The position numbers were made by a program, and so were the translations under genes. The notes below the pieces were generated by a model that saw only the letters and a program-made list of their open reading frames with translations, was not told the origin of the DNA and ran no database searches. Shown piece by piece: positions 1 to 64,000 of a stretch of DNA of 64,000 nt. Each line of letters starts with the position of its first letter. Within the stretch, counting starts at the first letter, position 1. The DNA comes from Halomonas sp. H10-9-1 (GTDB taxonomy: Bacteria > Pseudomonadota > Gammaproteobacteria > Pseudomonadales > Halomonadaceae): contig NZ_JAMSHO010000001.1 of the NCBI RefSeq assembly GCF_040147005.1, forward strand, positions 186,001-250,000, read 5' to 3'.

Positions 1-1307
1 CCGTGCGCCTGGCCCTCGATGGGGCGAGCGAGACCATCCGCAGCGCGCATCCGCAGCTCGCCGGGGCGCTGGCGGCGGCGCTCGCCCCGCTGCCCGAGGA
101 GATGCGTGACCCGGGCGCCGAGGCGCTCGCCGACAACCGCGTCGCGGCGCGCTGGGTGGCCGATACCCGGGAGCTGCTAGCCCGCGGCGAGGCGGCCGCT
201 GCGGCCGGGGAGCAGGCGGCGTGGCGGGTGTTCGGCACCGCCCCGGGCGCCTACGGCGCCGGCGTCAATCGCCTGGCGTCGCGCTCCAGTGCCTGGGAGG
301 CGCGTGACCAGTTGGGCAGTGCATATCGCCGGCGCATGGGACATGTCTACGGCAAGGAGCAGGGCGGCGAGTCGGCTCACGCGGCCTTCGATGCCAACCT
401 CGCCCGGGTCGGGCGCACCTACCTGGGGCGCGCCAGCCACCTCTACGGGCTGCTCGACAACGACGACGGCTTCGACTTCCAGGGTGGGCTCTCCAATGCC
501 GTGGAGCAGTTGACCGGCACCCCGCCGGCCAACCGCGTGCTCACCCACGCCGACCCCGACAACCCGCGCGTCGAGAGCCTGGAGCGCGCGCTGCTCGGCG
601 AGCTGCGCGCGCGCAACCTCAACCCCCAGTGGCTGCGCCCGCTGATGGAGCACGGCTACGCCGGGGCCCGCACCATGGGCAGCGACTTCCTCGACAACCT
701 GTGGGGCTGGCAGGTGACGAGCCCGCAGGTGGTGCGCTCCTGGGTGTGGGACGAGGTCGATGCCGTCTACTTCCAGGACCGCCACGGCCTGGGGCTGGAC
801 GACTTCCTGGCCGCGGGGCACAACGTCCATGTCAAGACGCACATGCAGGCCACGGCGCTGCTCGCCGCCAAGCGCGGCTACTGGCAGGCCGATGCGGCGA
901 CCCTGGAACGGCTCACTGGCGAGTTCGCGGAGGCGGTGATCGAGCACGGCCTGCCGGGCAGCGGCCACGCCCACCCCGACCATCCGCTGCTGCCGTGGCT
1001 CGCCGAGCGCCTGGACGACGAGCGGCGCGAAGCCTTCACGGCGGTGATCGAGGCGGCGCGGCTCGCGAGACGCGAGCCCCAGGCCGCGCCGACCACCATC
1101 CGCGAGGTCACACCCCAGGCCGCACTGGCCGAGCAGCCGCCACCGGCGCCAGTGGCGCCAGTGGCGCCAGTGGTCGGTGCCGAGGCGGCGGAGGAGGAAC
1201 TGGCGGCCGCCGCCGAGGGGGGCACGCCGTTACTGCCCTGGCTGCTCGCTCTCGCGGCGCTGCTGCTGCTGATGGGCGGCTTCGCTTACGGGAGACGCGC
1301 ACGATGA
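1..1307 (+). CDS. cobN: Cobaltochelatase subunit CobN-like, C-terminal part (5' end outside the window)
   Basis: This is the C-terminal third of a CobN/magnesium-chelatase H-type subunit. In the aerobic pathway this family inserts cobalt into hydrogenobyrinic acid a,c-diamide at the cost of ATP. The reading frame is already open at base 1, so the GTG at base 3 is probably internal. Recognisable CobN blocks include FGTAPGAYGAGVN near residue 75, a run of conserved Trp/Asp residues around DNLWGWQVTSP, and HVKTHMQATALLAAKRGYW. After the family domain comes a Pro/Ala-rich linker (repeated APV units near residue 380) and a final hydrophobic helix of about 20 residues ending in basic GRRAR. The protein is therefore probably anchored in the membrane by its C-terminus. 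The next gene overlaps its stop by ATGA. The anchor plus the downstream ExbB-like gene suggest a membrane-associated chelatase or cobalt-supply complex. Whether it works on cobalt rather than another metal is inferred from the neighbouring cobalamin genes. Confidence 0.9.
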   Translation, partial: VRLALDGASETIRSAHPQLAGALAAALAPLPEEMRDPGAEALADNRVAARWVADTRELLARGEAAAAAGEQAAWRVFGTAPGAYGAGVNRLASRSSAWEARDQLGSAYRRRMGHVYGKEQGGESAHAAFDANLARVGRTYLGRASHLYGLLDNDDGFDFQGGLSNAVEQLTGTPPANRVLTHADPDNPRVESLERALLGELRARNLNPQWLRPLMEHGYAGARTMGSDFLDNLWGWQVTSPQVVRSWVWDEVDAVYFQDRHGLGLDDFLAAGHNVHVKTHMQATALLAAKRGYWQADAATLERLTGEFAEAVIEHGLPGSGHAHPDHPLLPWLAERLDDERREAFTAVIEAARLARREPQAAPTTIREVTPQAALAEQPPPAPVAPVAPVVGAEAAEEELAAAAEGGTPLLPWLLALAALLLLMGGFAYGRRAR

Positions 1308-1756
1308 ACTTGGACCTGACCCACGCCACGCTGGACGTCATGGGCACCCTGGTGGAGTGGCTGCTGACGCCGGTCATCCTGGTGCTGCTGGCCCTGGTGG
1401 CGCTGTCGCTGTGGGAGGCGGGGCTCGCCATCGGCGAGCGCAGCGGCGGCATCCGGCGCCTGGTGGCGGCACGCCGTGGCGATCGGCTCGCGGCGCGAGC
1501 CCGTCGCGCCATCGACCGCGCCGACCTGCTGGCGCGCATCGGCCCCATGCTGGGCCTGATGGGCACCCTGATCCCGCTGGGGCCGGGGCTCGCCGCCTTG
1601 GGCAATGGCCAGCTCGACGTGTTGGCCCAGGCCGTCACCGTGGCCTTCAATACCACGGTGATGGGGCTGTTGATCGGCATCCTCGGCTTCCTGCTGGGAC
1701 GGCTGCGGCGACGCTGGTACGACGCCGCCATGGCGCAACTGGAGGCAGCCCCATGA
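1304..1756 (+). CDS. MotA/TolQ/ExbB-family proton-channel protein
   Basis: A 150-residue inner-membrane protein of the MotA/TolQ/ExbB family. The first hydrophobic helix lies at about residues 14-36. A basic cytoplasmic stretch follows (residues 40-75). Two more membrane segments carry the family signature: IGPMLGLMGTLIPLGPGLAA around residue 85 and VAFNTTVMGLLIGILGFLLG around residue 115, where the conserved Thr of the proton path sits. In ExbB/TolQ these helices form a pentameric channel with an ExbD/TolR partner and use the proton gradient to do work elsewhere. The ATG overlaps the cobN stop and its own stop overlaps the next gene, so all three are translationally coupled. No TonB-type gene is visible. 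The role in cobalamin synthesis is not established. I infer energy coupling to CobN or to cobalt/corrinoid uptake. Confidence 0.85.
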   Translation: MNLDLTHATLDVMGTLVEWLLTPVILVLLALVALSLWEAGLAIGERSGGIRRLVAARRGDRLAARARRAIDRADLLARIGPMLGLMGTLIPLGPGLAALGNGQLDVLAQAVTVAFNTTVMGLLIGILGFLLGRLRRRWYDAAMAQLEAAP

Positions 1757-2049
1757 GCATTCCCGAGTATCGACGCAGCCGCTTCGACAATGCCGACGAG
1801 GAGCCCATGGGGCCGCTCGCCAACCTGGCCGACATCATGCTGGTGTTCGCCGTGGGGCTGATGGTGGCGTTGGCCGCCTCGCGTGACACGGGGTCGCGCG
1901 GCGGCGTGGAGCTCGAGGCCGGACGCGAGCTGCCCGAGCTGCCGGCGGGAATGGGGACATCCGGCAGCGGTTATGAAAGCGTGGGGCGCGTCTACCGCGA
2001 CCCGCAGAGCGGCAAGCTGATCCTGGTCGACGAGCCGGGGCGCAGCTGA
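1753..2049 (+). CDS. DUF2149 protein, ExbD/TolR-like partner
   Basis: A 98-residue protein of the DUF2149 family, which often lies beside cobN and ExbB-like genes. It has a short cytoplasmic N-terminus, one membrane helix at about residues 23-43 and a periplasmic tail. The start of the helix reads LANLADIMLVFAVGLMVAL. This closely resembles the single membrane segment of ExbD/TolR/MotB, including the acidic residue (Asp28 here) that in those proteins carries the proton. The tail is short, with a Gly/Ser-rich patch and a small SVGRVYRDPQSGKLILV segment, and has no peptidoglycan-binding domain. Start and stop both overlap the neighbouring genes. I infer that it pairs with the preceding ExbB-like protein as a two-part proton channel. 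The family assignment is firm and the function is not. Confidence 0.8.
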   Translation: MSIPEYRRSRFDNADEEPMGPLANLADIMLVFAVGLMVALAASRDTGSRGGVELEAGRELPELPAGMGTSGSGYESVGRVYRDPQSGKLILVDEPGRS

Positions 2050-2960
2050 TGGGGGAGAGCGGGATGACCTTCAGGGGGATGCGAGGTGCACTGGTGGTGG
2101 GGGCCGGGCTGCTGCTCGCCGGCGCCGAGCCGGCCCACGCGGAGGTGTGTGCCGTCGACGACCTCGACCGCGAGGTGTGCCTGGCGTCGCCGGCCGAGCG
2201 GATCGCCGTGCTCTCGCCGGGGGCGACCGAACTCGTCTATGCCGCCGGTGCCGGCGAGGCAGTCGTGGCGGTGGTCGACTACAGTGACTACCCCCCCGAG
2301 GCGCGCGAGGTGCCGTCGCTGGGTAGCCATACGCGCATCGACATGGAGCGCCTCGTCGCCCTGCGCCCGGAGCTGGTGATCGGCTGGGTGACCGGCAACC
2401 CCCCCGAGCAACTGGAAACGATCGAGACGCTCGGGGTGCCGGTGTTCTACCTCGAGCCGCATACCTTCGACGGCGTGGCCAGTGCCATCGAACGCTTGGG
2501 CACGCTGGCCGGCACCGCCGAGGTGGCGAGTCGCGAGGCCAGGCGCTTTCGTGACGGCATGGCCGAGATCCGCGAGCGCCATGCCGACAGGGCGCCGGTG
2601 CGCGTCTTCTACCAGGTGTGGGACGAACCGCTGATGACCATCAATGATGCGCACCTGATCGGCAAGGTGTTGACCGTCTGCGGTGGGATCAACGTCTTCG
2701 GCGACCTCGAGCGCCGGGTGCCGCGCATCGGCGATGCCTCGGTGCTCGATGCCGACCCCGAGGCGATCCTCGCCGGTGGCATGGGTGAGGCAAACCGCGG
2801 TTGGCTCACTCACTGGGAGCAGTACCCCAGCCTGACCGCCGTGGCGCGCGACAACCTGTTCTTCGTGCCGCGGTCACTGATCCAGCGCCCCACGCCGCGC
2901 CTGCTCGAGGGCAGCCGGCTGTTCTGCGAGAGACTGGAGGACGCCCGTGCACGCCGCTAG
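2049..2960 (+). CDS. btuF: Periplasmic corrinoid/cobalt ABC-transporter substrate-binding protein (BtuF-like)
   Basis: A class III periplasmic binding protein of about 300 residues, of the type that binds cobalamin or iron-siderophores and hands them to a BtuC/FecCD permease. The first ATG overlaps the DUF2149 stop, but the ATG at 2064 has a better ribosome site (GGGGGAGAG just upstream) and gives a cleaner signal peptide: basic start, hydrophobic core GALVVGAGLLLAGAE and a PAHA-E cleavage site. The family fold shows as RIAVLSPGATELVYAAGAG, SDYPPEA, LVALRPELVIGW and the helical linker before VRVFYQVWDEPLMTIN. Two Cys residues near the mature N-terminus could form a disulfide. It is followed by a permease and an ATPase, so the importer is complete. 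Cobalamin or corrinoid is preferred as substrate because of the surrounding cob genes. Confidence 0.88.
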   Translation: MGESGMTFRGMRGALVVGAGLLLAGAEPAHAEVCAVDDLDREVCLASPAERIAVLSPGATELVYAAGAGEAVVAVVDYSDYPPEAREVPSLGSHTRIDMERLVALRPELVIGWVTGNPPEQLETIETLGVPVFYLEPHTFDGVASAIERLGTLAGTAEVASREARRFRDGMAEIRERHADRAPVRVFYQVWDEPLMTINDAHLIGKVLTVCGGINVFGDLERRVPRIGDASVLDADPEAILAGGMGEANRGWLTHWEQYPSLTAVARDNLFFVPRSLIQRPTPRLLEGSRLFCERLEDARARR

Positions 2961-3951
2961 ACACTCCTTGGCCGACGCCGGGAGGCGTGGGCGGGTTTTC
3001 CCGCTGGGCCTGCTGGCGCTGGCGGCGTTGGCCGCCCTGGCGCTGTCGCTGGCGGTGGGCAGCGTTACCGTCACTCCCGCCGAGCTCTGGGAGGTGGTGC
3101 TGGGCGGGGGCGATGCCCTGCCGCGCACCCTGGTGCTCGAGCTGCGCGTGCCGCGCACGCTCTCGGCCTTCGCCACCGGTGGCCTGCTGGCCCTGGCCGG
3201 GGCGCTGATGCAGGTGCTGCTGCGCAACCCCCTGGCGGACCCCTACGTGCTGGGGCTCTCCGGCGGGGCCGCGGTGGGGGCGCTGGCGGCCATGCTGGCC
3301 GGGTTGGGCGGCATGGTGATCTCGGGTTCGGCCTTCGCCGGGGCGCTGATCTCGACGCTGCTGGTCTTCGGCCTGGCCCACAGCACTGGCAGTTGGACGC
3401 CGGCGCGCCTGCTGCTCACCGGCGTGGTGGTGGCGGCCGGCTGGGGCGCGGTGGTCACGCTGATGCTGGCGGTGAGCCCCGCCGAGCGCCTGCCCGGCAT
3501 GCTCTACTGGCTGATGGGCGATCTCTCCTACGCCCGCACGCCCGGCGTTCCGCTCGCCCTGCTGCTGGGGGTGTGCCTGCTTGCCATGCCGCTGGGGCGC
3601 AGCCTCAACGTGCTGGCCCGTGGGGCGCTGCAGGCCGCGGCCCTGGGGGTGGCGGTGCGTCCGCTGGAGTGGACGATCTACATTACGGCGAGCGGGCTCA
3701 CCGCCATGGCGGTGACCACCGCCGGCAGCATCGGCTTCGTCGGCCTGGTGGTGCCGCACATGCTGCGCCTGGTGCTGGGCAACGACCAGCGCCTGATCCT
3801 GCCCGCCTGTGCCCTGGCCGGTGGCACCCTGCTGGTACTCGCCGACACCCTGGCGCGCACCATCATCGCCCCGGAGCAGCTGCCGGTGGGGGTGATCACC
3901 GCACTGCTCGGCGTGCCGACCTTCCTCTATCTGCTCTACCGGAGCCGCTGA
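2947..3951 (+). CDS. btuC: Vitamin B12-type ABC transporter permease (FecCD/BtuC family)
   Basis: A 334-residue polytopic inner-membrane permease of the FecCD/BtuC family, with about ten hydrophobic segments. Family blocks are clear: LRVPRTLSAFATGGLLALAG near residue 60, LRNPLADPYVLGLSGGAAVGA near residue 90, and the cytoplasmic coupling region with GSIGFVGLVVPHMLRLVLGND near residue 260. The C-terminus ends in LGVPTFLYLLYRSR, typical of the family. Translation starts at a GTG inside the end of btuF (14-base overlap), showing operon structure. It forms the channel of the BtuCDF-type importer with the ATPase downstream. Specificity for cobalamin, cobinamide or another chelate cannot be read from the sequence. 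Confidence 0.92.
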   Translation: MHAARHSLADAGRRGRVFPLGLLALAALAALALSLAVGSVTVTPAELWEVVLGGGDALPRTLVLELRVPRTLSAFATGGLLALAGALMQVLLRNPLADPYVLGLSGGAAVGALAAMLAGLGGMVISGSAFAGALISTLLVFGLAHSTGSWTPARLLLTGVVVAAGWGAVVTLMLAVSPAERLPGMLYWLMGDLSYARTPGVPLALLLGVCLLAMPLGRSLNVLARGALQAAALGVAVRPLEWTIYITASGLTAMAVTTAGSIGFVGLVVPHMLRLVLGNDQRLILPACALAGGTLLVLADTLARTIIAPEQLPVGVITALLGVPTFLYLLYRSR

Positions 3952-4062
3952 TGAACCGACTGTCGCTCCCGAACCCGAACCCGAGCCCGAAACAGTTGCC
4001 CGTCGGCGCTCCGCGCCTCTTGCCATGCTGCCAGTGCCGTGGGAGCCGCCGATGAGCCGACT
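3941..4062 (+). repeat. 101-bp duplication/insertion at the btuC-btuD junction with a 21-bp imperfect direct repeat
   Basis: Bases 3941-3961 and 4042-4062 are near-identical (19 of 21). Each holds a Gly-Ser-Arg type end followed by an ATGA and a codon run reading Met-x-Arg-Leu. The first copy contains the btuC stop and a decoy ATG at 3951 that opens only a 34-codon frame. The second copy contains the real btuD start at 4052. Between them lie a CCCGAA-type triplication (3969-3990) and a GGCGC/GCGCC palindrome. It looks like a small insertion flanked by a duplicated target, or a local duplication that moved the original overlapping btuC/btuD junction apart. Confidence 0.6.
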
Positions 4063-4819
4063 CGAGGCGCGTGAGCTGGTGATCGAGGTGCCGGGTCGCC
4101 GCGACGGTCGGGCGCTGAACCTGGAGCTGGAGCCCGGGCAGGTGTGGGGCGTGCTGGGTCCCAACGGGGCCGGCAAGACCACCCTGCTGCATACCCTGAC
4201 CGGGCTGCGCGTGCCGCGTCGCGGTGAGGTGCGCCTCGATGGGCGGCCGCTGGGCACGCTGCGTCGTCGCGAGGTGGCGAGACGCCTGGGTCTAGTGTTC
4301 CAGGAGCGCCATGATGGCTTCCCCGCCACGGTGCGCGAGACGGCGCTGATCGGCCGCCACCCCTGGCTCTCGCCATGGCAGATGGAGGGCGGCGAGGACC
4401 TGCGGCTGGCCGAGGCGGCGCTGGAGCGCCTGGATGTCGCCCACCTCGCCGAGCGGCTGGTGAACACGCTCTCCGGCGGCGAGCGCCAGCGCCTGGCCAT
4501 CGCCACGCTGCTCACCCAGGCGCCGGCGATCTGGCTCGCCGACGAGCCCACCAACCATCTCGACCTGCACCACCAGACCGCGGTGATGGCGCTGCTCGCC
4601 GAGCAGGCCCGGGCCGGCAGTGCCGTGATGCTGTGCCTGCACGACCTCAACCTGGCCGCGCGCTGGTGCGACCAGGTGCTACTGCTCTATCCCGACGGCG
4701 AGGCGTGCTGGGGGCCGCGCGACACCATGCTGGTGCCGGATGCCCTGGAGCGCCTCTACGGCCAGCGCCTGGCCACCGCCGAGGTCGACGGTGCCCCCGT
4801 CTTCGTTCCCGTGAGGTGA
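4052..4819 (+). CDS. btuD: Vitamin B12-type ABC transporter ATPase
   Basis: A 255-residue ABC ATPase powering the BtuF/BtuC importer. Walker A is GPNGAGKTT near residue 37, the Q-loop lies in LGLVFQERHDG, the signature is LSGGERQRLAIA near residue 142, Walker B is IWLADEPTNHLDL near residue 165, and the switch His is in MLCLHDLNLAARWC. I start the gene at 4052 rather than at the upstream ATG (4025) because GGGAG lies seven bases before 4052 and because MSRLEARELVIEV matches the family's N-terminus. The extra nine residues from 4025 come from the inserted segment described at 3941-4062. The arrangement with btuF and btuC supports a complete importer of corrinoids or related chelates. Confidence 0.92.
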   Translation: MSRLEARELVIEVPGRRDGRALNLELEPGQVWGVLGPNGAGKTTLLHTLTGLRVPRRGEVRLDGRPLGTLRRREVARRLGLVFQERHDGFPATVRETALIGRHPWLSPWQMEGGEDLRLAEAALERLDVAHLAERLVNTLSGGERQRLAIATLLTQAPAIWLADEPTNHLDLHHQTAVMALLAEQARAGSAVMLCLHDLNLAARWCDQVLLLYPDGEACWGPRDTMLVPDALERLYGQRLATAEVDGAPVFVPVR

Positions 4820-4820
4820 C

Positions 4821-5042
4821 ATGCACGCTACCCCGATTCGCGGCGAGACCCCCGCCGCCAGACTGGCTGCCAACGCGTCGCTGCTGGACTCGCTTCGTGT
4901 CCACCCCGCCGCCGGCCAGCCGGTGCTGGCAGAGCCGGCTGGCCGCGACGGTGCGTGCGTGGCCTGCCACTTTCCCGGCCACTTCCCCGCGGCCCCCGCC
5001 CTGGTGGCCGCGCTCTTCCACGGTCGGACGCCGTGGCCCTGA
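4821..5042 (+). CDS. Hypothetical 73-residue protein
   Basis: A short frame beginning one base after the btuD stop, with GAGG a few bases upstream. It encodes an Ala/Pro/His-rich product with one Cys-x-x-Cys pair (GACVACHFPGHFP near residue 45) and no membrane helix. I recognise no family. CxxCH can be a heme c site, but there is no signal peptide, so that reading is doubtful. The position between btuD and cobO and the matching codon usage make expression possible. It could equally be the relic of a larger gene. The 21-base gap to cobO contains that gene's ribosome site. Confidence 0.3.
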   Translation: MHATPIRGETPAARLAANASLLDSLRVHPAAGQPVLAEPAGRDGACVACHFPGHFPAAPALVAALFHGRTPWP

Positions 5043-5063
5043 TAGCCTTCCTGGAGAAGCGAC

Positions 5064-5675
5064 ATGCGTGACAACGCCAAGACCCCCGAACGCCATGCCC
5101 AGCGCATGGCTGCCAAGCAGAAGATCATGCAGGAGCGGATCGCCCGCGCCGATCGCGAGCAGGGCGTGCTGCTGGTACTCACCGGCCCCGGCAAGGGCAA
5201 GAGCAGTTCCGGCTTCGGCATGCTGGCGCGCGCCCTTGGCCACGGCATGAAAGTGGGCGTCGTGCAGTTCATCAAGGGCAAGTTCGCCACCGGCGAGGAG
5301 GCCTTCTTCCGCCAGCAGCCGAACGTCGATTACCACGTGATGGGCGAGGGTTATACCTGGGACACCCAGGATCGCGACAAGGACGTTGCCAGCGCCGAAG
5401 CCGCCTGGGCCGTAGCGCGCCGCATGCTGGCCGACGAGAGCCTTGATCTGGTACTGCTCGATGAGCTCAATATCGCCCTTCGCTACGACTACCTGGACCT
5501 GGACAGCGTGCTCGACGACCTGCAGGCGCGTCCGGCGATGCAGCACGTGGTGGTGACCGGGCGCTATGCGCCGCGCGAGCTGATCGAGCTGGCCGATACC
5601 GTCACCGAGATGAAGGTGGTCAAGCACGCCTTCAAGGAGCAGGGGATCAAGGCGCAGAAGGGCGTGGAGCTCTAG
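5064..5675 (+). CDS. cobO: Cob(I)yrinic acid a,c-diamide adenosyltransferase
   Basis: CobO/BtuR-family adenosyltransferase, 203 residues, the usual length. It transfers the 5'-deoxyadenosyl group of ATP to the reduced cobalt of cobyrinic acid a,c-diamide, forming the carbon-cobalt bond. The modified P-loop TGPGKGKSSSGFG near residue 40 is diagnostic, followed by GVVQFIKGKF and the acidic active-site strand LVLLDELNIALRY near residue 130. The C-terminus VVKHAFKEQGIKAQKGVE is the standard CobO ending. The N-terminal helix is basic. It lies 3 bases before cobQ, the enzyme that amidates its product, so order in the operon follows order in the pathway. Confidence 0.96.
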   Translation: MRDNAKTPERHAQRMAAKQKIMQERIARADREQGVLLVLTGPGKGKSSSGFGMLARALGHGMKVGVVQFIKGKFATGEEAFFRQQPNVDYHVMGEGYTWDTQDRDKDVASAEAAWAVARRMLADESLDLVLLDELNIALRYDYLDLDSVLDDLQARPAMQHVVVTGRYAPRELIELADTVTEMKVVKHAFKEQGIKAQKGVEL

Positions 5676-5678
5676 GCC

Positions 5679-8384
<2,706 letters not shown>

Positions 8385-9708
8385 CAGCCTGTTGAAATTC
8401 GCCTACGGCCTGTCTGACTTTGCCGTGTAAGGTTTACGATATCGGCTCCAATCTGCCGGGAACCCCGATTTCCATGCGTGGCGCCGATATCACTCAGGAA
8501 TCCTTGTTCACTGTCGCCAAGCTCGATGACTTCGTGCCAGCGACTCACCCCCTGCGCGCCATCCGCAAGCTGGCAGACACCGCTCAGCAGCGGATGAGCG
8601 CCCTGTTTGACACCTTGTATGCCGACACCGGTCGCGCCTCGATCGCCCCCGAGAAGCTGATGCGGGCGCAGTTGCTGCAGTTGTTCTACTCGCTGCGCAG
8701 CGAGCGGATGCTCATGGAGCAACTGGGCTACAACCTGCTGTTCCGCTGGTTCGTCGGCTTGGCCATCGATGATCCGGTGTGGGATCACTCGGTCTTCTCG
8801 AAGAACCGTGACCGTCTCAATGCCCAGGCCGTGGCCACCGAATTTCTGAGCGAGGTGGTGCGCCTGGCAGAGAAGCAGGGGCTGATCTCGGATGAGTACT
8901 TCTCGGTCGACGGCACATTGCTGCAAGCCTGGGCCTCTCAGAAGAGTTTCCGGCCCAAGGACGACTCTCCAGACGATCAAGGCCCCGGACCACGCAATGC
9001 CCCGCCGGACTTCAAGGGGCACAAGCGCAGCAACGACACCCACGCCTCGACCAGCGATCCGGATGCCCGGCTGTACCGAAAGAGCCACAACACCGGCGCG
9101 CAGCTGAGTTACATGGGGCATGTGCTGATGGAACACCGCAGTGGCCTGGTGCGCAGTGCTCATGTGACTCTGGCCGGTGGCCGTGGCGAACGCGAAGCCG
9201 CGCTGGCGATGCTGAGCAAGCTGGGTGGTCGCCGTCGCCGCACCTTGGCTGCGGACAAGGCCTACGACACGGCAGACTTCGTGGCCGCCTGTCGTGCCCT
9301 CGGCGTGACACCGCATGTGGCGCAGAACACCAATGGTCGGCGCAGCGCCATCGATGGCCGTACCACGCGCCACGCCGGCTATGGTCTGAGCCTGAAGATT
9401 CGCGCCTGGATCGAAACCCACTTCGGCTGGCTCAAGGCGGCGGCAGGCCTGCGCCAGGTGAAGCAACGCGGACTTGAGCGTGTCGACGCGCTGTTCCAGC
9501 TGGCCATGGCGGCAAGCAACCTGGTGCGCCTGCCGAAGCTGCTGGCTACAGGCTCAATGGCATGAGCGCGTTGACGGGGAAGGTGCGCCTGGAGCACGCC
9601 AAATCGGGCTATTTCCATCGATTGGCGCCCTAAACGGGAAGTAAACGAGCGCGACCGCTGCTGCCAGAAGCAGTGGACGTAATCATCGCGGCGAATTTCA
9701 ACAGGCTG
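8385..9708 (+). mobile_element. Complete IS5-type insertion sequence with 18-bp perfect inverted repeats
   Basis: A 1324-bp element bounded by perfect 18-bp terminal inverted repeats, CAGCCTGTTGAAATTCGC at 8385-8402 and its complement at 9691-9708. It carries one transposase gene. The four bases outside the left end (CTAG) and right end (TTAA) do not match, so there is no visible target-site duplication. Together with the one-sided truncation of the IS3 remnant, this means that DNA next to the element has been deleted or recombined. Confidence 0.88.
8474..9565 (+). CDS. IS5-type (DUF772/DDE) transposase
   Basis: A transposase of about 363 residues. The N-terminal DUF772 domain begins MRGADITQESLFTVAKLDDFVPATHPL, with the conserved LLQLFYSLRSERMLMEQL block. 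The C-terminal DDE domain has SVDGTLLQAWASQKSF (first Asp), ADKAYDTADFVAACR (second Asp) and an IETHFGWLK-type Glu region. I start at 8474 because this Met begins the conserved family N-terminus; an upstream in-frame start at 8420 would add unconserved residues. All catalytic blocks look intact, so the element may be active. The exact subgroup (IS5 proper versus IS1182-like) is uncertain. Confidence 0.88.
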   Translation: MRGADITQESLFTVAKLDDFVPATHPLRAIRKLADTAQQRMSALFDTLYADTGRASIAPEKLMRAQLLQLFYSLRSERMLMEQLGYNLLFRWFVGLAIDDPVWDHSVFSKNRDRLNAQAVATEFLSEVVRLAEKQGLISDEYFSVDGTLLQAWASQKSFRPKDDSPDDQGPGPRNAPPDFKGHKRSNDTHASTSDPDARLYRKSHNTGAQLSYMGHVLMEHRSGLVRSAHVTLAGGRGEREAALAMLSKLGGRRRRTLAADKAYDTADFVAACRALGVTPHVAQNTNGRRSAIDGRTTRHAGYGLSLKIRAWIETHFGWLKAAAGLRQVKQRGLERVDALFQLAMAASNLVRLPKLLATGSMA

Positions 9709-9842
9709 TTAAGGCCCCTCTTAGCCGATTGCGACATCGGCATGCCAGTGGCGGTACCGGTAGCGCCCCCCGACGTTGTCAGCCTCGGAGGGTGGTGCCA
9801 ACATGCGATCAGCAGGCCGATGAAGAACTCAATGGGTGACCC

Positions 9843-11561
9843 ATGACCGTCCAGACCGTGACCCCCAAGCGCCGCTTTCGCGGCAAGCCCCGAGGCCGTG
9901 AGCTCGACCCCGCCACGCTCGACTCGCTGCGGCGCCTGTTGGGTGACGAGCGCGAGGAACCCGAGCGCCGCCGGCGCGACTTGCTGATCGAGCATCTGCA
10001 TGTCATCCAGGACGCCCGCGGGCACCTTTCGCTGGGCGACCTGCGCGCGCTGGCCGCCTACATGAACCTGCCCATGGCGGCGGTCTACGAGACTGCCACC
10101 TTCTATGCCCACTTCGACGTGGTCCACGACGACCAGGCCCCGCCGCCGGCGATCACCGTGCGCGTCTGCGACTCGCTGTCCTGCCAGTTGGCCGGCGCCG
10201 CCAGCCTCCAGGGCGCCCTCGAGGCCGGCGCCGACCCGTCGCGGGTCCGTGTGCTGCGAGCGCCCTGCATGGGCCGCTGCGACATGGCCCCGGTGGTCGA
10301 GGTGGGCCATCGCCATGTCAGCCGTGCCACCCAGGAGGCGGTGGAGGCGGTGGTGGATACCGGCCACTTCCACCCCGAGGCGATTCTCTGGCAGAAGCTC
10401 GAGGCCTACCGGGAAGCCGGCGGCTATCGCCTGCTGGCCGACTGCCGGGCCGGCAAGGTGAGCGTGGAGCGCCTGATGCAGACCCTGGAGGCCGCCAACC
10501 TGCGCGGCCTGGGCGGCGCCGGCTTCCCGACCTTCAAGAAGTGGGAGGTCGTGCGCGCCGAGGCGGGGCCGCGCTACTGCGCGATCAATGCCGACGAGGG
10601 CGAGCCCGGTACCTTCAAGGACCGCCACTACCTGGAGCGCGAGCCCCATCGCTTCCTGGAGGGCGCCCTGGTCAGCGCCTGGGCCGTGGAGGCCTGCGCG
10701 CTCTATATCTACCTGCGCGACGAGTATCCCGGCCTGCACCGGGTGCTCCACGAGGCGATCGCCGAACTGGAGGCCACCGGCCTGGTCGCGCCGGGCTATA
10801 TCGTGATGCGGCGTGGCGCCGGGGCCTACATCTGTGGCGAGGAGTCGGCGATGATCGAATCGCTGGAGGGCAAGCCGGGCAAGCCCCGCCATCGCCCGCC
10901 CTTCGTTGCCCAGCGCGGGCTCTTCGACCGCCCGACCCTGGTCAACAACGTCGAGACCGTCACCTGGATCTCGACGATCTGGGCCCGTGGCGCGGCCTGG
11001 TTCGCCGACCAGGGGCGTCATGGGCGCAAGGGGCTGCGCAGCTTCTCGGTCTCCGGTCGCGTCAATCGGCCCGGCGTCCACCTGGCCCCGGCGGGCATCA
11101 CCCTGAGCGAGCTGATCGAGGAGTACTGCGGCGGCATGGCCGACGGCCACCGCCTGGCGGCCTACCTGCCCGGCGGCGCCTCCGGCGGTATCCTGCCGGC
11201 CTCCAAGGCGGATATTCCCCTCGACTTCGATACGCTGCAGGCCGAGGGCTGTTTCATCGGCTCGGCGGCCATCATCGTGCTCTCCGACCAGGACGACCTG
11301 CGCGCCGTCGCCACCAACCTGCTGGCCTTCTTCGCCGACGAGTCCTGCGGCCAGTGCACGCCCTGCCGGGTGGGCACCGAGAAGATGCTGACCCTGCTCG
11401 AGGGTGACACCTGGCAGGCCGCAGACCTCGAGCGACTCTCGCGGGTGATGATGGACGCCTCCATCTGCGGCCTCGGCCAGGCCGCACCGAACCCGGTGCT
11501 GGGGCTGCTTCGAGACTTCCGCGACGAGCTCGCCGCACAGAACGTGATCGTGAAAGGGTAG
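9843..11561 (+). CDS. fdsB: NAD-dependent formate dehydrogenase, fused gamma/beta (NuoE-NuoF-like) flavoprotein subunit
   Basis: A 572-residue fusion of the 24-kDa thioredoxin-like [2Fe-2S] subunit (FdsG/NuoE) and the 51-kDa NADH/FMN subunit (FdsB/NuoF). Residues 1-150 carry the four cluster cysteines as Cys109, Cys114, Cys142 and Cys146 (VCDSLSC and APCMGRCD). The flavoprotein half shows GLGGAGFPTFKKWE (NAD/FMN binding), INADEGEPGTFKDR and GAGAYICGEESAMIESLEG, and the [4Fe-4S] motif SCGQCTPCRVG near residue 505. In the cytoplasmic Fds complex it passes formate electrons to NAD+. The 134 bases between the IS5-type element and the ATG hold the promoter region, but I see no clear -35/-10 pair. 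fdsA follows after 11 bases. Its role here is probably oxidation of formate made from methyl groups of betaine and sarcosine. Confidence 0.93.
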   Translation: MTVQTVTPKRRFRGKPRGRELDPATLDSLRRLLGDEREEPERRRRDLLIEHLHVIQDARGHLSLGDLRALAAYMNLPMAAVYETATFYAHFDVVHDDQAPPPAITVRVCDSLSCQLAGAASLQGALEAGADPSRVRVLRAPCMGRCDMAPVVEVGHRHVSRATQEAVEAVVDTGHFHPEAILWQKLEAYREAGGYRLLADCRAGKVSVERLMQTLEAANLRGLGGAGFPTFKKWEVVRAEAGPRYCAINADEGEPGTFKDRHYLEREPHRFLEGALVSAWAVEACALYIYLRDEYPGLHRVLHEAIAELEATGLVAPGYIVMRRGAGAYICGEESAMIESLEGKPGKPRHRPPFVAQRGLFDRPTLVNNVETVTWISTIWARGAAWFADQGRHGRKGLRSFSVSGRVNRPGVHLAPAGITLSELIEEYCGGMADGHRLAAYLPGGASGGILPASKADIPLDFDTLQAEGCFIGSAAIIVLSDQDDLRAVATNLLAFFADESCGQCTPCRVGTEKMLTLLEGDTWQAADLERLSRVMMDASICGLGQAAPNPVLGLLRDFRDELAAQNVIVKG

Positions 11562-11572
11562 GGAGAGACACC

Positions 11573-14452
11573 ATGACGACCCACGCAGGCGTTAACGACG
11601 ACTTTACCCTGACCCTGGATGGCGTGGACGTCAGCGCCCGGCCCGGGGAAACCCTCTGGCAGGTGGCCAAGCGGGCCGGCGAGACCATCCCGCACCTCTG
11701 CTTCAAGGACGCCCCCGGCTACCGGGCCGACGGCAATTGCCGGGCCTGCATGGTGGAGATCGAGGGCGAGCGCACCCTGGCCGCCAGCTGCCTGCGCGAG
11801 GCGCGTCCCGGCATGGTGGTCAAGAGCGCCTCCTCGGAGCGGGCCCGCACCGCCCGGGAGGGCGTGCTGGAGCTGCTGGTCGCCGACCAGCCGGACCGCG
11901 AGGCCGGCCCCGACCGCTCGAGCCACTTCTGGGACATGGCCGAGGCGCTTGCCATCGACGCCGACGCCGTGCGCCAGTGGCTGCCGCGGCGCGCGGAGCG
12001 CGAGGCGCCTACCGTCCATCATGTCCCCGAGCGGGCCGGCTCGCCGGTGCATGATCGCTCCCACTCGGCGATGGCCGTCAACCTCGACGCCTGCATCGAG
12101 TGCAACCTCTGCGTGCGGGCCTGCCGCGAGGTCCAGGTCAACGACGTCATCGGCCTGGCGCACCGTGGGGCGGCGTCGAAGATCGTCTTCGATTTCGACG
12201 ACCCCATGGGCGACAGCACCTGTGTGGCCTGCGGCGAGTGTGTCCAGGCCTGTCCCACCGGGGCACTGATGCCGGCGACCCTGGTTGATGCGCAGGGTCG
12301 CGGCGACTCCGCCGTCGCCGACCGGCAGGTAGACTCCGTCTGCCCCTACTGCGGCGTGGGCTGCCAGCTCACCTATCACGTGAAGGATGACCGCATCCTC
12401 TTCGTCGAGGGCAAGGACGGTCCGGCCAATCAGGGGCGGCTATGCGTCAAGGGGCGCTTCGGGTTCGACTACCCCAACCATGCGGCGCGCCTGACCGTCC
12501 CGTTGATTCGCCGCGAGGGTGTCGCCAAGGGGCTCGACCCGGAATTCGATCCGGCCCAGCCGCTGACCCATTTTCGCGAGGCGAGCTGGGACGAGGCGCT
12601 GGACCTGGCCGCCCAGGGGCTCATCGACCTCAAGGCCGCTCATGGGCCCCAGGCGCTGGCCGGCTTTGGCAGCGCCAAGTGCTCCAATGAGGAGGCCTGG
12701 CTGTTCCAGAAGCTGGTGCGCACCGGCTTCGGCTCCAACAACGTCGACCACTGCACCCGGTTGTGTCACGCCAGCTCGGTGGCGGCGCTGATGGAGTGCA
12801 TCGGCTCCGGCGCCGTGACCGCCTCGTTCATGCAGGCGGCCAACGCCGAGGTGGTGATCCTCACCGGCTGCAACCCGGCGGTGAACCATCCGGTGGCGGC
12901 GACCTTCTTCAAGCAGGCCGCCAAGCGCGGTACCAAGTTCCTGATTCTCGACCCGCGTGGCCAGGCGCTGGATGCCTATGCGCATCTCAGTGTGCGCTTC
13001 ACGCCGGGGGCTGACGTCTCGCTGTTCAACGCGTTGCTCAACGTCATCATCAGTGAGGGCCTCTACGACGAGGCTTATATCGCCGAGCATACCGAAGGCT
13101 TCGCGGCGCTCAAGGCGCACGTCGCCGGGATGACCCCGGAGGCGATGGCCCCGGCCTGCGGCGTTGAGCCGGCCACCATCCGCGAGGTGGCCCGCCTCTA
13201 TGCCACTGCCGAGCGGGCGATGATCTTCTGGGGCATGGGGATCTCCCAGCACACCCATGGCACCGACAACGCTCGCTGTCTGATCTCGCTGGCGCTGGCC
13301 TGTGGCCACACCGGCCGCCCCGGTACCGGCCTGCATCCGCTGCGCGGCCAGAACAACGTACAGGGCGCCTCCGACGCCGGCCTGATCCCCATGGTGCTGC
13401 CGGACTACCAGCCGGTGGGCGATAGCCAGCTGCGTGCCGCTTTCGAGGAGTTGTGGAACACGCCGCTCGACGACCAGCCGGGCCTGACCGTGGTGGAAAT
13501 CGTGCACGCCATCCACGATGGCATCATCCGCGGCATGTATATCCAGGGCGAGAATCCGGCGATGTCCGACCCCGACCTGGAGCATGCCCGGGCGGCCCTG
13601 GGCAAGCTCGAGCACCTGGTGGTGCAGGACCTCTTCGTCACCGAGACGGCGCAGTTCGCCGACGTCATACTGCCGGCTTCCGCCTGGTCGGAGAAGGAGG
13701 GTAGCGTCACCAATACCAACCGCCAGGTGCAGCTGGGCCGCCAGGCCGTACCGCTGCCGGGCCAGGCCCGGCCCGACTGGTGGATCATCCAGGAGATCGC
13801 CCGGCGCTTCGGCCTGGCCTGGGACTATGGCCATCCCCGGGAGGTGTTCGCCGAGATGGCCCGCGGCATGCCCTCGCTCGATCACATCACCTGGGAGCGT
13901 CTCGAGCACGAACACTCGGTGACCTACCCTTGCCCATCGGACGACGCCCCGGGGGCGGACATCGTATTCAGCGAGTCCTTCCCCACCGCCAGCGGCCGGG
14001 CAACGTTCTCACCGACCCTGCCGCTACCGCCGGACGAGCCGGTCGACGCGGAGTATCCCACCGTGTTGACTACCGGTCGCCAGCTCGAGCACTGGCACAC
14101 CGGCTCCATGACCCGCCGCACCCGCGTGCTCGACGCTCTCGAGCCGGGCGCGGTGGCGAGCCTCGCCCCCTCGGAGCTGCGTCGGCTGGGCGTGGCCCCT
14201 GGTGATCCAATCACCATCACCACGCGGCGCGGCAGCATCACCCTGGCGGCACGCGTCGACCCGGCGATGCAGGAAGGCATGGTCTTCGTGCCCTTCTGCT
14301 ATGCCGAAGCGGCCGCCAATGTACTGACCAACCCGGCGCTGGACCCCTTCGGCAAGATCCCCGAGTTCAAGTATGCGGCGGCCCGGCTGTCACGAGCGGA
14401 GCCTGTCGACTCATCAGCGGCCGTCGATGGCGCTGAATCAGAGGGAGGGTAG
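11573..14452 (+). CDS. fdsA: NAD-dependent formate dehydrogenase, molybdenum catalytic alpha subunit
   Basis: A 959-residue catalytic subunit oxidising formate to CO2 at a bis-molybdopterin guanine dinucleotide centre. The N-terminal ferredoxin-like domain has the [2Fe-2S] ligands (HLCFKDAPGYRADGNCRACMVE). Next come two [4Fe-4S] motifs, CIECNLCVRACREVQ and CVACGECVQACPTGA. The CPYCGVGCQLTYH cluster then opens the molybdopterin oxidoreductase domain at about residue 260. The Mo ligand is Cys, in DHCTRLCHASSV near residue 400; it is not selenocysteine. Molybdopterin-binding blocks such as ILTGCNPAVNHPVAATF and GQNNVQGASDAGL are intact. The C-terminal molydopterin dinucleotide-binding domain ends near residue 930. 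GAGAG lies upstream of the ATG. The gene order B-A-D lacks the FdhD-like fdsC that many fds operons carry, so the sulfurtransferase must be encoded elsewhere. Confidence 0.95.
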   Translation: MTTHAGVNDDFTLTLDGVDVSARPGETLWQVAKRAGETIPHLCFKDAPGYRADGNCRACMVEIEGERTLAASCLREARPGMVVKSASSERARTAREGVLELLVADQPDREAGPDRSSHFWDMAEALAIDADAVRQWLPRRAEREAPTVHHVPERAGSPVHDRSHSAMAVNLDACIECNLCVRACREVQVNDVIGLAHRGAASKIVFDFDDPMGDSTCVACGECVQACPTGALMPATLVDAQGRGDSAVADRQVDSVCPYCGVGCQLTYHVKDDRILFVEGKDGPANQGRLCVKGRFGFDYPNHAARLTVPLIRREGVAKGLDPEFDPAQPLTHFREASWDEALDLAAQGLIDLKAAHGPQALAGFGSAKCSNEEAWLFQKLVRTGFGSNNVDHCTRLCHASSVAALMECIGSGAVTASFMQAANAEVVILTGCNPAVNHPVAATFFKQAAKRGTKFLILDPRGQALDAYAHLSVRFTPGADVSLFNALLNVIISEGLYDEAYIAEHTEGFAALKAHVAGMTPEAMAPACGVEPATIREVARLYATAERAMIFWGMGISQHTHGTDNARCLISLALACGHTGRPGTGLHPLRGQNNVQGASDAGLIPMVLPDYQPVGDSQLRAAFEELWNTPLDDQPGLTVVEIVHAIHDGIIRGMYIQGENPAMSDPDLEHARAALGKLEHLVVQDLFVTETAQFADVILPASAWSEKEGSVTNTNRQVQLGRQAVPLPGQARPDWWIIQEIARRFGLAWDYGHPREVFAEMARGMPSLDHITWERLEHEHSVTYPCPSDDAPGADIVFSESFPTASGRATFSPTLPLPPDEPVDAEYPTVLTTGRQLEHWHTGSMTRRTRVLDALEPGAVASLAPSELRRLGVAPGDPITITTRRGSITLAARVDPAMQEGMVFVPFCYAEAAANVLTNPALDPFGKIPEFKYAAARLSRAEPVDSSAAVDGAESEGG

Positions 14453-14456
14453 AAAG

Positions 14457-14717
14457 ATGATGATTGCGGATCTATTTGATAGTGAAGACTTCCGTCAGCG
14501 GCTGGTGGCGCTGGGAGTACGGATTCCTGACAACGCCTGTCCCGAGACCTGCGCGCGCATGGCGCGGCTGATGCACGAGCAGGTCGGCGTCGAGGGGCTG
14601 GCGGCGCTGGTGGCCGAGCTCGAAGGCCGGCGCGAGGTGATGCTGCCTTCCGTGCGCAACGCCCTGGAGCAGTTCCTTTGCCCCGTGGTCGATACCGGTG
14701 GCAGCGGGCGTCAGTGA
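14457..14717 (+). CDS. fdsD: Formate dehydrogenase delta subunit
   Basis: An 86-residue FdsD-family protein, the small delta subunit or assembly factor of the NAD-dependent formate dehydrogenase. The region IPDNACPETCARMARLMHEQVGVEGLAALVAELE is typical of the family's helical core. The start at 14457 follows GAGGGAGGG and lies 4 bases after the fdsA stop; an upstream in-frame ATG at 14373 lies inside fdsA and is ignored. It ends the operon, with a strong hairpin 24 bases downstream. Confidence 0.88.
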   Translation: MMIADLFDSEDFRQRLVALGVRIPDNACPETCARMARLMHEQVGVEGLAALVAELEGRREVMLPSVRNALEQFLCPVVDTGGSGRQ

Positions 14718-14741
14718 TTGCAGGTGAGGCGCGCAAAAGCA

Positions 14742-14767
14742 CCCCTCGTCGCCACGGCGACGAGGGG
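14742..14767. terminator. Bidirectional terminator between fdsD and gbcA
   Basis: A perfect 11-12 bp stem (CCCCTCGTCGCC with GGCGACGAGGGG, two-base apex) lies between the convergent fdsD and gbcA genes. It has AAAA on one side and a weak T-rich tail on the other, and would serve both transcripts. Confidence 0.75.
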
Positions 14768-14772
14768 GCTGT

Positions 14773-16059
14773 TCAGCCCTGCACCATCTGCAACGGCGGG
14801 GCGTTCTCCTTGAGGTTCTCCTGCAGCCGCTCGCTGTACCAGTCGATGAAGTCGATCACGCCGAACTCATAGGTCCCGGAGTAGGGGCCGGGCTCATAGG
14901 CTTTGGAGTTGATGCCGCGCTGGTTCTCCTCGGCGAGACGGCGATCCTGGTTATTGGTGGCATCCCACACCTTGCGCATCTGCTCGGGGTCGTAGTCCAC
15001 GCCCTCCACGGCGTCCTTGTGCACCAGCCATTTGGTGGTGACCACGCTCTGCTGCGGGCCGAGCGGCATGACGCGAAACACCACGGCATGATCGCCCATG
15101 AAGTGGTTCCACGAGTTAGGCAGGTGCAGGATGCGTAGCGACCCCATGTCGGGACTCTCGAGACGCCCCATCAGCTTCTGGCAGGCGGCCTTGCCGTCTA
15201 GTGTCATGGACACGGTACCCTCACGCAGCGGGGTCCGCGTCAGACGATTCTGCTTGCCGAAGCGCTTGAGCTGCCAGGGCACCCGCTGGACCTCCCAATC
15301 GGCCTGCTTGTTGGCGACGAGGGCCTTGTAAGCCGGTGTGGCGCGCGGATCGTCGGTATCGTCGAACTCCTGCAGAGCGTTGAGCAACTCCGGGTGGGCG
15401 CCGTTGCAGTGGTAGCACTCGCGGTTGTTCTCGATGACCAGCTTCCAGTTGGCCTGCTCGACGATGGAGGACTCCACGGCCACCTTGACGTTGGCCATGT
15501 CGTAGGGCTCCAGGTAGTGCTCCAGGGTGGCCAGGAAGTCATCGATGGCAGGGGGAGCATCGGAGAGGCTGATGAAGATATAGCCGCCGGCGCTCTTCAC
15601 CTGGATCGGCTTAAGGCCGTAGGCGGCGAGGTCGAAGTTCTCGCCCATGTCGCTGCCGGCAAACAGCAGACGGCCGTCGAGCTCATAGGTCCACTGATGG
15701 TAGGGGCAGACCAGCTTGGCGACCTTGCCCTTCTCGTGCAGGCACAGCCGTGAGCCGCGGTGGCGGCACACGTTATGGAAGCCGTGCACGGCGCCGTCGT
15801 TGCCGCGCACCAGGATCACCGGGTTGTCGCCCACGTCCAGGGTCATGTAGTTGCCCTTGGCGGGGATCTCGCAGGTCATGCCGGCGAACAGCCACTCCTT
15901 CTCGAAGATCTCCTGCATGTCCACTGCGAAGACCCGGGCGTCGTTGTAGAACGGCTGTGGCAGCGAGAAGTTGGGCCGTCGCTGGCGCAAGCTCTCGGCC
16001 ACTTCGTGGCGCGCGGCGGCCAGTGGGTCGTCATGTGGAGCAGGGCAGAAGTTGGTCAT
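14773..16059 (-). CDS. gbcA: Glycine betaine monooxygenase, Rieske oxygenase subunit
   Basis: A 428-residue ring-hydroxylating-type Rieske oxygenase closely resembling the family of GbcA/BmoA, which oxidatively demethylates glycine betaine to dimethylglycine and formaldehyde. The Rieske cluster ligands are Cys98-x-His100 and Cys118-x2-His121 (VCRHRGSRLCL and LVCPYHQW). The mononuclear iron site is visible as NNRECYHCNGAHPE (His217 and His222). The C-terminal half holds the catalytic domain, ending in VIDFIDWYSERLQENL. The gene appears intact and ends against the hairpin at 14742-14767. It is divergent from gbcB but separated from it by an IS3 element. Because its reductase gbcB is interrupted by IS21, GbcA can only work if another reductase supplies electrons. 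Confidence 0.92.
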   Translation of the reverse strand: MTNFCPAPHDDPLAAARHEVAESLRQRRPNFSLPQPFYNDARVFAVDMQEIFEKEWLFAGMTCEIPAKGNYMTLDVGDNPVILVRGNDGAVHGFHNVCRHRGSRLCLHEKGKVAKLVCPYHQWTYELDGRLLFAGSDMGENFDLAAYGLKPIQVKSAGGYIFISLSDAPPAIDDFLATLEHYLEPYDMANVKVAVESSIVEQANWKLVIENNRECYHCNGAHPELLNALQEFDDTDDPRATPAYKALVANKQADWEVQRVPWQLKRFGKQNRLTRTPLREGTVSMTLDGKAACQKLMGRLESPDMGSLRILHLPNSWNHFMGDHAVVFRVMPLGPQQSVVTTKWLVHKDAVEGVDYDPEQMRKVWDATNNQDRRLAEENQRGINSKAYEPGPYSGTYEFGVIDFIDWYSERLQENLKENAPPLQMVQG

Positions 16060-16324
16060 GTCGGGGGTTCCTTATTGTTGGGTCGGTATGGTGCCGGCGG
16101 GAGCCAGACTATGGACGCATGCGGAGTGTGCGCCAGGCCGAATGGATGTCCATACCTGCGAGCGACACGCAATGGTGCCAATACGACGCCGCCGGAGAAG
16201 GGGATACAGGCCCTTGGCTCCAATGGATATCCTGATGTCGCAGATAGAACAGTCGGGCCTGCGGAAGAAGACGCAGAATGCCCATAGGCGGCGCTGGTAG
16301 CGATCGCCGACGCGCTATCTATAG
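16060..16324. promoter_or_regulatory. gbcA upstream region, ending at the IS3 boundary
   Basis: This 265-base stretch upstream of gbcA holds no credible gene and should contain the gbcA promoter and its GbdR-type operator. I could not assign a site by eye. It is cut on its right by the IS3 element at 16325, which separates it from the gbcB start. Confidence 0.45.
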
Positions 16325-16386
16325 TGGACCCTGAAAACAAGACACTGGTTTAAGATATGCCGAGGCCGATTTCGAAGGGACCAGAG

Positions 16387-16683
16387 ATGTCGAAGCAGAA
16401 ACGTAACACCCACTCGCCGGAGCTGAAGGCCAAGGTCGCCTTGGAGGCGGTCCGTGGCTTGAAGACGGCCAACGAAATCGCGCAGGAATTCGGGGTCCAC
16501 CCTGTCCAGGTCGGCCAGTGGAAGAAGGCGCTGCTGGCTGACTCGGCCACCTTGTTCGACAAGAAGCGGGGTCCCAAGCCCAAGCCTGAATATCAGACCG
16601 ACGAGAAGCTCTACGGGGAGATCGGCCGCCTGAAGATGGAGCTCGACTGGCTGAAAAAAAAGTCCGGGATCAACCTGCCATGA
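16387..16683 (+). CDS. IS3-family transposase OrfA
   Basis: A 98-residue DNA-binding protein with a helix-turn-helix (SPELKAKVALEAVRGLKTAN, EIAQEFGVHPVQVGQWKK) and a C-terminal leucine-zipper-like helix (YGEIGRLKMELDWLKKK). The A8 run at 16654-16661 inside the LKKK codons is the expected slippage site for making the OrfAB fusion transposase. The start at 16387 gives the usual MSKQKRNTHSPELKAKVALE beginning; an upstream in-frame start at 16357 is less likely. Confidence 0.88.
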   Translation: MSKQKRNTHSPELKAKVALEAVRGLKTANEIAQEFGVHPVQVGQWKKALLADSATLFDKKRGPKPKPEYQTDEKLYGEIGRLKMELDWLKKKSGINLP

Positions 16684-17618
16684 TCCGCCGCAGCTGGATC
16701 GATGCGACCGACCAGGTGCCCCTGGCTCGACAGTGCGCGTTGGCAGACGTCGCCAGATCAACGGTTTATGCTCAGCGACAGCCGAAGGTGCCAGCGGATC
16801 TGAATATCGAGCTATGCCACGCGCTCGATGAGATCTACACGCGCTGGCCGTTCTATGGCAGCCGTCGGATGGTGGTGGAGCTGGGGCGGCGTGGCTTTCG
16901 GGTCAACCGCAAGCGTGTTCAGCGTCTAATGCGCCACATGGGGCTGGCAGGCATGGCGCCAGGCCCTATGACCAGCCAATCGCACCCAGACCACAAGGTC
17001 TATCCGTACCTGCTACGCGGCGTATCGGTCACACGCCCGAATCAGGTGTGGAGCACCGATGTCACATACATTCGGCTGGCACATGGCTTCGTGTATCTGG
17101 TGGCGATCATCGACTGGTACAGCCGCAAGGTGTTGAGCTGGCGGCTGAGCAATACCATGGACGCCGGCTTCTGCGTCGATGCTCTGGAAAGCGCTCTGCG
17201 GCTGCATGGCGCGCCGGAGATCTTCAACAGCGACCAGGGCTCTCAATTCACGAGCCAGGCCTTCACGGGAGTGCTCAAGGACGCGGGCGTCACCATCAGC
17301 ATGGACGGCCGTGGCCGGGCGTTCGACAACATCTTCGTCGAGCGGCTATGGCGGACGGTCAAGTATGAAGACGTGTACCTGAAGGGCTATGCGAGCCTCG
17401 GCGAGCTGACCCTCGGTCTATCCGACTACTTCGCGTTCTACAACGTCCAGCGCCCTCACCAGTCGCTGGAGAACCAGACCCCGGACGACGTTTATCAGTC
17501 GGGCCTCGGGGGCGGCGCTTCCATTCCTGACCACTTCGGTCGTCAGAAGGATGCCGCACAGAACCAAAACACAGGGCAGCGCTGTGCAGCTGCAACCATG
17601 GCTGAGACGATAACTTAA
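16680..17618 (+). CDS. IS3-family transposase OrfB (integrase core)
   Basis: A 312-residue transposase. An N-terminal HTH_21-like region (ELCHALDEIYTRWPFYGSRR, VNRKRVQRLMRHMGLAG) is followed by the rve DDE core: WSTDVTYIRLAHGFVYLVAIIDW (Asp), IFNSDQGSQFTS (Asp) and FDNIFVERLWRTVKYEDVY (Glu). All catalytic residues are present. Its ATG overlaps the orfA stop. Normally the active enzyme is the frameshifted OrfAB product. Confidence 0.9.
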   Translation: MIRRSWIDATDQVPLARQCALADVARSTVYAQRQPKVPADLNIELCHALDEIYTRWPFYGSRRMVVELGRRGFRVNRKRVQRLMRHMGLAGMAPGPMTSQSHPDHKVYPYLLRGVSVTRPNQVWSTDVTYIRLAHGFVYLVAIIDWYSRKVLSWRLSNTMDAGFCVDALESALRLHGAPEIFNSDQGSQFTSQAFTGVLKDAGVTISMDGRGRAFDNIFVERLWRTVKYEDVYLKGYASLGELTLGLSDYFAFYNVQRPHQSLENQTPDDVYQSGLGGGASIPDHFGRQKDAAQNQNTGQRCAAATMAETIT

Positions 17619-17690
17619 ACCCGTTCGTTTTCTGTCTTGACGATGGGGTCCACTTTAATCAGCCTTGCTCAACCCCCTGGCGAGACGACG

Positions 17691-18586
17691 ATGACAATGA
17701 ACTTCCTCAATCCGGTGACGACCCAGACCTGGACCAACGGCCGCCATCTGGTGCGCTGCGTCAAGGTGATTCAGGAGACCTGGGATGTGTGTACCTTCTG
17801 TTTCATGGCCGAACAGCCGGTGCTCTTCTTCTTCAAGCCGGGACAGTTCGTGACTCTGGAGCTGGAGATAGACGGTGAGCCGATCATGCGCTCCTACACG
17901 ATCTCGAGCTCCCCTTCGGTGCCCTACAGCTTCTCGATCACTGTCAAGCGGGTGCCGGGCGGCAAGGTATCCAACTGGCTACACGACAACCTTTCCGTCG
18001 GTGACGAACTGGCGGTGCATGGCCCGGTGGGTAACTTCAACTCGATCGACTACCCGGCCGATAAAGTGCTGTTCCTTTCCGGGGGCGTGGGTATCACGCC
18101 GCTGATGTCGATGACTCGCTGGTTCTTCGACACCAATGCCAACGTCGACGTCGAGTTTATCCACAGTGCGCGCGCTCCCCGCGATGTCATCTACCATCGT
18201 GAGCTGGTGCACATGTTCTGCCGGATTCCCGAGTTCAAGCTGCATATCGTCTGCGAGAAGAAGGACGATGTGGGTGAGGCCTGGGCCGGCTATCGCGGGT
18301 ATCTGACCCAGCCGATGCTGGAGCTCATGGCCCCTGACTTCCTCGAGCGCGAGATCTTCTGCTGCGGCCCCACGCCCTACATGAACGCGGTCAAGCGCAT
18401 CCTGCGTGATAACGGCTTCGACATGAACCACTACCACGAGGAGTCTTTCGGCGCCACGCCGCTGGATGTGCGCGAGGAAGTGCTGGAGCTGGTCGAGCAA
18501 GCCGAGGCAGAAGCCGAGGAGCTCGACTATGCCGATATGCTCAGCGTCGAGTTCGCCAGTTCGGGCAAGAGCGTGCGTATCCAGCC
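17691..18586 (+). pseudogene. gbcB: Glycine betaine monooxygenase reductase GbcB, 5' part (interrupted by IS21)
   Basis: This is the first 299 codons of GbcB, the NADH-dependent flavin/[2Fe-2S] reductase that feeds GbcA. The FAD-binding domain shows RSYTISSSP near residue 75; the NAD domain shows FLSGGVGITPLMSM and IFCCGPTPYM. At base 18586 the frame runs into an IS21 end and stops after 19 foreign codons. If the IS21 and one copy of the 5-bp duplication are removed, this part joins base 20828 in frame to give a 368-residue protein. The start is taken at 17691; a second ATG follows at 17697. The IS3 element ends only 38 bases upstream, so the native promoter has also been displaced. Confidence 0.92.
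18582..18586. repeat. Left copy of IS21 target-site duplication (CAGCC)
   Basis: CAGCC directly precedes the IS21 left end, and an identical CAGCC lies at 20823-20827 directly after the right end. This marks a simple transposition into gbcB without loss of gene sequence. Confidence 0.9.
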
Positions 18587-18665
18587 TGTCAGGCGACACG
18601 TAAAACTGACCCCCAGGCGACACGGAAAATTGACCCCTCCGTGAGCTCATCAGGAGGGTCCGCCC

Positions 18666-19973
18666 ATGAAGAAATCCGGATATAACGTTCCCCACACTCA
18701 GGTACGAGGGGAACCGATGCAGAGCCCAGAGGATGTCGCCGCCATGCTGCGCCTGAAGGCCTGTGGCTGGGGCACCAAGCGCATCGCCGACGAGCTCGGC
18801 ATCAGCAGGAACACCGTCAAACGCTACCTGCGCCAGGGCGGCTGGGCACCCTACGCGAGCCCGCAGCGCAGCAAGTCGCTGGAAGGGCTGGAGGAATGGC
18901 TGAAGGCGCGCTTCCTGCAGCATGCCGGCAACGCCGCCGTGGTCCTGCAGGACCTGCAGCTAGAGCACGGCATCACGGTCAGCCTGCGCACGGTGGAACG
19001 CGCCTGCGCGCCGTTCCGCCAGGCACTGGCCGCCGAAGCCAAGGCCACGGTGAGGTTCGAGACGCCGCCCGGGAAGCAGCTGCAGATCGACTTTGGCAGC
19101 CGCCACATCACCATCAATGGGGAGTCGGTCAAGGTCTTCCTGTTTGTCGCCACCCTGGGCTACTCCCGCCGCCTCTACGTCCGTGCCTTCCGGCACGAGC
19201 GGCAGTCGGCGTGGTTCGCCGGCCTGGAGGGCGCCTTCCGCCACTTTGGCGGGGTGCCAGAGCAGGTGCTGCTGGATAACGCCCGGGCGCTGGTCGACCA
19301 CCACAACGCGGCGACCCGCGAGGTCGTGTTCAACGAGCGGCTGGCAGCCTTTGCCCGTTACTGGGGGTTCCGGCCGGTGGCCTGTGCGCCGTACCGCGCC
19401 CGTACCAAGGGCAAGGACGAGCGAGGCGTTGGCTACGTGAAGCGTAATGCTATCGCCGGCCGGACCTTCGCCGCCTGGGCGGCGATGGAGACCCACCTGA
19501 GCTGGTGGATGCGCGAGATCGCCGACCAGCGGGTCCACGGCACCACCGGAGAGCTGCCGGCGGTGCGCTTCATCGCCGAACAGGCCAGCCTGCAGCCGCT
19601 CAAAGACAGGGCGCCCTTCGAGCAGGCCCGTGAACTGAGCCGCCGGGTACAGCGCGACGCCACCGTGGAGGTCGACACCAACCGCTACAGCGTGCCCTGG
19701 CGCCTGATCGGCGAACCCGTTCAGGTCAGCGTGACCGACGGCGAACTGCGGGTACATCACGCTGGCCGCGAGGTAGCCCGCCACCCGGAGCTGGGCGGGC
19801 GCCGCCAGGTGCGCTGCCTGTCGGAGCACCTGCAAGGCATCGTCGGCTACCGATCACCCAAGGCGGACACCGAGGAGGTCGTGGCGCCCAGCGAGATCGT
19901 GGCCACCTTGCCGCCGGCTGCGCTGCAGCGCGACCTGACCGAGTACGAAGCCGTGGTGGGAGGTGGCTGGTGA
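18666..19973 (+). CDS. istA: IS21-family transposase IstA
   Basis: A 435-residue IstA. An N-terminal HTH (MLRLKACGWGTKRIADELGI, SRNTVKRYLRQGGW) is followed by the rve DDE domain with QLQIDFGSRH (Asp), VPEQVLLDNARALV (Asp) and TKGKDERGVGYVKRN (Glu), and a Mu-type C-terminal domain with VDTNRYSVPWRLIGEPVQV. The start MKKSGYNVPHTQV follows a GGAGGG site. Its TGA overlaps the istB start. Confidence 0.93.
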   Translation: MKKSGYNVPHTQVRGEPMQSPEDVAAMLRLKACGWGTKRIADELGISRNTVKRYLRQGGWAPYASPQRSKSLEGLEEWLKARFLQHAGNAAVVLQDLQLEHGITVSLRTVERACAPFRQALAAEAKATVRFETPPGKQLQIDFGSRHITINGESVKVFLFVATLGYSRRLYVRAFRHERQSAWFAGLEGAFRHFGGVPEQVLLDNARALVDHHNAATREVVFNERLAAFARYWGFRPVACAPYRARTKGKDERGVGYVKRNAIAGRTFAAWAAMETHLSWWMREIADQRVHGTTGELPAVRFIAEQASLQPLKDRAPFEQARELSRRVQRDATVEVDTNRYSVPWRLIGEPVQVSVTDGELRVHHAGREVARHPELGGRRQVRCLSEHLQGIVGYRSPKADTEEVVAPSEIVATLPPAALQRDLTEYEAVVGGGW

Positions 19974-20770
19974 TGACGACGCCGGAGACTGAGCGCCTGG
20001 ACGCCATGCTGACGCGTCTCAAGCTGACCGCCATCCGCGAGCGGCTCGACACGCTGCTCGACGAAGCCGCACGCCGGGAACTGACCCTGCGCGAGACGCT
20101 GGCCTACCTGTGCGAGCAGGAGGTGGCCCACAAGGAGCAGCGGCGCATCCAGATGGGGCTGAGCATCGCCCGCTTCCCGTTCCTGCGCACTCTGGAAGGG
20201 TTCGATTTCAGCGCTCAGCCTGCCGTCGATCCCGGTCAGATCCGTGAGCTGGCCTGCGGACGCTGGATCGCCAACGGCGACGCCCTGCTGCTGCTCGGCC
20301 CGCCGGGCGTGGGCAAGAGCCACCTCGCCGTGGCACTGGGCCGGGAAGCGGTCAAGGCCGGCTACTCGGTGCTGTTCACCACCGCCACGGCACTGATCAC
20401 CCAACTGGTCCAGGCCTATGCCAATGGCGCCCTGGAGGAGCGGCTGAGGCACTTCGCCAAGCCCAAGCTATTGATCATCGACGAGCTGGGCTACCTGCCG
20501 CTGGAACCCGGGGCGGCCAACCTGTTCTTCCAGTTGGTCACCCGGCGCTATGAACGCGGCAGTCTGCTGGTCACCAGCAACCGGGCGGTCAGCGAGTGGG
20601 GTGAGGTGTTCGGTGACGCCGTGGTCGCCACAGCGATCCTCGACCGGCTGCTTCATCACAGTCACGTCATCACCATCCGCGGTGACAGTTACCGACTGCG
20701 CGCCAAGCGCAAGGCCGGGCTGATCAAGCCCGATTCCATCCACCATGACGAGCAGGTCGTCAGAGGGTAA
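19970..20770 (+). CDS. istB: IS21-family helper ATPase IstB
   Basis: A 265-266 residue IstB/DnaC-like AAA+ ATPase. Walker A is LLGPPGVGKSHLAVALG near residue 103, Walker B is LLIIDELGYLPLE near residue 164, and the sensor block LVTSNRAVSEWGEVFGD is present. Translation may begin at the GTG at 19970 or, more likely, at the ATG at 19973 overlapping the istA stop. It loads IstA onto target DNA and grants target immunity in this family. Confidence 0.93.
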   Translation: MMTTPETERLDAMLTRLKLTAIRERLDTLLDEAARRELTLRETLAYLCEQEVAHKEQRRIQMGLSIARFPFLRTLEGFDFSAQPAVDPGQIRELACGRWIANGDALLLLGPPGVGKSHLAVALGREAVKAGYSVLFTTATALITQLVQAYANGALEERLRHFAKPKLLIIDELGYLPLEPGAANLFFQLVTRRYERGSLLVTSNRAVSEWGEVFGDAVVATAILDRLLHHSHVITIRGDSYRLRAKRKAGLIKPDSIHHDEQVVRG

Positions 20771-20822
20771 GGGGGTCAGATTTCACTGTCGCCAGGGGGT
20801 CACTTTCTGATGTCGCTTGACA

Positions 20823-20827
20823 CAGCC
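20823..20827. repeat. Right copy of IS21 target-site duplication (CAGCC)
   Basis: This matches the copy at 18582-18586. Removing the element and one copy restores the codons Arg-Ile-Gln-Pro-Gly-Glu-Thr across the junction. Confidence 0.9.
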
Positions 20828-21038
20828 GGGCGAGACGGTGCATGCCGCGGCGGCCAAGCTGGGGCTCCACATTCCCAAGGCGTGCGGTATGGGTATCTGC
20901 GGCACGTGCCGGGTTGGGCTCAAGTCGGGCGAAGTGGACATGGACCACAATGGCGGCATTACAGAGGAGGATCTTGCCGACGGCTATATCCTGTCTTGCT
21001 GTAGCAAGCCATTGGGCGATGTCGTGGTGGAGTACTGA
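20828..21038 (+). pseudogene. gbcB: Glycine betaine monooxygenase reductase GbcB, 3' part
   Basis: This is the last 69 codons of gbcB, encoding the C-terminal plant-type ferredoxin domain. The cluster ligands are seen in KACGMGICGTCRVGLKSG and in the late Cys of ILSCCSKPLGD. It is in frame with the 5' part once the IS21 is removed. On its own it lacks the FAD and NAD domains, and any product would be a free ferredoxin-like stub without its N-terminal strand. The gene body shows no further damage, so the interruption is recent and could revert by precise excision. Confidence 0.92.
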
Positions 21039-21051
21039 GGCTTGTCTGGCC

Positions 21052-21080
21052 GGCCACCCGGGCCTCGTGCCCTGGTGGCC
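21052..21080 (+). terminator. Hairpin downstream of gbcB
   Basis: GGCCACC-c-GGGC pairs with GCCC-t-GGTGGCC (11 pairs with one mismatch, loop CTCGT) 14 bases after the gbcB stop. There is no strong T-run, so termination is probable but not certain. Confidence 0.5.
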
Positions 21081-21387
21081 ATTGCCGCGTCACCGAGGCC
21101 GCGTTCCACCACCCGCCGGGCCCTTCCGACAGGATCGCGTCGTCAGAGGCTTGGCCGCTGGCGGTCGGCTTCCTCCTCCAGCACCACTTTTTCCTGATCT
21201 CCTGCACCGCCTTCAGTTCCCGAAGGAGGTGGTTGCGAAACCTGCGTGCGTTTAGCGCGACCCAAGAATAAAACGGCCGGTGTTCCCGGGTTGCCTGGAT
21301 TAGTTCGTGAGCTGCATGTGGAATGTCAAATAATGCATCTTCCAATACGCCAAATACTGGAGAGCTATCCAATAGCTTTGTCATGAG
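21081..21387. other. Gap without a confident gene; possible minus-strand frame
   Basis: No known gene is recognised here. A minus-strand frame from 21408 down to 20959 (149 codons) starts inside the DMT gene's 5' end. Its first 70 residues (DSSPVFGVLEDALFDIP, YSWVALNARRFRNHLL) look protein-like, while the remainder reads antisense to gbcB. It may be a remnant of a gene cut off by rearrangement, or chance. Confidence 0.25.
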
Positions 21388-22275
21388 ATGAATAATATCA
21401 ATAGTCATGGTTACGGACTGCTTCTTTCGGCTGTCGGCGTGATTGTTCTGAGTCTGGACAGTCTGTTGGTGCGCCTGGTTGATGGCAGCGGCTGGGACGT
21501 CATCTTTTGGCGTGGAGCCCTTATGGGGTTATCGTTCGGCCTGTTGTGTTGTTATGGTAAACGACTAGAAACGCTGCGTGGAAAACTCGGTGTCTCACTG
21601 GTTTCTGGCATATTGCTGGGGTTGATATCCATTTTCTTCGTGCTTGCTGTCGTTCATACCAAGGTGGCGAACGTTGTTGTGATCCTCAGTGCGGCGCCTC
21701 TATTCTCTGCTATTTTCACGCGGTGCTTCCTGAAGGAGTCCGTGCCATTGCGCACATGGATCGTCATCATGTTTGCCATGCTCGGAATCGTGTGGGTATT
21801 TTATGGTTCACTGGAGGCGTGGGATGTGGCCGGAAATATCTACGCGCTTGCCTCGGCGGCATGCGTAGGGGGAAACCTGACCTTGCTCAGGCATCATCCG
21901 AAGCTGGATCGAATACCCCTCATTGCCCTAGGGGGAGGGCTATCGGCGCTGGTCGCTTTTCCAATGGCATCACCACTGGCGCTGGATCTGAAAAGCTATG
22001 GTGTTTTGGCAATGATGGGGCTCGTGCAAATGCCATTGGCCACAGTGCTGATCAATAATGCAACACGTTATCTGCCGTCGGCAGAAGTGGCGCTTTTCTA
22101 TCTGCTGGAAGCCCTGCTAGGAACGCTTTGGGGGTGGTGGTTACTGAAGGAGTCCCCCCCGAGCGCTACGCTCTTCGGTGGTGGCGTTATTATCATAACG
22201 TTGTTGATCAACTCTTTTCTGGGGATGAATCGCTCGGTTGGAGTAGGCAGCCCTAGCCAAGTTAGAGCGGGATAG
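21388..22275 (+). CDS. DMT-superfamily (EamA) transporter
   Basis: A 295-residue membrane protein with about ten hydrophobic helices arranged as two EamA repeats. The first repeat contains DSLLVRLVDGSGWDVIFWRG; the second ends with LPSAEVALFYLLEALLGTLWGWWLLKE, the usual EamA signature. Such proteins export or import small metabolites; the substrate cannot be read from the sequence. Base composition is clearly lower in G+C than gbcA/gbcB or glyA and codon use is more mixed, pointing to acquired DNA. It lies between the broken gbcB and the creatinase genes, so a link with amine or osmolyte movement is possible. Confidence 0.85.
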   Translation: MNNINSHGYGLLLSAVGVIVLSLDSLLVRLVDGSGWDVIFWRGALMGLSFGLLCCYGKRLETLRGKLGVSLVSGILLGLISIFFVLAVVHTKVANVVVILSAAPLFSAIFTRCFLKESVPLRTWIVIMFAMLGIVWVFYGSLEAWDVAGNIYALASAACVGGNLTLLRHHPKLDRIPLIALGGGLSALVAFPMASPLALDLKSYGVLAMMGLVQMPLATVLINNATRYLPSAEVALFYLLEALLGTLWGWWLLKESPPSATLFGGGVIIITLLINSFLGMNRSVGVGSPSQVRAG

Positions 22276-22838
22276 TCAATTGGCGAGGCCTCCCCAGTTG
22301 GCATTTTGCTGGCGAGGCCTTCTGTCTGGGCCACCTTGATAATGACTCCCTTGGATTCTGTACACCCTACGTGACAAATGCCAGGTGTGCTCGGGGCGTC
22401 GAGGCGCCACCTCGACACCACTCCGCGGAGCTGGTACCTCGGCCAGTGTCTGGAGCGTGCCCGGCACCTACTGATCGAGACCGACATGGAGGTACTCGCC
22501 ATTGGTCTGGCCAGTGGCTTCTCCTCCGCATCCAGCTTTTCGCGGGCCTTCAGCGAGCGCTATGGCCACTCCCCGCGGGAGGCACGCCGGCAGGGCTCTC
22601 AATAGCAGTTCCTTGAAGCCTTTTCTTTTGTCAACCATCTGAATATAAAGCGTATTTCGCTCGCCAATGGGGGCATTTGCACTAGTCATTGGTGCAACGG
22701 AAGGTGTTTGGCCATAGTCATTCGTACCAGCAGTAACCCGTACAACATGGCAAGCGAGGGGCGTCCCGATACCGGCATCTGAGGCCGGAAACGCCTGGCT
22801 GGTATGACGATTCCGTTGACACGAGAGGAGATAACAAC
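22276..22838. other. Degenerate intergenic region upstream of creatinase
   Basis: 563 bases holding an AraC-type remnant (22378-22605, listed separately). There is also an 11-bp direct repeat TGGCGAGGCCT, with copies near 22280 and 22312, and the creatinase leader. A small CCGGC/GCCGG hairpin lies near 22775-22791, and GAGAGGAG precedes the creatinase ATG. No other gene is seen. Confidence 0.5.
22378..22605 (+). pseudogene. AraC/GbdR-like regulator fragment (C-terminal HTH only)
   Basis: About 70 codons matching the end of an AraC-family DNA-binding domain: RRHLDTTPRSWYLGQCLERA, RHLLIETDMEVLAIGLASGF, SASSFSRAFSERYGHSPREA. The second helix-turn-helix and the YGHSPRxxR end are clear, but the first HTH and the entire GATase-like sensor domain typical of GbdR/CdhR regulators are missing, and no start with a ribosome site is visible. 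The upstream 100 bases look scrambled. This is a decayed regulator, perhaps once controlling the adjacent creatinase genes. Confidence 0.75.
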
Positions 22839-24047
22839 ATGCAACTGCCGTCACTTATCGAGATTCCCAACGGCGAGAAAGTGGTACCGACGTTCTCCGA
22901 TAACGAGATGAAGGGGCGCCTCGCTCGCCTGCGCGACTACATGGCGAAGAACGAGGTCGACGCTGTTGTGTTGACCTCCTATCACAACATCAACTACTTC
23001 AGTGACTTCGTCTACTGCAAGTTCGGCCGCGACTACGGCCTGGTGGTGACCCAGGACAGCTTCACCACCGTGACCGCCAACATCGACGGCGGTCAGCCTT
23101 ATCGCCGCAATCGTCTGGGCGACAACATCGTCTACACCGACTGGCAGAAGGACAACTTCTTCAAGGCCGTCAAGCAGCTCTGCGAAGGCAAGCGTCGCGT
23201 TGGCGTCGAGTACGACCACATGACGCTGCAGAACAAGCAGAAGCTCCTCGATGCGCTGGGTGATGTCGAGCTGGTCGACGCCGGCGTGCCCACCATGCAG
23301 ATGCGCATGGTCAAGTCCGACGAGGAGATCGCGCTGATTCGCCAGGGCGCTCGCATCGCCGACGTGGGCGGCGTTGCCGTGCGGGATGCCATCTACGCCG
23401 GCGTGCCGGAGTACGAGGTGTCGCTGGCCGGTCAGGCCGCCATGGTGCGCGAGATCGCCAAGACCTACCCCAACAGCGAGCTGATGGATACCTGGGTGTG
23501 GTTCCAGTCCGGTATCAACACCGACGGTGCCCACAACCCGGTGACCAGCCGCCGCGTGCAGCCCGGCGATATCCTCAGCCTGAACACCTTCCCGATGATC
23601 TCCGGCTACTACACCGCCCTGGAGCGCACCATGTTCCTCGGCCATGCCTCCGACGAGCACCTGCGTCTGTGGGAGGTGAACTGCGAGGTGCACCGCCGCG
23701 GTCAGGAGCTGATCAAGCCCGGCGTGCGTTGCTGTGACATCGCCCATGAGCTCAACGAGATCTTCGCCAAGCACGACCTGCTCAAGTACCGCACCTTCGG
23801 TTACGGCCACTCCTTCGGCACCCTGAGCCACTACTACGGCCGCGAGGCGGGCCTGGAGCTGCGTGAGGACATCGAGACAGTGATCGAGCCCAACATGGTG
23901 GTCTCCATGGAGCCGATGATCACCGTGCCGGAGGGCCTGCCGGGTGCCGGTGGCTACCGCGAGCACGATATCCTGGTGGTCAACGAGCATGGAGCCGACA
24001 ATATCACCGGTTTCCCGTATGGCCCGGAGCACAATATCATCAAGTAA
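22839..24047 (+). CDS. Creatinase (creatine amidinohydrolase)
   Basis: A 402-residue M24-fold enzyme hydrolysing creatine to sarcosine and urea. It is the length of the Pseudomonas creatinase and very similar along its whole length. Characteristic blocks are TSYHNINYFSDFVYCKFGR, NIDGGQPYRRN, ELMDTWVWFQSGINTDGAHN, FGYGHSFGTLSHYYGRE (catalytic His) and VSMEPMITVPEGLPGAGGYREHD. Like other creatinases, it lacks the metal-ligand set of methionine aminopeptidases. The ATG follows GAGAGGAGATAACAAC. With creatininase next door and sarcosine oxidase 10 kb downstream it forms a creatinine to glycine route. Confidence 0.95.
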   Translation: MQLPSLIEIPNGEKVVPTFSDNEMKGRLARLRDYMAKNEVDAVVLTSYHNINYFSDFVYCKFGRDYGLVVTQDSFTTVTANIDGGQPYRRNRLGDNIVYTDWQKDNFFKAVKQLCEGKRRVGVEYDHMTLQNKQKLLDALGDVELVDAGVPTMQMRMVKSDEEIALIRQGARIADVGGVAVRDAIYAGVPEYEVSLAGQAAMVREIAKTYPNSELMDTWVWFQSGINTDGAHNPVTSRRVQPGDILSLNTFPMISGYYTALERTMFLGHASDEHLRLWEVNCEVHRRGQELIKPGVRCCDIAHELNEIFAKHDLLKYRTFGYGHSFGTLSHYYGREAGLELREDIETVIEPNMVVSMEPMITVPEGLPGAGGYREHDILVVNEHGADNITGFPYGPEHNIIK

Positions 24048-24060
24048 TGTTTTAACGACA

Positions 24061-24083
24061 AAGGGGGAGCTCTGCTCCCCCTT
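24061..24083 (+). terminator. Hairpin between creatinase and creatininase
   Basis: AAGGGGGAG pairs with CTCCCCCTT around a CTCTG loop, 13 bases after the creatinase stop, with a short T-rich tail. Probably an attenuating or full terminator, so creatininase may be partly separately expressed. Confidence 0.65.
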
Positions 24084-24112
24084 CTTGACGATAGCGTGCG
24101 GGGAGAAATGAG

Positions 24113-24871
24113 ATGAGCAGTGTCAAGATAGAGAACCTTGACTGGGTAACCTACAAGTCGCTGACGGAAAGTGGTCAGTGCAGAATCATCCTCCCGGTGG
24201 GGGCCATCGAGCAGCATGGGCCTCATATGTCGCTTAATCCCGATGTGCTGATTCCCAGCCATATTGGCGAGAAGGTGGCGGAAAGAAGCAAAAATATGCT
24301 GGTAGCGCCCGCCATCAGCTATGGATATAAGTCACAGGTAAAATCCGGGGGAGGCAACTTCTTTCCCGGCACAACCTGCGTGTCGGGCGCCTCGCTTGAG
24401 AACTATGTATTCGATGTGTTGCAGGCCTATGTCAACCATGGCAATCGCGAATTCATCCTGATCAATGGCCACTTCGAGAACTCCATGCACCTCTGTGAGG
24501 CCGCCGACAGGCTGGTCAACAAGTGCAAGGGCGAAGGCATTTCGATCAAGATCTATCTGCTCTCCTACTGGGACTTCATCAGCGAGGAGACCATCGAGAA
24601 GGTGTTCCCCGACGGCTTCACAGGCTGGGCCGTTGAGCATGGCGGTGTGCTGGAGACGTCGATCATGCTCAAGCTTCACCCTGAGCTCGTCGACATGTCG
24701 AAGGCTGTCGACGTGGAGCCGGCTACCTTCCCTCCCTACGATGTCTTTCCCCCCGACCCTTCCTGGGTAGCACCGTCCGGGACCCTGTCTTCTCCGCTCA
24801 ATTCGACACCGGAGAAGGGAGAAATGATCCTCGAGGAGTGTATATCGGGAATCGTGTCGCACTTGAACTGA
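24113..24871 (+). CDS. Creatininase (creatinine amidohydrolase)
   Basis: A 252-residue member of the creatininase family, which opens the creatinine ring to creatine using two metal ions. The N-terminal metal site is seen as LPVGAIEQHGPHMSLNPDVLIP (Glu, His and Asp ligands). Other blocks are SGGGNFFPGTTCVSGASL, LINGHFENSMHLCEAADR and SYWDFISEE, then WAVEHGGVLETSIMLKLHPELV (Glu ligand region) and FPPYDVFPPDPSW. This fits true creatininases better than the mycofactocin or FAPy-deformylase branches. G+C is lower than in sox genes. GGGGAGAAATGAG precedes the ATG. Confidence 0.9.
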   Translation: MSSVKIENLDWVTYKSLTESGQCRIILPVGAIEQHGPHMSLNPDVLIPSHIGEKVAERSKNMLVAPAISYGYKSQVKSGGGNFFPGTTCVSGASLENYVFDVLQAYVNHGNREFILINGHFENSMHLCEAADRLVNKCKGEGISIKIYLLSYWDFISEETIEKVFPDGFTGWAVEHGGVLETSIMLKLHPELVDMSKAVDVEPATFPPYDVFPPDPSWVAPSGTLSSPLNSTPEKGEMILEECISGIVSHLN

Positions 24872-24882
24872 TTCACTGTCAT

Positions 24883-24907
24883 GGGCTCCGAATCACCCTC
24901 GGGGCCC
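24883..24907 (+). terminator. Hairpin downstream of creatininase
   Basis: GGGCTCCGA pairs with TCGGGGCCC (one G-T pair) around a 7-base loop, between creatininase and the BCCT gene. It lacks a T-run. Confidence 0.45.
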
Positions 24908-24954
24908 TGAGATGTCAGGGATGATGCCAAGTACAATAATAGCGAGGTATCAAG

Positions 24955-26643
24955 ATGTCAGATAAAGAACCGGTCACGGTCCCACGGTTCACGGGACGAG
25001 ACCTCCCCCCCTTCGGGCGACTGGTCATCCAGTTTGCCCCGCCCATCGCCATCATTGCCCTGATCGTGATGGTGCTTCGCAATCCCGATGGCGTCGCCTC
25101 GGTCATCTTCGACCTGAGGACCTACGTCACGGGTGGTTTCACCTGGCTGTTCATCCTCTACTCACTGTTCGCCGTAGCGGTCTGCGGCTGGCTGGCGTTC
25201 AGCAAGGTGGGAAGCCGCGTCCGTCTGGGGGGGCCCAAGGCGAAGCCCGAATACAGCAACTTCGCCTGGTACTCGATGCTCTTCGCCTGTGGCCAGGGCA
25301 TCGGCCTGATCTTCTGGTCGGTGGCCGAGCCGATCATGCTGCGTGACGAGAGCCCGGTCTTCCAGGCGATGGAAGGCAACGTGGCCGGCGGTGGCATCGT
25401 CTGGGCCTATTTCCACTGGGGCTTTACCGCCTGGGCCATGTACTGCGTCGTCGCGGTGTGTCTCGCCTACTCCCACCACAACCTGGGCAAGACCCTGACC
25501 TTCCGCGAGGCGACGGTGGACCTGCTGCCGCGCTGGGCGCGTGGTGGTGCCGGCGTGGTGGTGGAACTACTGGCGATCATGGCCACCATCCTGGGGCTCT
25601 CCACCTCCTTCGCCTTTGCCGCCATGCAGTTCACCGCGGGTCTCACCTCATTCACCGGCGTGACCTCTGGGCCGACCATCTGGCTGTTCGTCATCGTGGG
25701 CCTGGGTACCGCCGCGGCGATCTCGGCGTTCTTCGGCATCAGCAAGGGGATGCGCCTGATCAGCGAGACGAACTCCATCCTCAGCGTCGTGCTGGTGGTG
25801 GCCGCCTTCATCTTCGGCCCGACGCTGTTTATCATCTCCAACGTCACCCAGACCTTCGGCTCCTACTTCGCCAACTTCGTGCCCATGAGCTTCTGGACCG
25901 ATGCGCCGAGCACGGCAGAGCCGCTGACCTCCTGGCAGCAGAGCTGGAACGGCTGGTGGACGGTGTTCATCTGGTGCTGGGTGATCGCCTTCTCGCCCTT
26001 CGTGGCCGGCTTTATCGCCCGCATCTCCCGAGGACGCACGCTGCGTGAATTCGTCATCGGCGTCACCGTGATCCCTTCCCTGATCGTCATGCTGTGGATC
26101 GGCGTTCTCGGCTCCGCGGCCATCTACTACGACGACAAGAGCGGGCGGGGCATCACCGATGCGGTGAATGCGGATGTCGCCAGCGGTCTCTTCGCGATGC
26201 TGGAATCCATCCCGGTGGTGGGCAGCCTGCTGCTGGTGGTGGCGACGGTGCTGGTGGCGACCTACTACGTGACATCCCTGGATGCCGGCACCTACGCCCT
26301 GGCGGACTTCGTTTCCGCACCGAAGCGTGCAGGCGCCTGGTTCCGCGTGGTCCTGGTGCTCAGCATCGGCGCGGTGGCGACGGTACTGCTCACCCTGGGG
26401 GGCAGCGGGGTGGTCGATACGGTTCAGACCGGAACCATCATCGGCGCCTTCCCCTTCTCCATCGTGATTATCCTGATGATCGTGAACACCATACGTCGCC
26501 TGCGCAGTCGCGACAGGGCGACCAGGGAGCTGGAGATGGTGGTCAACGACCCCGACCCCAATGTGGAACTCAAGGTCAGCGAGGAGGGGGATGTCCGAAC
26601 GGTATCCGCCGGCAAAATGAAACCTGGGGCGTCGAGATCCTGA
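24955..26643 (+). CDS. BCCT-family betaine/carnitine/choline-type transporter
   Basis: A 562-residue transporter with twelve predicted membrane helices. The BCCT signature is present: SKVGSRVRLGGPKAKPEYSN, GIGLIFWSVAEPIMLRD, AYFHWGFTAWAMYCVV, NSILSVVLVV and the cytoplasmic-side motif FVAGFIARISRGRTLREFVIG. BCCT carriers import quaternary-ammonium or related zwitterions driven by Na+ or H+. The position directly after creatinase and creatininase suggests creatine, creatinine or betaine as substrate; this is inference. The C-terminal tail is short and acidic/basic without a long osmosensor helix, so it is more likely a nutrient importer than a stress-activated BetP. Confidence 0.92.
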   Translation: MSDKEPVTVPRFTGRDLPPFGRLVIQFAPPIAIIALIVMVLRNPDGVASVIFDLRTYVTGGFTWLFILYSLFAVAVCGWLAFSKVGSRVRLGGPKAKPEYSNFAWYSMLFACGQGIGLIFWSVAEPIMLRDESPVFQAMEGNVAGGGIVWAYFHWGFTAWAMYCVVAVCLAYSHHNLGKTLTFREATVDLLPRWARGGAGVVVELLAIMATILGLSTSFAFAAMQFTAGLTSFTGVTSGPTIWLFVIVGLGTAAAISAFFGISKGMRLISETNSILSVVLVVAAFIFGPTLFIISNVTQTFGSYFANFVPMSFWTDAPSTAEPLTSWQQSWNGWWTVFIWCWVIAFSPFVAGFIARISRGRTLREFVIGVTVIPSLIVMLWIGVLGSAAIYYDDKSGRGITDAVNADVASGLFAMLESIPVVGSLLLVVATVLVATYYVTSLDAGTYALADFVSAPKRAGAWFRVVLVLSIGAVATVLLTLGGSGVVDTVQTGTIIGAFPFSIVIILMIVNTIRRLRSRDRATRELEMVVNDPDPNVELKVSEEGDVRTVSAGKMKPGASRS

Positions 26644-26779
26644 CACCCGACTACCCATCACGCCTTTGAATAAGCTCGCTTGGCGATGGGGTGGTGGGTA
26701 GCCATTAGAGAAGGCAGGTGGCCCGATAGGCGATCGTTATCGCTGTCGGGCCATCTGTCTTCGACGGTTCTGGGGTGGG

Positions 26780-27643
26780 CTAGATATTGGCGATTCCCGT
26801 CCTCAGGAAATCGAGTACATGGCGGGACGCCACATTCAACTCCGGCTCCTTGTAGTAAAGGCCGATGCAGACGCGCTCCAGGTCCGGGAGCGAATCCGTG
26901 TTGACGGCATGCTTGAGGTGGTCGGGAATGACGGAACCAGCCATCGCGGTGATGCCAAGCCCCTCCTCCACGGCCGAGAAGATGCCCAGCAGACTGGTGC
27001 TGGTATACATGAAGCGATAGGGGTGTGCCTGCCTCTGTAGCGCCTCCTCCATGATCGAGCGATAGACACACCCCTGAGGGTAGGCAATCAGCGGGAGCGG
27101 ACTATCGGCGCCGCTGACAAGATGATCCTCCCTGAAGACCCACTCGAGTTTTTCCAGGCGATAGTCGCGAGAATTCCTGCCTTCATTCTCCTTCTCTCGC
27201 TCCATGGCCATGGCGATATCGTAGTGTCCCTTCTGGTAGCGCTGGAGGATGACCTTGCTGATCTCGCAGTCGACCTCGACGATGATATTGGGATAGACGC
27301 GGGATAGTTTTCGTAGCGCCTTCGGCAGGAAGGCCAGTTCGAAGTCGTTGGGAATACCCAGGCGTACCTTGCCCGAGATATTTTCGCCTCTTACCCTGGC
27401 GATGACCCGGTCATTGATCTCCAGTATCTGCCTGGCTGCCTTGTAGAGATACTCCCCATCCTCGGTGAGCTCCAGGCTGGAACCTCTGAGAAAAATCTTG
27501 GTGCCAAGAATCTCCTCCAATTTCTTGATCTGAAGGCTGATCGCGGGTTGTGATCGACCCAGTAGCTCGCCGGCGCTGGTAAAGCCACCGAGATCCTTGA
27601 TGGTGACGAAGGTCCTCAGCAGGTCGGTGGGTATATTAGTCAT
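26780..27643 (-). CDS. LysR-family transcriptional regulator
   Basis: A 287-residue LysR-type regulator. The N-terminal winged HTH is MTNIPTDLLRTFVTIKDLGG, FTSAGELLGRSQPAISLQIK, KLEEILGTKIFLR. The effector domain follows from about residue 90 (GKVRLGIPNDFELAFLPKAL). The start at 27643 is chosen because the HTH begins directly there; further upstream the frame is unconserved and overlaps the divergent promoter. It is transcribed away from a small membrane protein gene and an SSS symporter, so it probably controls them from the palindrome at 27671-27685. The ligand is unknown. Confidence 0.9.
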   Translation of the reverse strand: MTNIPTDLLRTFVTIKDLGGFTSAGELLGRSQPAISLQIKKLEEILGTKIFLRGSSLELTEDGEYLYKAARQILEINDRVIARVRGENISGKVRLGIPNDFELAFLPKALRKLSRVYPNIIVEVDCEISKVILQRYQKGHYDIAMAMEREKENEGRNSRDYRLEKLEWVFREDHLVSGADSPLPLIAYPQGCVYRSIMEEALQRQAHPYRFMYTSTSLLGIFSAVEEGLGITAMAGSVIPDHLKHAVNTDSLPDLERVCIGLYYKEPELNVASRHVLDFLRTGIANI

Positions 27644-27670
27644 TGTTGGCCCATTTCGATATCTGATGTG

Positions 27671-27685
27671 TGTATTGAGTATACA
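27671..27685. promoter_or_regulatory. Probable LysR operator
   Basis: TGTAT-TGAGT-ATACA, a perfect 5-bp-armed palindrome of the T-N11-A type, lies in the 137-bp divergent region between the LysR gene and the small membrane gene. Confidence 0.55.
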
Positions 27686-27780
27686 AATTGGCGCCTTCCA
27701 TGTACGGAAAATACCTTGAAGGTGCAAAAGCGAAAACACCACAACGCTGCTGCCACACCAACAACAAGAGGTACAAGCAT

Positions 27781-27903
27781 ATGGATTCCTGGGTGTTGAC
27801 CACCTTCCTGATACTGACACTCTATATGCTGGTCCATGCCGGCGCCGCCTATCTGCGGAGAGAGCTGAAAAGAAAGTCCACCAATGGATCGGCGAGGCGG
27901 TAA
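27781..27903 (+). CDS. Small single-pass membrane protein linked to SSS symporter
   Basis: A 40-residue protein starting MDSWVLTTFLILTLYMLVHA, with one membrane helix (residues 4-25) and a strongly basic tail (RRELKRKS). An AAGAGG site lies before the ATG. It ends two bases before the start of the SSS symporter, so the two are co-translated. Some sodium symporters (YhdT-PanF, DUF485/DUF4212 pairs) have a small companion subunit, but those are larger and this one matches none that I recognise. Its role as a subunit or stabiliser of the symporter is inferred from position and topology. Confidence 0.6.
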   Translation: MDSWVLTTFLILTLYMLVHAGAAYLRRELKRKSTNGSARR

Positions 27904-27905
27904 TC

Positions 27906-29366
27906 ATGGATTCCTACAAGCTGTTCAACTGGGGACTTCTGTTTCTCACCTTCGGCCTGATGATCTACCTGGGCTTCCTCTCCTCCAGGATGATGAAGAA
28001 GGGCGATGAAGGAGGCTTTCTCGTCGCTGGACGTTCGCTGGGGGCCTTCGTCGGCGCCAGTACCATCGTTGCCACCGGCTTCAGCGGCTGGGGCTTCATG
28101 GGCTCACCAGGCGTCACCTATCAGTTTGGCGCCATCGAGGTACTGGGCAATTTCTTCTTTGCTCCAGCGATGATGATCGCCGTGCTGTATTTCGCGAGCT
28201 TCCTGCAGCGCAAGGCCATCGATATGGGCAGCAACACGATTCCCGAGTATATCGCCCAGATTCATGGTGGTGGCAATATGGGCCGGCTCGTACAAGGGGT
28301 TGCGGCGCTTATTACCATCCTGCTGCTGCTGGTGTTCCTGACCAGCCAGATCAAGGCCGTCGGCCTGCTGGGGGCGAGCTGGCTGGGCATCGACCTGACC
28401 CAGAGTGCCCTGCTGATGGTCGGCGTCATCATCCTCTACACCATGCTCGGCGGCCTTGCCGCGGTGGCCTGGACCGATACCGTGATGGTCTGCGGCATGT
28501 CGGTTGCCGCCGTCATCATCATCGTGCAGATCTTCACGTCGATAGATCTGGGCACCTGGGAGGCGTCCCTCAATGCCATCGACCCGGAGCTTCTGAATCC
28601 TACCACCGGGGCCCACTATGGCGACAGCCCGGCGACGGTGTTCCTGGTGTTGCCTTATGCCTTCCTGTTTGCCGCGGTCCTGCCGTTCATGGCGATACGC
28701 TTCCTGGCCTTCAAGCCGGACGTCAAGTTGCACAAGGCGGGCGTGTACGTGGCTATCCTGGGGGCCCTGCTGAGTCTGGTGCCACTCGTCGGCCTCTACG
28801 TGAGGGTGCAGATGCCGGATCTGGCCGATCCGGACAATGCCATGCCGATCTATCTCGAACACTTCATGCATCCGGCACTGCAGGGCTTTATCACCCTGTT
28901 TATCCTGTTTGCCATGAAGTCCACCGCGAACTCGCTACTACATACCGTGGCCTCGGCGACCTCCCATGACCTGCGGCTTGCCCTGTTCAAGGACCTTGTC
29001 CATAGCCAGCGGCTGGTGCTGTGGGTCAATCGCTTGGCCGTCGTGGCTCTGGGTGTCGTCGCCCTGCTGATGATGCTCTACGCGCCGCCCTTCATGCTCT
29101 CCTGGCTGGGGATCCTCGGTACCGGCACCCTGCTGGCCAGCATGATCGGACCGGTATTCATCTCCACCTTCTGGCAGGGCTCTGCCTGGGGCGCCCTGGT
29201 CGCTATGCTGGCTGGCTTCGGTACCAGCGGCTACATGATGCTGTTCGCCGATGTGGGCTGGCTGATCGGGCCGCTGACGGGCTGCGTGGTCTCCTCGATC
29301 TGCTACGTGGGGGTATCGCTGGTGACGCCCCGTATCCGGCTGAGTGGTTCGGCGGCTCGCGCCTAA
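27906..29366 (+). CDS. Sodium:solute symporter (SSS family)
   Basis: A 486-residue SSS-family symporter with about 13 membrane helices. Typical blocks are EGGFLVAGRSLGAFVGASTI, VATGFSGWGFMGSPGVTYQF, NTIPEYIAQIHGG, AVGLLGASWLGI, MLGGLAAVAWTDTVMV, and the Na+-site helix with MKSTANSLLHTVASATSHDL. It is part of a LysR-controlled unit with the 40-residue membrane protein. The branch of SSS cannot be fixed by eye (pantothenate, proline and acetate carriers share these features). Proximity to creatinine and betaine genes suggests an amine, amino-acid or carboxylate substrate. Confidence 0.9.
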   Translation: MDSYKLFNWGLLFLTFGLMIYLGFLSSRMMKKGDEGGFLVAGRSLGAFVGASTIVATGFSGWGFMGSPGVTYQFGAIEVLGNFFFAPAMMIAVLYFASFLQRKAIDMGSNTIPEYIAQIHGGGNMGRLVQGVAALITILLLLVFLTSQIKAVGLLGASWLGIDLTQSALLMVGVIILYTMLGGLAAVAWTDTVMVCGMSVAAVIIIVQIFTSIDLGTWEASLNAIDPELLNPTTGAHYGDSPATVFLVLPYAFLFAAVLPFMAIRFLAFKPDVKLHKAGVYVAILGALLSLVPLVGLYVRVQMPDLADPDNAMPIYLEHFMHPALQGFITLFILFAMKSTANSLLHTVASATSHDLRLALFKDLVHSQRLVLWVNRLAVVALGVVALLMMLYAPPFMLSWLGILGTGTLLASMIGPVFISTFWQGSAWGALVAMLAGFGTSGYMMLFADVGWLIGPLTGCVVSSICYVGVSLVTPRIRLSGSAARA

Positions 29367-29392
29367 GCCCGCCTGTCCCATGTCATGGCGGC

Positions 29393-29411
29393 GCCCGCAG
29401 ATTCTGCGGGC
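29393..29411 (+). terminator. Hairpin after SSS symporter
   Basis: GCCCGCAG-ATT-CTGCGGGC, a perfect 8-bp stem 27 bases after the symporter stop. There is no long T-run. Confidence 0.6.
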
Positions 29412-29434
29412 CCCTCTGCCTGCAATGTCGATCT

Positions 29435-29554
29435 GCCCATTTCTCGCGCTATTTGCGCACTATCTTCGGCGTTATATCGTCGGAAATATGCAAATATGCC
29501 TTGAAGCCAGGCAGTGACCGGGTCGCCCCATTTTTGCATATAGACGAACTATAA
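29435..29554 (+). pseudogene. GbdR-like regulator fragment (last 39 codons)
   Basis: Thirty-nine codons reading AHFSRYLRTIFG ... KPGSDRVAPFLHIDEL, then a stop. They align with the C-terminus of the intact regulator at 31350-32405 (AHFSRHFRTAFD ... EPGGDRVDPFFLHID), with about 23 identical positions. The rest of the gene is absent: upstream lies the symporter terminator, and no start is available. Bases are markedly more A+T-rich than in the intact copy, consistent with an older, decaying paralog or a transferred piece. Confidence 0.75.
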
Positions 29555-29754
29555 AGCCCATAGTATTCTGCTACTAAAGGTTAACAAGATTGCTCAATGT
29601 CTTCTTCCGTAGAGGAGGTGACGGCTTCGTTATTGATTTGTGTCGCATATGTTCAATTAACTTGTCATTGCTTTGGATATTAATGAGTAGCGCGGCAGCC
29701 GTAGTAAGGCCTGATGCTGGCTGCCAACAAGAATAACCATCCGGAGAAGGCGAG
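29555..29754. promoter_or_regulatory. A+T-rich leader of the NhaC-type gene
   Basis: This 200-base stretch is clearly A+T-rich, with no gene. It should hold the promoter for the antiporter gene; GGAGAAGGCGAG precedes the ATG at 29755. No operator was identified. Confidence 0.4.
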
Positions 29755-31269
29755 ATGCTAGACACAACCAAGCCCCGCATCGGGCTGCCATGGGCTCTTC
29801 TGCCCATTCTTTTGACCTTTATCGTGCTGGGTATCCAGCTATTTGTTTTTGATACCTTCACGCCGCATGTCCCCTTGATCCTGGGCATCGGGTTTGCTGC
29901 CCTGGTGGGCCGCTGGAACGGCTCTTCATGGAAGGATATGCAAGAGGGCATGCTGCACGTGGTCAGCGTGGGCCTTCCGGCCATAGGTATATTGATCCTT
30001 GTCGGGATGCTGACCGGCGTGTGGATCGCCAGCGGTACGGTGCCCACCCTTATCTACTTTGGTCTCGAGCTGATCAGCCCGCAGCTCTTCCTTGCGGCAG
30101 CGGCGTTGCTTTGTGCCGTCGTGTCGGTATCCCTCGGTACCTCCTGGGGTACCGTCGGCACTGTGGGTCTGGCGCTGATGGGGATCGGTGCGGGGTTTGA
30201 GATTCCGGTTTACTGGACCGCGGGTGCCGTGGTGTCGGGCGCCTTCTTCGGCGACAAGGTATCCCCCCTCTCGGATACCACCAACCTCGCACCTGCCGTC
30301 ACCGGTGTGAATCTCTTCGATCATATTCGCAACCTGGTTCCAACCACCTTGCCCGCCATGTTGATCGCCCTGGTGATCTATCTTCTGGCAGGCTTCAGCT
30401 TGGTAGGTGACGAGTCGGCCTCTCTCGCCAGGATCGCTTCCATCAACAGCGGTTTGACTGAAAACTTCGTACTCTCCTGGTGGACGGTGCTGCCCGTCGT
30501 GCTGGTCATCAGCCTCGCCGTCATGCGTATGCCGGCGATACCGGTGCTGTTTACCGGTGTCTTGCTGGGTGGCCTGACGGCATGGGTTTTCCAGGATGCC
30601 GCGCTGAAGCAGCTCTTCGCCTATGCCTTTTCCGGCTATGAGATTGCCACAGGGGTCGCGGAGATAGATGGCCTGCTCAACCGCGGTGGTATTCAGTCCA
30701 TGACCTGGGTGATCACCCTTTTGCTGATCGCGCTTTCCTTCGGCGGTGTTCTTGAGAGCACGGGGTCGATGCGGGCGATTCTTGATGCAGTCGTCAAGCG
30801 CATCAACAGCTTTGGCTCACTGCAAAGCTCGGCAATTGGCAGTTCCATGGTGACGAACGTCGTCGCCGGTGACCCCTACCTCTCAATTGCGCTTACAGGC
30901 CGCATGTTCGGACCGGCCTATCGCGGCATGGGCTATTCGATGCTCAATCTATCTCGTGCCACCGAAGAGGGCGGCACCCTGGTCTCCCCTCTGATACCGT
31001 GGAATGCTGGTGGTGCCGTGGTTATCACCTCGCTGGGGCTTGGCGTCTATAGCGGTAATCCCGTCGACCTTCTTTATATCCCTCTGGCTTTCGCATGCTG
31101 GCTCTCTCCGCTTATCGGCGTGCTCTATGGATGGACTGGATGGTTCTCGCCTCTGGCAAGTGATCAAGAGAAGCAGGCCTGGAGAGAGCAAGGCGAGGAG
31201 GTCATGGAGTTCGATACCTGGGGCGAAGATAGCGCGCGCTTTAATGCGGATGTTTATCGAGTCAACTAA
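29755..31269 (+). CDS. NhaC-family Na+/H+ antiporter-type transporter
   Basis: A 504-residue membrane protein of the NhaC family with about eleven helices. Hallmarks are SVGLPAIGILILVGMLTGVWIASG, SVSLGTSWGTVGTVGLALMG, SGAFFGDKVSPLSDTTNLAPA (charged intramembrane Asp/Lys) and NVVAGDPYLSIALTGRMF. Classical members exchange Na+ for H+, but the fold also includes amino-acid or organic-acid exchangers, so the label is by family only. It sits directly before the GbdR-type regulator and within the creatinine/betaine genes, which raises the chance that it moves an organic substrate. G+C is lower than in the sox genes. Confidence 0.82.
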   Translation: MLDTTKPRIGLPWALLPILLTFIVLGIQLFVFDTFTPHVPLILGIGFAALVGRWNGSSWKDMQEGMLHVVSVGLPAIGILILVGMLTGVWIASGTVPTLIYFGLELISPQLFLAAAALLCAVVSVSLGTSWGTVGTVGLALMGIGAGFEIPVYWTAGAVVSGAFFGDKVSPLSDTTNLAPAVTGVNLFDHIRNLVPTTLPAMLIALVIYLLAGFSLVGDESASLARIASINSGLTENFVLSWWTVLPVVLVISLAVMRMPAIPVLFTGVLLGGLTAWVFQDAALKQLFAYAFSGYEIATGVAEIDGLLNRGGIQSMTWVITLLLIALSFGGVLESTGSMRAILDAVVKRINSFGSLQSSAIGSSMVTNVVAGDPYLSIALTGRMFGPAYRGMGYSMLNLSRATEEGGTLVSPLIPWNAGGAVVITSLGLGVYSGNPVDLLYIPLAFACWLSPLIGVLYGWTGWFSPLASDQEKQAWREQGEEVMEFDTWGEDSARFNADVYRVN

Positions 31270-31349
31270 GATCATTTCTGTGATAGCGAGGCCCGAGCTT
31301 CGATAGGGTATGCTGACAAGAAGGAATCGAATTCTCGGGCTATCGCACG

Positions 31350-32405
31350 GTGTCGCCAGACATGACCCTCAACCCCGCAACTCAAGGTGTTCCCCTCACC
31401 ATCGGCTTCGTCCTGCTTCACCGTTTCACCCTGATGCCCTTCGCCGCCTTCGTCGACTGCCTTCGCCTGGCCGCCGACGAGGGCGACCGTAGTCGGCAGC
31501 TGCGCTGTCGCTGGACCTTCATGGCCAGCAACAGCGAGGCGGTGCTCTCCAGCAGCGGTGCGGCCATTTCGCCCTGTGAGCCTTTCAGCGACCCGAGAGA
31601 GTTCGACTATATCGTGGTCGTGGGGGGCGTTCAGGCGGAGGGCGACCGGCAGGATAGTGCTGCCCTGGCCTACCTGCGTGAGGCGGCCGGTGCCGGCGTT
31701 CCGTTGGTGGGGCTGTGTACCGGGGTGTTCGCGCTGATCCAGGCTGGCCTCATGAAGGGGCGGCGCTGCTGCGTCAGCTGGTATCACCATCGCGACATGG
31801 TCCAACGTTTTCCGGCCATCGAGCCGGTGGCCGACCGACTGTTCATCGATGACGGTGACCGGTTCACCTGCGCCGGCGGTGCCGCCGCGGCCGACCTGGC
31901 CGCCTATCTGATTGAGCGCCACCTAGGCAAGGCCTGGGCCATGAAGAGCCTGAATATCATGCTCCTCGACGAGGCCCGGGCCGGTACCCATCCTCAGCCT
32001 CAGCCGGTGGTGTTCGGCAAGATCGAGGACCGTCTGGTTCGCCGCGCCATCGCGGTGCTCGAACAGCATCTGGGGGAGGCGCTGTCGATGGAGGCGCTGG
32101 CCGAGCGGGTGGGCACCTCGCGCCGTAACCTGGAGCGGCGGTTTCGCGATACGCTTGGCGTCAGTCCGCTCAAGTTCTCCCGGGACCTGCGTCTGCGTTA
32201 CGGCCTCTGGCTGCTGCACTACACCGGCAAGAGCATCACCGAAATCGGCGAGCGCTGCGGCTTTGCCGATACCGCCCACTTCTCGCGCCACTTCCGCACC
32301 GCCTTCGACGCGACGCCGTCGGAGATGCGCAAACGTGCCGTTGAGCCGGGCGGTGACCGGGTCGACCCCTTCTTTCTGCATATCGACGGCCGGCCCGTGC
32401 CTTGA
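31350..32405 (+). CDS. gbdR: GlxA/GbdR-type AraC-family transcriptional regulator
   Basis: A 351-residue regulator with an N-terminal DJ-1/PfpI-like (GATase1) sensor domain and a C-terminal AraC HTH pair. Residues 1-200 include IGFVLLHRFTLMPFAAFVDC, YIVVVGGVQAEGD, GLCTGVFALIQAGLMKGRRC and CVSWYHHRDM. Residues 240-335 include MEALAERVGTSRRNLERRFR and ITEIGERCGFADTAHFSRHF. This is the architecture of GbdR, which senses betaine and dimethylglycine and activates gbc, sox and related genes. It starts at GTG 31350 or ATG 31362. It lies just before glyA-sox, fitting a role as the pathway activator; carnitine regulators (CdhR) are the main alternative. Confidence 0.82.
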   Translation: MSPDMTLNPATQGVPLTIGFVLLHRFTLMPFAAFVDCLRLAADEGDRSRQLRCRWTFMASNSEAVLSSSGAAISPCEPFSDPREFDYIVVVGGVQAEGDRQDSAALAYLREAAGAGVPLVGLCTGVFALIQAGLMKGRRCCVSWYHHRDMVQRFPAIEPVADRLFIDDGDRFTCAGGAAAADLAAYLIERHLGKAWAMKSLNIMLLDEARAGTHPQPQPVVFGKIEDRLVRRAIAVLEQHLGEALSMEALAERVGTSRRNLERRFRDTLGVSPLKFSRDLRLRYGLWLLHYTGKSITEIGERCGFADTAHFSRHFRTAFDATPSEMRKRAVEPGGDRVDPFFLHIDGRPVP

Positions 32406-32690
32406 GTCCTCGGCCACCCTCCAGGTTTTTCGCCTCCTCACGCTTTCAGTAAGCACGCCGCAGCCTGCCGTTTCCCGCCGCTCTAGTGGTGGCCAGCCTG
32501 CCTCGGCGTTCAGAAATCCTGTCGCATCCGTTCAATCCCTCCCCGTCGCAGTCGTCTTTAATCGAGTGGTATGCCAGACGCGCAGCGTGGTGGTTATCCA
32601 CGCATAAGGATTTCAAATTTTTCCTTCTGATGGGTAGGCGATAGATTCGAGGTACACCCTGCCCGACATCGACAACAACAGGAGCAACTC
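32406..32690. promoter_or_regulatory. glyA-sox operon leader
   Basis: This 285-base stretch has no gene and should hold the operon promoter and a GbdR-type operator. AGGAGCAAC precedes the glyA ATG. I looked for a glycine or tetrahydrofolate riboswitch and could not recognise one. Confidence 0.45.
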
Positions 32691-33992
32691 ATGAACCACG
32701 CCTCTCTCACCAGCTACGATTCCCAGATCGCCGCTGCCGTCGCCGACGAGGTGGCCCGCCAGGAGGCCCATGTCGAACTGATCGCCTCCGAGAACTATGC
32801 CAGCCGCGCGGTGATGGAGGCTCAGGGCTCCCAGCTGACCAACAAGTACGCCGAGGGGTATCCCGGCAAACGCTACTACGGCGGCTGCGAGCACGTCGAC
32901 GTGGTGGAGCAGCTGGCCATCGACCGCGCCTGTGACCTGTTCGGGGCCGACTACGCCAACGTCCAGCCGCACTCCGGTGCCCAGGCCAATGCCGCGGCCT
33001 TCATGGCGATGGTCAATCCGGGCGACACCGTGCTGGGCATGAGCCTGGCCCACGGTGGCCACCTGACCCACGGGGCCGCGCCGAACTTCTCGGGCAAGCA
33101 CTACCACGCCGTGCAGTACGGCCTGAACCCGGAGACCGGTGAGATCGACTACGAAGAGGTCGAGCGCCTGGCCAGGAGCCATAAGCCGAAGATGATCATC
33201 GCCGGCTTCTCGGCCTATGCGCGTGTCGTCGACTGGCGCCGCTTCCGCGCCATCGCCGACGAGGTGGGAGCCTGGCTGATGGTCGACATGGCCCACGTGG
33301 CCGGCCTGGTCGCCGCCGGCCACTACCCGAGCCCGATTCCCCACGCCCACGTGGTCACCACCACCACCCACAAGACCCTGCGCGGCCCGCGTGGTGGCCT
33401 GATCCTCTCTGCCTGCGGCGACGAGGCGCTCTACAAGAAGCTCAACGGTGCGGTCTTCCCGGGCCAGCAGGGCGGCCCGCTGATGCATGTCATCGCCGCC
33501 AAGGCGGTGGCCTTCAAGGAGGCCATGAGTCAGGAGTTCGTGCAGTACCAGCGGCGCGTCATCGACAATGCCCGCGCCATGGCCGGTGTGTTCCTGGAGC
33601 GCGGCTATGACGTCGTCTCCGGCGGTACCGACGACCACCTCTTCCTGGTCTCGCTGATCAAGCAGGGGGTCACCGGCAAGGACGCCGACGCAGCGCTGGG
33701 CCGTGCTCATATCACCGTCAACAAGAACGCCGTGCCCAATGACCCGCAGAGCCCCTTCGTCACCTCCGGCCTGCGCATCGGCACCCCGGCGGTCACCACC
33801 CGGGGCTTCGACGAGGCGGAGTGCAGCGACCTGGCAGGCTGGATCTGCGACATCCTCGATGTGCTGGCCGAGCAGGGCAACACCGACGCCGTGGAGGCCG
33901 AGGTGCGCGAGAAGGTCGCCGCGCTGTGCGCACGCCACCCGGTCTATGGCGACGCCGCCTCCGACGCTGTACGCGAAACCGCTACCGCCTGA
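32691..33992 (+). CDS. glyA: Serine hydroxymethyltransferase
   Basis: A 433-residue PLP enzyme interconverting glycine plus methylene-tetrahydrofolate and serine. Conserved blocks: [77 protein letters not shown], and the PLP lysine in [18 protein letters not shown]. As first gene of the sox operon it is the dedicated catabolic SHMT: it uses the glycine and methylene-THF released by sarcosine oxidase to make serine for SdaA. The overlap of function with a housekeeping GlyA elsewhere is expected. Confidence 0.97.
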
Positions 33993-34005
33993 ACCCGTAA
34001 AGGAT

Positions 34006-34026
34006 CGGCCCCGCTCGGCGGGGCCG
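34006..34026 (+). terminator. Hairpin between glyA and soxB
   Basis: CGGCCCCGC-TCG-GCGGGGCCG, a perfect 9-bp stem in the 50-base gap, followed by the soxB ribosome site (GAGGAGGAAG). No T-run, so it more likely protects mRNA or attenuates than terminates fully. Confidence 0.5.
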
Positions 34027-34042
34027 GCCGAGGAGGAAGAAC

Positions 34043-35293
34043 ATGCAACGTTATTCAGGCTTTGGACTGGCCAAGCACGCGCTCAGCCACCACGAGAACT
34101 GGCAGCGCCAATGGCGTAACCCGACGCCCAAGAAACAGTACGACGTCATCGTCGTCGGCGGCGGCGGCCATGGCCTGGCCACCGCCTACTACCTGGCCAA
34201 GAACCACGGCATCACCAACGTGGCAGTGCTGGAGAAGGGCTGGCTGGGGGGCGGCAATACGGCGCGTAATACGACGATCGTGCGCTCCAACTATCTGTGG
34301 GACGAGGCGGCACGCCTCTATGATCACTCGCTGGATCTGTGGAAGGGGCTGTCCCAGGACCTCAACTACAACGTGATGTTCTCCCAGCGTGGCGTGATGA
34401 ACCTGGGGCACACCCTGCAGGACATGCGTGACATCCAGCGCCGGGTGCATGCCAACCGGTTGAACGGTATCGATAGCGAAGTGATCTCCCCCGAGCAGAT
34501 CAAGGAGATCGTGCCGATCATCGACACTTCCAAGCGCGCCCGCTACCCGATCCTCGGCGCCTCCTGGCAGAAGACCGCCGGTGTCGCACGTCACGATGCG
34601 GTGGCCTGGGGTTTCGCCCGGGCGGCGGATGCCCTGGGGGTGGATATCCTGCAGAACACCGAGGTCACCGGTTTCAAGATTCGCGATGGCCAGGTGTATG
34701 GCGTGCATACCAACCGCGGCGATATCGAATCCAAGACCATCGGCTGCGTCACGGCGGGCAACTCTGGCGTGGTGGCCAAGATGGCCGGCCTCACGCTGCC
34801 GCTGGAGTCTCATCCGCTGCAGGCGCTGGTCTCCGAGCCGCTCAAGCCGGTGCTCGACACCGTGGTGATGTCCAATCATGTGCATGGCTATATCAGCCAG
34901 TCCGACAAGGGTGACCTGGTCATCGGCGCCGGTATCAACGGCTACCTTGGCTACGGTCAGCGCGGCAGTTACACCACCGTGGAGCACACCCTGCAGGCCA
35001 TCGTCGAGATGTTCCCGATCTTCTCGCGGGTGCGCATGAACCGTCAGTGGGGCGGCATCGTCGACACCTGTGCGGATGCCTGTCCGATCCTCTCCAAGAC
35101 CAAGGTCAAGGGGCTGTTCTTCAACTGCGGCTGGGGCACCGGTGGTTTCAAGGCGACACCCGGCTCCGGGCATGTGTTCGCGGCGAGCCTCGCCAAGGGC
35201 GAGATGCACCCCATCGCCGCGCCGTTCTCCATCGATCGCTTCAATACCGGTGCCCTGATCGACGAACATGGCGCCGCCGGCGTCGCGCACTAA
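34043..35293 (+). CDS. soxB: Sarcosine oxidase beta subunit
   Basis: A 416-residue flavoprotein of heterotetrameric sarcosine oxidase, which oxidises sarcosine to glycine, H2O2 and methylene-THF. The FAD dinucleotide motif is [21 protein letters not shown] (residues 34-54). [20 protein letters not shown] is typical of the subunit, and the C-terminal [27 protein letters not shown] block is conserved. In this family the beta subunit also holds covalent FMN on a His near residue 170-175; [16 protein letters not shown] at about that place fits. The operon order B-D-A-G is the standard one. Confidence 0.96.
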
Positions 35294-35305
35294 GGAGATA
35301 ACAAC

Positions 35306-35680
35306 ATGTTCTATATCCATTGCCCTTATTGCGACGAATACCGCGACGAAGAGGAGTTCGCCCCCAAGGGCCAGGCGCATATCGCCCGTCCCGAGGACCC
35401 CGAGTCCTGCACCGACGAGCAGTGGGGGGCTTACCTGTTCTTCCGTGACAACCCGCGCGGCATCCACCACGAGCTGTGGGTGCACGCGATCGGCTGCCGC
35501 AAGTTCTTCAACATCACACGTAACTCGGCGAGCTACGAGATCCTCGAGACCTATCGAATGGGTGAGCAGCCTCGCTTCAGCGCCGAGCATCCCGAGGGCA
35601 AGTCCGCCGAAACAGTGGCGGCCGAAAAGGTTGCCGCCGAGGCGGGAATGGTCGCAGGTCAGGAAGGAGTCAAGGCATGA
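35306..35680 (+). CDS. soxD: Sarcosine oxidase delta subunit
   Basis: A 124-residue SoxD protein, the smallest structural subunit. It begins MFYIHCPYCDEYRDEEEFAP, with a zinc-ribbon CPYC; the later Cys and His residues (WVHAIGCRKFFNITRN) complete the metal site. The tail after residue 90 is Ala/Glu-rich and longer than in most SoxD. Its stop overlaps the soxA start by ATGA. Confidence 0.93.
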   Translation: MFYIHCPYCDEYRDEEEFAPKGQAHIARPEDPESCTDEQWGAYLFFRDNPRGIHHELWVHAIGCRKFFNITRNSASYEILETYRMGEQPRFSAEHPEGKSAETVAAEKVAAEAGMVAGQEGVKA

Positions 35681-38600
35681 ATCAGCCGAATCGTCTTCGC
35701 CAGGGTGGACGCATCGATCGTTCTCGCCGGCTGAGCTTCACCTTCAACGGCAAGCGCTATCAGGGCCATGCCGGTGACACCCTGGCCTCGGCACTGCTGG
35801 CCAATGGGGTGGATCTCGTCAACCGCAGCTTCAAGTACTCGCGTCCGCGCGGCATCGTCGCCGCCGGTGCCGAGGAGCCCAATGCGCTGGTCCAGTTGGG
35901 CAGCACCGAGGCGGCCCAGGTGCCCAACGTGCGGGCCACCCAGCAGGCGCTCTTCAACGGCTTGGTGGCGCGCAGCACCAACGGCTGGCCCAATGTCCAG
36001 CGCGACGCCATGAGCCTGGTCGGCAAGCTGGGCGGCCGCTTCATGCCACCTGGCTTCTACTACAAGACCTTCATGGCTCCGGCCTCCATGTGGATGACCT
36101 ACGAGAAATATATCCGCAAGGGCGCGGGCCTGGGTCGCAGTCCGATGGAGAACGACCCCGACAGCTACGACCACCTCAACCAGCACTGCGACCTGCTGGT
36201 GGTCGGTGCCGGCCCCGCGGGCCTCGCCGCCGCACTGACCGCGGCGCGTGCCGGTGCTCGCGTGATCCTGTGCGATGAGCAGGAGGAGATGGGCGGCTCG
36301 CTGCTCGCCAGCCGCGAACTGCTCGACGACCAGCCTGCCGCCCAGTGGGCCGAGCGGGTGATCGGCGAGCTGGCCGAGAACGACAACGTCACCCTGCTGG
36401 CCCGCACCACGGCCAATGGCTACCATGACCACCACTTCGTGACCCTGCACGAGCGGCGTACCGAGCACCTCGGTGAGACCGCGCCGACGGTCGACGGCTA
36501 CCGGCCCTCGCGCTCACGCATGCATCGGGTGCGGGCCGGCCAGGTGCTGCTCGCTACTGGCGCTCATGAGCGGCCGTTGGTCTATGGCAACAATGATGTG
36601 CCGGGCAACCTGGTGGCCGGCGCGGTCTCCACCTATATCCGCCGCTACGGCGTGGTGCCGGGCAACCGGCTGGTGCTCTCCGTCAGCAACGACCACGCCT
36701 ACCGCGCCGCCCTGGACTGGAATGAGGCCGGCCGCGAGGTGGTGGCCATCGTCGACGCGCGCCGCAACCCGGACGGCGAGCTGGTCGAGCAGGCCCGGGC
36801 CCGCGGCATCCGCATCATCGAAGGCGCGGCCGTGATCGAGGCCCAGGGCGACAAGCGCGTCAGCGGTGCCCGTGTGGCGACCATCGATGCCGCGGCCTTC
36901 AAGGTCACCGGCCGGGCCGAGCTCCTGGCCTGCGACACCATCGCCAGCTCCGGCGGCTACAGCCCGGTGATCCACCTGGCCTCCCACACCGGTGCGCGGC
37001 CCACCTGGGACGACCAGATTCTCGGTTTCGTGCCCAGCCTGGTGAAGGGCGTGCACGCCGCCGGCAGCGCCCGTGGCGTGCATGACCTGGCCGAGGGCCT
37101 GGCCGATGGCGCGGCCAAGGCGTGCGAGGCGCTTGCCGCGCTGGGCAAGGCCGCCAGCGCCATCGAGCCGCCCCGGGTTGATGCCATCCGCGAAGGCCAG
37201 GCCTGTGCCCTCTATCAGGTGCCTCACGAGAAGCCGACCCTGCGGGCGCCCAAGCAGTTCGTCGACATGCAGAACGACGTCACCGCGGCGGGCATCGAGC
37301 TGGCCACCCGCGAGGGCTTCGAGTCCATCGAGCACGTCAAGCGCTACACCGCCATGGGCTTCGGCACCGACCAGGGCAAGCTGGGCAACATCAACGGCAT
37401 GGCCATCGCCGCGCGCTGTCTCGGCAGGTCGATTCCCGAGGTGGGCACCACGGTGTTCCGGCCCAACTACACACCGGTCACCTTCGGCGCCATCGTCGGG
37501 CGTCACTGCCGTGAGCTGTTCGACCCCGAGCGCTACACCGCCCTGCATCAGTGGCATGTGGAGCATGGCGCCGAGTTCGAGGACGTCGGCCAGTGGAAGC
37601 GCCCCTGGTACTTCCCACGCAAGGTCAACGGCAAGCTCGAGACCATGGATGAAGCCGTGGCCCGCGAGAGCCTGGCGGTGCGTACCGGCGTCGGCATCCT
37701 TGATGCCTCCACCCTGGGCAAGATCGATATCCAGGGGCCGGATGCCCGGGAGTTCCTCGGTCGCGTCTATACCAACAAGTGGGCCAAGCTGGCACCGGGC
37801 CGGGTGCGCTACGGCCTGATGTGCAAGGACGACGGCATGCTGATGGACGACGGTACCACCAGCTGCCTGGGCGAGAACCACTTCCTGATGACCACCACCA
37901 CCGGCGGCGCCGCCGGCGTGATGGAGTGGCTGGAGCTGTGGCACCAGACCGAGTGGCCGGAACTGCAGGTCTATTTCACCTCGGTCACCGACCACTGGGC
38001 GACCATGACCGTGACCGGCCCGGACGCACGCAAGCTGCTGTCCGAAGTGACCGACATAGATTTGGACAAGGAAAGTTTCAAGTTTATGGACTGGTGCAGC
38101 GGCAAGGTGGCCGATGTTCCGGCACGGGTGTTCCGCATCTCCTTCACCGGGGAGCTGGCCTACGAGATCAACGTGCAGGCCAACTACGCCATGCACGTCT
38201 GGAAGACCCTGTTCGAGCACGGCAAGAAGTACAACCTGACGCCCTATGGCACCGAGACCATGCACGTGCTGCGTGCCGAGAAGGGACTGATCATTGCCGG
38301 TCAGGATACCGACGGCTCGGTGACCCCCGAAGACCTGGGCATGGACTGGGCGATCGGCTACGACAAGCCGTTCTCCTGGATCGGCAAGCGCGCCCTGACG
38401 CGTCCGGACACGGCGCGCAAGGACCGCAAGCAGTTCGTGGGGCTCAAGCCCGTCGACCCGAAGGTGGTGCTGGAAGAGGGCGCTCATATCGTCGTCGACA
38501 AGGACCAGCCCATTCCCATGGACATGCTGGGTCATGTGACCTCGAGCTATTACAGCCCGAACCTGGAGAGCGGTTTTGCTCTGGCAGTGATCAAGGGCGG

Positions 38601-38715
38601 TCGGGACCGCATGGGCGAGAAGCTCTATGTGCCGATGCCGGACGGTCAGGCCCATGAGGTCGAGGTCGTCAGCCCCGTATTCATCGATCCCAAGGGAGAG
38701 CGTCAGCATGTCTGA
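35677..38715 (+). CDS. soxA: Sarcosine oxidase alpha subunit
   Basis: A 1012-residue subunit, the usual size. The N-terminus has a 2Fe-2S-like fold (LSFTFNGKRYQGHAGDTLASA) without cluster cysteines. A pyridine-nucleotide disulfide-oxidoreductase-type NAD-binding domain follows (LLVVGAGPAGLAAALTAARAG near residue 170). The C-terminal half is a GcvT-like tetrahydrofolate-binding domain (VEHGAEFEDVGQWKRPWYFP, TYTNKWAKL-like region, MHVLRAEKGLIIAGQDTDGS). This last part captures the methyl carbon as methylene-THF. The gene overlaps soxD at its start and soxG at its end, supporting strict co-translation. Confidence 0.96.
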   Translation: MNQPNRLRQGGRIDRSRRLSFTFNGKRYQGHAGDTLASALLANGVDLVNRSFKYSRPRGIVAAGAEEPNALVQLGSTEAAQVPNVRATQQALFNGLVARSTNGWPNVQRDAMSLVGKLGGRFMPPGFYYKTFMAPASMWMTYEKYIRKGAGLGRSPMENDPDSYDHLNQHCDLLVVGAGPAGLAAALTAARAGARVILCDEQEEMGGSLLASRELLDDQPAAQWAERVIGELAENDNVTLLARTTANGYHDHHFVTLHERRTEHLGETAPTVDGYRPSRSRMHRVRAGQVLLATGAHERPLVYGNNDVPGNLVAGAVSTYIRRYGVVPGNRLVLSVSNDHAYRAALDWNEAGREVVAIVDARRNPDGELVEQARARGIRIIEGAAVIEAQGDKRVSGARVATIDAAAFKVTGRAELLACDTIASSGGYSPVIHLASHTGARPTWDDQILGFVPSLVKGVHAAGSARGVHDLAEGLADGAAKACEALAALGKAASAIEPPRVDAIREGQACALYQVPHEKPTLRAPKQFVDMQNDVTAAGIELATREGFESIEHVKRYTAMGFGTDQGKLGNINGMAIAARCLGRSIPEVGTTVFRPNYTPVTFGAIVGRHCRELFDPERYTALHQWHVEHGAEFEDVGQWKRPWYFPRKVNGKLETMDEAVARESLAVRTGVGILDASTLGKIDIQGPDAREFLGRVYTNKWAKLAPGRVRYGLMCKDDGMLMDDGTTSCLGENHFLMTTTTGGAAGVMEWLELWHQTEWPELQVYFTSVTDHWATMTVTGPDARKLLSEVTDIDLDKESFKFMDWCSGKVADVPARVFRISFTGELAYEINVQANYAMHVWKTLFEHGKKYNLTPYGTETMHVLRAEKGLIIAGQDTDGSVTPEDLGMDWAIGYDKPFSWIGKRALTRPDTARKDRKQFVGLKPVDPKVVLEEGAHIVVDKDQPIPMDMLGHVTSSYYSPNLESGFALAVIKGGRDRMGEKLYVPMPDGQAHEVEVVSPVFIDPKGERQHV

Positions 38716-39358
38716 TATCACTTACGGCAAGGTTGCGACCTTCAATACCCATCCGGACGCCTCGATTCCCAAGGAGTCGCCGCTGTCCGTGGCATTCAAC
38801 ATGGGCAGCGTGCCCGCCGCGACATCCGCCAGCCGGATCCTGCTCAAGGAGCAGGCCTTCCTGGGCCATCTGATCCTGCGCGGTGGTGCCATCGTCCTCG
38901 ATGAAGCCGTACGCCAGGTGCTGGGCATCAGCCTGCCCGGCCAGCCCCTGGGGTTGGCGCTGGATGCCAGCGGCGAGCGCTCGATCCAGTGGCTGTCGCC
39001 GGATGAGTGGCTGGTGATCGTGCCCGGTGGCGAGGAGCTCGACGTCGAGCAGCGGCTGCGCGACGCCCTGGGCGATGCCCACTATGCCATCGTCGATGTC
39101 AGTGGCGGCCAGACCCTGGTCTCCCTGGAGGGGGAAAAGGCCCGCGAGCTGCTGATGAAGTCGACCAACTACGATGTCCACCCGAGCAACTTCCCGGTGG
39201 GCAAGGCGGTCAGCGTGGTGTTCGGCAAGTCGAGCCTGATCCTGCGCCGTCCCAGCGAGGAGCGCTATGAGCTGGTGCTGCGCAGAAGCTTCGCCGACTA
39301 CCTCTATCGCTGGATCCTGGACGCCGGCGCCGAGTATGGCATTGGTGTGCAGCGTTAG
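38708..39358 (+). CDS. soxG: Sarcosine oxidase gamma subunit
   Basis: A 216-residue SoxG subunit, distantly GcvT-like. Typical segments are LLKEQAFLGHLILRGGA, IQWLSPDEWLVIVPGGEELD and LRRPSEERYELVLRRSFADYLYRWILDAGAEYG. I place the start at 38708, eight bases inside soxA, because MSDITYGKVATFN follows GGGAGAG; an upstream in-frame ATG at 38627 is deep inside soxA. It is the last sox gene; the folate-synthesis-independent formaldehyde dehydrogenase often found next is not here. Confidence 0.93.
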   Translation: MSDITYGKVATFNTHPDASIPKESPLSVAFNMGSVPAATSASRILLKEQAFLGHLILRGGAIVLDEAVRQVLGISLPGQPLGLALDASGERSIQWLSPDEWLVIVPGGEELDVEQRLRDALGDAHYAIVDVSGGQTLVSLEGEKARELLMKSTNYDVHPSNFPVGKAVSVVFGKSSLILRRPSEERYELVLRRSFADYLYRWILDAGAEYGIGVQR

Positions 39359-39391
39359 GAGCCGTGTGGTGAGCAAGGCCGCTTCTCGTTT

Positions 39392-39425
39392 GTTCTGCAG
39401 GGAGGCTCGTTCTGCAGGGAGGCTC
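39392..39425 (+). repeat. 17-bp tandem repeat (two copies) after soxG
   Basis: GTTCTGCAGGGAGGCTC occurs twice head to tail (39392-39408 and 39409-39425), followed by a partial third copy. It lies in the soxG-cupin gap and has no known role. Confidence 0.7.
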
Positions 39426-39522
39426 GTTGTTCAAGCATGCTGCATCACGAGCCGAGGAGCGGCATAAGGGCATGTCTCCATGATGTGCAACAAGATCAAC
39501 AATATCGCTTAAAGGAAGAACA

Positions 39523-39867
39523 ATGACTGACAAGATCAAGGTACTGCGTGACGCACAGCCGGACGTGCTGCTGGATGCCAGCTCCTGGGAAAAGCTCTCT
39601 GGCGATCCTCATACCGTCAACCTCAACGCCTACGCGTCAGAGGACGGGACCAAGACCATGGGCACCTGGATCTGTACCCCGGGAAGATGGGCAGTGAACT
39701 ACAACAAGTGGGAATACTGTGACTTCCGTGAAGGGTACTGCATCCTCACCCCGGAAAATGGCGAGCCGATTCACCTGAAGGCGGGTGACATCTTTATCGT
39801 CGAGCCCGGTTTCAAAGGCACCTGGGAAGTCGTCGAGACCGTTCGCAAGTATTTCGTGTTTGCCTGA
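39523..39867 (+). CDS. Cupin-domain protein
   Basis: A 114-residue protein with a single small cupin of the DUF861/Cupin_3 type (residues 35-110): MGTWICTPGRWAVNYNKWEY, CDFREGYCILTPENGEPIHL, KAGDIFIVEPGFKGTWEV. It lacks the paired His residues of metal-dependent cupins, and aromatic residues dominate the barrel. Such proteins often lie near amine and amino-acid catabolic genes, but no reaction is established. It lies between soxG and purU, all on +, so it is probably expressed with them and could bind or sense a pathway metabolite. Confidence 0.82.
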   Translation: MTDKIKVLRDAQPDVLLDASSWEKLSGDPHTVNLNAYASEDGTKTMGTWICTPGRWAVNYNKWEYCDFREGYCILTPENGEPIHLKAGDIFIVEPGFKGTWEVVETVRKYFVFA

Positions 39868-39929
39868 TCGCATGAGCGGCAATTGTCGCGCCGAGCCAGG
39901 CGCTCGGCGCGATAAACAGAGGAGAGAGG

Positions 39930-40799
39930 ATGATGGGGCCCAAGAAAAGCAACTGGATTCTGGTGGCTCAATGTCCGAGCCGACTCGGCACCGTGGACGT
40001 GGTCACCCGCTTCCTCAAGGAGCGTCGCTGCTACATTACCGAGCAACACTCCTTCGATGATCGGCTGAGCGGATGCTTCTTTATCCGCACGGAGTTCAGG
40101 CCGGAGGAAGAAGAGTTTGAGGCCGCGAGCTTCGAGTCCGGCTTCGCCGAGCGTGCCGCCGAGTTTGGCATGACGTTCGAGCTGACACCGCCAGGCCGGC
40201 GGATGCCGGTGGTGATCATGGTCTCCAAGGCCGATCACTGCCTCAACGACCTGCTCTACCGCTACCGTATCGGCCAACTGCCCATCGATATTCGCGCCAT
40301 CGTCTCCAACCATCCGGACCTGGCCCCTCTGGCGGAGTGGCACGGCATCCCCTACCACCACTTCCCGATCACGCCGGATACCAAGCCCGAGCAGGAGGCC
40401 CAGGTGTGGCGGGTGGTCGAGGAGACGGGGGCGGAACTGGTGATCCTCGCCCGCTACATGCAGGTGCTCTCGAGCGACATGTGCGAGAAGCTCAGCGGCC
40501 GCGCCATCAACATCCACCACTCACTGCTGCCCGGCTTCAAGGGCGCCAGACCCTATCACCAGGCCTATGAAAAGGGCGTCAAGCTGGTCGGAGCCACCGC
40601 TCACTACATCAACGACGACCTGGACGAGGGCCCGATCATCACCCAGGGCGTGGAGCCGGTGAGCCACGCCGACTACCCGGAAGACCTGGTGGCCAAGGGG
40701 CGCGACGTCGAGTGCCTGACCCTGGCCCACGCCGTGGCCCTGCATGTGGAGCGCCGTGTCTTCCTGCATGCCAGGCGCACCGTGGTCTTCGACCGCTAG
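39930..40799 (+). CDS. purU: Formyltetrahydrofolate deformylase
   Basis: A 289-residue PurU hydrolysing 10-formyl-THF to formate and free THF. The N-terminal ACT domain occupies residues 8-85 (ILVAQCPSRLGTVDVVTRFL). The C-terminal formyltransferase-like domain has VIMVSKADHCLNDLLYR and the catalytic Asn-His-Asp set in INIHHSLLPGFKGARPYHQA and AHYINDDLDEGPIITQ. In this operon it frees THF for further rounds of sarcosine oxidation and makes formate, which the Fds enzyme at 9.8-14.7 kb can oxidise. GAGGAGAGAG precedes the ATG. Confidence 0.96.
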   Translation: MMGPKKSNWILVAQCPSRLGTVDVVTRFLKERRCYITEQHSFDDRLSGCFFIRTEFRPEEEEFEAASFESGFAERAAEFGMTFELTPPGRRMPVVIMVSKADHCLNDLLYRYRIGQLPIDIRAIVSNHPDLAPLAEWHGIPYHHFPITPDTKPEQEAQVWRVVEETGAELVILARYMQVLSSDMCEKLSGRAINIHHSLLPGFKGARPYHQAYEKGVKLVGATAHYINDDLDEGPIITQGVEPVSHADYPEDLVAKGRDVECLTLAHAVALHVERRVFLHARRTVVFDR

Positions 40800-40849
40800 G
40801 TATTTCTGCGAGTGCGTATTGCGTGGGAGGCCGGCTTTGCCGGGCGAAT

Positions 40850-40865
40850 GGCGCCGTCAGGCGCC
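40850..40865. other. Short palindrome between purU and sdaA
   Basis: GGCGCC-GTCA-GGCGCC forms a 6-bp hairpin in the 99-base gap; next to it is a second small GC stem (GCCGGC-TTT-GCCGGG). It may attenuate or stabilise the transcript. Confidence 0.35.
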
Positions 40866-40898
40866 CATCGATGAATCCAATAACAAGGTCATTACATC

Positions 40899-42278
40899 AT
40901 GCCAATCAGCGTCTTCGATCTGTTCAAGGTCGGCGTCGGGCCGTCCAGCTCGCACACCGTGGGCCCGATGCAGGCCGCCTGCAACTTTGTCGCCGAACTC
41001 GAGGCCAGGGAGCTGGTTGAGCACACCCGGCGCCTCGAGGTCGAGCTCTATGGTTCGCTCTCCGCCACCGGCATCGGCCATGGCACCGACCATGCGGTGA
41101 TCATGGGCCTGATGGGCGAGCGACCCGACCAGATCGACCCGGATGTCATCGCCCCGCGGATCGAGGCCCTCAAGTCCTCGGGTACCCTGCATCTGGCCAG
41201 CCGCCATGATGTCGCCTTCGACTGGCAGCGCGACATGCGGCTGCTCGAGGAGAGCCTGCCCCAGCACCCCAACGCCATGCGGCTGCTCGCCTATGGCGAC
41301 GGGGGCGAGCTCTACCGCAATACCTACTACTCGGTGGGTGGCGGCTTCGTCATCGATGAGGCCCAGTCTGCCGAGGGGGTGCTGGATACCGACCACACCG
41401 AGATCCCCTATGACTTCCAGACCGGCGACGAGCTGCTGCGCATGTGTCGCGACAGCGGCCTGCGCATCAGCGAGCTGATGCTGGAAAACGAGAAGGCGTG
41501 GCGCAGCGAGGCGGAGATCCGTGAGGGTCTGCTGACCATCTGGACGGCGATGCAGGCGTGCATCGAGAAGGGCATGGAAGCCGAGGGCGTGCTGCCCGGC
41601 GGGCTCAACGTCAAGCGTCGCGCCAGGAACCTGCACCAGCGGATGCTGGCCAGCAAGGACGACCACTCGCTGATCGCCTCCACCATGTCGGCCATGGACT
41701 GGGTCAACCTCTATGCGCTGGCGGTCAACGAGGAGAACGCCGCCGGCGGGCGCATGGTCACCGCGCCCACCAACGGCGCGGCGGGCATCATCCCGGCGGT
41801 GCTCCAGTACTACATGCAGTTCCGCCAGGGCGCCAATGAGCGCGACGTGGTGGACTTTCTGCTGGCCGCCGCCGCCGTGGGCATCCTGTGCAAGAAGAAC
41901 GCCTCCATCTCAGGCGCCGAGGTGGGCTGCCAGGGCGAGGTGGGCTCGGCCTGCGCCATGGCTGCCGCCGGCCTCACCGAATTGATGGGTGGCAGCGTCG
42001 ACCAGGTGGAGAACGCCGCCGAGATCGGCCTGGAACACAACCTGGGACTGACCTGCGACCCGGTGGGGGGCCTGGTGCAGGTGCCCTGCATCGAGCGCAA
42101 CGCCATCGCCTCGGTGAAGGCGATCAACGCCGCCCAGATGGCCCTGCGCGGCGATGGTGAGCACTTCATCTCGCTGGACAAGGTGATCCGCACCATGCGC
42201 GATACCGGTGCGGATATGCAGGAGAAGTACAAGGAGACCTCGAAGGGTGGGCTCGCCGTCAGCGCCATCGAGTGCTGA
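40899..42278 (+). CDS. sdaA: L-serine ammonia-lyase (iron-sulfur, single chain)
   Basis: A 459-residue single-chain L-serine dehydratase converting serine to pyruvate and ammonia with a [4Fe-4S] cluster. The beta-type domain starts [20 protein letters not shown]; the alpha-type domain has [40 protein letters not shown] (two cluster Cys) and [19 protein letters not shown] (further ligands). It completes glycine to serine to pyruvate and ends the operon, with a hairpin right after it. Confidence 0.96.
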
Positions 42279-42282
42279 CTCT

Positions 42283-42305
42283 CCCACCGCCGTGCTGCCG
42301 GTGGG
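42283..42305. terminator. Hairpin between sdaA and the convergent DUF1338 gene
   Basis: CCCACCG pairs with CGGTGGG around a 9-base loop in the 33-base convergent gap. Confidence 0.55.
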
Positions 42306-42311
42306 CCTGAC

Positions 42312-43673
42312 TCAGGAGGCCAGCGCCTGCAGCACGGCGTCGCGGCTGGCGCGTTCCCGCTCGGCGTAGAGCGCCAGCTCGTCGGCCACCGGGGCGCCCA
42401 GTGCCGCCTCGAAGGCCGCGCGGTTGGCATTGCCGGCGTAGGCACCGTTATCCCCGCCACCCAGGTTGGACTGGAAGATGCCCGCCGCGCTGACCGGCAG
42501 GAAGTCCTCGTAGGTGATCGGCCGTGCGCTGACCAGTCCACGTTCGATCAGCGTCTCGAGGTCCGGTTCGGCGACCTTGTCCGCGGCACGACCGGCGTCG
42601 GTCAGGCGGTATTCGAAGAACGCCAGCCCCTGGCGGCGCAGCGCGCTCTCGTTGTCGGGGAAGTCGGCGAACACCTCCGCCAGTCGCTGCTGGTGAGTCG
42701 CGTTGTCGCCGCCGGTACTCCGCTCGCGGCTATGGGTCAGCAGGCGGTCGTAAAGCTCGCGGCCACGAGGCGTAAGCGCCACACCGCGCTGCTCGATCTC
42801 ACCGAAGCGGGCGGTGTGCGTACCGGCCTGCTCCCCGGCGAAGCGAATCGTCTCCTCCAGCGCGGTAAAGCTGGTCTGACGCAGCAGGATCGGGCAGTCG
42901 CGGCGCGGCGGGCCCTCGATCACTGCCTTGGGGTTCATGCCGGCAGCCGGCATGCGCCGCTGGACCTCGTCGATATCCAGGGTGCGCGGCGTCAGGTGGT
43001 TGATATGTGGCCCGCGGAAGCAGACCACGTCGGCGATCAGTCGATGCTCGGCGTGCAGGGCCTCATAGGTGGCGAGATCCACGGTGGCATCGCGGTGCCA
43101 GCGGAAGGTCTCCAACGCCTCGGCGACAAAGCGCTCGGCCTGCTCGTCGCTGAGCCCGCCCTGGGCCTCGCTGAGGGCGATCAGCTCCCGTGCGCCGGGG
43201 GTGAAGATGTCACGTTCGGCCAGGATGGCCGCCGCTCGCTCGCGCAGCGCCTGACTCTCGATCAGCTCCAGGCGCAGCAGCGAGGTGAAGATGCGAAACG
43301 GGTTGCGCGAAAGGGCCGCATCATCGACCGGGCGAAAGGCCGTGGAGTGTACCGGCACCCCGGCCTCGGAGAGGTCGTAGTAGCCCACCGGGTGCATGCC
43401 CATCACCGCGAACAGGCGGCGTAGCATGCCAAGCTCCTCGGCGCTGCCGACACGGATGGCGCCGTGACGCTCGACATCGAGGCGCGCCAGCTCATCGGCC
43501 TCGGTCAGTCGTTCGGCCAGCGCCGGGTTCGCCTCCAGCGTCTCGCGGTTCACCTGCTCCACCAGCTCCAGCAGGGTGGTGTACTGCGGCACCTCGTCTT
43601 GATACATGGCCGACATGGCGGCGGCGAAGCGGTGACGGATCTCATCGGGGGAAATCAGGGATGCCTGGGTCAT
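42312..43673 (-). CDS. 2-oxoadipate dioxygenase/decarboxylase family protein (DUF1338, HglS/YdcJ type)
   Basis: A 453-residue member of the DUF1338 family, a large VOC-like iron(II) enzyme. The characterised HglS converts 2-oxoadipate to D-2-hydroxyglutarate in lysine catabolism. Family blocks include RHGAIRVGSAEELGMLRRLF, MGMHPVGYYDLSEAGVPVHS (first His), FRGPHINHLTPRTLDIDEVQ (second His), EGPPRRDCPILLRQTSFTAL and a late FEYRLT-type Glu region. The length matches YdcJ. Next to it lie a LysR regulator and a divergent aminotransferase, which could supply a 2-oxo acid. Substrate is therefore tentatively 2-oxoadipate or a similar 2-oxo diacid. Confidence 0.85.
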   Translation of the reverse strand: MTQASLISPDEIRHRFAAAMSAMYQDEVPQYTTLLELVEQVNRETLEANPALAERLTEADELARLDVERHGAIRVGSAEELGMLRRLFAVMGMHPVGYYDLSEAGVPVHSTAFRPVDDAALSRNPFRIFTSLLRLELIESQALRERAAAILAERDIFTPGARELIALSEAQGGLSDEQAERFVAEALETFRWHRDATVDLATYEALHAEHRLIADVVCFRGPHINHLTPRTLDIDEVQRRMPAAGMNPKAVIEGPPRRDCPILLRQTSFTALEETIRFAGEQAGTHTARFGEIEQRGVALTPRGRELYDRLLTHSRERSTGGDNATHQQRLAEVFADFPDNESALRRQGLAFFEYRLTDAGRAADKVAEPDLETLIERGLVSARPITYEDFLPVSAAGIFQSNLGGGDNGAYAGNANRAAFEAALGAPVADELALYAERERASRDAVLQALAS

Positions 43674-43838
43674 GGAGTCTGTCTCTCGGGTTGTGGATCA
43701 GGGGAGTCGGGCTGTGCGAGGTGTCTAGGGTAAGTGTCCATTCTTGCACTGGAAACGGAGGCTTTGAAGGTTCGCCATTTAAAGCCGACTACCACGTTCT
43801 TATCTGCCTGGACCCTGTGTTCAGCCACCCCAGCCCGG

Positions 43839-44759
43839 TTATCTCTGCACCAGCCTGATCAGCTCCTCGAGATAGCTCTCCAGCACGAGATTGGGCGGTG
43901 CGCCCTTGCGCGTAATGGCGCTGTAGTGGGTGCAGTAGCGCCACCTCTCGGGGCACAGGGCGCGCATGCGCCCCTCGCGGACCCAACCTTCCGCGTAATG
44001 GGTCGGCAGGTAGCCGATAAAGCGGCCGGAGAGGATCAGGAAGGCGATGCCTTCGCGGTCGCTGGCCGAGGCTGCCTCCTTCAGCGGCTCATGAACTTCC
44101 TTGATCTCGGGAGTCTGGGCGTAGGCGGGGACCACGGCATCGTGGTCGGCCAGAGCCGCCTCGTCGATACCTTCCACATCGAACAGTGCATGCTCATTGG
44201 AGCAGTAGAGACGCGACTCCTCGGCGTAGAGCGAAAGATAGTGAAGCCCCGGGAGCACCTTGAGATCGGGAATCACCCCGGTGTGGAGTCGGCCGTCGAG
44301 CACCGCGAGCTCGATATCGCTGGGGGGAATCATGCGGATATTGATGCGTACCTCGGGGCCGCGCTCCTTGAGTGCACTGAGCGCATCGGTGATATGCATC
44401 TCGGGCATTGTCACCAGGTTGTCGGTGATGCCGATGTTGAGCTCGCCCTTGAGCTGGGCATGCAGGCCGTTGACTCGGGTGCGAAAGCCTTCCACGGCGG
44501 CGAGCAACTGCAGGGTCGATTCATAGACCTCGGCGCCTTCGTCTGTCAGGGCGAAGCCACTGCGCCCGCGTTGGCAGAGACGCAGGCCTAGCCGTGTCTC
44601 CAGGTCGTTCATCGCCATGCTGATGGCGGCGCGGCTGATACCCAGTGCCACTTCGGCGGCAGAAAACCCTCCGCACTCCACCACCTTGCGGTAGATCCGC
44701 AGCAGGCGTAGATCGGTGTCTCCGAGCTGGCCCATGGGGGTATTCCTGCGCTGGGTCAT
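43839..44759 (-). CDS. LysR-family transcriptional regulator
   Basis: A 306-residue LysR-type regulator. HTH: DLRLLRIYRKVVECGGFSAA, EVALGISRAAISMAMNDLET. Effector domain from about residue 100 (KGELNIGITDNLVTMPEMHI). The start at 44759 is chosen for AGAGG nine bases upstream; longer starts reach 44837 but add unconserved basic residues. It is divergent from the aminotransferase at 44979, with a suitable operator-like region between. It is separated by 165 bases from the DUF1338 gene, which is on the same strand. Confidence 0.88.
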   Translation of the reverse strand: MTQRRNTPMGQLGDTDLRLLRIYRKVVECGGFSAAEVALGISRAAISMAMNDLETRLGLRLCQRGRSGFALTDEGAEVYESTLQLLAAVEGFRTRVNGLHAQLKGELNIGITDNLVTMPEMHITDALSALKERGPEVRINIRMIPPSDIELAVLDGRLHTGVIPDLKVLPGLHYLSLYAEESRLYCSNEHALFDVEGIDEAALADHDAVVPAYAQTPEIKEVHEPLKEAASASDREGIAFLILSGRFIGYLPTHYAEGWVREGRMRALCPERWRYCTHYSAITRKGAPPNLVLESYLEELIRLVQR

Positions 44760-44825
44760 CGCGCTCATCCTCTGGTGGTCGTGCTTCCGCGGCCGTGCGG
44801 TGGTGGTCATGCGGCTGGTGGAGTG

Positions 44826-44880
44826 TAAGTTAACCAATCGCTTGCATGAGATTAAATACCTTATAGTTTAACTAATGCAA
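44826..44880. promoter_or_regulatory. Divergent LysR/aminotransferase control region
   Basis: An A+T-rich island with inverted TTGCAT (44842-44847) and ATGCAA (44875-44880) and two related GTTAACCAAT/GTTTAACTAAT half-sites. It is the best candidate for LysR binding and promoter elements in the 219-base gap. Confidence 0.5.
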
Positions 44881-44978
44881 ACAGAGGGCTAGCTTGAACC
44901 CTGTACCTAGGTCGATGCCGGCCGCGACATCGCTCTCGATATCTGCCGCCGATACCTACAATAAGGGAGGCTAACGCC

Positions 44979-46322
44979 ATGACCGCACAGCAGTTTCGCC
45001 ACGCCGCCGGCTTGAGCGCCGAGCAACTGGATGCCTACTGGATGCCCTACACCGGCAACCGTCAGTTCAAGCGCGACCCGCGGATCATCGTCGGCGCCGA
45101 GGGTAGCTACCTGATCGATGCCGATGGCCGTCGGGTCTTCGATAGCCTTTCCGGACTATGGACCAGCGGTGCCGGTCACTCTCGCCCCGAGATTGCCGAT
45201 GCCGTCAGCCGGCAGCTGCGCGAGCTGGACTACGCCCCGGCCTTCCAGTTTGGCCACCCCAAGGCCTTCGAGCTGGCCCATCGCCTGCGTGAGTTGACCC
45301 CGGCCGGGCTGGACCACGCCTTCTTTACCGGCTCCGGCTCCGAGAGCGCCGATACTTCCCTGAAGATCGCCCGTGCCTACTGGCGCAAGAAGGGCAAGCC
45401 CACCAAGACCAAGCTGATCGGCCGGGCCAAGGGCTATCACGGCGTCAACTTTGGAGGCATCAGCCTGGGCGGCATCGGCGCCAACCGCGCCCTGTTTGGC
45501 CAAGGCGTAGAGGCCGACCATCTGCCGCATACCCTGATGGCCGAGAACGCCTTTACCCGCGGCATGCCCGAGCGCGGTGCCGAGAAGGCGGAGGAGTTGC
45601 TGGAGCTGATCGCCCTGCATGATGCCTCCAATATCGCCGCGGTTATCGTCGAGCCGCTGGCCGGCTCCGCCGGGGTGCTTCCGCCGCCCAAGGGCTACCT
45701 GCAGCGCCTGCGTGAGATCTGCGATGCCAACGATATCCTGTTGATCTTCGACGAGGTGATCACCGGCTTCGGGCGCATGGGCGCCATGACCGGTGCCGAC
45801 GCCTTCGGGGTGGTACCCGACATGATGAACTTCGCCAAGCAGCTCACCAATGGCGCGGTACCCATGGGCGGTGTAATGGTCACCGGCGAGATCTACAACA
45901 CCTTCATGGAGCAGGGTGGCCCCGACTATATGCTCGAGCTGCCCCATGGCTACACCTACTCCGGCCATCCGGTGGCCTGCGCCGCGGCCATGGCCTCCCT
46001 GGATATTCTGGAACAGGAGAATCTTATCGAGCGGGTACGCCAGATGAGTCCTGTCTTCGAGGACGCCCTGCATAGCCTCAAGGGGACTCGCTATATCAGC
46101 GATATTCGCAATTACGGCCTCGCCGGTGCCCTGCAGATCGAGCACTACCCCGGCGAGCCGGCCCGCCGCCCCTTCGAGATCGCCATGAAGTGCTGGGAGA
46201 AGGGCTTCTATGTGCGTTATGGCGCCGACACGATTCAGCTGGGCCTGCCCTTTATCGTCGAGAAAGAGGAGATCGATCGGGTCGTCAATGTGCTTGGCGA
46301 GGTCATCGGCGAGCTGGATTGA
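44979..46322 (+). CDS. Omega-amino acid:pyruvate-type aminotransferase (class III, PLP)
   Basis: A 447-residue class III aminotransferase close to beta-alanine/omega-amino-acid:pyruvate aminotransferases. N-terminal LDAYWMPYTGNRQFKRDPRI and DSLSGLWTSGAGHSRPEIAD are characteristic. Further blocks are FFTGSGSESADTSLKIARAY, AKGYHGVNFGGISLGGIGAN, the cofactor Asp in ILLIFDEVITGFGRMGAMTG, and the PLP lysine in MMNFAKQLTNGAVPMGGVMV near residue 288. Probable reaction: transfer of an omega-amino group (beta-alanine, taurine-like or diamine-derived substrate) to pyruvate. Control by the divergent LysR is likely. Downstream lies an IS21 element after 58 bases. Confidence 0.88.
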   Translation: MTAQQFRHAAGLSAEQLDAYWMPYTGNRQFKRDPRIIVGAEGSYLIDADGRRVFDSLSGLWTSGAGHSRPEIADAVSRQLRELDYAPAFQFGHPKAFELAHRLRELTPAGLDHAFFTGSGSESADTSLKIARAYWRKKGKPTKTKLIGRAKGYHGVNFGGISLGGIGANRALFGQGVEADHLPHTLMAENAFTRGMPERGAEKAEELLELIALHDASNIAAVIVEPLAGSAGVLPPPKGYLQRLREICDANDILLIFDEVITGFGRMGAMTGADAFGVVPDMMNFAKQLTNGAVPMGGVMVTGEIYNTFMEQGGPDYMLELPHGYTYSGHPVACAAAMASLDILEQENLIERVRQMSPVFEDALHSLKGTRYISDIRNYGLAGALQIEHYPGEPARRPFEIAMKCWEKGFYVRYGADTIQLGLPFIVEKEEIDRVVNVLGEVIGELD

Positions 46323-46419
46323 GCCTTTTCCGCGACGGAATCTTTCCCACATATGCGACGTCAACTACTTTGGCCGCTTGGCGACAATTAAAATGGCCGG
46401 TTGGGTGGGGTAGTTGTCG

Positions 46420-47193
46420 TCAGTCCGACGACCCAGTTTTTCCTCCTTGTAATTGTCGTTGATAAGCACGCTTACGGTAGCTCTCCCCGCTCAGCTCCAT
46501 CAGCGTGGCGTGGTGCACCAACCGGTCGATGGCGGCCACTGCCATCATGCTGTCGGGGAAGATACTGTCCCAGGCGCTGAACGGCTGGTTGGCGGTGATG
46601 ATCAGGCTGGCCGACTCGTAGCGATGGGCGATCAGCTCGAACAGCACTGACGTCTCGGCCTCGCTGCGTTGGACGTAGCCGATATCGTCGATCACCAGCA
46701 CGGCGTACTTGTCGAGCTTGATCAGGGCGTCGCTCAGGCGCAGTGCCTGCTTGGCAGCCTGGAGCTCCTGGACCAGGCTTGAGGCGGTGGCGTAGCGCAC
46801 CCGGTAACCCTGGTCGACCAGCGTATGCCCGAGCCCGGCCGCCACGTGGCTCTTGCCGACGCCGGAGGGCCCAAACAGCAGCAGGTTGTGAGCCTGGTCG
46901 ACCCACTGCGTGTCGCCGGCCAAGGCGCTCAGTTGCCGGCGCTGCTCGGCCGCGATGGCGTCGAACTCGAAGGACTCCAGCGTCTTGCCCACCGGCAGCC
47001 GGGCCTCCTTGAGGTGCCGGGCCAGCCGGCGTCGCTCACGCTCGGCCAGCTCGTGCTCGCATAGGGCGGCCAGTGTTTGTGGCAGGCTCCAGTTTTCGGC
47101 TCGGGCGCGGGTTTCCAGCTGGGGCCAGCAGGCGGCCATGGTGGGCAGGCGGAGCTGTCGCAGTAGCAGCGGCAGCGTCTGGGCATCAGGCAT
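46420..47193 (-). CDS. istB: IS21-family helper ATPase IstB
   Basis: A 257-residue IstB. Walker A is LLLFGPSGVGKSHVAAGLGH, Walker B is AVLVIDDIGYVQRSEAE, and the sensor block LIITANQPFSAWDSIFPD is present. The ATG at 47193 overlaps the istA end; a longer frame to 47253 adds residues unlike the family. Apparently intact. Confidence 0.88.
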   Translation of the reverse strand: MPDAQTLPLLLRQLRLPTMAACWPQLETRARAENWSLPQTLAALCEHELAERERRRLARHLKEARLPVGKTLESFEFDAIAAEQRRQLSALAGDTQWVDQAHNLLLFGPSGVGKSHVAAGLGHTLVDQGYRVRYATASSLVQELQAAKQALRLSDALIKLDKYAVLVIDDIGYVQRSEAETSVLFELIAHRYESASLIITANQPFSAWDSIFPDSMMAVAAIDRLVHHATLMELSGESYRKRAYQRQLQGGKTGSSD

Positions 47194-47898
47194 GGCAGCA
47201 CACCTCTGTGGTCGGCACGCTGGGCACCAGATGGTTGTAGCTGGCGATGTCATGCTGAGTCACCTGGGGGAAAACCAGCGTGGCGCTCGGCGTGGCGGCG
47301 AAGCGGGCCTGGAGCTCGGCCAGCGTCGGGCTCTTCCCGCGCGCCAGGGCGCCCAGCCAGTAACTGGCGATCGCCTCGGCCTGGTCCTGCTCGGCGGCCA
47401 ACGCCAGAGCGCCAACGATGCGCTTGCAGGCCTCGGCGACCGGCAAGGCGGCGGTCAGCCGGGCGTACAGCTCGCGCCAGTCCGCGCTCGGCAACAGTTC
47501 GTCGCGGAACGTCAGCCCCGCCAGCGCCCGGGGCTTGCGGACCAGCCAGCCGATCACATGGCGGTAGTCGATGACCCGCAGCCGGCCGCTTTCCGGCGTG
47601 GCATGCAGCCGCCTCAGCGTCAGCAACTCCTGCTGCGCGTGGTGCAGCACCAAGCGATCGTCGTAGAGGTGTACACGCAGCCGCTCGCCGATCAACCGGG
47701 ACGGCACCGAGTAGAGCACCTTGCGCACCTGGATAGTGCTGGAGGTGGTGACGCGCACCGTCACCTCGCTGTAGTCGGTACCGGGCCGGCTGGGCAGTGG
47801 CTGCAGCGCGCCACGCTCGACGGTGATGCGGGCCGCGTTGCGGCGGTTGATCGCGGCGGCCACCTCATCGAGGAACGCCTGATAGTCATCGAGGCTAG
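47186..47898 (-). pseudogene. istA: IstA transposase, C-terminal part (split by IS5)
   Basis: The last 236 codons of IstA, beginning at SLDDYQAFLDEVAAAINRRN and containing the Mu-type C-terminal domain (RKVLYSVPSRLIGERLRVHL). When the IS5 element and one CTAG are removed it joins the part at 48728 in frame through GSQDFA-SLDDYQ to give 507 residues. Confidence 0.88.
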
Positions 47899-47911
47899 GG
47901 AGCGTTAACAA

Positions 47912-48319
47912 TTAGGCCAGCCATATGACGGCGGATACAAGGTTGAGTAGCGACTGGTAGTTTCTCGCCAGTCGCTCATAGCGTGTTGCCAGCCGCCTGA
48001 ACTGCTTGATTTTCTGGAAGAACCTTTCTACCAGATTGCGATCCTTGTAACAGTGCCAATCTATCTCGGGGCATTCCAAGCGATTCTTTCTCGGCGGAAT
48101 CACCGGCTCGGCGCCCACCGCTCGAATGATGTCCCTCAAAGCGGTGGAATCATACCCCTTGTCGCCAAGCACCGCCGCTGGAGAAAAGCCCGCCAGTAAC
48201 GCTGGGGCGGCTCCGTACTCAGACGCTTGGCCCGGTGTGAGGATTAGCCGTACCGGGTTGCCGAGGGCATCGACCGCCGCGTGGATCTTGGTGCTCAATC
48301 CCCCACGCGATTTCCCCAT
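47912..48319 (-). CDS. IS5-family transposase, C-terminal ORF
   Basis: A 135-residue DDE_Tnp_1 C-terminal half: KSRGGLSTKIHAAVDALGNP, GDKGYDSTALRDIIRAVGAE (Asp), and CYKDRNLVERFFQKIKQFRR (Glu region). It overlaps orfA in a shifted frame; the full transposase is presumably made by slippage on the A7 run near 48340. Confidence 0.88.
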   Translation of the reverse strand: MGKSRGGLSTKIHAAVDALGNPVRLILTPGQASEYGAAPALLAGFSPAAVLGDKGYDSTALRDIIRAVGAEPVIPPRKNRLECPEIDWHCYKDRNLVERFFQKIKQFRRLATRYERLARNYQSLLNLVSAVIWLA

Positions 48320-48663
48320 GGCTTCGGTGCTCTGAGCCGTTTTTTTGCCGCCCCATGCTGATGAACTTTGACGATACTGCCATCTATCATCAGCTGCTCC
48401 ATGTCGGGATCATCGGCTAATGTGTCGATAACCTGCTGCCAGACCCCCTTCTTAGACCACCGGTTATAGCGCATGTAGACAGTGTGCCAGCGACCGAAGG
48501 CGTCGGGCAGATCACGCCAGGGAGCGCCTGTCCGGGCGATCCACAGGACGGCTTCCACGAACAAGCGATTGTCCTTGGCCGTCACCCCGCGATCTGAAGC
48601 TTTGCCGGGGAGCATGTGCTCGATGCGCTCCCATTGGTCATCACGTAGCATTAGCCGAGGCAT
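48295..48663 (-). CDS. IS5-family transposase, N-terminal ORF (DUF4096)
   Basis: A 122-residue N-terminal half: LRDDQWERIEHMLPGKASDR, FVEAVLWIARTGAPWRDLPD, WHTVYMRYNRWSKKGVWQQV, LMIDGSIVKVHQHGAAKK (first catalytic Asp). The lysine-rich AAKK codons form the slippage site leading into the C-terminal ORF. Confidence 0.88.
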   Translation of the reverse strand: MPRLMLRDDQWERIEHMLPGKASDRGVTAKDNRLFVEAVLWIARTGAPWRDLPDAFGRWHTVYMRYNRWSKKGVWQQVIDTLADDPDMEQLMIDGSIVKVHQHGAAKKRLRAPKPWGNRVGD

Positions 48664-48727
48664 AGATCACCGAAAAATGCTGATATTCTAAATCAGCCCG
48701 ATCTCCATCAGCAATTGTTAACGCAGC

Positions 48728-49542
48728 CTAGCGAAGTCCTGGGAGCCGCGCAGCGCCAGGCGCTGTTGCAGGCGCCGCTTGAAGTGGCCATGTGGCGACT
48801 CGATGCTGGCGTTTTCATGGCCGCGCCCTGGGTTATTACGGGTGGCCGTCATGCCGTAGTGAGCGCACAGGGCAGCATAACGCTCGGTGAGGTCGGCTTC
48901 CGCCTCCCGGCCGAGGTTGCGGAAGGCCGCCGACAAGCTGTCGGTGCGGTGCTCCGCGGGGACACCGCCAAGCCGCTCCAGCGCACGGGTCAGGCCTTCA
49001 GCCAGCGCCGGGTAGCTCTCGCCACCGAGCACCACCCGGACATAACACCAGCCGCTGTAGGCCAGGCGGAAGTGGTAGAGCCGGTGATCAAGCAGCTCCC
49101 CTGCCACGGTAATGACAATCCCCTTGAGCTCGGTGAAGTCGGAGAGGCCGCGCAGCCCGGGGCCATGGGTTTGCGGGAACATTACCTCTTTCTCCGGGCC
49201 GTGCGCGGCTCGCCAGCCCTTGACCCGGCGCTGCAGGGTTCGCAGCAGGCTGTCCGGGTACTGGCCGGGGTGCTGCTCCTGCAACCACTCCAGCAGGGTC
49301 AGTGCCTGCAAGCCCGGGGCGGCGGCCAGCTGGGGGACGAGCGTGGTCTCCCACACATCGGCGAAGGGGTCGGGCCGGGTTCGCCAGTGCCGTGATGCCG
49401 GCGGCTCGGAGGACTCGGCCCGGCGTTCGAGGCGGCGAGCGGTTCTGACGGAGAGGCCGGCCTTGGCGGCGGCGACCTCCTGAGTCTGGCCTTGTTGACG
49501 TTGCGACATATAGAGCGTGACCTGTTGGCTGGTGACCGCCAT
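48728..49542 (-). pseudogene. istA: IstA transposase, N-terminal part (split by IS5)
   Basis: The first 271 codons of IstA. N-terminal HTH (VTLYMSQRQQGQTQEVAAAK, AGLSVRTARRLERRAE) is followed by the DDE region with LSDFTELKGIVITV, VPAEHRTDSLSAAFRN and NNPGRGHENASIESPHGHFK (Glu). It is broken at GSQDFA by the IS5 element. Confidence 0.88.
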
Positions 49543-49742
49543 ACCGGCTCCCTGGTGGGTCGGGACAAGCGGTCAAGCTTAGGGCAACCGGTCACAGTAG
49601 TTGTCGTCGGCCGGCCAGAGTAATTGTCGCTCTATATCTGGGTGTGCCGCGAGCGCGACAGGCGCACAGTTTAGCGCAGACGGCGACACACACCACACCG
49701 GAGCCGGCAGAGCGGCAGTACTATCGCAGATGGCGGCACCGC

Positions 49743-50162
49743 TCAAGGCTGTTCCGGTGACCACACCTCGTCGGGCTCATGGGCCAGGAAGCCGGGTCGA
49801 CGCCGGCGCGCTGCGAAGGGCGCCACGCAGCGGTTGTCGCGGCGGTTGTAGACGAAAAAGGCGTTGCTGCGCGGGTCCGGCGACATGTTGGCGTTGGAGC
49901 CGTGCAGCACGTTGCAGTCGAACAGCAGCAGGCCGCCGGCGGCCCCGGTGGGCGCCTCGATACCGTGGCGCTCGACCAGGGCGGCCAACGCCTCGCGGCA
50001 GTTGAGCCAGGGCATGTCGAGGGGCTCCGCCAGGCGCGTGGGATAGGGGTCATCGCCCGGGCGCGGCGCACTCTTCATGCGGCTCTGCGGGTCCGGCGAA
50101 TCGACAACGCCATGCTGGTAAACGCTCTCTTGCAGGGTACGCTCAGACGTCTTGACTGACAT
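49743..50162 (-). pseudogene. ectD: Ectoine hydroxylase EctD with large in-frame internal deletion
   Basis: A 139-codon frame joining the two ends of EctD, an Fe(II)/2-oxoglutarate dioxygenase that makes 5-hydroxyectoine (normally about 330 residues). Residues 1-57 (SRMKSAPRPGDDPYPTRLAE, PLDMPWLNCRE) are the family N-terminus. Residues 58-139 (LVERHGIEAPTGAAGGLLLF, DCNVLHGSNANMSPDPRSNA, FFVYNRRDNRCVAPF) are the family C-terminus. About 200 residues between them are gone, including the HxD iron ligands and most of the cupin barrel; only the last iron His (in DCNVLHGSNAN) remains. The strong ribosome site AGGAGGTGATT and stop are intact. The product cannot be active. Confidence 0.88.
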
Positions 50163-50325
50163 CCAATCACCTCCTGTGTATCCGTGATCAGTCTCAGCAA
50201 AACTCGTGATCCGACGGCAAGACAGCCGTGGGCGACCCCGGGAAGGAGCCGCATGGCATCATCTGGGGATGCCCCGGAAGTATTCAAGGGTCAGATCGCG
50301 ATCGCGGTTCGCGGCCAGGAGCCGC

Positions 50326-51288
50326 TCAGTTACCCGAGGCGATCGCATCACCGACTGCTGCGCGAAAGCCTCGATAGGCAACCAAGGCACGTTCGTGAGT
50401 CGTGGTTGCCAGGCGCACCTCCTGCCCCGGCAGACACTGGGCCAAGCGCGAGGCTGCAAGCGGTGTCAGCGCCCCCAGCCGCGGATAACCTCCGATCGTC
50501 TGGCGATCATTGAGTAGCGCAATGGGCTGACCATCTGGTGGCACCTGTACGGCCCCAAGCCCGATACCCTCGGAGATAAGCGAGTCGATCCGGCATGTCA
50601 GCTTCGGCCCGGTGAGGCGCACCCCCATACGATCGGCACGATCATCGATTCGCCACGGCCGGTTGAAGGCGGCAAACAGGCTGTCACCAGTGAAATCCGC
50701 CACCTGGGCACCCGGCAGCAGCGCCAGGGTTGCCGATTGACTGTAGTCGGGCTTTTCCGGCTCGGGAGTCGCCCTCCCCTCGACTCGCCGGCTGGCATCG
50801 ATGGTCACCGCCAGGCGATCACCCTCGGCGAGCTTGCCGCCGCGTCCATCGAAGCCGCCCAGCCCCTCACGCACCACACAGCTGACGCTGCCCAGCACCG
50901 GCTCGGCTTGAAAGCCACCGGCGACCGCCAAATAGGCACGCAAACCATTGCGCGGTGCGCCAAATACCAGGGTCTGACCTTCGCGCAGACTCACCGGCTG
51001 CCACAGCGGCAAGGGGCTTCCCTCAAGCGTGGCTCCCAGATCGGCACCGGCCACCGCGATTGTCAGGTCACGCTCGGCCACCAGCTTGAGACCGCCGAAG
51101 GTGATCTCAAGCACCGGGGTGCCCCAGACGTTACCCACCAGACGGTTGGCCCAGGCCCAGCCGTGCAGGTCGGCCGGCCCACCCTGGGTCACGCCAAGGC
51201 GGCGCACGCCGAACCGGCCGGCATCCTGCAGGAGGGCCAAGGGGCCAGCACGTTGGACACGCAACCCGATAACACGCTCATGACTCAT
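50326..51288 (-). CDS. pxpC: 5-oxoprolinase subunit C
   Basis: A 320-residue PxpC/KipA-type protein of the ATP-dependent 5-oxoprolinase PxpABC, which opens pyroglutamate to glutamate. Blocks: LALLQDAGRFGVRRLGVTQG, GPADLHGWAWANRLVGN, LAVAGGFQAEPVLGS, RMGVRLTGPKL and SEGIGLGAVQVPPDGQPIAL, LLNDRQTIGGYPRLGALT. The start overlaps the pxpB stop. It is the last gene of the operon. Confidence 0.93.
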   Translation of the reverse strand: MSHERVIGLRVQRAGPLALLQDAGRFGVRRLGVTQGGPADLHGWAWANRLVGNVWGTPVLEITFGGLKLVAERDLTIAVAGADLGATLEGSPLPLWQPVSLREGQTLVFGAPRNGLRAYLAVAGGFQAEPVLGSVSCVVREGLGGFDGRGGKLAEGDRLAVTIDASRRVEGRATPEPEKPDYSQSATLALLPGAQVADFTGDSLFAAFNRPWRIDDRADRMGVRLTGPKLTCRIDSLISEGIGLGAVQVPPDGQPIALLNDRQTIGGYPRLGALTPLAASRLAQCLPGQEVRLATTTHERALVAYRGFRAAVGDAIASGN

Positions 51289-52010
51289 TGGGACGCCTCC
51301 ACGGGGGTAACATCACCGCCCTGTTGCTCGAAAGTTGCCCGATCCACCGGCACGAAACGCACGCGATCCCCCACTTTGAGCAGACTGAAGCCCTCACGAT
51401 CTCTGTCGAAAAGGCGGGACGAGGTACGCCCCAACAGGTTCCAGCCGCCAGGCGTTACCGCCGGATATGCTGCTGTCTGCCGGCCGGCGATGGCCACGCT
51501 ATTGACAGGCACCCTCTTACGCGGCGTATCCAGGCGTGGCACCTCGAGGCGCTCATCGAGCAGCCCCATGAAGGCGAAGCCCGGCGCGAAGCCCAGCGCG
51601 AAGACGCGATACTCCCGGCCGGCGTGGCAGTCAATCACCTCCTCCACGCTCATGCCGGCGTGTCGAGCGACCCGCTCGAGGTCAGGCCCGACGCTGGGGT
51701 CATACCAGGTGGGCAGCTCGTGAACCTCACCCGCGGCGGCCTCCTCCTCGGGCTCCAGATCCATCAGCAACCTCTCCAGCCTCTGCCGCGCCACCAGCGG
51801 AGAGAGCTTCAGCGGATCGAACACCACCAGCAGCGTGGTATAGGACGGCACCAGGTCAATCAACGCATCGCCGAAGTCGGCCTCGCAGCACCGCACCAGC
51901 GCGTCAAGCCAAACCAGGTTGGTTTCGTCGATACGATCGAAGAGCCTCACCATCCAGCCATCGAGGCCGGCAGACTCAATCCGCGGCAATCTATGGCAGC
52001 TATGGCTCAT
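51285..52010 (-). CDS. pxpB: 5-oxoprolinase subunit B
   Basis: A 241-residue PxpB/KipI-type subunit. Characteristic: [100 protein letters not shown]. It overlaps both neighbours by ATGA, so PxpA, B and C are made together. Confidence 0.94.
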
Positions 52011-52762
52011 GAGTCACCTCCCAGGTTGCCAAGTGCCTGTCGTATCGCCCTCACCGCGGCGATCGATTCCGGATTGTCCCCATGGACACAGAGCGTGTCG
52101 GCGGCCAGTACCAGCTCACTGCCATCACTGGCGATTAGCGGCCTCCCCGTGGCAATACGCACCGCCTGGTCGACGATCACCTCAGGGTCATGGTGTACCG
52201 CACCCACCTCGCGGCGCGAGACAAGCCTACCCTCACCGTCGTAAGCGCGGTCGGCGAAGGCCTCGAACCACAGGGTGACGCCTTGCTCGGCGGCCAGCTC
52301 TCTTACCGCACCGGTATCCCGGATCGCCATGGTCATCAGCGGCAACGTTGGATCGAAGGCCAGAATTGCTTTCATCACCGCGGTCATGATCTCGGGATCG
52401 CGCGCCATGTCGTTGTAGAGGGCGCCGTGGGGCTTCACGTAGCTCACCGTGAGGCCCTCGGCGCGACACATCCCCGCCATGGCCCCCAGCTGGTAGAGCA
52501 CCAGGTTCTCCACCTCTTCCGCCGAACAGGCCAGGGAGCGGCGGCCGAAGCCCACCATGTCCGGATAGGCAGGATGCGCGCCCACCCGGACCCCATGCTT
52601 GGCCGCCAGCCGCACGGTCATGCGGATCACGTCGGGATCCGAGGCATGAAAGCCACAGGCGACGTTGGCGAGGTCCACGTGGGGCATCACCTCGTGATCC
52701 ATGCCCATCACCCAAGGGCCGAAGCTCTCCCCCATGTCGGCATTGAGCAGCAGTCGATTCAT
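52007..52762 (-). CDS. pxpA: 5-oxoprolinase subunit A (LamB/YcsF family)
   Basis: A 251-residue PxpA. Typical LamB/YcsF blocks: [75 protein letters not shown] and [20 protein letters not shown]. It catalyses the phosphorylation/ring-opening part of the reaction. First gene of the pxpABC operon, divergent from a TRAP transporter, which suggests that the transporter imports 5-oxoproline or a related acid. Confidence 0.94.
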
Positions 52763-52982
52763 ATTCTCACCTCAACCACAAAGATAAGTTATCAACAAAT
52801 TACCAGCGTTTTAGAAACAAGACATCATACATTAGTCTATATTCCGTTGACTTAGTCTCTCGACCAGACCTAACCTCCTCTCGGAATCAACGCTACTATC
52901 ACTTTAGGCAAAGGCTTCTCAGCCCACCTGCCGCCCCTCGTGGGAAGACTCAACGACAACTCTCAATCGACGAGGCACCTCA
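52763..52982. promoter_or_regulatory. Divergent pxpA/dctP control region
   Basis: This 220-base A+T-richer gap includes two TTAGTCT copies exactly 20 bases apart (52832-52838 and 52852-52858). A possible + strand promoter is also present, TTGACT (52847-52852) and TAACCT (52871-52876) with an 18-base spacer. The spaced repeats could bind the MarR-like regulator encoded at the end of the TRAP operon. Confidence 0.45.
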
Positions 52983-53987
52983 ATGATCAACCGAATTTCT
53001 CTTAGCTCCGTTCCTCTTGCTGCCGCCACACTTGGTGCCAGCCTCGCGACGTTGAGCACTGGCGCCACCGCCGCCACCGAGTGGGACATGCCGACACCCT
53101 ACGGCGACCGCACCTTCCACACCGTGAACATCCGCGAGTTCGCCGACGACGTGCGCGAGGCCACCGATGGTGAGCTGGACATCACCGTGCATTCCAACGG
53201 TTCGCTGATCGGCCACGCCGAGATCAAGAACTCGGTGCGCCGGGGCATCGTGCCCATGGGCGAGCTGATCATGTCGCGCCTGGCCAACGAGAATCCGATC
53301 TTCGAGGTGGACTCGGTGCCCTACCTGGCCGCCAGCTACGAGGAGGCCTGGGAGCTATGGGAGGCCTCGCGGGAGATCATCGCCGAGGAGCTCGAGCGGC
53401 AGGGCCTGCGCCTGCTGTTCGCCGTGCCGTGGCCACCCCAGGGCATCTACACCAACCAGGCGATCGAAAGCGGCGATGACCTCAGGAATCTGAGCATGCG
53501 CGCCTACAACACCGCCAGCGAGCGCATCGCCCAACTGGTCGGCGCGGTGCCCACCCAGGTCGAGGTCCCCGACATCCCCACCGCCTTCAGTACCGGGCGC
53601 GTCGACGCAATGATCACCTCGCCGGCCACCGGCGCCGATACCAAGGCGTGGGACTACCTGAGCCACTTCAACCACGCCCAGCTGTGGCTGCCCAAGAACA
53701 TGATCATCGTCAGCGAGAAAGCCTTCTCACGTCTGGATGAGACCACCCAGGAGGCACTCCTCGACGCCGCCGCCGAGGCCGAGACCCGCGGCTGGGAGAT
53801 GAGTCGCCAGGAGACCGACGACGCCATCGCGGTGCTCAAGGAGAACGGCATCGAGGTCAGCGAACCGAGCGAGGCACTGGCCGAGACGCTCCGTGAGGTG
53901 GGCGAGACCATGACCCAGGAGTGGGTCGAGCGTGCCGGTGAACAGGGTCAGGAGATCCTCGAGGCCTACCAAAGCGCGCGGGAGTAA
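52983..53987 (+). CDS. TRAP transporter substrate-binding protein (DctP family)
   Basis: A 334-residue periplasmic binding protein. Signal peptide: MINRISLSSVPLAAATLGAS ... GATAATEW (cleavage after about residue 32). DctP family blocks: FADDVREATDGELDITVHSN, GSLIGHAEIKNSVRRGIVPM, VPYLAASYEEAWELWEA, PPQGIYTNQAIESGDDLRNL and the ligand-binding Arg/Asn stretch SMRAYNTASERIAQLVGAVP. It delivers a carboxylate to the DctQM membrane pair. Context suggests 5-oxoproline or a related acid. Confidence 0.92.
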   Translation: MINRISLSSVPLAAATLGASLATLSTGATAATEWDMPTPYGDRTFHTVNIREFADDVREATDGELDITVHSNGSLIGHAEIKNSVRRGIVPMGELIMSRLANENPIFEVDSVPYLAASYEEAWELWEASREIIAEELERQGLRLLFAVPWPPQGIYTNQAIESGDDLRNLSMRAYNTASERIAQLVGAVPTQVEVPDIPTAFSTGRVDAMITSPATGADTKAWDYLSHFNHAQLWLPKNMIIVSEKAFSRLDETTQEALLDAAAEAETRGWEMSRQETDDAIAVLKENGIEVSEPSEALAETLREVGETMTQEWVERAGEQGQEILEAYQSARE

Positions 53988-53999
53988 CCCCGACCCGAC

Positions 54000-54022
54000 C
54001 GCCCCGGCCACTGGCCGGGGCG
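54000..54022 (+). terminator. Hairpin between dctP and dctQ genes
   Basis: CGCCCCGGCC-ACT-GGCCGGGGCG, a perfect 10-bp stem in the 69-base gap without T-run. In TRAP operons such hairpins typically reduce membrane-subunit expression relative to the binding protein. Confidence 0.6.
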
Positions 54023-54056
54023 ATCCCGAGCTTTCCACGGCCGAACTCCCCACGGG

Positions 54057-54617
54057 ATGCCATCCATGACCTATCGACTACGCCCACTGTATAACCTAGG
54101 CGGCTATCTGGCCGCCGCCTGCCTGACCCTGATCTGCCTGTTGATTACCGCTCAGATCGTGGGCCGCATCATCGACCAGATCGCCACGGCCATCGGCGGC
54201 GAACGCATTGGCCTGGCGATTCCAGGGCTTTCCGATATCTCCGGTTTCTTGCTGGTCGGCGCCAGCTTCCTGGGCCTGGCCTACACCTTCGTGCATGGCG
54301 GCCATATCCGCGTGACCCTGCTGATCGGGCGGCTGGCCCCGGCGGCACGCGCCTGGGTCGAGGTCTTCTGCCTCGCCATTGCCCTGTCCCTGTGCCTCTA
54401 CCTGGCCTGGAACCTCTACTGGCTGCTGGCCGACAGCATCGCCTTCAACGAGACCTCCTACGGCCTGGTCAGTATCCCGCTATGGATCCCTCAGTCGGCC
54501 ATGATCACCGGCGTGGTGCTGTTCTGCCTGGTGCTGATCGAAAGCCTACTTCAAACGTTGATTGCTGCCGTGCGTGCGCCACACGCCTTCACCATCGACG
54601 ACAGCGGCCACGAGTAA
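54057..54617 (+). CDS. TRAP transporter small permease (DctQ family)
   Basis: A 186-residue four-helix membrane protein of the DctQ family. Helices: GYLAAACLTLICLLITAQIV, LSDISGFLLVGASFLGLAYT, VEVFCLAIALSLCLYLAWN and SAMITGVVLFCLVLIESLL. The FVHGGHIRVTLLIGRL loop is conserved. The start may be ATG 54057 or, with GGGA at better spacing, ATG 54066. It precedes the large permease by 16 bases. Confidence 0.9.
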   Translation: MPSMTYRLRPLYNLGGYLAAACLTLICLLITAQIVGRIIDQIATAIGGERIGLAIPGLSDISGFLLVGASFLGLAYTFVHGGHIRVTLLIGRLAPAARAWVEVFCLAIALSLCLYLAWNLYWLLADSIAFNETSYGLVSIPLWIPQSAMITGVVLFCLVLIESLLQTLIAAVRAPHAFTIDDSGHE

Positions 54618-54633
54618 GCCTCGGAGAACCTCT

Positions 54634-55929
54634 ATGCTTATTATGATGATTGTCCTCTTCGGGGCCCTTCTGCTGCTGCTCGGCAGCGGCGTCTGGGTAG
54701 GCTTCTCGCTACTCGCCCTGGGCTGGCTGGGCCTTTCCCAGTTCACCTCGATCCCCACCGGCGATGTCATGGCCTCGGATATCTGGGGCTCCAGCTACAG
54801 CTGGGAGCTGACCGCCCTGCCGATGTTCATCTGGATGGGCGAGATCCTGTTCCGCTCGCGCCTGGCCGATGACATGTTCACCGGCCTGTCGCCCTGGATG
54901 CAGCGCATCCCCGGCCGCCTGCTGCATACCAACGTGGTGGGCTGCGGACTGTTCGCCGCGGTCTCCGGCTCCTCGGCGGCCACCTGCGCCACCATGGGCA
55001 AGATGACCATTCCCGAACTGACCCGCCGCGGCTACGACGAGAGCCTGATCATCGGCACCCTGGCCGGCTCCGCCACCCTGGGGCTGCTGATTCCGCCGTC
55101 GATCATCCTGATCGTGTTCGGCGTGGCCACCGACCAGTCCATCTCGCGCCTGTTCATGGCCGGTATCCTGCCTGGCCTGATGCTGATCTCGCTGTTCGGC
55201 CTCTACCTGATGCTGTGGTCCTGGCGCTATCCGGATCGCGTCCCGCCCGCCGAGGAGAGCCTGCCACTGGCCGAGAAGCTGCGCCGCGCACGCCGCCTGA
55301 TTCCCATGCTGGCGCTGATCGTCGGCGTCATCGGCTCCATCTACACCGGCCTGGCCTCCCCCACCGAGGCGGCCGCCGTGGGTGTCGTACTCTCGCTGAT
55401 CCTGGCCCGCGTACAGGGCAACATGAACTGCACCACCTTCCGCGATGCCCTGCTCGGCGCGGTGCGTACCTCAACCATGATCGCCTTCATCCTGGCCGGT
55501 GCCTCCTTCCTCACTGCCGCCATGGGCTTCACCGGGCTGCCCAGCGATCTGGCCGCCTGGATTGCGACCCTCAACCTCTCGCCCTGGATGCTACTGGTGG
55601 CATTGACGATCTTCTTTATCCTGCTGGGCTGCTTCCTGGATGGCATCTCGGTGGTGGTACTGACCACCTCGATCATGTTGCCCATGGTGGAGGCGGCGGG
55701 CATCGACCTGATATGGTTCGGTATCTTCCTAGTAATCGTGGTGGAGATGTCGCAGATCACCCCGCCGGTAGGCTTCAATCTCTTCGTGCTGCAGGGCATG
55801 ACGGGGCGCAACATCCTCTCCATCGCCTGGGCCGCCCTGCCCTTCTTCTTCCTGATGATGCTCGGCGTGGTGCTGATCAGCCTGTTCCCTGCGATCGTCA
55901 CCTATCTACCCAGTGCCATGAGTAACTAG
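54634..55929 (+). CDS. TRAP transporter large permease (DctM family)
   Basis: A 431-residue DctM protein with about twelve helices. Blocks: LPMFIWMGEILFRSRLADDM, GLFAAVSGSSAATCATMGKM, TIPELTRRGYDESLIIGTLA, GSATLGLLIPPSIILIVFGV, YTGLASPTEAAAVGVVLSLI and VVEMSQITPPVGFNLFVLQG. The start at 54634 follows CGGAGAAC; a longer frame from 54562 lies inside dctQ. It forms the Na+-driven channel with DctQ. Confidence 0.94.
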   Translation: MLIMMIVLFGALLLLLGSGVWVGFSLLALGWLGLSQFTSIPTGDVMASDIWGSSYSWELTALPMFIWMGEILFRSRLADDMFTGLSPWMQRIPGRLLHTNVVGCGLFAAVSGSSAATCATMGKMTIPELTRRGYDESLIIGTLAGSATLGLLIPPSIILIVFGVATDQSISRLFMAGILPGLMLISLFGLYLMLWSWRYPDRVPPAEESLPLAEKLRRARRLIPMLALIVGVIGSIYTGLASPTEAAAVGVVLSLILARVQGNMNCTTFRDALLGAVRTSTMIAFILAGASFLTAAMGFTGLPSDLAAWIATLNLSPWMLLVALTIFFILLGCFLDGISVVVLTTSIMLPMVEAAGIDLIWFGIFLVIVVEMSQITPPVGFNLFVLQGMTGRNILSIAWAALPFFFLMMLGVVLISLFPAIVTYLPSAMSN

Positions 55930-55931
55930 TG

Positions 55932-56468
55932 ATGACAGCATCCACTACCGCATCTTCCAAGGGCCGCACCAGCGGCCCCATCGTTTCATCGGAGCACCTT
56001 TCCCATCAGGCACAAGAGCAGTCGGAGTTCGAATTCGGGCTGATCATTGCCTCTCATGCCTTCACGCGCTGGATGGTGCGCTGTATGACAGCGGCGGGCT
56101 ATCCGGAGCTCGGACCTCTGGACGTGCTGGTGCTGCATAGCGTGAACCATCGCAAGCGTGCCAAGCGGCTTTCGGACATCTGCCTGGTCCTCAACGTCGA
56201 GGACAGCCATACCGTGACCTATGCACTCAAGAAGCTCACCAAGCTTCAGCTCGTCCAGGGCGAAAAGCATGGCAAGGAGACCTTCTTCAAGACCACCGCG
56301 GAAGGGCGCAGCACCTGCCAACGCTACGCCGAGATCCGCGAAGATTGTCTGATTGAGTCGCTATCCTCGTTGGGAATCGAGCATGAGGAAACCAGCCGTC
56401 TGGCCGGCATGCTGCGGGCGATGTCGGGGATCTACGACCAAGCCGCCCGGGCTGCCGCCTCGCTGTAG
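55932..56468 (+). CDS. MarR-like winged-helix transcriptional regulator
   Basis: A 178-residue protein with a MarR/winged-helix core: FGLIIASHAFTRWMVRCMTA, LGPLDVLVLHSVNHRKRAKR, LSDICLVLNVEDSHTVTYAL, KKLTKLQLVQGEKHGKETFF. The first 30 residues are Ser/Thr-rich and probably disordered. The ATG at 55932 lies right after the dctM stop (an alternative GTG at 55929 overlaps it). It is last in the TRAP operon and so is a likely local regulator of the TRAP and pxp genes. Similar HTH proteins follow TRAP operons in other proteobacteria. Confidence 0.85.
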   Translation: MTASTTASSKGRTSGPIVSSEHLSHQAQEQSEFEFGLIIASHAFTRWMVRCMTAAGYPELGPLDVLVLHSVNHRKRAKRLSDICLVLNVEDSHTVTYALKKLTKLQLVQGEKHGKETFFKTTAEGRSTCQRYAEIREDCLIESLSSLGIEHEETSRLAGMLRAMSGIYDQAARAAASL

Positions 56469-56607
56469 CAAGCTAGCTCCCCCACTACCTGGTTGCCAAA
56501 GTGCCGCCCATGACAGCCACATACCTCCTGGCCGAGCGGGTACCAACGGGTCACCAACGTACTTATTTCATGAGCCTATCAGCTCAGGAAAGCCGATCGA
56601 GAACGAC

Positions 56608-56641
56608 ACAGCCCCCACGGGCTGGCCGTGGGGGCTGTTTT
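56608..56641. terminator. Rho-independent terminator between the MarR gene and lldP
   Basis: ACAGCCCCCACGG pairs with CCGTGGGGGCTGT (13 bp, loop GCTGG) and is followed by TTTTG. It serves the + transcript. The stem alone would also act on the convergent - transcript. Confidence 0.88.
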
Positions 56642-56660
56642 GTCGCTCCAGTGGCTGCGA

Positions 56661-58360
56661 TCAGCCCAAGCGCAGCAGCGGGTCGCTGATGCCCAGCACA
56701 TAGAAGGCAACCAGCGCGATGCCCCCGCTGAAGATGAGGTAGTAGATCGTCGGCAGGATCGTCTTGCGGATGGTTTCGCCCTCGCGGCCGAGCAGGCCCA
56801 CGGTGGCCGAGGCCGCCACCACGTTGTGGATGGCGATCATGTTGCCGGCGGCGGCCCCCACGGCCTGCAGCGCCACCATGAAGGCGGTGGAGATGCCGAG
56901 TTGCTGGGCGACGTTGAACTGGAAGTCGGCCAGCATCAGGTTGGAGACGGTATTGGAGCCGGCGATGAAGGCGCCGAGGGCACCCACGGCCGGGGCGAAG
57001 AACGGGTAGACATCGCCCACGCTGTTGGCCACCAGCTGTGCCATGGCCACCGGCATGGAGACCAGGTCGGCGGCGTTGACGCCGGAGTTGATCAGGATCC
57101 GCACCATGGGGATGGTGAAGATCAGCACGAAGCCGGCGCCGAAGATGGTGCGGGTGGATTCGCCGAAGGCGGCCTTGAGCTCACCCAGGCGCATGCGGTG
57201 GAGCAGGGCGGTAAGCAGCACCACCATCAGCAGGATGCCGCCGGGCAGGTAAAGCGGCTGGATGCTGCCGGAGACTCCTGCCTCGCCGAGGATATTGCTC
57301 CAGCCGAAGGCGAATGAGGTCAGCGCATTCTTGAACGGTTCGATGGTACGCGAGGCGACCAGGATCACGGCCAGCAACACGTAGGGGAGCCAGCCCATCA
57401 GGGTAGAGATCGGTGCCTTGCCGGTGACGTCGTCCAGCTTGATCTCGAGCTTGCCGATCCACTGGTCGGGCCAGGCGGAGGACTCGGGGAAGTCCCAGGT
57501 ATCCTTGGGAATCAGGAAACCGCGGCGGGCCGCCGGCACGACGATGGCCAGGCCGACCATGGCGCCGATCATCGACGGGAATTCCGGTCCCAACAGCACG
57601 CGGCCAGCATGTAGGGGACCACGAAGCTGATGCCGGCGAAAATCGCGAAGGGCGCGATGGAGAGGCCTTCCTTCCAGGAGCGGTTGGTGCCGAAGAAGCG
57701 CACCATGATCACCACCATGATCAGCGGCATCAGGATGCCGACGATGCCGTGGATGACGGCCACCTCACCGGCGATCAGGCGGAAGTACTCCATCCAGGTG
57801 GCGCCGCCGGCCTCCAGGGTCTCGGTGATGCCAGCGCGGTCCAGGCCGCCGGAGACACCGACCACGATGGGGGTGCCGACCGCACCGAAGGAGACCGGGG
57901 TGGACTGGATCATCATGCCCACCACCACGGCGGCCAGCGCCGGGAAGCCCAGCGCCACCATCAGCGGTGCGGCGACGGCGGCGGGGGTGCCGAAGCCCGA
58001 GGCGCCCTCGATGAAGCAGCCGAACAGCCAGGCAACGATGATCGCCTGCACGCGGCGGTCAGGGCTGATGCCGGAGAAGCCGTTGCGGATCGCCTTGATG
58101 CCGCCGGAGTGCTTCAGGGTGTTGAGCAGCAGGATGGCACCGAAGATGATCCACAGGATCGAGACCGTGAGGATCAGGCCCTGCAGGGTGGAGGCCAGCA
58201 CGCGGGTGGCGCTCATCTCCCAGGCGAACAGGCCGATGATGACGGTGACCACGAACACGATGGGCATGGCGGTCTTGGCCGCCATGCGCAGACCGATCAG
58301 CAGTACACCGGCAAGCACCAGGGGCACGAAGGCCAGCAGCGCGAGTATCGTATCATTCAT
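56661..58360 (-). pseudogene. lldP: L-lactate permease family protein with one-base frameshift
   Basis: A lactate permease (LctP family, about 560 residues) split into two frames. The N-terminal part (58360 down to about 57600) has [40 protein letters not shown] and the first half of the helices. The C-terminal part (57599 down to 56661) has GTMVR-type and LGAFIAGSNTVSNLMLADFQ and AGNMIAIHNVVAASATVGLL blocks. The frames meet at about 57600, where Pro-Tyr-Met-Leu-Ala-Ala should continue Val-Leu-Leu-Gly-Pro-Glu-Phe. One C (G on +) appears to be missing from GCCGCCGTG. All other sequence is well conserved, so this is either a recent mutation or a sequencing error. Confidence 0.85.
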
Positions 58361-58473
58361 AGAATGACCCTCTCGTTGTTAAGGGTGGATTGTTGGTGAG
58401 GAAACGTCTGGTGATGGCTAAGATTGGATAGCCGCACCCGCTAGAGCGGGGCGGCAGCCCAATACAAGTCACC

Positions 58474-60585
58474 CTAGCGCTTCTTCTGAGGTGGCAGATC
58501 GGTACAGACCCCTTCGAACAGTTCGGCGGCCATGCCGACCGATTCGCCCAGCGTCGGGTGGGGATGGATGGTCTTGCCGATGTCGATTGGGTCGCAGCCC
58601 ATCTCGATGGCCAGGCACAGTTCGCCGATCAGGTCCCCCGCCTGGGTGCCGACGATGGCCCCGCCGATGATGCGGTGGGTGTCCTCGTCGAACAGCAGCT
58701 TGGTGAAACCCTCGTCGCGGCCGTTGGCGATGGCCCGACCGCTGGCCGCCCAGGGGAATACCGCCTTGCCGTACTTGATGCCTTCGGCCTTGCATTCGGT
58801 CTCGGTCTTGCCGGCCCAGGCGACTTCCGGGTCGGTATAGGCCACGGAGGGGATCTGGCGGGCGTCGAAGACGCTCTTCTGTCCGGCGGCGGCCTCGGCG
58901 GCGACATGCCCCTCGTGCACCGCCTTGTGGGCCAGCATCGGCTGGCCGATGATGTCGCCGATGGCGAAGATGTGCCCGACGTTGGTGCGCAACTGCTTGT
59001 CGACATTGATGAAGCCGCGCTCGTCGACCACCACGCCGGCGTTTTCGGCACCGATCTTGTTGCCGTTGGGGCTGCGCCCGACCGATTGCAGGATCATGTC
59101 GTAGACCTGCGGCTCGGCCGGGGCATTGTCGCCCTCGAAGCTGACCTTGAGGCCGCTCTTCTGGGCTTTCACGGCGGTGGTCCTGGTCTTGAGCATCACC
59201 TTGTCGAAGCGTGGCGTGTTGACCTTCTCCCAGACCTTGACCAGATCGCGGTCGGCGCCGGTCATCAGCCCGTCGAGCATCTCGACCACGTCGATGCGGG
59301 TGCCCAGGGTGGAGTAGACCGTGGCCATCTCCAGGCCGATGATGCCGCCGCCGATGACCAGCATGCGCTTGGGGATGGAGGTCAGTGCCAAGGCGCCGGT
59401 GGAATCGACCACCCGGGGGTCGTCGGGAATGAAGGGCAGTTTCACCGACTGCGAACCGGCGGCGATGATGCACTTGTCGAACTTCACCACCTGCTTCACG
59501 CCGGTCTGCTCCTGGCCGTCGCCGCTGGTCAGGGCGACTTCCAGGTGATGCGGGTCGAGGAATTTGCCGACCCCCCGCACCGTCTGTACCTTGCGTGCCT
59601 TGGCCATGCCGGCCAGCCCGCCGGTGAGCTTGCCGACGACCTTTTCCTTCCAGCCGCGCAGCTTGTCGAGATCGATCTTCGGCTTGCCGAAGGCGATGCC
59701 GTGATCGGCCATGCCATTGGCCGCGTCGGTGACCGCCGCGACATGCAGCAGCGCCTTGGAGGGGATGCAGCCGACGTTCAGGCACACCCCGCCGAGGCTG
59801 GCATAGCGCTCCACCAGCACGGTCTTCATCCCCAGGTCGGCGGCCCGGAAGGCGGCCGAGTAGCCGCCCGGCCCGGCGCCAAGCACCAGCATCTCGCATT
59901 CGAGGTCGGCCCCGCCGGTATGGGTGGCCGCCGCAGGCGCGGGCGTAGCCGCTTTCTTTTCGCCGGTTCCCCCGGCGGCTGAGGGTGGGGCGGCGGGGGA
60001 CTTGCCTTCCGCTTCCAGCATCAGAATCACCGCTCCCTCCGAAACCTTGTCGCCGACCGCCACCAGCACGTCGGTGACCTTGCCGGCCTTGGGCGCGGGC
60101 ACGTCCATCGAGGCCTTGTCGGACTCCACGGTGATCAGCGGGTCCTCGGCACGGATCGTATCGCCCGCGCGTACCAGCACTTCGATGATCGGCACATCGC
60201 TGAAATCGCCGATGTCCGGTACCCGAACCTCTTCCAGGCTGCCCCCGCCATAACCCCCGCCGGCATCGCCGGGCGCCGCCGAGCCCACCCCTGTTTCATG
60301 GACCGCCGGATGCGGGTCGTGGTCCGCCACCCGGGACCCGGTTTCGGCCGGTTCCAGCATCAGGATGGTCGAGCCCTCGGAGACCTTGTCCCCCTCCTTG
60401 ACCTTGAGTTCTCCGACCGTACCCGACATCGGGGACGGCACGTCCATGGAGGCCTTGTCGGTCTCCAGGGTGATCAGCGGGGCTTCGATGTCGATCGCAT
60501 CGCCCGGCTTGACCAGCACCTCGATGATCTCGACGTCCTTGAAGTCCCCGATGTCGGGCACCTTGACTTCGATTGCATTGGCCAT
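58474..60585 (-). CDS. lpd: Dihydrolipoyl dehydrogenase (E3) with two N-terminal lipoyl domains
   Basis: A 703-residue E3 of pyruvate dehydrogenase carrying two lipoyl domains before the flavoprotein. Lipoyl 1: residues 5-80 with Lys44 in LETDKASMDVP. Lipoyl 2: residues 119-193 with Lys157 in VESDKASMDVP. They are joined by Gly/Pro/Ala-rich flexible linkers. The E3 part begins with LECEMLVLGAGPGGYSAAFR, has the redox pair Cys268/Cys273 in GGVCLNVGCIPSKALL, and ends with the His-Pro-x-x-x-Glu interface (TIHPHPTLGESVGMAAELFE). Most E3 proteins have none or one lipoyl domain. It follows aceF by 12 bases. Confidence 0.95.
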   Translation of the reverse strand: MANAIEVKVPDIGDFKDVEIIEVLVKPGDAIDIEAPLITLETDKASMDVPSPMSGTVGELKVKEGDKVSEGSTILMLEPAETGSRVADHDPHPAVHETGVGSAAPGDAGGGYGGGSLEEVRVPDIGDFSDVPIIEVLVRAGDTIRAEDPLITVESDKASMDVPAPKAGKVTDVLVAVGDKVSEGAVILMLEAEGKSPAAPPSAAGGTGEKKAATPAPAAATHTGGADLECEMLVLGAGPGGYSAAFRAADLGMKTVLVERYASLGGVCLNVGCIPSKALLHVAAVTDAANGMADHGIAFGKPKIDLDKLRGWKEKVVGKLTGGLAGMAKARKVQTVRGVGKFLDPHHLEVALTSGDGQEQTGVKQVVKFDKCIIAAGSQSVKLPFIPDDPRVVDSTGALALTSIPKRMLVIGGGIIGLEMATVYSTLGTRIDVVEMLDGLMTGADRDLVKVWEKVNTPRFDKVMLKTRTTAVKAQKSGLKVSFEGDNAPAEPQVYDMILQSVGRSPNGNKIGAENAGVVVDERGFINVDKQLRTNVGHIFAIGDIIGQPMLAHKAVHEGHVAAEAAAGQKSVFDARQIPSVAYTDPEVAWAGKTETECKAEGIKYGKAVFPWAASGRAIANGRDEGFTKLLFDEDTHRIIGGAIVGTQAGDLIGELCLAIEMGCDPIDIGKTIHPHPTLGESVGMAAELFEGVCTDLPPQKKR

Positions 60586-60597
60586 GTCGTGGGCTCC

Positions 60598-61884
60598 TCA
60601 CATGATGATGCGCCGCATGTCGGCGAGCAGGTTGGCGAAATGGACGTTGAAACGGGCTGCGGCGGCGCCGTCGATCACCCGGTGATCCCAGGAGAGCGAC
60701 AGGGGCAGCACGAACCGCCACTCCGACTGCTTGCCGTCCGGTGAGACCTGCTTCCAGTAGGAGCGACACACGCCCATGATGGCCACTTCGGGGGCGTTGA
60801 TGATCGGCGTGAAATAGAGCCCGCCGATCCCGCCCAGCGAGGAGATGGTGAAGCAGCCGCCCTGCATCTGATCGGGCTTGAGCTTGCCGTCGCGGGCCAG
60901 CTTGGCCAGCGCCCCCATTTCCTGGGCGATCTCGGCGACGCCCTTCTGGTCCGCATCGCGGATCACCGGCACCACCAGGCCGTTGGGCGTGTCGGCGGCA
61001 AAGCCGATGTGGTAGTACTGCTTGAGGATCAGGTTGTCGCCGTCCAGCGAGGCGTTGAACTCGGGGAACTGCTTCAAGGAGGCGACCGCGGCCTTGATCA
61101 TGAACGCCAGCATGCTGACCTTGATGCCGGCTTTCTCGTTGGCCTTGTTGAACTGCACCCGGAAGGCTTCCAGGTCGGTGATGTCGGCCTCGTCGTGGTT
61201 GGTGACGTGGGGAATCTGCACCCAGTTGCGATGCAGGTTGGCACCGGAGATCTTCTTGATCCGCGACAGCGGCTGGGTCTCCACCGGGCCGAACTTGGTG
61301 AAGTCGACCTTGGGCCAGGGCAGCAGGTCCAGGCCTCCGCCGGCGGCTGGAGCGCCAGTTGAAGCGCTAGCCGCCGCCGGGGCGCCACCCTTGGCGAAGC
61401 TGCGTATGTCCTCCTGGGTGACCCGGCCCTTGAGGCCGGTCGGCGGCACTCGGGTCAGGTCCACCTCCAGTTCGCGGGCCAGGCGGCGAGCCGAGGGACT
61501 GGCGTGAACCCGGCTGAAATCCACGATCTGCCCGGTTGAGGGTGCGGCGGAAGGTGCGGCAGCGGGTGCGGCCGAGGGGGCTGGCGCCGCTTGCGGTGTC
61601 TTCGCTTCTTCCTCGGCGGGAGCGGGGGCAGGGGACGCCGATTCGCCTTCCGTCTCCAGCATCAGAATCGTCGACCCCTCTGAGACCGAGTCACCGAGCT
61701 TGACCTTGACCTCCTTGACGGTGCCGGCCTTGGGGGCGGGCACGTCCATGGAGGCCTTGTCGGACTCCACGGTGATCAGCGGGTCCTCGACCTGGATCTT
61801 GTCGCCGGCCTGGACGTGGATTTCGATGATCGGCACATCGGTGAAGTCGCCGATGTCGGGTACCTTGATGTCTTGTATAGCCAC
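60598..61884 (-). CDS. aceF: Pyruvate dehydrogenase dihydrolipoamide acetyltransferase (E2)
   Basis: A 428-residue E2 with one lipoyl domain (residues 3-77, Lys43 in VESDKASMDVP), an Ala/Pro-rich linker, a peripheral subunit-binding domain (HASPSARRLARELEVDLTRV) and the catalytic domain ending with SWDHRVIDGAAAARFNVHFA (active His and Asp). I start at GTG 61884 because GGAGGAAAACAAAA precedes it and the lipoyl domain begins at once; longer frames lie in aceE. The single lipoyl domain contrasts with three in enterobacterial AceF and may be balanced by the two on E3. Confidence 0.94.
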   Translation of the reverse strand: MAIQDIKVPDIGDFTDVPIIEIHVQAGDKIQVEDPLITVESDKASMDVPAPKAGTVKEVKVKLGDSVSEGSTILMLETEGESASPAPAPAEEEAKTPQAAPAPSAAPAAAPSAAPSTGQIVDFSRVHASPSARRLARELEVDLTRVPPTGLKGRVTQEDIRSFAKGGAPAAASASTGAPAAGGGLDLLPWPKVDFTKFGPVETQPLSRIKKISGANLHRNWVQIPHVTNHDEADITDLEAFRVQFNKANEKAGIKVSMLAFMIKAAVASLKQFPEFNASLDGDNLILKQYYHIGFAADTPNGLVVPVIRDADQKGVAEIAQEMGALAKLARDGKLKPDQMQGGCFTISSLGGIGGLYFTPIINAPEVAIMGVCRSYWKQVSPDGKQSEWRFVLPLSLSWDHRVIDGAAAARFNVHFANLLADMRRIIM

Positions 61885-61901
61885 TTTTGTTTTCCTCCGA
61901 C

Positions 61902-64000
61902 TCAGGCGTACAGGGGGTTGGGCTTTTCGGGGTCGATGCCGTATTTGGCGATGGCGTCCCGGACCTTGCCGCTCTTGAGCTTGCCCTCGTCGACCAGGGC
62001 TTGCAGCGCGGCCACGGTGACGTAATGACGATCCACCTCGAAGTGGCGGCGCAGGGCCTGGCGGCTGTCGGAGCGGCCGAAGCCGTCGGTGCCCAGCACC
62101 TCGTAACGCCGCGGCACGAAGGGTCGAATCTGTTCGGCGAACAGCCGGATGTAGTCGGTGGAGGCGATGACCGGTCCTTCGGTGCCTTCCAGGCACTGTT
62201 CGACATAGCTCTTGCGCGGTCTGTCCCCGGGATGCAGCCGGTTCCAGCGCTTGACGGCGTGGCCGTCGCGGGCCAGTTCATTGAAGCTCGGGCAACTCCA
62301 GACGTCGGCCGCCACGCCCCAGTCGTCGCGTAGCAGGTCCACCGCCGCAATCACTTCGTTGAGGATGCTGCCACAGCCCAGCAGCTGTACCCGCGGCCCC
62401 TTGCCCGCGGCCTTGCTGAAGGGGTACATGCCCTTGATGATGCCCTCTTCGGCGCCATCGGGAAGCGCTGGATGATGGTAATTCTCATTCAGTGTAGTGA
62501 TGTAGTAGAAGACGTTCTCCTGGTCCTCGTACATGCGCTTGAGGCCGTCGCGCACGATCACCGCCACCTCGTAGTGGAAGGTGGGGTCATAGGCCATGCA
62601 GTTGGGGATGAACTGGGCGAACAGCTGGCTATGCCCGTCCTGGTGCTGCAAGCCCTCGCCATTCAGGGTGGTGCGCCCCGAGGTGCCGCCGATCAAAAAA
62701 CCCCGCGCCAGCATGTCGCCGGCCGCCCAGGCCAGGTCGCCGATGCGCTGGAAGCCGAACATGGAGTAGTAGACGTAGAACGGGATCATGGTGACCCCGT
62801 GGTTGCTGTATGACGTGGCCGCCGCGATCCACGACGACATGGCCCCGTCCTCGTTGATGCCTTCCTGCAGGATCTGGCCTTTCTGGTCCTCCCGGTAGGG
62901 CATGATCTCCTCGGCGTCCATGGGCACGTACTTCTGCCCTTCGGGAGCGTAGATACCGATCTGCCGGAACATGCCTTCCATGCCGAAGGTGCGCGACTCG
63001 TCGGCGACGATCGGGGTCAGCCGCGGCCCCAGGGTCTTGTCCCGGGCCAGGGAGACCATGATGCGCACCAGGGCCATGGTGGTGGACATGGTGCGCTCGC
63101 CGGTGTCTGCCAGCACCTGCTTGAACATGTCCAGGGGCGGCGCCTCGAGCAGATCGCCGTTGCGTTGGCGCTGGGGGAGGTAGCCCCCCAGCGCCTTGCG
63201 CTGCTCGTGCAGGAACTGCATTTCGGCGCTGTCCTCCGGGGGCTTGAAGAACGCCGCCTGGGTGACCTGTTCGTCGCTGAGGGGCAGGTCGAAGCGCTGG
63301 TGGAAGTACCTGAGGTGATCCTCGCCCAGTTTCTTCTTCTGGTGAGTGATGTTCTGGCCCTCGCCGCCCTCGCCCATGCCGTAGCCCTTGACGGTCTTCA
63401 TCAGCAGCACCGAGGGCTTGTCCGTGGTGTTGACCGCGGCGTGATAGGCCGCATAGACCTTCTGCGGGTCGTGGCCACCGCGGACCAGCTTGTAGTAGAT
63501 GTCGTCGTCCGACAGGTGGGCGACCATTTCCTTGAGCTCCGGGTACTTGCCGAAGAAGTGCTCACGGATGTAGCCGCCGCCCTTGACCTTGAAGTTCTGA
63601 TACTCGCCGTCGACGCACTCCTCCATGCGCTTGCGCAACAGCCCCTTGGCGTCCTTGGCCAGCAGTTCGTCCCAGCCCGACCCCCACAGGCACTTGATGA
63701 CGTTCCATCCCGCGCCCCGGAAGTTGCCTTCCAGTTCCTGGACGATCTTGCTGTTGCCCCGCACCGGGCCGTCCAGACGCTGCAGATTGCAGTTGATCAC
63801 GAAGATCAGATTGTCCAGCTTCTCCCGGTTGGCCAGGGCGATGGCACCCTGGGACTGGGGCTCGTCCATCTCGCCGTCGCCCAGAAACGCCCAGACCTTT
63901 CGACCTTCGGTGTCGGCAAGCCCCCGGTGCTGGAGATACTTCATGAAGCGTGCCTGATAGATGGCCATGATCGGCGCCAGACCCATGGAGACGGTGGAGA
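61902..64000 (-). CDS. aceE: Pyruvate dehydrogenase E1 component, C-terminal part (5' end outside the window)
   Basis: About 700 residues of homodimeric-type E1 (normally near 885-890). The thiamine diphosphate motif GDGEMDEPQSQGAIALANRE ... NLIFVINCNLQRLDGPVRGN is complete. VKGYGMGEGGEGQNITHQKK, the central domain with FVPMDAEEIMPY-type and NEDGAMSSWIAAATSYSNHG, and the C-terminal LFAEQIRPFVPRRYEVLGTD, GFGRSDSRQALRRHFEVDRH blocks are present. It decarboxylates pyruvate and acetylates the E2 lipoyl group. The reading frame runs off the right edge; the missing part is the N-terminal 190 or so residues. Confidence 0.95.
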   Translation of the reverse strand, partial: STVSMGLAPIMAIYQARFMKYLQHRGLADTEGRKVWAFLGDGEMDEPQSQGAIALANREKLDNLIFVINCNLQRLDGPVRGNSKIVQELEGNFRGAGWNVIKCLWGSGWDELLAKDAKGLLRKRMEECVDGEYQNFKVKGGGYIREHFFGKYPELKEMVAHLSDDDIYYKLVRGGHDPQKVYAAYHAAVNTTDKPSVLLMKTVKGYGMGEGGEGQNITHQKKKLGEDHLRYFHQRFDLPLSDEQVTQAAFFKPPEDSAEMQFLHEQRKALGGYLPQRQRNGDLLEAPPLDMFKQVLADTGERTMSTTMALVRIMVSLARDKTLGPRLTPIVADESRTFGMEGMFRQIGIYAPEGQKYVPMDAEEIMPYREDQKGQILQEGINEDGAMSSWIAAATSYSNHGVTMIPFYVYYSMFGFQRIGDLAWAAGDMLARGFLIGGTSGRTTLNGEGLQHQDGHSQLFAQFIPNCMAYDPTFHYEVAVIVRDGLKRMYEDQENVFYYITTLNENYHHPALPDGAEEGIIKGMYPFSKAAGKGPRVQLLGCGSILNEVIAAVDLLRDDWGVAADVWSCPSFNELARDGHAVKRWNRLHPGDRPRKSYVEQCLEGTEGPVIASTDYIRLFAEQIRPFVPRRYEVLGTDGFGRSDSRQALRRHFEVDRHYVTVAALQALVDEGKLKSGKVRDAIAKYGIDPEKPNPLYA

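Follow-up and report, generated by a model that had tools for sequence, protein, structure and literature searches.

Aerobic breakdown of glycine betaine, as described in Pseudomonas, Chromohalobacter and Vibrio natriegens, depends on gbcA, gbcB, dgcAB, soxBDAG, glyA and sda. A different route leads from creatinine through creatine to sarcosine and uses creatininase, creatinase and sarcosine oxidase. Here we analyzed a window of 64,000 nucleotides (the whole stretch of DNA under study) of Halomonas sp. H10-9-1, in which genes of both routes stand together. We consider it probable that gbcB is a recent pseudogene in this strain and that its betaine locus is being dismantled by mobile elements.

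Mobile elements in and before gbcB

The gbcB gene was found in two pieces on the plus strand. The 5' piece (17691..18586) encodes residues 1-298 plus 2 bases of codon 299, with the Pfam domains FAD_binding_6 and NAD_binding_1, and by itself it scored 550 bits against the NCBIfam GbcB equivalog NF058606, above the cut-off of 500. The bulk of the [2Fe-2S] domain lies on the 3' piece (20828..21038), which matches positions 15-76 of the 77 in the Fer2 model, and this shows that Fer2 is cut near its start. The single chain with FAD, NAD and [2Fe-2S] domains by which GbcB is recognized is thus not encoded, because the split falls inside Fer2. The original prediction had stated that an IS21 element was flanked here by identical CAGCC copies, and that removal of the element with one copy would restore a gene of 368 codons. 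Both statements were confirmed: the copies were located to the base (18582-18586 and 20823-20827), and joining 17691-18586 to 20828-21038 gave an uninterrupted frame of 1107 nt (368 codons plus stop).

The IS21-family element (18587..20822, plus strand) is 2236 bp long, with the left end TGTCAGGCGACA and the right end TGTCGCTTGACA. It encodes the DDE transposase IstA (18666..19973, plus strand; NF033546, 270 bits, cut-off 160) and the helper ATPase IstB (19970..20770, plus strand; NF038214, 290 bits, cut-off 200). Four further full-length copies in the genome aligned with it end to end at 93-98% identity and share both termini, so its boundaries are secure. The data showed that istA and istB exceed their cut-offs, that the ends are equal in all five full-length copies, and that CAGCC occurs twice at the gbcB copy, while a target duplication was absent at two of the four other full-length copies. 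No copy in the rest of the genome was identical to the gbcB element over its whole length. The best full-length copy was 97.8% identical, and one split copy matched it fully (100%) over 378 bp and at 97% over the remaining 1865 bp. A laboratory origin, which had been raised as a possibility, is weakly disfavored for the IS21 insertion because no other copy is identical over its length.

An IS3-family element of 1338 bp (16320..17657, plus strand; NF033516) was also found in the gbcA-gbcB intergenic region, flanked by the target duplication ATC (left 16317..16319, right 17658-17660). It sits 33 bp before the gbcB ATG and cuts the gene off from the greater part of the conserved intergenic sequence, so the claim of a single insertion was not borne out. 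The second transposase frame scored 283 bits against NF033516 (cut-off 160) and the first scored 38 bits, below the cut-off. The element is one of five identical genome copies, all five with matching 3-bp flanks, and for this insertion a laboratory event is possible. The original prediction mentioned neither this element nor the missing dgcAB nor the downstream creatine genes.

A search of the whole 3.79 Mb genome with the 5' piece of gbcB, as had been proposed with the original prediction, found no second GbcB, and on that point the prediction was not refuted. The seven other matches were rejected as second copies, each being at most 33% identical to the query. Three of them exceeded family cut-offs, as PaaE, BenC and NqrF; one was an Fpr-like protein below its cut-off, two (L015 and L016) belonged to no family, and the remaining one is presumably an Hmp-like flavohemoprotein, named from its sequence. 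In a windowed search for a mosaic at the insertion point, 45 rows were listed (some genomes twice); in 40 of them the 5' piece resembled the relatives more than the 3' piece did, and the windows were taken as giving no clear breakpoint. In a literature search, no report was found of an insertion sequence in gbcB in connection with glycine betaine.

Genes before and after the reductase step

The oxygenase gene gbcA (14773..16059, minus strand) was full length and scored 843 bits against NF058607 (cut-off 670), in agreement with the original prediction that it is intact. It is adjoined by genes at 9843..14717 (plus strand), which we take to be formate dehydrogenase genes; several relatives have the same neighbors. 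The right end of an IS5-family element (8382..9711, plus strand; inverted repeats, NF033581) is 3 bp from position 9715, the left edge of the conserved block shared with relatives; in some relatives etf-dgcB-dgcA is found on this side. This position does not prove a deletion. Comparison of dN/dS showed ordinary purifying selection on gbcA and gbcB, the same as in relatives. By median, gbcA ranked 13th of 31 (median 0.18), with higher values of 0.22 in the pairs with G083 and G074. Relaxed selection was not seen in either gene, and the damage would therefore be young; the signal is an average over a period that largely preceded the insertion.

The dimethylglycine step was investigated across the genome. 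The dgcB marker PF11982 was positive in 72 of the 90 genomes of the genus panel, a run that served as positive control, and H10-9-1 was not among them; dgcB was not found in its genome. A gbcB match was present in 71 panel genomes, and 70 of these had dgcB, with H10-9-1 as the sole exception. No dgcA orthologue was found in the genome, in that no match exceeded 35% identity over most of the length of dgcA; one further match of 40 residues was ignored. The candidate at C1:597211 (35% identical) was rejected, its best family being mycofactocin FadH/OYE, below the cut-off of that family. The DMGDH-type domain PF16350 was also not found in the genome in a search whose control was one positive genome of 14. 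A complete aerobic betaine pathway includes a dimethylglycine demethylase, either DgcAB or DMGDH, and neither was found here. Hence, contrary to the original claim, the pathway is not one that is intact apart from a single insertion, and a comparison of growth on betaine and on dimethylglycine should show growth on neither.

The lower part of the pathway, from sarcosine to pyruvate, was identified by family searches at 32691..42278 (plus strand). The genes soxB, soxA, soxG, glyA, purU and sdaA were open and over their family cut-offs, and soxD is assumed to lie between soxB and soxA. The claim that the rest of the pathway is intact therefore held for sox, glyA and sdaA but not for dgcA and dgcB. 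Upstream of these genes lies a GbdR-like AraC regulator gene (31350..32405, plus strand), which has an HTH_18 domain and scored 193 bits against NF052371, below the cut-off of 480.

A creatine block was found between gbcB and gbdR. It contains genes for creatinase (creatine amidinohydrolase; 22839..24047, plus strand; PDB 1chm, E 4e-189) and creatininase (24113..24871, plus strand; TIGR04448, 306 bits, cut-off 235), the two enzymes by which the creatinine route was recognized. A BCCT-family transporter gene within the block (24955..26643, plus strand) scored 386 bits, below the betaine BCCT cut-off of 650, and the BCCT and SSS transporters were each below their family cut-offs. Judged from its gene content, this block could be a direct source of sarcosine, and the intact state of sox, glyA and sdaA would then be explained; these genes need not be leftovers of betaine use. 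A literature search found no report of creatininase with creatinase, or of creatinine with sarcosine oxidase, in Halomonas.

The locus in relatives

We compared the gene order with that of other Halomonas genomes. The order dgcA-dgcB-etf-fdh-gbcA/gbcB-glyA-sox was found in G027, where gbdR follows gbcB, and in G053; G017 has dgc-etf-fdh-gbcA/gbcB and Halomonas denitrificans L034 has dgcB-etf-fdh-gbcA/gbcB. In these four relatives the formate dehydrogenase genes stand between dgcAB and gbcA/gbcB; in G083 and G052 dgc lies near gbcA with no fdh between. From these relatives we infer that dgcAB formerly stood beside gbcAB in H10-9-1. On a one-gene spoT tree the nearest relatives were G003 and G078, and both lacked gbcB and dgcB matches, so selective loss in this strain, as originally suggested, is not needed. 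No gbcB match was found in G058, G039 or G080 either. Grouping with the clade members G035, G079 and G069 was rejected for gbcB (AU p 0.0021) and for gbcA (AU p 4.5e-6); the clade member G053 was in these trees, outside the tested group. This suggests that gbcAB may have arrived late, without dgcAB. For the small contig, three Halomonas plasmids matched at most 18% of its length, at 83-85% identity, which gave no information on the species.

Origin of the broken locus and comparison with known systems

The IS21 insertion alone could have made a betaine degrader into a non-degrader, either under selection, betaine being worth more as an osmolyte, or by fixation in culture. The broken gbcB, the open gbcA and lower pathway genes and the lack of a second gbcB fit this explanation. 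We nevertheless regard it as improbable, because dgcAB was not found, IS3 occupies the gbcB leader, the nearest relatives have neither gbcB nor dgcB matches, and the IS21 copy has no fully identical counterpart. A continued conversion of betaine to dimethylglycine is equally hard to credit. GbcA could take electrons from another reductase, and PaaE and BenC are present and gbcA is under purifying selection; however, dimethylglycine is a dead end without dgcAB, and that selection largely predates the insertion. Horizontal acquisition is a serious possibility that we rate somewhat below even. By this account gbcA and gbcB, alone or together with the formate dehydrogenase genes, entered a lineage without dgcAB, were of little use and were then inactivated, and the pathway was never complete here. 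It agrees with the grouping of gbcA and gbcB apart from those of G035, G079 and G069, with the five relatives that have no gbcB match, and with the identity to H. denitrificans, which was 97% for fdhB and 79% for gbcA. Against it, G027 has the genes at this position too, between fdh and gbdR-glyA-sox, which favors an old resident, and recombination at the old site could also have exchanged gbcA and gbcB.

If, as we think probable, the locus is being dismantled, then with Fer2 cut by IS21, GbcA would lack the electrons of GbcB and would not demethylate betaine, any dimethylglycine formed would be a dead end, and the retained sox, glyA and sdaA products would act on sarcosine from creatine and creatinine. 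Since much of the clade is without betaine breakdown, the IS21 insertion probably ended the last, already useless activity and did not cause the loss. That activity would have been one that spends an osmolyte and releases formaldehyde. More tentatively, and with some doubt, the sarcosine hub of this Halomonas lineage may have exchanged one feeder, glycine betaine (gbcAB, dgcAB), for another, creatine and creatinine, the creatine module having been put inside the betaine locus, next to the same GbdR-like regulator; mobile elements would now be removing the old feeder, with H10-9-1 midway and its sisters finished.

A gene broken by an insertion sequence is in itself ordinary. Since each of the other 70 panel genomes with gbcB also has dgcB, the lone exception gives a clear, testable prediction of growth: from its genes, the strain is predicted not to grow on betaine or dimethylglycine and to grow on sarcosine and, provided that they are taken up, on creatine and creatinine. 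It may also be an instance of a catabolic hub that exchanges one feeder pathway for another, and it is a caution that the metabolism of a strain should not be read from one insertion.

Both mobile elements resemble their families, with nothing unusual in either. The gbcB element has istA and istB, ends of the TGT...ACA type and a short target duplication, as in IS21, and the leader element has two transposase frames, the first a weak family match, and a 3-bp target duplication, as in IS3. In common with the pathway by which Pseudomonas, Chromohalobacter and Vibrio natriegens degrade glycine betaine aerobically, H10-9-1 has, within one neighborhood, gbcA, gbcB, soxB, soxA, soxG, glyA, purU, sdaA and a GbdR-like regulator. 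It differs in that gbcB is split, dgcAB was not found and creatine genes stand between gbcB and gbdR. As in the route from creatinine to sarcosine, both amidohydrolase genes are adjacent and lie upstream of a sarcosine oxidase operon, but in H10-9-1 they lie inside the betaine locus.

gbcB and the insertion elements around it

The gbcB gene (window 17691-21038) lies in two pieces, separated by an IS21-family element of 2236 bp (18587-20822) with CAGCC on both sides (18582-18586 and 20823-20827), and the joined pieces gave a frame of 368 codons plus a stop, as the original prediction had it. The first piece, as read, runs from the ATG at 17691 through 298 GbcB residues and 19 further codons to a stop ending at 18644 (one frame listing starts it at an earlier TTG instead). 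The FAD and NAD domains were kept on this piece and the [2Fe-2S] domain was absent from it; on the second piece, the match to the Fer2 model (77 positions) begins at position 15. The genome carries four further full-length copies with matching ends, 97.8, 96.1, 96.0, and 93.2% identical to the copy in gbcB. By eye, 6-bp duplications were found in two of these four (L002 and L003) and not in the other two. Partial copies were also present, including one split copy (378 bp at 100% identity and 1865 bp at 97%). A second IS21-type pair in the window (46420-49542; istB at 46420-47253 and an istA piece at 48718-49542) was not among the DNA matches to the element in gbcB.

The knock-out had been predicted on the understanding that the genome holds no second intact gbcB, and none was found in the 3.79 Mb genome (2 contigs, estimated 99.99% complete): the N piece of GbcB gave eight matches, itself and seven others of at most 33% identity. 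PaaE (family match 430 bits, cut-off 421), BenC (573 bits, cut-off 430), and NqrF (713 bits, cut-off 295) were rejected as a second GbcB, as were an Fpr-like protein (153 bits, under the cut-off of 390) and L015 and L016, two matches without family assignment. The remaining match is one that we take to be a flavohaemoprotein-like protein.

An IS3-family element of 1338 bp (16320-17657, ATC on both sides) was found between the divergent gbcA and gbcB genes, 260 bp from the start of gbcA and 33 bp from that of gbcB. The genome carries five mutually identical copies, the other four at G000:C1:878251, 1116153, 2387711, and 3231884 (G000 being the own genome), and a sixth match is a 98-bp fragment. 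The 3-bp flanks matched at all five copies (AGG, CTG, GTA, GGT, and ATC), and five identical copies, each with its own duplication, point to a recent transposition burst in this genome. When the gbcA-gbcB intergenic region was aligned with 12 relatives, the conserved columns lay mostly on the gbcA side of IS3, so that gbcB is separated from its likely regulatory region. We infer that these columns include GbdR sites.

The dimethylglycine step

DgcB carries DUF3483 (PF11982), according to PMC12093977. This profile was not found in the own genome and was present in 72 of the 90 genus genomes. gbcB was matched in 71 of the 90, the own genome counted (E ≤1e-60), with an open frame without stops of at least 374 codons in the other 70 and of 341 in the own genome. 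All 70 others had dgcB, so that, of the 71 gbcB-carrying genomes, the own genome alone lacked dgcB; two further genomes (72 and 85% complete) had dgcB and no gbcB match. DgcA of panel genome G052 gave in the own genome a 35% match, rejected as an OYE/FadH-like protein, and one short match of 40 residues. The DMGDH domain PF16350 was not found in the own genome by a search that was positive in 1 of 14 control genomes. Judged from these searches, the betaine pathway is broken again, one step after gbcB. The original prediction of a single clean knock-out in an otherwise intact pathway therefore does not hold, because IS3 also lies before gbcB and dgcB, dgcA, and the DMGDH domain were not found.

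In panel genomes G017, G027, and G053 and in the Halomonas denitrificans locus L034, etf and dgcB lie beyond the formate dehydrogenase genes adjoining gbcA, as does dgcA in those loci whose sequence extends far enough; G083 and G052 have dgc close to gbcA, with no formate dehydrogenase genes between. Among 80 named gbcA loci, dgcA or dgcB was within the flank in 30 and creatinase in none, the flank being short for some loci. In the window, the block common to L034 and another locus, L038, begins at 9715. Immediately to its left lies the end of an IS5-family element, whose inverted repeats of 22 bp are at 8382-8403 and 9690-9711. An IS-associated deletion of the dgc part at this edge is likely. 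On the minus strand, 7764-8381 is presumably an IS3/IS481-type transposase remnant, interrupted at 8382 by the IS5-family element. At 9843-11561, fdhB showed 97% protein identity to Halomonas denitrificans, versus 79% for the adjoining gbcA, which indicates a mosaic locus.

Lineage and age of the damage

A spoT tree was made with 40 of the 90 genomes, chosen as the gbcB-negative genomes at least 90% complete and those with close gbcB matches. The own genome paired with G003 (support 95/81), then with G078 (99/98), and neither of these had a gbcB or a dgcB match. Its clade of 14 genomes (95/98) comprised nine with neither gene, four with both, and the own genome with a broken gbcB only. The own gbcB did not group with clade members G035, G079, and G069 (AU p 0.0021; group fixed before the gbcB tree and after the identity tables), nor did the own gbcA (AU p 4.5e-6; test made after the gbcB tree); G053, the fourth gbcB-carrying member, was outside the tested group. 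Placement of both genes in their trees was otherwise weakly supported. A late arrival of gbcAB in this lineage fits the data, and so does its replacement at the old place. Elsewhere in the trees, G028 and Halomonas sp. LBP4 shared an identical gbcB, and their gbcA genes were separated by zero branch length, which makes the genus Halomonas or a genus split off from that.

Median pairwise dN/dS was 0.18 for the own gbcA and 0.09 for gbcB, against 0.17 and 0.10 among 30 relatives, and no second disabling change was found in the joined gbcB frame; the damage is thus young on the species-divergence scale. The IS21 copy in gbcB is no fresh full-length twin of any resident copy; the IS3 copy is a fresh twin of resident copies.

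Creatine genes and predicted growth

Between gbcB and the GbdR-like gene (31350-32405) lie a creatinase (1chm, E 4e-189), a creatininase (TIGR04448, over cut-off), NhaC (over family cut-off), and a BCCT transporter, a LysR-type regulator, and an SSS symporter, each under its family cut-off. Creatinase was matched in 35 of the 90 genus genomes. The creatine block is absent from G027, where 59 bp separate the aligned end of gbcB from that of gbdR. In G039, which has no gbcB match, the block joins gbdR-glyA-sox directly, with no NhaC between and 93-94% nucleotide identity to the window. Creatinase is distant from gbcB in G079 and G035, the former having gbcB, then NhaC, then gbdR-glyA, and G053 has two loci, betaine and creatine, with glyA and soxA in each. 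Given these arrangements, the intact lower pathway is explicable without betaine. A substrate switch, with creatine taking over from betaine, is one possible reading.

The creatinase protein was 100% identical (rounded) in the own genome and in G080, G039, and G069 (L186, L187, and L188); gbcB of G069 was just 85% identical to the own, and G080 and G039 had none. DNA identity was 94-95% for the creatine block versus 89-91% for spoT. Members of the clade may have exchanged the block among themselves.

From the gene content, growth on dimethylglycine should fail as well as growth on betaine, and sarcosine and creatine should support growth. The contrast between betaine and dimethylglycine originally suggested as a check is thus lost, since dgcB and dgcA were not found and both substrates should fail. 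In Vibrio natriegens, as PMC12093977 reports, deletion of gbcA abolished growth on betaine, and deletion of dgcA abolished growth on betaine and dimethylglycine.
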